A stretch of 21,672 nt of DNA from a virus: IMG/VR virus record IMGVR_UViG_3300000117_000322, positions 1 to 21,672 of that record; one strand, 5' to 3'. Positions 1 to 21,672 of this stretch are shown piece after piece. How positions within the stretch are numbered: the stretch's first letter is position 1; each line of letters opens with the position of its first letter. The translations under genes and the position numbers were made by a program. The notes beneath the pieces are model-generated. The model worked only from the letters and a program-made list of their open reading frames with translations, was not told the DNA's origin and did not search any database.

Positions 1-1257
1 GGTCAGTTAATAGTTACTCACAGTGGCGAATTAAATTTACAACAACAAGCAACTTCTTTAACACTACCAGATAACGAAGCAGCAGCTTTAGATATAAATG
101 AAGGCGGAACTTCATATCTTAAGTTTATAACTACGAATGGCAGTGAAGAAGTTGAGATTGGACAAAATGTCGACTTAAATGGAGACATAGATGTTTCAGG
201 GGCAGCAACTTTAGGTTCAGCTGCAGTAACTGGCAACTTAACAATTAACACAGACAAATTCACAGTTACAAGTGGAGAAGGTAATACAAGTATAGCAGGT
301 ACATTAGGAGTAACTAATGCCGCAACCTTCTCAGATAGTTTAACAGTAACAGGAGCAACAACTTTAAATGGTAATGTTACTTTAGGTGATGCATCAGGAG
401 ATGTTATTACAGTAACAGGTACAGCAACATTCTCACAATCAGCAGACTTTGATGGTGGATTAACCGTTGCTGGCTCACAAACTGTTGATATGGGTGGAAA
501 CAGAGTTACCAATATTGGTACTCCATCACAGTCAACAGACGCAGTAACAAAAGCATATGTTGATAGTGTAAAACAAGCACTAGATGTAAAAGATTCAGTA
601 AGAGTTGCTTCAGAATCAAACTTATCAACAACTTATAACAACGGAACTGGTGGCGTAGGTGCAACACTTACAGCAGACTCAAATGGAGCAATATCAGTTG
701 ATAGTGTTTCATTAACATCAGGAGATAGAGTACTTGTAAAAGCACAAACAGATACAAGTGAAAACGGTATCTACTCTGTAACAACAGTTGGTGATGTTTC
801 AAATCCATTCGTTCTTACAAGAACAACAGACGCAGATAGCTCAGCAGAAGTTACTGGCGGTCTGTTTACATTTGTTGAAGAAGGAACAAATGCAGATGCA
901 GGTTTCGTACTTTCAAATATAACTGGTTCAGCAACAATCGGTACTGATAACTTAACATTCACACAGTTCTCAGGAGCTGGTAGTGTTACTGCAGGAGCAG
1001 GTCTTGCTAAATCAGGAAACACACTTTCAGTTAATGTAGATGATACTACAATAGAAATTAATTCAGATACATTAAGATTAAAAGGAGTAAGTTCATTACC
1101 AGAAGGCACAATACTATATGGTGCTAATGGTGGTAATTCTTTTGCTTCTTTATCAATCGGAACATACGATTCAACCAACTCAGTAGGACAAGTACTACAA
1201 GTTGGTGCGAACGGAACAATAACATGGACAAATACATTAGACGGAGGAACGTTCTAA
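1..1257 (+). CDS. Modular tail-fibre/adhesin protein, 5'-truncated by the window edge
   Basis: The frame is open from base 1 to the TAA at 1255-1257 (418 residues), with no start in view, so this is the C-terminal part of a larger protein. The first ~160 residues are Gly/Thr/Val-rich beta-repeats (TGNLTI, GTLGVTNAATF, GATTLNGNVTL), typical of trimeric phage fibre shafts. Near residue 163 is a GGNRVTNIG...TDAVTKAYVD segment, a common phage fibre linker. It is followed by an LDVKDSVRVAS module containing SGDRVLVKAQT, ENGIYSV and DADSSAEVTGG (residues ~178-310), which recurs in many phage tail fibres. The C-terminus (GVSSLPEGTILYGANGG ... ITWTNTLDGGTF) looks like a tip domain. The ATG at 490 lies inside this frame and is not a credible start. 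The role is probably structural, in host recognition. The family assignment rests on remembered motifs. Confidence 0.85.
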   Translation, partial: GQLIVTHSGELNLQQQATSLTLPDNEAAALDINEGGTSYLKFITTNGSEEVEIGQNVDLNGDIDVSGAATLGSAAVTGNLTINTDKFTVTSGEGNTSIAGTLGVTNAATFSDSLTVTGATTLNGNVTLGDASGDVITVTGTATFSQSADFDGGLTVAGSQTVDMGGNRVTNIGTPSQSTDAVTKAYVDSVKQALDVKDSVRVASESNLSTTYNNGTGGVGATLTADSNGAISVDSVSLTSGDRVLVKAQTDTSENGIYSVTTVGDVSNPFVLTRTTDADSSAEVTGGLFTFVEEGTNADAGFVLSNITGSATIGTDNLTFTQFSGAGSVTAGAGLAKSGNTLSVNVDDTTIEINSDTLRLKGVSSLPEGTILYGANGGNSFASLSIGTYDSTNSVGQVLQVGANGTITWTNTLDGGTF

Positions 1258-1258
1258 T

Positions 1259-1462
1259 ATGGCTCATGTGATTAAACCAAAAAGGTCAGAAACGGCCTCG
1301 TCTGTACCAGATGCAAACGATCTAGAAGTACATGAAATTGCAATGAATGTTTCAGACGGTAAAATTTACACAAAAGCGGCTAACGGTTCAATAGTAACAG
1401 TAGGTTCGGCAGGAGGCCAAACCGAAGACGATGTACTAGCGTTAGCCATAGCACTAGGATAA
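1259..1462 (+). CDS. Small phage structural protein, tropism-determinant N-terminal-like (67 aa)
   Basis: This short protein begins MAHVIKPKRSETASSVPD and continues with DLEVHEIAMNVSDGKIYTKAANGSIVTV. The pattern (K-R-S near the start, P, 'L-E-V-x-E-I-A-x-N', then 'D-G-K-I-Y-T-K') matches the small fold at the N-terminus of many phage receptor-binding and hyaluronidase-type fibre proteins, where it usually attaches a fibre to the virion. Here it stands alone, with a short GGQTEDDVLALAIALG tail. It starts one base after the preceding stop, with GGAGG 11 bases upstream. It probably works with the neighbouring fibres. The exact role is inference. Confidence 0.75.
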   Translation: MAHVIKPKRSETASSVPDANDLEVHEIAMNVSDGKIYTKAANGSIVTVGSAGGQTEDDVLALAIALG

Positions 1463-1466
1463 GATT

Positions 1467-1799
1467 ATGGCATCAGCATTTAAAACAGCAACGCAAGCAA
1501 ATGTAGGAACTTCTTTAACAACTGTATTTACTTCACCTGTTGGTTCTACTTGTACAATCATAGGATTGTATTTATGTAATCAGAGTGGAGGAAGCATAGA
1601 AGCTAATACTGTTTTTTATGATGCAAGTTCAACAACATTAGTTAATATTACTCATAACACACCTATTCCAAGCGGAACATCTATAGCCGTAATCGGCGGA
1701 GATGCAAAGGTAGTGTTAGAGGCAGGGGACAGTATAAGAATACAAAGCAATGTAGCTAGTAGTATCGATGTAGTCCTATCATATTTGGAGCAAATATAA
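1467..1799 (+). CDS. Small beta-rich virion protein (110 aa)
   Basis: The protein has no signal peptide or membrane segment. It looks like a single beta-sandwich domain: an N-terminal strand region (GTSLTTVFTSPVGSTCTIIG), a central LYLCNQSGGSIEANTVFYD, then PIPSGTSIAVIGG, KVVLEAGDSIRIQSN and a final VVLSYLEQI. Proteins of this length and pattern (IPAGSS...KIVLEAGD...S.VLE) are familiar to me as small structural proteins in marine T4-like phages, but I cannot name a specific function. It lies four bases after the 67-residue gene and one base before the large repeat fibre, so it is co-transcribed with the fibre cassette. Confidence 0.7.
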   Translation: MASAFKTATQANVGTSLTTVFTSPVGSTCTIIGLYLCNQSGGSIEANTVFYDASSTTLVNITHNTPIPSGTSIAVIGGDAKVVLEAGDSIRIQSNVASSIDVVLSYLEQI

Positions 1800-1800
1800 C

Positions 1801-4800
1801 ATGGCATTAATAGGTAAGGAAAACCATCTAGTCTCCGTATTGGAGGCAAATGCAGTCGGGACTACTGAATTAGTAAGTAACTCTGTTACTGCAAGTGAGA
1901 TAGCAGCAAATGCTGTTGGAAGTAATGAAATTGCTGCAAATGCTGTCGGAACATCAGAATTAGCAACCAACTCCGTTGGGACAGCACAATTACAAGCTAC
2001 AGCTATTATAAGCGTAAGCGACAACGCAATAGATTCAGCAGCTATAGCTGCAAACTCAGTAGATTCTAGCGAATTGGTAAGTGGGTCTATTGATTCAATA
2101 CATTTATCAACTGGAGCAGTTACAACAGCGAAGATAGCAGCAAACGCAGTCACTTCAGCTGAAATAGCTTCTAACTCAATCGGTAGTACAGAAATAGCAG
2201 CAAATGCAGTAGGCAGTTCAGAATTAGCACAAAATTCAGTCACAGCTACACAAATTCCGAGTGGAACAATAACAGCAGACTTATTAGCATCAAACTCAGT
2301 AGATTCAGCAGAACTTGTGAGTGGTAGTATAGATACTATACACTTAGGAAATCTACAAGTTACAACAGGTAAATTAGCTGCAGATGCAGTAACAGGTGCT
2401 AAAATTGCAGATGACTCTATAGATTCAGAACATATAGCGGCAGGAGCAATTGATACAGAACATTTAGGAGCTGCCCAAGTAACAGGCGCTAAAATAGCTG
2501 CGAATACTATCGCAACAGGAAATGTAGCAGATAATGCAATAGACGGAACAAAAATAGCTACAGATAGTATAGTTGCAAGACATATAGCAACAGCTGCAGT
2601 AGGTGCAGATGAACTTGCAGCAAACTCAGTAGATTCAGCAGAATTAGTAAGTGGCTCAATAGACACAATACATTTAGCAGACGATTCAGTAACAGCAGGT
2701 AAAATAGCATCAAACTCAGTAGATTCTGCAGAACTTGTTAGTGGCAGTATCGATACAATACATATAGGTACAGCACAAGTTACAACAGCAAAACTAGCTG
2801 ATAATGCTATTATAGCAAGTAAACTTACTTCTGGAATAATATCTTCAGAGCATATTGTAGATGGTACTATTGTTTCAGGAGACATAGCAGCAAATACTAT
2901 TGCTACAGGAAACATAGCAGACAATGCTGTAGATGGTACAAAAATAGCTACAGACAGTGTAGTTGCAAGACATATAGCATCAAACTCAGTAGATTCTGCA
3001 GAACTTGTTAGTGGCAGTATCGATACAATACATATAGGTGCGGCACAAGTTACAACAGCTAAAATAGCAGATAATGCTATTACAGCAAGTAAACTTACTT
3101 CTGCAATAGTATCTTCAGAACATATTGTAGACGGTACTATAGTATCGGCAGATATAGCAGCCAATACTATTGCTACAGGAAACATAGCAGACAACGCTAT
3201 CGATGGCACTAAAATCGCTAGTAACTCTGTAGTATCAAGACATATAGCAGAAAACACAATTACATCTTCAGAAATAGCAACTGGTGCAGTAGGTGCATTA
3301 CAAATAGCTGCAAACTCTGTAGATAGTTCAGAATTAGTAAGTGGTAGTATAGATACTATACATATTGGAACTTCTCAAGTAACAACAGCAAAAATAGCAG
3401 CAAATAATATTACTTCTGCAAAAATTGCTACAGACCAAGTTTTAGCCAGACACATAGCTGCAGGAGCAGTAGATTCTAGTGAATTAGCTGCCAACTCTGT
3501 TGGGGTAAGTGAACTAGCAAGTAGTGCACTTGGTGGACAAACTTTTACAGGAAATGTTACTCTTTCTGGTAACTTAACTGTAAATGGAACAACTACAACA
3601 GTTAATTCAACAACAACAACCATTGCCGACCCATTAATGGAACTTGGTACAGGAACAACAGGAACTCCATCAAATGACGCAGGTATCGTCATAGAAAGAG
3701 GCGACCAAAATAATGCATTTATTGGATTTGATGAAAGTGAAAACAAATTTAAAGTAGGTACTGGTACATTTACTGGTGCTTCCACAGGCGACCTAACAAT
3801 TACAACAGGAACAATAATAGCTAATGTAGAAGGAAATGTTACTGGTAATTTAACAGGTAATGCTGATACAGCAACAACTTTAGCAACAAATAGAGCTTTC
3901 TCTTTAACAGGAGATGTAACTGCTTCAGCTGTAAACTTTAACGGATCAAGTGCAGTTGCTTTAACAACAACATTAGCCGCAAATACAGTAGATAGTGCAG
4001 AATTAGTAAGTGGTAGCATAGATGCAATTCACTTAGCTTCTGACTCTGTAACAAGTGCTAAAATAGCAGATAACGCTATTAATAGTGTAGCATTTATATC
4101 AAGCGGTCTAATTACGTCAGACTTGATAGCAGATGGAACTATTACAGCAGGTGACTTAGCAGCTAACTCAGTAGATTCAGCAGAATTAGTTAGTGGTAGT
4201 ATAGACACTATACATATAGCAGACAATGCAGTTACAGCAAATAAAATAGCAACAGACTCTGTAGGAAGCGATCAAATAGCTGATAGTAGCATAGATGCAA
4301 ATCACTTAGCTTCTGACTCTGTAACAAGTGCTAAAATAGCAGACAATGCTATTAATAGTGTAAACTTTATTTCAAGCGGTTTAATTACATCAGACTTGAT
4401 AGCAGATGGAACTATTGCAGCAGGTGATTTAGCAGCAAACTCAGTCGACTCCAGTGAAATAGTAAGTGGGTCTATTGACGCAATTCATATAGCAAACAAT
4501 GCAGTAATAGGAAGTAAAATAGCAGCGAACTCAATAGATTCAAGCGAACTTGTTACTGGTAGTATAGATACTATACATATTGCAGATAATGCAGTTACAG
4601 CAAATAAAATAGCAATAGACTCTGTAGGAAGCGATCAAATTGCGGCAAACGCAGTCACAGCTTCTGAACTAGCAGGAAACTCTGTAACAGCAACACAAAT
4701 AGCAATAGGAGCAGTTGGTTCATCAGAACTTGCAGCTAATTCGGTAGATTCTAGTGAATTAGTAAGCGGTAGTATAGATTCTATACATATTGCAAATAAT

Positions 4801-5634
4801 GCTGTTACTGGAGCAAAAATTGCTCTTAACACTATTACAGCAAGTGAACTTGCAACAGATGCAGTTACTTCTGTACATATTGCAGATAACGCTATTAATA
4901 GTGTAAACTTTATTACTAGCGGATTAATCACAGCGGACTTATTAGCATCAAACTCTGTAGACTCAGCAGAATTAGTAAGTGGCAGTATAGATACTATACA
5001 TATTGGAGCTTCACAGGTTACAACAGCTAAAATAGCTGATCTTAATGTAACAAATGCAAAACTAGGAGCTAACTCTGTAACAGCAGCTAAAATAGCAGCA
5101 AACGCTGTTGGATCAAGTGAGATTGCAAATAATTCTGTAACATCTACACAATTATCAAGTGCAGCATTATCTGGTAAAAGCATGTCAGGGAATATCGGGT
5201 TCGCTGGAGCTAATGTCAATATGGGTATTAACACTACTTCTATACTTGAGCTAAAAGGTAAGTTAGGTATTCAAGATGCAAACCCAGTTCAAAAACTTCA
5301 TATAGACGAAGTTGCTGGTATGGATGTAGGTTCAGGAACTTCATCAGCAACTACACAATTTACACTAGATAGTTTTGCAGCAGCAACATTTAGAACTGCT
5401 AAATACTTAGTACAGGTAACGAATACAACAGATTCAGACTATCAATCCATAGAGATAGTACTATTCCATGATGGAACAACAGTTTATCTAACACAGTACG
5501 CTTCTATATTTGACAATGGTGCTCAAGCAACATTCGATGCAGATATAAGTGCTGGTAATGTAAGATTAAGGGTAACTCCTGCTTCAACAGACAGCATGGC
5601 TTACAAGTTTATTAGAACAACAATAGAGGTATAA
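1801..5634 (+). CDS. Giant decapeptide-repeat tail fibre (1277 aa)
   Basis: Residues ~15-580 and ~726-1124 are tandem ten-residue units of the form x-[SA]-[VI]-[DT]-x-x-x-[IL]-[AV]-x (for example NSVDSAELVS, GSIDTIHIAD, NAVTANKIAT), the kind of array that forms a trimeric beta-helical fibre shaft. Between the arrays, residues ~580-725 carry a fibre module seen widely in T4-like marine phages: GNLTVNGTTTTVNSTTTTIAD, NDAGIVIERGDQNNAFIGF, then TGNLTGNADTATTLAT. The last ~120 residues form a distinct C-terminal domain (FRTAKYLVQVTNTTDSDYQ, IEIVLFHDGTTVYLTQY, NVRLRVTPAS), probably the tip or a trimerisation domain. TTGGAG precedes the ATG, which lies one base after the upstream stop. A host-recognition or long-tail-fibre role is likely. 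The attachment point on the virion is unknown. Confidence 0.85.
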   Translation: MALIGKENHLVSVLEANAVGTTELVSNSVTASEIAANAVGSNEIAANAVGTSELATNSVGTAQLQATAIISVSDNAIDSAAIAANSVDSSELVSGSIDSIHLSTGAVTTAKIAANAVTSAEIASNSIGSTEIAANAVGSSELAQNSVTATQIPSGTITADLLASNSVDSAELVSGSIDTIHLGNLQVTTGKLAADAVTGAKIADDSIDSEHIAAGAIDTEHLGAAQVTGAKIAANTIATGNVADNAIDGTKIATDSIVARHIATAAVGADELAANSVDSAELVSGSIDTIHLADDSVTAGKIASNSVDSAELVSGSIDTIHIGTAQVTTAKLADNAIIASKLTSGIISSEHIVDGTIVSGDIAANTIATGNIADNAVDGTKIATDSVVARHIASNSVDSAELVSGSIDTIHIGAAQVTTAKIADNAITASKLTSAIVSSEHIVDGTIVSADIAANTIATGNIADNAIDGTKIASNSVVSRHIAENTITSSEIATGAVGALQIAANSVDSSELVSGSIDTIHIGTSQVTTAKIAANNITSAKIATDQVLARHIAAGAVDSSELAANSVGVSELASSALGGQTFTGNVTLSGNLTVNGTTTTVNSTTTTIADPLMELGTGTTGTPSNDAGIVIERGDQNNAFIGFDESENKFKVGTGTFTGASTGDLTITTGTIIANVEGNVTGNLTGNADTATTLATNRAFSLTGDVTASAVNFNGSSAVALTTTLAANTVDSAELVSGSIDAIHLASDSVTSAKIADNAINSVAFISSGLITSDLIADGTITAGDLAANSVDSAELVSGSIDTIHIADNAVTANKIATDSVGSDQIADSSIDANHLASDSVTSAKIADNAINSVNFISSGLITSDLIADGTIAAGDLAANSVDSSEIVSGSIDAIHIANNAVIGSKIAANSIDSSELVTGSIDTIHIADNAVTANKIAIDSVGSDQIAANAVTASELAGNSVTATQIAIGAVGSSELAANSVDSSELVSGSIDSIHIANNAVTGAKIALNTITASELATDAVTSVHIADNAINSVNFITSGLITADLLASNSVDSAELVSGSIDTIHIGASQVTTAKIADLNVTNAKLGANSVTAAKIAANAVGSSEIANNSVTSTQLSSAALSGKSMSGNIGFAGANVNMGINTTSILELKGKLGIQDANPVQKLHIDEVAGMDVGSGTSSATTQFTLDSFAAATFRTAKYLVQVTNTTDSDYQSIEIVLFHDGTTVYLTQYASIFDNGAQATFDADISAGNVRLRVTPASTDSMAYKFIRTTIEV
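1843..3535 (+). repeat. First decapeptide (30-bp) repeat array of the fibre
   Basis: This is a degenerate 30-bp coding repeat. Each unit has V or I at position 3 and I or L at position 8, with D/S/T/A/N around them. The phase is kept almost without gaps, and synonymous codons differ between units (for example gtagattcagca versus gtagattctagc). Several units (NSVDSAELVS followed by GSIDTIHI) recur as a fixed pair every few decads, giving a higher-order structure. Confidence 0.85.
2711..3250 (+). repeat. Tandem 270-bp duplication within the decapeptide array
   Basis: The blocks 2711-2980 and 2981-3250 are near copies. Both begin caaactcagtagattctgca and encode nine decads in the same order (NSVDSAELVS, GSIDTIHIG., .AQVTTAK.A, DNAI.ASKLT, S.I.SSEHIV, DGTIVS.DIA, ANTIATGNIA, DNA.DGTKIA, ..SVV.RHIA). 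The length is exactly nine units, so the frame and fibre register are preserved. This looks like a recent recombination duplication. Confidence 0.85.
3978..5172 (+). repeat. Second decapeptide (30-bp) repeat array of the fibre
   Basis: This is the same ten-residue motif as in the first array, resumed after the globular module at ~3540-3977. It contains an odd 11-residue step, NAINSVAFIS/NAINSVNFI followed by SGLIT, seen three times (about 4075, 4348 and 4890), which shifts the phase by one residue each time. Confidence 0.8.
4021..4566 (+). repeat. Tandem ~273-bp duplication containing the 11-residue step
   Basis: The segment from 4021 (gatgcaattcacttagcttc) is repeated from 4294 (gatgcaaatcacttagcttc). 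Both copies carry SDSVTSAKIADNAINSV, then SGLITSDLIADGTI. The spacing is 273 bp (91 residues), i.e. eight decads plus one 11-residue unit. The copies differ mainly at third codon positions. Confidence 0.75.
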
Positions 5635-5635
5635 A

Positions 5636-5857
5636 ATGGGACAAAAATTAGATTTTAATATTGAAGACGCAGGATTGAAAATTGATGGAACAGCTGCAAT
5701 TGCTTCAGACGCAACTTATTCAGGAACTTTAGATTCCGATAAAATTACTGGAGGTACTATTAGTGCCGACAGACTTCCTTACACAATAACACAGACTGCT
5801 CCTTCTAATGTAGGAAGTACAAGTAGTGGTCATATATGGTTTGTATATTCGAGTTAA
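5636..5857 (+). CDS. Small fibre-associated protein (73 aa)
   Basis: The protein starts MGQKLDFNIEDAGLKIDG and contains SGTLDSDKITGGTISADRLP, a fragment that echoes the decapeptide motif of the preceding fibre. It ends APSNVGSTSSGHIWFVYSS; the 'P-S-N-x-G...G-x-I-W-F-V-Y' ending is common at the C-termini of small phage tail proteins. It starts one base after the fibre stop, with GAGG 7-10 bases upstream. It is probably a small virion or fibre-assembly protein. I do not recognise a specific function. Confidence 0.65.
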   Translation: MGQKLDFNIEDAGLKIDGTAAIASDATYSGTLDSDKITGGTISADRLPYTITQTAPSNVGSTSSGHIWFVYSS

Positions 5858-5860
5858 GAA

Positions 5861-8800
5861 ATGGCACTGTATATCAATGACAATGGAACACTTCGTACTA
5901 TCTCCTTTCTGGCGTTAAACGATAGTGGTACGCTTCGCAGAATCAATGAGGTATATGTAAATGATAACGGCACACTAGCTGGGCCGTTTACCATTACACA
6001 TCAAACTTCTAGGAATACTGCAACAAGTACTTCTACAATCAGTGGTGTACAAGAAACTTCTTACGCAACTACAACAATATTTAATACTACTCAAGATACT
6101 ATAACTGCTTTCGATACAAGTAGAACAACTATATTTAATACAACTCAAGCAACTGAAACAAGTAGAACAACTGCATTTAATACAACAACTGCTTTTACTA
6201 CTACAACAGCGTTTACTACAACAACAACCTTTAATACGACACAAGCTACAACAACTGCTTTTACTACTACAACAGCGTTTAGTACTACAACTACATTCAA
6301 TACGTCTCAGTCTACTACAACTGCGTTTAATACAACAACAGCTTTCACGACTACTACAACATTTAACACAACACAGTCCACAACAACTGCGTTTAATACC
6401 ACCACAGCATTTAGTACTACAACAGTATTTAATACTACACAAGGCACAACAACGGCCTTTAATACAACAACAGCGTTTACAACAACAACAACGTTTAATA
6501 CTACTCAAAGTACTACAACTGCGTTTAATACTACAACTGCGTTTACAACAACTACAACCTTTAATACTTCGCAGAGTACAACAACAGCGTTTACTACTAC
6601 AACAGCATTTAGTACTACAACTACATTTAATACTTCACAAGGTACAACAACAGCGTTTACTACTACAACAGCATTTAGTACTACGACTGTTTTTAATACA
6701 ACACAAAGTACAACAACAGCATTTACAACTACAACAGCATTTAATACAACAACAACATTTAATACTACTCAAAGTACCACAACAGCATTTACAACTACGA
6801 CTGCTTTTAATACTACGACTGTTTTTAATACAACACAAAGTACTACAACAGCATTTACAACTACGACTGCCTTTAATACTACGACTGTTTTTAATACAAC
6901 ACAAAGTACTACAACAGCGTTTACTACAACAACAGCGTTTAATACTACAACTACATTCAATACGTCTCAGTCTACTACAACAGCATTTACAACAGTAACA
7001 GCATTTAATACTACGACTGTTTTTAATACAACACAAAGTACTACAACAGCATTTACAACTACAACTACATTTACTACTACTACAACATTTAATACTGCAC
7101 GAAGCACTACAACAGCTTATAATACTACAACGACTTACACTACTTCATATGACACAGTGATAAGTACCAGTAGGAATACTTCGTTTGCAACAAATACAGC
7201 AAGAACAACTAATACTTCACAGTCGACTTCATATACAACAACATTTACAACTACGACTGCATTTAATACAACTACAACCTTTACAACTACAACAGCGTAT
7301 ACTGATAATACAAGTTTTGGTACTAGTAGAATTACAACTTTTACAACTACAACTGCGTTTAATACAACAACAACATTTACAACAACAACAGCTTATCAAG
7401 ATAATACATCTTTTGCTACTACTAGAACTACAACATTTGCAACAACAACAGCTTATGAAGATAATACATCTTTTGCTACTACTAGAACAACAACATTTAC
7501 AACAACAACAGCTTATCAAGATAATACATCTTTTGCTACTACTAGAACTACAACATTTGCAACAACAACTGCATATATAGATAATACTTCGTTTGGTACT
7601 ACTAGAACTACAACATTTATAACTACAACAGCATATATAGATAATACTTCTCAAAGTACTACAAGAAATACAAACACATCAAGAATTACAGCCTATATAG
7701 ATAATACAACTTTTGCTACATCAACAGCATATACTACAACACAGGCTACAAATACAAGTAGAAGTACTTCATTTACAAACTCTACAGCATACAATACAAC
7801 ACAGGCTACAAATACAAGTAGAAGTACAGGATTTACAAATTCTACAGGATATAATACATCACAAGCAACAAATACTTCTAGAAATACATCATTTGCAACA
7901 AATACTTCTAGAAATACAAATACTTCTAGAAATACAACAAGAGCAACTAATACTGCGGCGTTTTTGGGAACTTTTAGAACTACTTCATTTATAACAATTT
8001 TTGAGACTTCTTATGGTAATCGGGAATATGACAACACCACTAGAATTACATCAAGAACAACGGGGATTATTACATCCTTTACAAATAATACATCATTTAC
8101 AACAGGATTTACTAATGCTACTGGATTTACAAATGATACTACTAGAGCAACAGGATTTACAAACAATACATCATTTGGTACAGCTAGAAACACTAACACA
8201 AGCAGAATTACAGCATACATAGATAATACATCTTTTGGTACAAGTAGAAATACAAACACATCAAGAATTACGGCATACATAGATAATACCGCTTTTGGTA
8301 CAAGTAGAAATACAAATACTTCTCAGGCTACAAATACAAGTAGAAGTACAGGATTTACAAACTCTACAACATATAATACATCATTTGCTACAAATACAGC
8401 AAGAGGAACAAATACCGCACAATCAACAGCATATACTACAACACAAGCAACAAATACCTCAAGAAGTACTAATACAGCACAGTCAACAACCTATAATACA
8501 GTAAGATTATCAAATACTGCAAGAAGTACTAATACTGCACAGTCAACAAGTTATAATACAGTAAGATTGTCAAATACTGCAAGAAGTACTAATACAGCAC
8601 AGTCAACAAGTTATAATACAGTAAGATTATCAAATACCGCAAGAAGTACTAATACTGCACAAGCTACAGGAACATCACAATCTACAAATACTTCACAATC
8701 AACAAGTTACAATACTGTAAGATTGTCAAACACTGCAAGAAGCACAAATACAGCACAAGCAACAGGTACTTCACAGTCTACAAATACTTCCCAGGCTACT

Positions 8801-10138
8801 AGTAGAATTACAACATTTGGAACAACAACTGCATATGTTGATAACACATCACAGTCAACAAGTTATGAGACAGCTTATATTACAAGTAGAATAAGTAGTA
8901 GGGCAACAGGTACAAGTAGAAGTACAACTACAACATTTAATACTTCACAAGGAACGCTAACAAGCAGAAGTACAGCATCAAGTAGAAGTACAGTATCAAC
9001 ATTTGCAACATCACAATCTACTGCGTCAAGTAGAAGTACAGCATCAAGTAGAAGTACAACTACAGTATTTGCTACTTCACAAGGAACAATTACAAGTAGA
9101 AGTACTGCTTCAAGTAGAAGTACAGTATCAACATTTGCAACATCACAATCTACAGCATCAAGCAGAAGTACTGCTTCAAGTAGGAGTACAACAACTGTAT
9201 TTGCTACTTCACAAGGAACAATTACAAGTAGAAGTACAGCATCAAGCAGAGATACTACTACAACATTTAACACAACACAGTCTACTGCATCAAGCAGAAG
9301 TACTGCATCAAGCAGAAGTACAACAACTGTATTTGCTACTTCACAAGGAACAATTACAAGTAGAAGTACTGCTTCAAGCAGAGATACTTCTACTGTATTT
9401 AATACAGCTCAATCTACTGCATCAAGCAGAAGTACAGCTTCAAGTAGAGATACTTCTACTATATTTGCAACATCACAAGGAACAATTACAAGCAGAAATA
9501 CTGCTTCAAGTAGAGATACTACAACAACATTTAATACAGCTAGAGGTACTGCATCAAGCAGAAGTACTGCTTCAAGTAGGAGTACAACTACAGTATTTAA
9601 TACTTCACAAAGTACAGTAACAAGTAGAAGTACTGCTTCAAGTAGAAGTACAACTACAATATTTGCAACTTCACAAGGAACAATTACAAGTAAGTCAACT
9701 GGTACAAGTAAATCTACAAGTACAGTATTTAATACAACACAAGCAACAATTACAAGTAGAAGTACAGCATCAAGCAGAAATACTACTACAACATTTAACA
9801 CAACACAGTCTACTGCGTCAAGTAGAAGTACAGCATCTTCTAGAACTACAGAAACTTCTAGAACAACAGCGTTTACTACAACTACAACATTTAATACAAG
9901 TAGAACAACAACATTCGGTACAGATAGAACTACAACTACGACCTTCAATACAACAAGGTCTACAGATACAACGATTACTACTGACCACTTAACCACAACG
10001 ATATTTAATACATCTACCGTTGTATATGAAAGAACAACAGCCTCTCAGGCAGGAACTCTATTTGACACAGAAGTTTCTAGCTTAGATGACTACGGATTCT
10101 CCTTCTGGGATGGCTCAAAATGGAGTGAGAGCAATTAA
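5861..10138 (+). CDS. Giant Thr/Ser-rich low-complexity fibre protein (1425 aa)
   Basis: The N-terminus holds three copies of a 14-residue motif (NDNGTLRTI, NDSGTLRRI, NDNGTLAGP, at residues 6, 20 and 34), seen in phage fibre N-termini and probably the virion-attachment part. Residues ~47-1370 are low complexity, mostly Thr, Ser, Asn and Ala, with F/Y/Q/R at regular spacing. Units are 22 residues (FNTTQSTTTAFNTTTAFTTT type) at ~124-430, 20 residues in the middle and 22 residues (FATSQGTITSRSTASSRSTT type) at ~1026-1333. Bulky residues keep one parity (every second residue) almost throughout, as expected for an extended beta structure with one face bulky. The C-terminal ~50 residues (YERTTASQAGTLFDTEV...FSFWDGSKW) return to normal composition. 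There is no Cys or signal peptide. The frame is unbroken over 4.3 kb with synonymous codon variation, so it is a real gene. It is probably a tail fibre or decoration fibre; the Ser/Thr content makes O-glycosylation possible but unproven. Confidence 0.85.
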   Translation: MALYINDNGTLRTISFLALNDSGTLRRINEVYVNDNGTLAGPFTITHQTSRNTATSTSTISGVQETSYATTTIFNTTQDTITAFDTSRTTIFNTTQATETSRTTAFNTTTAFTTTTAFTTTTTFNTTQATTTAFTTTTAFSTTTTFNTSQSTTTAFNTTTAFTTTTTFNTTQSTTTAFNTTTAFSTTTVFNTTQGTTTAFNTTTAFTTTTTFNTTQSTTTAFNTTTAFTTTTTFNTSQSTTTAFTTTTAFSTTTTFNTSQGTTTAFTTTTAFSTTTVFNTTQSTTTAFTTTTAFNTTTTFNTTQSTTTAFTTTTAFNTTTVFNTTQSTTTAFTTTTAFNTTTVFNTTQSTTTAFTTTTAFNTTTTFNTSQSTTTAFTTVTAFNTTTVFNTTQSTTTAFTTTTTFTTTTTFNTARSTTTAYNTTTTYTTSYDTVISTSRNTSFATNTARTTNTSQSTSYTTTFTTTTAFNTTTTFTTTTAYTDNTSFGTSRITTFTTTTAFNTTTTFTTTTAYQDNTSFATTRTTTFATTTAYEDNTSFATTRTTTFTTTTAYQDNTSFATTRTTTFATTTAYIDNTSFGTTRTTTFITTTAYIDNTSQSTTRNTNTSRITAYIDNTTFATSTAYTTTQATNTSRSTSFTNSTAYNTTQATNTSRSTGFTNSTGYNTSQATNTSRNTSFATNTSRNTNTSRNTTRATNTAAFLGTFRTTSFITIFETSYGNREYDNTTRITSRTTGIITSFTNNTSFTTGFTNATGFTNDTTRATGFTNNTSFGTARNTNTSRITAYIDNTSFGTSRNTNTSRITAYIDNTAFGTSRNTNTSQATNTSRSTGFTNSTTYNTSFATNTARGTNTAQSTAYTTTQATNTSRSTNTAQSTTYNTVRLSNTARSTNTAQSTSYNTVRLSNTARSTNTAQSTSYNTVRLSNTARSTNTAQATGTSQSTNTSQSTSYNTVRLSNTARSTNTAQATGTSQSTNTSQATSRITTFGTTTAYVDNTSQSTSYETAYITSRISSRATGTSRSTTTTFNTSQGTLTSRSTASSRSTVSTFATSQSTASSRSTASSRSTTTVFATSQGTITSRSTASSRSTVSTFATSQSTASSRSTASSRSTTTVFATSQGTITSRSTASSRDTTTTFNTTQSTASSRSTASSRSTTTVFATSQGTITSRSTASSRDTSTVFNTAQSTASSRSTASSRDTSTIFATSQGTITSRNTASSRDTTTTFNTARGTASSRSTASSRSTTTVFNTSQSTVTSRSTASSRSTTTIFATSQGTITSKSTGTSKSTSTVFNTTQATITSRSTASSRNTTTTFNTTQSTASSRSTASSRTTETSRTTAFTTTTTFNTSRTTTFGTDRTTTTTFNTTRSTDTTITTDHLTTTIFNTSTVVYERTTASQAGTLFDTEVSSLDDYGFSFWDGSKWSESN
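6230..7153 (+). repeat. 66-bp tandem array, N-terminal arm (14 units)
   Basis: FNTTQ/FNTSQ anchors (the last degraded to FNTAR) occur 14 times between 6230 and 7088, at an exact 66-bp period (858 = 13 x 66). The unit pattern is F-N-T-x-Q-x-T-T-T-A-F-x-T-T-T-A-F-x-T-T-T-x. Most units differ at third positions. The units around 6780-6910 are nearly identical at DNA level and look recent. Confidence 0.9.
7381..8660 (+). repeat. 60-bp repeat families in the middle of the Thr/Ser-rich fibre
   Basis: Successive sub-arrays share a 60-bp (20-residue) period with different sequences: TTTAYQDNTSFATTRTTTFA-type at 7381-7620, ATNTSRSTSFTNSTAYNTTQ-type at 7741-7900, TSFGTSRNTNTSRITAYIDN-type around 8170-8330, and NTARSTNTAQSTSYNTVRLS-type at 8461-8640. 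A less regular stretch at ~7950-8100 (AAFLGTF, GNREYDN) separates them. Confidence 0.85.
8936..9859 (+). repeat. 66-bp tandem array, C-terminal arm (14 units)
   Basis: FATSQ/FNTSQ/FNTTQ anchors (with FNTAQ and FNTAR variants) occur 14 times from 8936 to 9794, again spanning exactly 13 x 66 bp. The unit pattern is F-x-T-x-Q-x-T-x-[ST]-S-R-S-T-A-S-S-R-x-T-x-T-x. QGTITSR and QSTASSR variants alternate over the first eight units, giving a 132-bp super-period. Confidence 0.9.
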
Positions 10139-10140
10139 AA

Positions 10141-10317
10141 ATGAGTGAGCCCGGAGGCGGATTTAAAAAAGAAACAAATTTAACACCAGAATACTTAAAT
10201 GGAAAAATGGAAAGTATGATGGCGGCACTATATGATTCAATAGAAGAATCAGAAAAAAGAATGAGAATAATGGAACGAGAAATATTTGAGTTGAAGCGTG
10301 GTAAAACCAAAAAGTAA
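10141..10317 (+). CDS. Small helical, probably coiled-coil protein (58 aa)
   Basis: This is a short gene beginning MSEPGGGFKKETNLTPEYL two bases after the fibre stop and ending GKTKK at a TAA. Residues ~16-54 are strongly helical and charged (KMESMMAALYDSIEESEKR, then MRIMEREIFELKRG), with spacing of M/I/L suited to a coiled coil. The poly-Gly N-terminus is followed by a polar linker. The continuous charge-patterned frame, the tight junction and its 20-base overlap with the next gene support it as real. It could be a fibre chaperone or a small virion protein. I do not recognise a family. Confidence 0.7.
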   Translation: MSEPGGGFKKETNLTPEYLNGKMESMMAALYDSIEESEKRMRIMEREIFELKRGKTKK

Positions 10318-11188
10318 ATTACAAGCATTAACTATAAATGAATCATTGGGAGATATACCCACTCATTTTATGAAGTCAGGTTCTGCATATAGACCCATTT
10401 CAGATTTAAATGGATTAGCAGAGTTTAGAAAAAGAATAATACCTGAAAAGTATAGAGGTAGTCCTTTTGAGTATGATATTTGGTTTAATACTAACGAACT
10501 TCATACTATTAGAAAATGGCTTTATACAGATTTTCTTGGTAATGGTATATACATAAGAGTACCAAGTATAAAAATTAATGATAAATTGTTTAAAAGCATT
10601 GTTAATTCAGACATAAAGATAGACGAAGAACGATGTGAAAAAATAGTAAATAATTTTCATAATAAGTATACCCTAGGAACTAACTTAGAGTACCATGACA
10701 AAGTAGTGTTCTTGCCAGGAACTAATATAATTGCAAAAGGTAAAACAGTACATTGGGCAAGAGTGAGACAATGTGTAGAGGAAGGATTTGTAATCAAACC
10801 TCACCCAATCACTCAAAAGATATGGATAGCAAAACTTAAAAAAGATTACGGAGAAAATACTGTACTCGATAAAAAAGTTGGAGGTTTTGAACTTCTAGCA
10901 AATTGTAAGTCAGTTGCTACTATGCAAAATAGTGAAATGGGACTCATGGCACTTATGTTAGATAAACAATTAAGATTAGTTTCTCATGCAAGAGAAGATA
11001 GAGAAAAAAATCTTTGGACATATGAAAGTTTTTATGGTACAATCGCAAATACAAATGCAAAAAAATCGCTGATGAAAATATTTTCAGCAAAGAACTCAGG
11101 AATAATCTTCAGTTTTGATGAAGATGCGGAGGACAGGTTAATAAACTATCTCAATAATTTTTGGGAGTATAAGGTAATAGACGGATGA
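10298..11188 (+). CDS. Putative GT-B / capsule-polysaccharide-transferase-like protein (296 aa)
   Basis: The start is GTG at 10298: an in-frame TGA at 10292-10294 excludes an upstream start, and the next Met is 24 residues in. The N-terminal half (IIPEKYRGSPFEYDIWFNT, LYTDFLGNGIYIRVPSIKIN) is unfamiliar. The C-terminal half looks like a GT-B donor-binding domain: VVFLPGTN (residues 137-143), FVIKPHP (164-170), FELLANCKSVATMQNSEMGLMALMLDK (197-223). K-P-H-P followed by a 'nS-x-x-G-x-x-A-L-x-L-x-K' loop is typical of capsule synthesis, CDP-glycerol and KDO-type transferases. There is no membrane segment. It overlaps the 58-residue gene by 20 bases and the next gene by ATGA. It might add a sugar or glycerol-phosphate group to a fibre or cell-surface glycan. 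The family assignment is tentative. Confidence 0.6.
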   Translation: MVKPKSKLQALTINESLGDIPTHFMKSGSAYRPISDLNGLAEFRKRIIPEKYRGSPFEYDIWFNTNELHTIRKWLYTDFLGNGIYIRVPSIKINDKLFKSIVNSDIKIDEERCEKIVNNFHNKYTLGTNLEYHDKVVFLPGTNIIAKGKTVHWARVRQCVEEGFVIKPHPITQKIWIAKLKKDYGENTVLDKKVGGFELLANCKSVATMQNSEMGLMALMLDKQLRLVSHAREDREKNLWTYESFYGTIANTNAKKSLMKIFSAKNSGIIFSFDEDAEDRLINYLNNFWEYKVIDG

Positions 11189-12132
11189 TAGAATTAGTAA
11201 CAAAATACAAAAAAGACTGGAGTATGTTTACTCTTGCTTCTTTATTAGATAAAGACGGATTCCGTCTGCATCTATTCATCCATAAAAATGACTGGGATGA
11301 TAGAGAAGTAAATTGGGTAATAAATAATTTTCAAAATGTAAAAGTTTACGAAGCATGGTGGAACGAAGACGATATATCTAGAATGACATTCTTCCTAAAG
11401 GAATACTGGAAAGATAAGGGTGGTCTTGCCAAAAGAATGATAGTATGGGATGGAAATAGAATTTTTAATCAAGCAATTGATAGTGGTAATCTACCACCTG
11501 CAGAATTTTTCAAAGCATCAATTTCATTCTTAAGTAGAGATTTAGTTTTTGATAAACATCCTAATATAGGTCATTACTACGATATACTTAGAATACCAAG
11601 AAAGACTCATCAAGGTATACCTTATATTGACAAGAATTTGGTAATATTAAATTATGATAGATTATCAGAATTTAAGAATAGAGACTTATTCTTTACTAGA
11701 CAAATCGATCCACCAAATCAAGGCAAGAGGCCTTATATAGATACACAACTTATAGCATGTAATGATAACGCTTTCTTTGAAGCATTAAGTTTTTACAAGC
11801 ACTCTTGGTCACCTATTTATGTAAATGGTAAAGTAGACCAGCTCGTTGAAAGAGACGCGATTGGGGCAAAAGAATTATTAGACTATAATGTTATGTTACG
11901 AAAATCTTGGAGTATAGATATAGAACATAGGTATCTTGCGAGAGATTATTTAGATTTAAGTACAGGAGTTCAGTTAGCAGTTCCATGGGATTGTTATACA
12001 GGTCTAATAGATAAAATACCATTAAACTTCAGAAATGCAAGAGTTAATGAAATACTACTACAAAAAGCAGAAAAACAAAAAGCAATCGCAGGAAAACTTA
12101 TTGAAAGAGGATTTATACTAGGAAAGGTCTAG
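11185..12132 (+). CDS. Uncharacterised protein (315 aa), companion of the GT-B-like gene
   Basis: I do not recognise this family. The protein is soluble, aromatic- and charge-rich, with no signal peptide or membrane segment. It opens MIELVTKYKKDWSMFTLASLL and GFRLHLFIHKNDW, reminiscent of the first beta-alpha units of a Rossmann-like or glycosyltransferase fold. Notable patches are LAKRMIVWDGNRIFNQAIDSG, DKHPNIGHYYDILRIPR and a C-terminal ARDYLDLSTGV...CYTGLIDKIPLNF. The start overlaps the preceding stop as ATGA, so the two are translationally coupled and probably function together. A surface-sugar or fibre-modification role is inferred from context only. Its 3' end overlaps the oppositely oriented gene by 15 bases. 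Confidence 0.65.
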   Translation: MIELVTKYKKDWSMFTLASLLDKDGFRLHLFIHKNDWDDREVNWVINNFQNVKVYEAWWNEDDISRMTFFLKEYWKDKGGLAKRMIVWDGNRIFNQAIDSGNLPPAEFFKASISFLSRDLVFDKHPNIGHYYDILRIPRKTHQGIPYIDKNLVILNYDRLSEFKNRDLFFTRQIDPPNQGKRPYIDTQLIACNDNAFFEALSFYKHSWSPIYVNGKVDQLVERDAIGAKELLDYNVMLRKSWSIDIEHRYLARDYLDLSTGVQLAVPWDCYTGLIDKIPLNFRNARVNEILLQKAEKQKAIAGKLIERGFILGKV

Positions 12133-12771
12133 GTTGCCCTGGTTTAAGTCTGATAATATTTTCCAATCAATTACACCTCTATCAAATAAATCAAGTACAA
12201 TCTCCTTCTCTTTCTGAGAATGGGGATTGTATGTCTGTGAGTTCACTGGAATATGCCAACTTGTAGGGTTCGCAAATCCAGCAGTAATTGAAAGAGCTTT
12301 CGAAAAGAAATCAAATCCTACCAATGTAAGAGTGGAAAATTCTATCTTCTGCAAAAAGTATTGAATTGTAATAAAACCTGCACTTGGACGTTGTCCATTA
12401 GTTTCATTGTTTTTAGCTCCCACTAAATCGAATATATTTAACATCTCTTTATCCGAAAACATTTCAATAACCTCGAAGTCAGGATAGTGGTCAGGAATTT
12501 TATTGAGGTGTATACGAGAACGATTAAATAGAACAGGAATGTTCTTAGGAAAGAATTTTCTCTTTTTGTATCTTAGAAATCCAGTTACCCAAATATCCGT
12601 ACGCTTACCAATACTATCCCAATTTTCATCAGTTGGAATACCATTTCCAAATCGTACTACTGTATCAAAACTTTCAATATAATCAGCAAGGTCATGTTGT
12701 AATATTTCAACAGAGTTGCCAACAAGTATTATTCGTTTTCCTTTAGTAATTTTGTGTAAAGTTTCTTCCAT
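12118..12771 (-). CDS. GT29 (sialyltransferase)-like glycosyltransferase (217 aa)
   Basis: The N-terminal motif KRIILVGNSVEIL (residues 12-24) followed by IESFDTVVRFGNG (32-44) matches the sialylmotif-L pattern of GT29 enzymes ('V-G-N-S ... D-x-V-x-R-x-N'). RPSAGFITIQYFL (128-140) with TLTLVGFDFF (147-156) resembles motif S and its following strand. NPHSQKEKEIV (182-192) could be the late His/Glu motif. Bacterial and phage proteins of this class transfer sialic acid-like or other sugars from CMP donors; the substrate here is unknown. There is no membrane anchor, unlike eukaryotic GT29. It overlaps the upstream GT8-like gene by 43 bases, and no later start would retain the VGNS motif, so the ATG at 12771 is secure although its ribosome site is weak. 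Confidence 0.7.
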   Translation of the reverse strand: MEETLHKITKGKRIILVGNSVEILQHDLADYIESFDTVVRFGNGIPTDENWDSIGKRTDIWVTGFLRYKKRKFFPKNIPVLFNRSRIHLNKIPDHYPDFEVIEMFSDKEMLNIFDLVGAKNNETNGQRPSAGFITIQYFLQKIEFSTLTLVGFDFFSKALSITAGFANPTSWHIPVNSQTYNPHSQKEKEIVLDLFDRGVIDWKILSDLNQGNLDLS

Positions 12772-13385
12772 TCGTTTGAGTATAAGAGGTTATCGTGTAT
12801 ATCGTGCCACGGTCCGCCATCAGTAAAGTGAACTGCTTTTGGATTGCGGAAATCATAATAATTTATCATGGCGTTAAATTCTGCAGGAATATCTCCTACA
12901 CTTGTTGCCCAGTCAAATTCATGCAAAGCACCCGCTGGGGCGTGGTTTACATATTCTAAAGTAAGTTTTTTACAGTCAATATTATTAAACCACATTAAAG
13001 ATGACCAATATTTTTTTGGGTAAGCCATATTTATTTTAACATTCATTTTTGTACTAGGTACTAAGAAAGGGGGATGTTTAACACAATAGACAGGATGGTC
13101 AGTTCCTACATAATCTATTAATTCTTGTGGGTCACATCTCCACATAAAGTCACTATCACAAAATAAAGCACAGCCTTGATACATACTAAGATAAGGAACA
13201 AGAAACCGTGTAAAAGCAAACTCAGTGCTTTCATTTTGAAACGGTCTCCTGTATATTCCTTCTCTTTTTAACTCTGACTGTACTAAAGGAATGATAGTAT
13301 GACGCTTAGTATATCTTTCTATTGATGCTTTACATACTTCAAAAGCGTCATGTTGTTCGGAATCATATCCTATATAAATTATCAT
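12729..13385 (-). CDS. GT8-like (GT-A, DxD) glycosyltransferase (218 aa)
   Basis: The start MIIYIGYDSEQHDAFEVCKASI is the first beta-alpha unit of a GT-A fold. STEFAFTRFLVPYL (residues 53-66) and LFCDSDFMWRCDP (74-86) supply the donor-site region with D77-x-D79 as probable metal ligand. HFTDGGPWHD (186-195) matches the C-terminal 'H-F-T-x-G-x-P-W' motif of GT8-type and related enzymes, which supplies the third metal ligand (H186). It is shorter than typical bacterial GT8 (~300 residues) but has the expected core. Donor and acceptor cannot be read from the sequence. It is coupled by ATGA overlap to the DUF6447-like gene upstream and overlaps the GT29-like gene downstream by 43 bases. Confidence 0.75.
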   Translation of the reverse strand: MIIYIGYDSEQHDAFEVCKASIERYTKRHTIIPLVQSELKREGIYRRPFQNESTEFAFTRFLVPYLSMYQGCALFCDSDFMWRCDPQELIDYVGTDHPVYCVKHPPFLVPSTKMNVKINMAYPKKYWSSLMWFNNIDCKKLTLEYVNHAPAGALHEFDWATSVGDIPAEFNAMINYYDFRNPKAVHFTDGGPWHDIHDNLLYSNEWKKLYTKLLKENE

Positions 13386-13570
13386 TCGTCTTTTAGACTT
13401 TGCCCTAAATCATTTACATATGCTTGTCTTGCTGTGCTAAGAGCCGCTCTTTCGTGGTCGAGGTCAGCTAATTTAGCATCACAGTAATTTATAGCATTAT
13501 GTAAAGCTTTTTGGTCTTTGTCAAAGCTATCGGAATCATGTTCGATTCCATCTATTGTAATTGTACTCAT
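13382..13570 (-). CDS. DUF6447-like small protein (62 aa)
   Basis: The protein is a short beta hairpin (MSTITIDGIEHDSDSF) followed by a long amphipathic helix (LHNAINYCDAKLADLDHERAALSTARQAY). This matches the layout I remember for DUF6447, a small phage family of unknown function ('ITIDGxEYD... A..L...D.ELARL....A.LQTAR..Y'). ATGA overlaps link it to nrdB upstream and the GT8-like gene downstream. AGGA sits 9 bases before the start. The family name is from memory and moderately certain. Confidence 0.7.
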   Translation of the reverse strand: MSTITIDGIEHDSDSFDKDQKALHNAINYCDAKLADLDHERAALSTARQAYVNDLGQSLKDE

Positions 13571-14529
13571 TTAAATATATCCTGCCAATTGCCTTGTGTA
13601 CTAGCCTTAGCATACTCGGTAGCACGGTTTTCAAAAAAGTTGGTATGCTCAACTGCGTTTACCTGCATATCAATCCATGGAAGTGGATTAACTGTACTAT
13701 GAAATATTGCTTTCATACCAAGACCGAGTAATCGTCTATCGGCGATGTATCTTATGTATTCTTTCACTTCTTTTGCTGTCAAATCAGGGATGTCTGCTTT
13801 ATCAAAACAAACATCAATAAATTTATCTTCTAATTCAACAACGCGTTCCGCTGCGCAATATATCTCATATTTCAGTTTATCTGTCCATATTTCAGGATTC
13901 TCTGCAACAAACTCTCTAAAAAGTCTTGAAACGGATTCTACATGTAAAGTTTCATCACGAATACTCCATGTTACAATCTGCCCCATACCTTTCATTAGGT
14001 TGTGTCTTGGATAGTTCAATAGTATGGCAAAAGATGAAAACAACTGAACTCCTTCTGTAAACCCACTGTATACTGCAAGTGTTTTTGCAATATCATGTGG
14101 TGTTTTCATATTGAAGTCAGATAGATATTCATGCTTCTCTACCATCTCTTGTATATCCATAAATTCTTTGTAGATATCCTCGGATTTACCTAGTGTTTCT
14201 AACAAAGATGAATATGCATCTTGGTGTACTGCTTCCATAGCTGCAAACGATACTAACATCATTCTTACTTCTGGTGCTTTAAAAGTAGGTAGATAATGTT
14301 TAGCATATCCACAGCAGACATCCACATCTGCTTGTGTAAAAAATCTAAATATGTTATCTACTAACTTTCTATTATCCTCTGTAAGATTCTGATTGTAGTC
14401 TTTAATATCATCTGCCATAGTTACTTCTTCAGGCATCCAATGCATTTGTTGTTGTTTTTTGTAGGCTTCAAATGCCCACCCGTAATCAAACGGTTTATAA
14501 TATTCTCTTTCTTCTAGTAAGTTTGCCAT
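13567..14529 (-). CDS. nrdB: Ribonucleoside-diphosphate reductase beta subunit (class Ia R2)
   Basis: This is the di-iron tyrosyl-radical subunit that generates the radical passed to NrdA for dNTP synthesis. All six metal ligands of the R2 family can be placed: D68, E99 and H102 (EAVHQDAY), E159 (GFTEG), E193 and H196 (RDETLH). The radical tyrosine is Y106, four residues after H102, and the spacing D68 to E99 (31 residues) equals that of E. coli NrdB. At 320 residues it is slightly shorter than E. coli R2 (376). It is therefore a radical-competent class Ia protein rather than a Tyr-less class Ic form. The start lies directly after the nrdA stop (TAAATG) with GAGGG 4 bases upstream. Confidence 0.95.
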   Translation of the reverse strand: MANLLEEREYYKPFDYGWAFEAYKKQQQMHWMPEEVTMADDIKDYNQNLTEDNRKLVDNIFRFFTQADVDVCCGYAKHYLPTFKAPEVRMMLVSFAAMEAVHQDAYSSLLETLGKSEDIYKEFMDIQEMVEKHEYLSDFNMKTPHDIAKTLAVYSGFTEGVQLFSSFAILLNYPRHNLMKGMGQIVTWSIRDETLHVESVSRLFREFVAENPEIWTDKLKYEIYCAAERVVELEDKFIDVCFDKADIPDLTAKEVKEYIRYIADRRLLGLGMKAIFHSTVNPLPWIDMQVNAVEHTNFFENRATEYAKASTQGNWQDIFK

Positions 14530-16302
14530 TTATCCCTCGCAACTTAGACAATCTGCTTGTTCAAAGATTATCTCGCGTTTAGCTTGTGAAGTTACATTAT
14601 CAGCTCTGCTGATAGCTTCACTTCGTAAATAATAAAGTGTTTTTAAGTTTTTTGCCCATGCTAACATATGGACATTGTGTAAATCTGCTTTGTTTACATC
14701 AGGTGGAAAAAATAGATTTACACTCTGACTTTGACAAATAAACTGCTGTCTTACTGAGGCGTGTTCTACAACCCAAGATTGATTGATTTCTACTGCTGTT
14801 TTGAAAACATCTTTTTGCCAATCTTCTAAATCTAAATGTTGTACACTACCTTTGTTAGCAACTATACTTCTCCAGTATTCTGCATACTCTTCTTCGCTGT
14901 TAGCTTTATCTCGAAGTATAATGTCAAGATATTTATTCTTAACAAGATTACTTCCAGTTTTAGTTTTCTGAGTATAAGCGTTTGCTCTAAAAGGTTCAAT
15001 ACTTGGAGAAGTGTTACCGCATAAAATACTTGAACTTGCATTAGGCGCTATTGCCAGTAAGTGTGCATTTCTAACTGAAGCTGTATCATCGTCAGGACAT
15101 GCACCTCTTTCTATTGCTAGTTCTCTCGTTGTTTGGTCTGCTTGTGTTTTTATATGTTTGAACATATCATGATTAACACCACCTGCTAGACCACTTTCGA
15201 ATGGTATATCATTTCGTTGCAAATAGGCATGAAAACCCATTGCTCCAAGTCCAATACTTCTCTCCCTATACGCACTGAACTTTGCTTTTTCTAACTGACT
15301 TGGTGCATGATTAATAAAGTACTCTAATACATTATCCAACATTCTAATCAAGTCAGGTATGAATGACCCGTGGTTTTTCCACTCGTCATAATATTCTAAA
15401 TTTACCGAGGATAAACAACAGACTGCTGTTCTCTCTTCATCTGTAGCAAGAGTTATCTCACTACATAGATTAGAGTGGTGTACTCTTAATCCTTTTCGCT
15501 TCTGAAAGTCTGGTAACTCATTATTGACGGCGTCCTCGAACATGATGTAGGGTTCTCCTGTTTCCATTCTGTTCTGTAAAATTTTAACCCAAAGAGCCCT
15601 AGCAGAAACAGTTTTAATAACCATTTTGCTATGAGGATCGATAAGAGGCCAACTGTCGTCAAAGTTAGGACTTCTAGTGGCGTTATGGATAAGTTCCATA
15701 AAATCGTCAGAAACCACAACCCCATGATGTAGATTAAGACACTTCCTATTAGTATCCCCGCCAGTAGGCTTACGAACATCTAGAAACTCCTCAACTTCGG
15801 GGTGGGAGATGTGTAGATAACCAGCGTATGAACCCCGTCTTGTCACACCCTGACTAAATGCTAACATTTCTGCATCTACAACTTTTACAAAAGGTATGAC
15901 ACCTGTAGACTCAGAGCCTTTTGATGTTTTAGTTCCTGATGAACGAACATCTGACCATGAGCCACCGATACCACCTCCAAATGATGATAAGAAAGCATTT
16001 TCTGTAAAGTGCTCAGTAATACCTTCTCTACTATCATCAACATAATTTAAGAAACAACTAATTGGTAATCCTCTACGAGTACCACCATTTGATAACACAG
16101 GAGTTGCAAACATAAACCATAGATTACTAACATAGTCATATAATCTTTGTGCATGGTCATCATCATCTGCAAAGCACTCCGCTGCACGAGCAAAAGCTTC
16201 CTGTGGTGAAGTTTCACCAGGTATCATATATCGGTCTTTTAGTGTTGCGTGAGCAAAATCATCTAAAAGACTATCTCTACTATAATCTATCTTCACTGAC
16301 AT
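14530..16302 (-). CDS. nrdA: Ribonucleoside-diphosphate reductase alpha subunit (class Ia)
   Basis: This is the catalytic subunit that reduces ribonucleoside diphosphates. Active-site residues are present: C83 (GLPISCFL) and C295 (TAVCCLS) as the redox pair, N278-C280-E282 (NLCSEI) with C280 as thiyl radical site, and the tyrosine pair YY in LYYLRSE near residue 563 for radical transfer. The C-terminus ends ADCLSCEG, a CxxC shuttle in place of E. coli's CxxxxC, suited to reduction by glutaredoxin or thioredoxin. The 590-residue length and the start directly at the core helical domain show that the N-terminal ATP-cone of E. coli NrdA (761 aa) and T4 NrdA is missing, so dATP inhibition through that domain should be absent. 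No intein or intron interrupts it. The start overlaps the FEN-like gene by 23 bases, with GGTGG upstream. Confidence 0.95.
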   Translation of the reverse strand: MSVKIDYSRDSLLDDFAHATLKDRYMIPGETSPQEAFARAAECFADDDDHAQRLYDYVSNLWFMFATPVLSNGGTRRGLPISCFLNYVDDSREGITEHFTENAFLSSFGGGIGGSWSDVRSSGTKTSKGSESTGVIPFVKVVDAEMLAFSQGVTRRGSYAGYLHISHPEVEEFLDVRKPTGGDTNRKCLNLHHGVVVSDDFMELIHNATRSPNFDDSWPLIDPHSKMVIKTVSARALWVKILQNRMETGEPYIMFEDAVNNELPDFQKRKGLRVHHSNLCSEITLATDEERTAVCCLSSVNLEYYDEWKNHGSFIPDLIRMLDNVLEYFINHAPSQLEKAKFSAYRERSIGLGAMGFHAYLQRNDIPFESGLAGGVNHDMFKHIKTQADQTTRELAIERGACPDDDTASVRNAHLLAIAPNASSSILCGNTSPSIEPFRANAYTQKTKTGSNLVKNKYLDIILRDKANSEEEYAEYWRSIVANKGSVQHLDLEDWQKDVFKTAVEINQSWVVEHASVRQQFICQSQSVNLFFPPDVNKADLHNVHMLAWAKNLKTLYYLRSEAISRADNVTSQAKREIIFEQADCLSCEG

Positions 16303-17137
16303 AATTTTCCACCAATCCTATAATTTCTTGTCCGTGCCCAAGTACTGCGCCTTCGACATCATAAGTTAAATCCATGAGTTGTACACCTGTTTCAAGTCCA
16401 TCTACTCCAAACTCATTTAAGTTCTGAATATATTTGTACTTTCCATCAAGTGGCAAACTCGCCATAATATCAAACACATCTCCATACTGTTCGATTAACT
16501 GAGTGGCACGCTTTGGGCCAACTCCATCAACTCCTGGAACATTGTCGCCTTTATCTCCTGTTAAGCACTTATAAGTAAGAAAGTACTCAGGGTCAAAGTC
16601 ATAATGTTCATCCCAGTTATGAACTGTTGTTTCTTTTCTAGTTACAGTCGAAAAACGACTAATTTTTGGGTCAACTAGTAAATCCCAGTCTTTATCTGAT
16701 GATATTAGCCAAATCTCATCAAGACCTAACTCCTCTCTGTTTTGACAGATAAGAGCTGCTATATCATCAGCTTCTACTCCTGCATACTTTAGAGTAAGAT
16801 ATCCTTTGCTTTTAAGATTAGTCATTGTAGTACTAAACTCTGCAAGGAACATTTCAAACTCTTTTGCTTCTTCAGGAGTTTGTTCTGCATATCGTTCTTT
16901 ACGATTTGCTTTGTACTCTGGATAGATTTCTTTACGATAATTACTACCGCCATCGCCTAACACGACTATCTCTCCACAGTTATAGGACTTTGCCAAGGAT
17001 TGAACTGTTCTTACATAATCATGTTCGAAGTCGTTGCGTCCTTGATGTTTCCATCGAAAAGCTAGATTGAGTCCATCAACAATCAACAAGTTCCCATTCG
17101 GGATCGGCTTTCCATGGTTCGTAAACTGTATTGCCAT
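16280..17137 (-). CDS. 5'-3' exonuclease / flap endonuclease (PIN-like FEN family)
   Basis: This enzyme removes RNA primers and 5' flaps during replication and recombination, the role of T4 RNase H or the PolI N-terminal domain. The FEN acidic residues are visible: D21 (LLIVDGLNLAFR), D62 (VVLGDGG), R68-K69 with Y72 (the arch 'RK-x-x-Y-P-x-Y-K' motif), E122-D124-D125 (VEADDIA), D148 and D150 (SSDKDWD). D195 and D198 belong to the helix-3-turn-helix metal/DNA motif GDKGDNVPGVDGVGPKRA. At 285 residues it is a stand-alone nuclease with no polymerase domain. The ATG at 17137 overlaps the upstream nuclease gene by 62 bases but has AAGG 7 bases before it. A TTG start nearer to the LLIVDG motif cannot be excluded. 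Confidence 0.92.
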   Translation of the reverse strand: MAIQFTNHGKPIPNGNLLIVDGLNLAFRWKHQGRNDFEHDYVRTVQSLAKSYNCGEIVVLGDGGSNYRKEIYPEYKANRKERYAEQTPEEAKEFEMFLAEFSTTMTNLKSKGYLTLKYAGVEADDIAALICQNREELGLDEIWLISSDKDWDLLVDPKISRFSTVTRKETTVHNWDEHYDFDPEYFLTYKCLTGDKGDNVPGVDGVGPKRATQLIEQYGDVFDIMASLPLDGKYKYIQNLNEFGVDGLETGVQLMDLTYDVEGAVLGHGQEIIGLVENYVSEDRL

Positions 17138-17564
17138 TTGTAAACCTTATATTTTGTGTTTCTAAAAATTGTTCGGCAAAGGTAACATAGCACCCTAGCC
17201 AGTTAATATACATATGTTTTTTATATAGTGGCTTTCTTGTCGTTGCCACATACCACTGTGAGTGGTTTTCCTTAAAAAATAGGAGTGGTTCTTGTTCCAT
17301 AAATTCTGCTTGTTTACAAAGTTTAGACCACCACTTAACAAATACATTACTCTTTTGAGTAAATATTTTGTGATTGAATCCCATATCTTTATAATGTTTA
17401 ACTTCTATGGTAAACAAGTTATGTTTATGTGGAACATATAGGTCGCCTTTTATGGCACCTGAACCACTTCCTGGTGTTTGCGTAAAATCAAGTTGTGTAA
17501 TTCTAGTAAGCATAGCCGCACACTTGAGTTCTGCGTCATGCCCTTTTCGTCTACTATTTACCAC
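17076..17564 (-). CDS. PD-(D/E)XK nuclease, Holliday-junction resolvase-like (162 aa)
   Basis: The catalytic pattern E12 (KGHDAELK), D41 (AIKGDLYVP), E54-V-K56 (FTIEVKHYK) is the E...D...ExK arrangement of archaeal Hjc-type and related resolvases. The preceding TPGSGSGAIKGD loop is characteristic of this group. It probably resolves or trims branched DNA during replication and packaging. I choose the GTG at 17564: GGAGAAG lies 7 bases upstream, translation then begins VVNSRRKGHD as expected for the family, and the overlap with the glutaredoxin gene is 11 bases. An ATG at 17606 would add 14 residues copied from the out-of-frame end of the glutaredoxin gene. The C-terminal ~90 residues (WWSKLCKQAEFMEQEPLLFFKENHS) complete the fold. 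Confidence 0.8.
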   Translation of the reverse strand: MVNSRRKGHDAELKCAAMLTRITQLDFTQTPGSGSGAIKGDLYVPHKHNLFTIEVKHYKDMGFNHKIFTQKSNVFVKWWSKLCKQAEFMEQEPLLFFKENHSQWYVATTRKPLYKKHMYINWLGCYVTFAEQFLETQNIRFTNGNTVYEPWKADPEWELVDC

Positions 17565-17787
17565 TAAGTAACTTCTCCAGTTCTGTATAACCTCCAATAC
17601 TTTCACCGTCTACAATAATCTGCGGGAAAGTCCTAGCAGTTGGGAATAACTCCCGTACATCTGCTGCTTGAAATTCTTCGCCCATCATTTTGTAAACTGT
17701 TTCATGTACTGCATTATGGTTTTCTGCAAGCATTTTTGCTTTGCTACAGTATGGACAGTTTGGTATACTATAAATTTCTACTATCAT
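17554..17787 (-). CDS. Glutaredoxin (77 aa, CPYC active site)
   Basis: This is a thiol-disulfide oxidoreductase. MIVEIYSIPNCPYCSKAKML holds the classic CPYC dithiol site (C11 and C14) after the first strand. RTFPQIIVDG contains the cis-proline of the thioredoxin fold, and SIGGYTEL the GG glutathione-binding turn. At 77 residues it is the minimal glutaredoxin size (T4 NrdC is 87). It is the probable reductant for the NrdA C-terminal CxxC, since both are in one operon. It may also serve the peroxiredoxin upstream, though that is inference. The start shares one base with the gp46-like stop (TAATG), with GAGG 8 bases upstream. Confidence 0.92.
   Translation of the reverse strand: MIVEIYSIPNCPYCSKAKMLAENHNAVHETVYKMMGEEFQAADVRELFPTARTFPQIIVDGESIGGYTELEKLLSGK
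17572..17578 (-). promoter_or_regulatory. Strong Shine-Dalgarno that fixes the GTG start of the resolvase-like gene
   Basis: GGAGAAG, read on the minus strand, ends 7 bases before the GTG at 17564 and lies inside the 3' end of the glutaredoxin gene. It supports the GTG over the upstream ATG at 17606. Confidence 0.7.
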
Positions 17788-19601
17788 TAATCTAACCTCG
17801 ATATATTATCTTCTTTTACTATTTCTATTTTTTCAAGTAATGGGTGTGTCCAACCATGAGATACTAAATATGTATTTAGATTTTCTTCTTTTAGCAGGAC
17901 TTCCACTACTTTTTCTTTACCTTGCTCGTCTAAGGCTTGGTTAACCTCGTCTAAGAAAAGTACATTAATTTGACTTCTACTAATTGAAGTCATAAGTTTT
18001 CGTATTGCAACTAATGTCGCAATATTTACTCTCGCTAGTTCTCCACTAGAAAGAGCAAGAATATCTATAATGTTTCCATTATCAGATACTTCTACATTAA
18101 GTTTGTCATTAGTAACAACAAAGTTAATACTAAATCTACCATCAGAAAATTCTGCTAAGTAGTCATTAGTCATTACTTCTAACTCTTTGACAAGACTTTC
18201 TATCTTATACGCCAGTAATCCGTTGGTAGAAAATGCTTTCTTAAGCGTTTCAAGTGACGCCAAGTGTTCTTCTTTAGCTGATAATTCAGATTCAAGTTTA
18301 TCAAGTTGACTTTGAAATTCCCCAGTCTGTTCAAGTATAATTCCAATTCTGGTGTTATGTCTTTCTCTCTTTTCATTTTCTTCAATTACCTCTTGAAGAG
18401 CCGATTTAGCAGAGGCAATGTTTTCACGAAGCCCTCTAATCTTTTCTTGAAGGTCATCTTCATTGAGGACTGATGTAGAGAGTTCATGGTCGATACTCCT
18501 GTAGAGGTCTTCCCAATCCTTGATTTCTCTTTTTGCTGTCCTATATACCGCATTGTTTTTCTCCGCTTCCGTTAACTTCTCTTGCACCTCTCGTGCAAAC
18601 TTTTGGCAGTTTTTAACTCTTTCACTATGTTCTTTAACCATATTTGCTACAAAAGATTGGTCTATCTCTCCCTCACATGTAGGGCAAGTAGCGTCAGGTA
18701 TACCCGCTAGGGCTTCGTATTTAGTTAACATAGCCTGTTCGTGAGTTTGTTCTGATTTCCAAGTTGCGATTGATTCTACATAGCTTCTGGTTTCAACTTC
18801 CTTAGGATGTTCTGCCAATAATCTTTTATACTCATGCAAATCAATATCATTTAACTGCTTTTTAAGTTGATTATTAAGATTTATTTTTTTGTTTTTCTCG
18901 GTGATATTTTCAAGTTCTATTAATAGTGAACGCAAAGAGTTCTCATCTTCTTCCGAGTAAAATGGTAAATCCATTTTCGAAAGTATGGAACTATCTTCGA
19001 GAAAATTGTCTTCCAACCATTTTGCAATAGTTGATATTTTTGCATTGATAGTTGTAACTTCAATAGAATTTACCCTTACTGCTTCTTTGAAAGTTTCAAA
19101 GAATGCGACATACTCGTCTAGTTTCAAGAGGTCAATCAGGAATTTTTTCCTGTTTGTGTCTGTCGCTGTTAGGAACTGTAAAGACGCATTAGTATTTTGA
19201 TAAACTAACTGTGAAAAAGTCTTAAAGTCAATTCCAAGAATTTCTCCTAGTGTCTTATAAGTATTTGACGCTGTATGTGAAGAAATATCTTCTCCATTTT
19301 TAGTTAATTTACACTTGAGGTTTGTACGCCGTACAACAGTAATGTTATATACGTCAGCGTCAACACTAAACTCAAGGCTAATATCGTATCCTTTGTTAAC
19401 ATATCTATTTGCTATATCCGCTTTCTTTACATTTTTACTATTTTTATTGAATAGTATTTCTTCTAATATTAAAGGTATAGAAGATTTACCTACACCATTT
19501 GTTCCAACTAATTGTGTGAGTGTGTCTTTTGATAAGTCCAACTCATTATTTGCCCCATACGAGAAGCAATTATCCCAAGTTAGTTTTTGTAGAATAATCA
19601 T
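17787..19601 (-). CDS. 46: Recombination nuclease ATPase subunit (gp46 / Rad50 / SbcC-like)
   Basis: This SMC-type ATPase pairs with gp47 to resect DNA ends for recombination-dependent replication. Walker A is GTNGVGKSS (residues 33-41), the zinc hook is CPTC (306-309) at the tip of two long coiled-coil stretches (~150-300 and ~325-480), the ABC signature is LSSGELARV (517-525) and Walker B is VLFLDE (547-552), with the switch His at VSHGW (H582). At 604 residues it is close to T4 gp46 (560) and much shorter than SbcC, so the coiled coils are short. GGGAG lies 5 bases before the ATG, and the start overlaps the gp47-like 3' end by 32 bases. Confidence 0.95.
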   Translation of the reverse strand: MIILQKLTWDNCFSYGANNELDLSKDTLTQLVGTNGVGKSSIPLILEEILFNKNSKNVKKADIANRYVNKGYDISLEFSVDADVYNITVVRRTNLKCKLTKNGEDISSHTASNTYKTLGEILGIDFKTFSQLVYQNTNASLQFLTATDTNRKKFLIDLLKLDEYVAFFETFKEAVRVNSIEVTTINAKISTIAKWLEDNFLEDSSILSKMDLPFYSEEDENSLRSLLIELENITEKNKKINLNNQLKKQLNDIDLHEYKRLLAEHPKEVETRSYVESIATWKSEQTHEQAMLTKYEALAGIPDATCPTCEGEIDQSFVANMVKEHSERVKNCQKFAREVQEKLTEAEKNNAVYRTAKREIKDWEDLYRSIDHELSTSVLNEDDLQEKIRGLRENIASAKSALQEVIEENEKRERHNTRIGIILEQTGEFQSQLDKLESELSAKEEHLASLETLKKAFSTNGLLAYKIESLVKELEVMTNDYLAEFSDGRFSINFVVTNDKLNVEVSDNGNIIDILALSSGELARVNIATLVAIRKLMTSISRSQINVLFLDEVNQALDEQGKEKVVEVLLKEENLNTYLVSHGWTHPLLEKIEIVKEDNISRLD

Positions 19602-20523
19602 TAAATACTCCCATTAATTTTTTAGTTTTTTCATCATCAAGAGATAGTATCTCTTTTAGATATATAATTAATTCATCAGCAATAGACATTTCACTACTTA
19701 AATTTAGTCTAGCTTCTGTTTCTCGTCTGACGACTTTCTTATCAAGTAAATCGGAGTTTTTAACCTGTGCTAAATCTTGCACATCTCCTTCTAATTCATA
19801 GATAGTATGGTGAAACTCTGTTTGCACCATTTCATTTGGGTCTTCCACAGTCTTACGAATAAGTTGTGGTAGGTCAAACTTATGCCATGTCCAATCAAAG
19901 TTATCATCAATAATTAGATACCCCGTTTGGACTTCGTTTCTATGAAAAGAAGTAGTCATTGGGCTTCCTGGGTACACAATATTTCGTTGAGTATTCTCGT
20001 GAGCATGTAAGTCACCAGCAAAAACCGTTCTAAACTTGTTAAATCTTTCCAAATCTACCTCTGGTACTACATGAGGTGGTATCTCACCACGAACATGAGT
20101 AAATAAGACATCTGCATTGATGCCTTCTATGTGATTCTTTTTGTGCAAATCTGCATAAGGAAGAATCGCCCAATTATCCTCATAATAAGTTTCTGTTATA
20201 ACTTCTACTAGAGGATTTATACTATTAGTGGCACGAATTAAATTACTAAAGAATGTATGATTCTTTTTAGTAGCTTCGTGGTTGCCGTCATAGATTATTG
20301 TTCTTACTTTAGTGTTCTTAACAAAGTCAAAATACAGAGTAAGTTCATCCATTGAGGGGACTCGGTCAAACAAGTCCCCGCCAATGATATGTAGAGTAAC
20401 TCCGTGTTCATCTATAGCGTCCTGCACTTGCTCAAAGAACATTTGATATCTACTACACGCCCAAGGAACGGGTACATTCTTTTGTCCTAATTTAATATGC
20501 CAGTCTGCTGTAAATAAAATCAT
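19570..20523 (-). CDS. 47: Recombination nuclease subunit (gp47 / Mre11 / SbcD-like metallophosphatase)
   Basis: This is the nuclease partner of the gp46-like ATPase. Mre11-type metal motifs appear in order: D7-x-H9 (FTADWH), D50 (GGDLFDR), N81-H82-E83 (DGNHE), H143 (FTHVRGE), D171-x-H173 (GDLHAH), followed by YPGSP. At 317 residues it resembles T4 gp47 (339). I place the start at 20523: it begins MILFTADWH, directly at the first strand, and overlaps the peroxiredoxin stop as ATGA like most junctions here, with AGGAGA upstream. An ATG at 20550 would add the basic stretch MATRRRFRR, which looks like out-of-frame readthrough of the neighbour but cannot be excluded. Confidence 0.93.
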   Translation of the reverse strand: MILFTADWHIKLGQKNVPVPWACSRYQMFFEQVQDAIDEHGVTLHIIGGDLFDRVPSMDELTLYFDFVKNTKVRTIIYDGNHEATKKNHTFFSNLIRATNSINPLVEVITETYYEDNWAILPYADLHKKNHIEGINADVLFTHVRGEIPPHVVPEVDLERFNKFRTVFAGDLHAHENTQRNIVYPGSPMTTSFHRNEVQTGYLIIDDNFDWTWHKFDLPQLIRKTVEDPNEMVQTEFHHTIYELEGDVQDLAQVKNSDLLDKKVVRRETEARLNLSSEMSIADELIIYLKEILSLDDEKTKKLMGVFNDYSTKTNLG

Positions 20524-21041
20524 CCTACGAAATCTTCTCCTGGTTGCCATTCACAACCTGTTAATCCACCAGCTTTAATAGCCTGTAAAGTTCTAAGAAC
20601 TTCATTAGCATTTCTACCAGTGTCAAGTGCGTTCACACTTACATGTTGAACTATGTTATCTTTGTCAATAATGTAAGTAGCTCTGTAACATACACCCTCT
20701 GCCTCATTTACTATTCCTAGTTTATGAGATAGTCCTAGTCCACAATCTGCAGCTAGTGAGTGTTGTATATTACCAATGAGGTCGTTGTCTTGTTTCCAAG
20801 CTAATTTACAGAACTCATTGTCACCACTAATACCTATAACATTAGCTTCTTCTACTAATATATCCATACCAGAAATTTCAGTAGGACAAATAAAAGTAAA
20901 GTCTTTAGGGTAGAAGTAAACTACTGTATAGTCGTGTTTAGTTGGTTGATAGTTTTCATGTACTGAAACCTTTACAAACTCGTTCAACTGATTCACTCCC
21001 TGCAAATCAAATGCGGGAAACTTCTCACCTACCCCTATCAT
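20520..21041 (-). CDS. 2-Cys peroxiredoxin (AhpC/TSA family)
   Basis: This enzyme reduces hydrogen peroxide and organic hydroperoxides. The peroxidatic site is FYPKDFTFICPTE, with P45, T49 and C52 in the universal P-x-x-x-T-x-x-C pattern. R120 (CYRATYIID) is the active-site arginine, and C163 (LTGCEWQPGEDF) is the resolving cysteine in a W-x-x-G context like typical 2-Cys AhpC proteins. DTGRNANEVLRTLQAI is the usual family helix. The 173-residue length is that of a cellular enzyme with a short C-terminal tail. Unusually, it sits between ssb and the gp47-like gene in a phage recombination operon, joined by ATGA overlaps at both ends. GAGGAG precedes the start. It probably protects the infected cell or viral redox enzymes from oxidants. 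The electron donor is not obvious; the glutaredoxin is a candidate. Confidence 0.93.
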   Translation of the reverse strand: MIGVGEKFPAFDLQGVNQLNEFVKVSVHENYQPTKHDYTVVYFYPKDFTFICPTEISGMDILVEEANVIGISGDNEFCKLAWKQDNDLIGNIQHSLAADCGLGLSHKLGIVNEAEGVCYRATYIIDKDNIVQHVSVNALDTGRNANEVLRTLQAIKAGGLTGCEWQPGEDFVG

Positions 21042-21670
21042 GATACATCAAACTCCTCTGATACTTCATCTGGAGTATCACTTCCTGAATCATTGATTCT
21101 TCTAAGAAGTTCTAACTGTGCATCAGCAGTTGGTCTAGGTAGAACATCATCCATTGACTTTAAATTAGCCACTAAATCTTTCTCCCAGTCCTCTAGTTCT
21201 CTTGGTTTGCACTTAAGAACTTGTAATTGATATTCGACATTAAACACCTGTGGGCCAGTCTTCTTTCTTTTGAAATGGATATCATATCCTGTGACTGGGT
21301 CTGTTGGGTCTCCCAACTCTTCCATGGCGACTATAACTTGGTCGAACAATTTTCTTTTTAGATTAAGAACTTTTACAGTTTTATCAGTGTAGTCAATGCA
21401 CTGGACGGCGTATGACCATCCACATTTAAGGTCTGGATAAAAGTCGCGAACATGGTCATGTTCTACATTGTTGAAAGTTTCGGAGTTTCTGTCAAAAGAT
21501 AAACACTCCATAGGAATGTTTTTGCCATTCTCTCCTTTAATCCAATAGACATATCTAGGTAATAAGTCACCAACAAGTCTTACATGATGGTCTTCTTTAC
21601 CTGCATAGTTATAGGTTTCGATTTTTTCTTTTTGGGCTGAGCCCTTGGTTTGGTTGAATCCAATTGCCAT
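21038..21670 (-). CDS. 32: gp32-like single-stranded DNA-binding protein (210 aa)
   Basis: This protein coats ssDNA at the replication fork and in recombination. The start MAIGFNQTKGSAQKEKIETY and the core VRLVGDLLPRYVYWIKG, ECLSFDR and DFYPDLKCGWSYAVQCID match the compact gp32-type SSB of marine T4-like phages. Basic and aromatic residues run through VKVLNLKRKLFDQVIVAME and YDIHFKRKKTGPQ. The acidic C-terminus (DSGSDTPDEVSEEFDVS) is the usual protein-interaction tail of phage SSBs. It is shorter than T4 gp32 (301 aa), and I see no clear Cys/His zinc-binding cluster. The ATG is 2 bases from the window end, so I cannot see its ribosome site, but the start sequence looks native. It heads the visible part of the minus-strand operon. 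Confidence 0.8.
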   Translation of the reverse strand: MAIGFNQTKGSAQKEKIETYNYAGKEDHHVRLVGDLLPRYVYWIKGENGKNIPMECLSFDRNSETFNNVEHDHVRDFYPDLKCGWSYAVQCIDYTDKTVKVLNLKRKLFDQVIVAMEELGDPTDPVTGYDIHFKRKKTGPQVFNVEYQLQVLKCKPRELEDWEKDLVANLKSMDDVLPRPTADAQLELLRRINDSGSDTPDEVSEEFDVS

Positions 21671-21672
21671 TT

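Follow-up and report, generated by a model that had tools for sequence, protein, structure and literature searches.

Phage-encoded virion O-glycosylation, acting on the phage's own Thr/Ser-rich virion protein, is proposed at a probability of about 0.72 for the 21.7-kb viral fragment IMGVR_UViG_3300000117_000322 (the window, 21,672 nucleotides) on the basis of sequence relationships and predicted folds. Gene identities, predicted folds, co-occurrence of the genes and a repeat fusion in Stenotrophomonas phage DLP6 are observed. From these we infer that glycosylation occurs, together with its acceptor residues, donors, step order and benefit. Marine phage genomes often carry glycosyltransferases, whose usual reading is modification of phage DNA or of the host cell surface. 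The fixed partnership of a KPHP-family enzyme with a Thr/Ser-rich virion protein, seen in unrelated phages and among them the laboratory phages KVP40 and Lullwater, offers a third, directly testable role with a named substrate. If true, it adds to the glycosyltransferases a new family with protein as a possible substrate, and accounts for phages carrying kilobases of Thr-codon repeats.

Organization of the locus

Tail-fibre genes occupy positions 1–10138 of the window on the plus strand. The minus-strand side carries nrdA/nrdB and gp46/47-like and ssDNA-binding-like genes, the last names being read from the sequence. Four enzyme genes are located between the plus-strand fibre genes and the minus-strand nrd block. 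The ORF of the Thr/Ser-rich protein (5861–10138, plus strand) is separated by 159 nt from the KPHP gene (10298–11188, plus strand; GTG start, 296 aa), which shares a 4-nt ATGA overlap with the following GT-A gene (11185–12132, plus strand; 315 aa). The GT29-like gene (12118–12771, minus strand; 217 aa) is convergent to the GT-A gene, with terminal codons overlapping at 12118–12132, and overlaps by 43 nt with the GT8-like gene (12729–13385, minus strand; 218 aa). A small conserved protein of 62 aa, p62 (13382–13570, minus strand; weak match to phrog_21153), is encoded in the interval between the GT8-like gene and nrdB, and holds the same place in relatives covering the region. The preliminary description of a glycosyltransferase-like cluster beside a Thr/Ser-rich protein is borne out, with all ORFs in position and a neighbour of 53% Thr + Ser. 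The KPHP and GT-A genes continue the fibre operon; the GT8-like and GT29-like genes run with nrdBA. The two minus-strand genes may be expressed earlier and serve another purpose.

Megablast of the window against phages gives zero matches. Each protein was used as a query against 2.9 million viral contigs, and the relatives so obtained were reduced to about 70 distinct loci. Where contigs reach, the order in this marine clade is Thr/Ser-rich ORF, KPHP, GT-A, GT29-like, GT8-like, p62, nrdB, nrdA. The block from the fibre through the plus-strand KPHP and GT-A genes to the opposed GT29-like and GT8-like genes is kept in about 70 distinct contigs, with the enzymes down to approximately 40–60% identity, which excludes chance. 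In the reverse test, from the fibre N-terminal domain, KPHP is found 115–185 nt downstream of every Thr/Ser-rich ORF with a continuing contig. Co-occurrence in the marine clade is without exception in both directions.

Description of the Thr/Ser-rich protein

Single ORF of 1,425 aa, containing 757 Thr and Ser residues (38.7% Thr, 14.4% Ser). The protein consists of an N-terminal domain of about 45 aa (MALYINDNGTLR...), repeats, and a C-terminal FDTEVSSL..FWDGSKW domain. The open frame and the terminal domains are preserved in 36 complete relatives of 752–1,621 aa. Composition, period, conserved ends and location in the tail-fibre gene run characterize it as fibre-like and as the proposed acceptor. 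Thr recurs with a period of 4 (z about 5–8) in most distant proteins and with periods of 4, 6 and 10 in the window protein; TTSWTTSYTTT and STSRSTTRSTAY are examples of the distant repeats. Pro is outside the 12 commonest residues of the window protein, which falls outside the definition of a Pro-Thr-Ser tandem repeat. Of its earlier designation as mucin-like, the Thr/Ser richness stands; the repeats do not fit it, being proline-poor and having a period of 4 or 6 residues. Spacing of bulky residues by 4 or 6 suggests an extended beta structure, not a random PTS chain.

N-termini differ among the distant Thr/Ser-rich proteins, so the repeats are joined to different anchors. BLAST with the Thr/Ser-rich proteins as queries is unproductive, probably because of low-complexity masking. 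A DNA scan for Thr at every fourth codon yields mainly TPTP-type proteins, and KPHP is present in none of those loci; this speaks against Thr-richness by itself bringing the enzyme. Since the scan caught mostly TP-type repeats, it does not serve as a reverse test for the tetrad repeat type.

Description of the KPHP-family enzyme

Proposed core enzyme. The protein has zero Pfam matches and is a member of phrog_26179 (unknown function); the KPHP profile finds no PDB sequence even at E 10. The AF2 model (pLDDT 86) has the GT-B fold. The eight best PDB matches by Foldseek are WbbB (5fa0, E 3e-5; range 3e-5 to 8e-4), followed by KpsC, at a TM of just 0.35–0.45 and an identity of 9–16%. Conserved motifs of the family are KPHPIT, F.PG[TS]N and SE. 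In K167-P-H169-P170 the K, the H and the second P are invariant in 13 distant members, corresponding to the (K/R)xHP CMP-binding motif common to CMP-sialic-acid and CMP-Kdo transferases (PMC12887879).

Retaining Kdo transferases are marked by a QxxxD nucleophile motif (PMC10148158), and the nucleophile of WbbB is Asp232 (PMC9587256). QxxxD is absent from the KPHP family: no Q or D ahead of KPHP is conserved across distant members. Its place is filled by the invariant N143 in F[LP]PG[TSH]N, in a register taken from spacing, not from structure superposition. Because QxxxD is not conserved, the enzyme is not filed in GT99 or GT107. It probably represents a new family of CMP-sugar-type GT-B transferases, possibly inverting ones. 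Use of a CMP-sugar is suggested by the predicted fold and the KxHP motif only, with host CMP-Kdo or a similar compound as the candidate donor.

Description of the other three enzymes

The GT-A protein belongs to no Pfam or PHROG family. Its model (pLDDT 91) matches the UGGT catalytic domain, XXYLT1 and glycogenin in the PDB (E 1e-7 to 1e-5). Structure comparison, recommended at the outset for the enzymes, was thus run for two of them, placing KPHP in GT-B, near WbbB/KpsC, and its partner in GT-A. Three glycosyltransferase-like genes and one unrecognised partner had been counted before; the three are upheld, and the partner, modelled as GT-A, becomes the fourth. Profile comparison of the GT-A protein with KVP40.0257 and DLP6 gp3 is not significant. 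Structurally, the model matches A0A142EZR9 (250 aa; E 5e-11, TM 0.75 of the target). This is probably DLP6 gp3, also of 250 aa and adjoining KPHP; the accession-record tie is missing and the match is left uncounted.

The GT29-like (sialyltransferase-like) protein of the window matches PF00777 at E 9e-4 and 19.1 bits, under the 23-bit cut-off; 17 of 19 relatives match, the best at 2.5e-11. The profile of the family matches ST3Gal1 (E 1.5e-4), with the L- and S-like sialylmotifs, which are conserved in the family, both aligned, S weakly. H184 and E188 are invariant in the family, with HxxxE spacing.

The GT8-like protein, a member of phrog_28018, is characterized by the family invariants D77 and D79 (DxD, in FCDSD) and H186, T188 and G190–W193 (HFTDGGPW). 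The C-terminal motif fits the HxxGxxKPW-like pattern of GT8. PF01501 is matched by 4 of 19 relatives (best 2.7e-7) and not by the window protein. In cyanophage S-SCSM2R a GT8-like homologue is found near KdsB and KdsA, which is a hint only.

Distribution in unrelated phages

Synteny within one clade is weak evidence, and the search was therefore widened beyond the marine clade. KPHP homologues of 23–40% identity are present in KVP40 and other Vibrio phages, Caulobacter podoviruses (Lullwater, BL198), Cr30, DLP6 and about 20 further contigs. The family, marine T4-like phages included, was split into 13 clusters with mutual identity below about 42%. A Thr/Ser-rich ORF, mostly with a four-residue period, is located nearby on the same strand in 11 of the 13 clusters, among them L260, where the Thr/Ser-rich ORF overlaps the KPHP gene. 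The exceptions are Cr30, with a short, weak Thr/Ser version, and DLP6, with none near KPHP and repeats in trans. In almost all distant homologues the repeat protein is encoded 1–3 genes upstream of KPHP on the same strand. Repeat protein and KPHP enzyme are KVP40.0254 and KVP40.0256 in KVP40, and gp41 and gp42 in Lullwater. Thr + Ser of at least 50% in a 40-aa window is recorded for 26 of 136 ORFs among the six nearest to KPHP and for 0 of the 264 other ORFs of these loci. When 84,980 cellular genomes were scanned by pattern, one KPHP relative was found, itself beside a Thr/Ser-rich ORF, so the family looks phage-associated. In the open library searched, no description of the pairing of KPHP with Thr/Ser repeats was found.

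The co-occurrence proposed earlier is thus observed throughout the marine clade and, outside it, with Thr/Ser-rich, mostly periodic partner proteins; the occurrence of the pairing in both supports the suggestion, made from the window alone, that the phage glycosylates its own fibre. In the stretches read, Vibrio and Caulobacter phages with KPHP are without the other three enzymes by sequence. L475, a 26-kb fragment, has a baseplate Thr/Ser extension and no enzymes, and neither supports nor refutes the pairing.

A baseplate wedge subunit of DLP6 (phrog_17744, E 2e-236) carries the repeats as a C-terminal extension of approximately 750 aa. They occupy about residues 530–1288 and are interrupted by a domain at about 570–710. 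This is the only Thr/Ser tetrad ORF in the DLP6 genome. KPHP is near the neck genes, and the adjacent GT8-like/GT29-like pair is 50 kb or more away. Baseplate homology suggests that the repeats are carried on the virion. Repeats and enzymes are present together though distant, so the pairing does not need neighbourhood, and the exception becomes support. In the complete genome of Mosig EXVC030M, taken as a control, the GT8-like gene alone is present; KPHP, the GT29-like gene and a Thr/Ser repeat ORF are all absent.

Proposed mechanism and alternatives

KPHP would add a sugar either directly to the Thr/Ser repeats, on a long fibre or a protein attached to the baseplate, or to a sugar already present on them. 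The GT-A, GT8-like and GT29-like enzymes would build or cap the glycan in marine T4-like phages and DLP6. KPHP and the GT29-like enzyme likely use a host CMP-sugar such as CMP-Kdo, and both GT-A enzymes likely use host UDP-sugars. A stiff and hydrophilic rod on the tail, probably acidic, would result, with a use in shielding, spacing or adhesion. Gram-negative bacteria generally make CMP-Kdo, and the named hosts of KPHP phages are Gram-negative (Vibrio, Caulobacter, Stenotrophomonas). The donor synthesis families PF02348, PF00793 and PF03102 are absent from 12 relatives, which are fragments; the donor is therefore probably supplied by the host. A broader proposal is tentative and has less than even odds: a widespread, undescribed virion glycoprotein module in phages of Gram-negative bacteria, composed of a rod of Thr/Ser tetrad repeats, free or baseplate-fused, and a dedicated new family of CMP-ulosonate-type GT-B enzyme, with Kdo-like acidic O-glycans on the tails made from a host LPS precursor.

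Function may instead be divided, with KPHP, together with the GT-A enzyme, acting on the fibre, and the GT29-like and GT8-like enzymes, encoded with nrdBA, on host surface glycans. This is unlikely, though it agrees with the opposite strands and convergent gene pairs, with Vibrio and Caulobacter phages pairing their repeats with KPHP alone, and with Mosig retaining a GT8-like gene in the nrd region without KPHP. The marine clade, however, keeps all four enzymes together through deep divergence, and DLP6 has the adjacent GT8-like and GT29-like genes as well as KPHP and the repeats; both count against a division.

Alteration of host LPS or capsule by the enzymes, excluding other phages, with proximity to the fibre reflecting a host-recognition island, is less probable still. 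Such a reading has been given to GT8-type genes in the host recognition cluster of pelagimyophages, described as LPS-modifying (PMC7029224), and GT8-like or GT29-like relatives are known from phages that gave no KPHP match (Mosig, S-SCSM2R, LR756508). It leaves unexplained the pairing of KPHP with Thr/Ser repeats in unrelated phages and the case of DLP6, which has both, at distant sites in its genome; Mosig, moreover, keeps the GT8-like gene and lacks KPHP as well as the repeats. That the enzymes glycosylate hypermodified phage DNA, as some phage glycosyltransferases are known to do (PMC12619734), is highly improbable, as the preliminary description already leaned, given the absence of PF00303 (thymidylate synthase/dCMP hydroxymethylase) from 12 related records of 39–105 kb (fragments), the CMP-sugar-type folds and the linkage to fibre genes.

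Comparison with known systems

The KPHP enzyme resembles the retaining beta-Kdo transferases WbbB (GT99), KpsC (GT107) and KrkA (GT140) in its predicted GT-B fold and in the (K/R)xHP motif. Differs from them in the lack of QxxxD and in having xPG[TSH]N with an invariant Asn instead. The GT29-like protein shares with the GT29 sialyltransferases ST3Gal1 and ST6Gal1 an L-like stretch (G-N-S...D.V.RFG.G.P...G.RTD) and an S-like stretch (RPSAG...GFDFF); the phage protein is short, has HxxxE in contrast to the HxxxxE of GT29 motif VS, and no sialic acid source was found. Common to the phage enzymes and the GT8/GT24 transferases (GT8 domain of WbbM, glycogenin, UGGT) are the DxD, the C-terminal HF..GGPW and the GT-A fold of the partner, but the similarity is only remote.

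Long Thr/Ser-rich repeats, likely a scaffold for O-glycans, are shared with eukaryotic mucins and Thr/Ser-rich glycoproteins. The phage repeats are distinguished by being proline-poor, with bulky residues often 4 or 6 apart. The pelagimyophage host recognition cluster (PMC7029224) likewise combines tail-fibre genes with many glycosyltransferases, whereas KPHP in unrelated phages is partnered by a virion protein.

Glycosylation of virions by phage enzymes is already known; for a Thr/Ser-repeat substrate class and the KPHP family, the library searched offered no description. In mycobacteriophages, glycosyltransferases encoded by the phage are reported to modify its own structural proteins in the virion (Freeman et al. 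2023, via PMC12619734), as is proposed here. In the mycobacteriophages the reported targets are the C-termini of capsid and tail-tube proteins, whereas the putative target here is a dedicated, very long Thr/Ser-repeat fibre or baseplate extension; the proposed enzyme is a GT-B of another kind, and the hosts of these phages are Gram-negative.

Neighbours of the KPHP-family GT-B glycosyltransferase gene

In phage locus L007 and in KVP40-type relatives, the gene is followed directly by a phrog_30897 gene (4533–5165 in L007), possibly another transferase, and then by QueC-like and NAMPT-like genes. At L243 (7507–7998), L245 (7270–7821) and similar loci, a small gene (MLYARIN..EVLEFPI..), weakly resembling tail-fibre assembly proteins (phrog_4912), often lies between the Thr/Ser-rich protein and the KPHP gene. 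A scan of 84,980 cellular genomes yielded a single KPHP relative, preceded by a cut Thr/Ser-rich ORF, on DNHN01000173.1 (L501), a contig of a Bacteroidetes MAG that is probably of phage origin.

Thr/Ser-repeat proteins

Window positions 5975–9996 carry many long shadow ORFs on both strands and strong GC skew (−0.46 at 6–7 kb), both because of the Thr-codon repeats; none of the shadow ORFs is a gene. Elsewhere, two baseplate wedge proteins bear such repeats. AAY80_265 of Stenotrophomonas phage DLP6 (L305, 5408–9274) has a Thr/Ser-repeat extension of ~750 aa, interrupted at about residues 570–710 by a domain whose sequence resembles a carbohydrate-binding jelly roll. The second case (L475, 5036–9508, minus strand) has a very long extension; the glycosyltransferases were not found on its 26-kb contig.

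GT29-like and GT8-like genes in other phages

Four adjacent ORFs matching the GT29 profile lie within a 5-kb stretch (14956–19789) on LR756508.1, from a 484-kb uncultured phage. The GT8-like gene cluster of cyanophage S-SCSM2R (L005, 3629–9526) also holds a carbohydrate phosphorylase, KdsB and KdsA, a predicted phage-encoded CMP-Kdo pathway.
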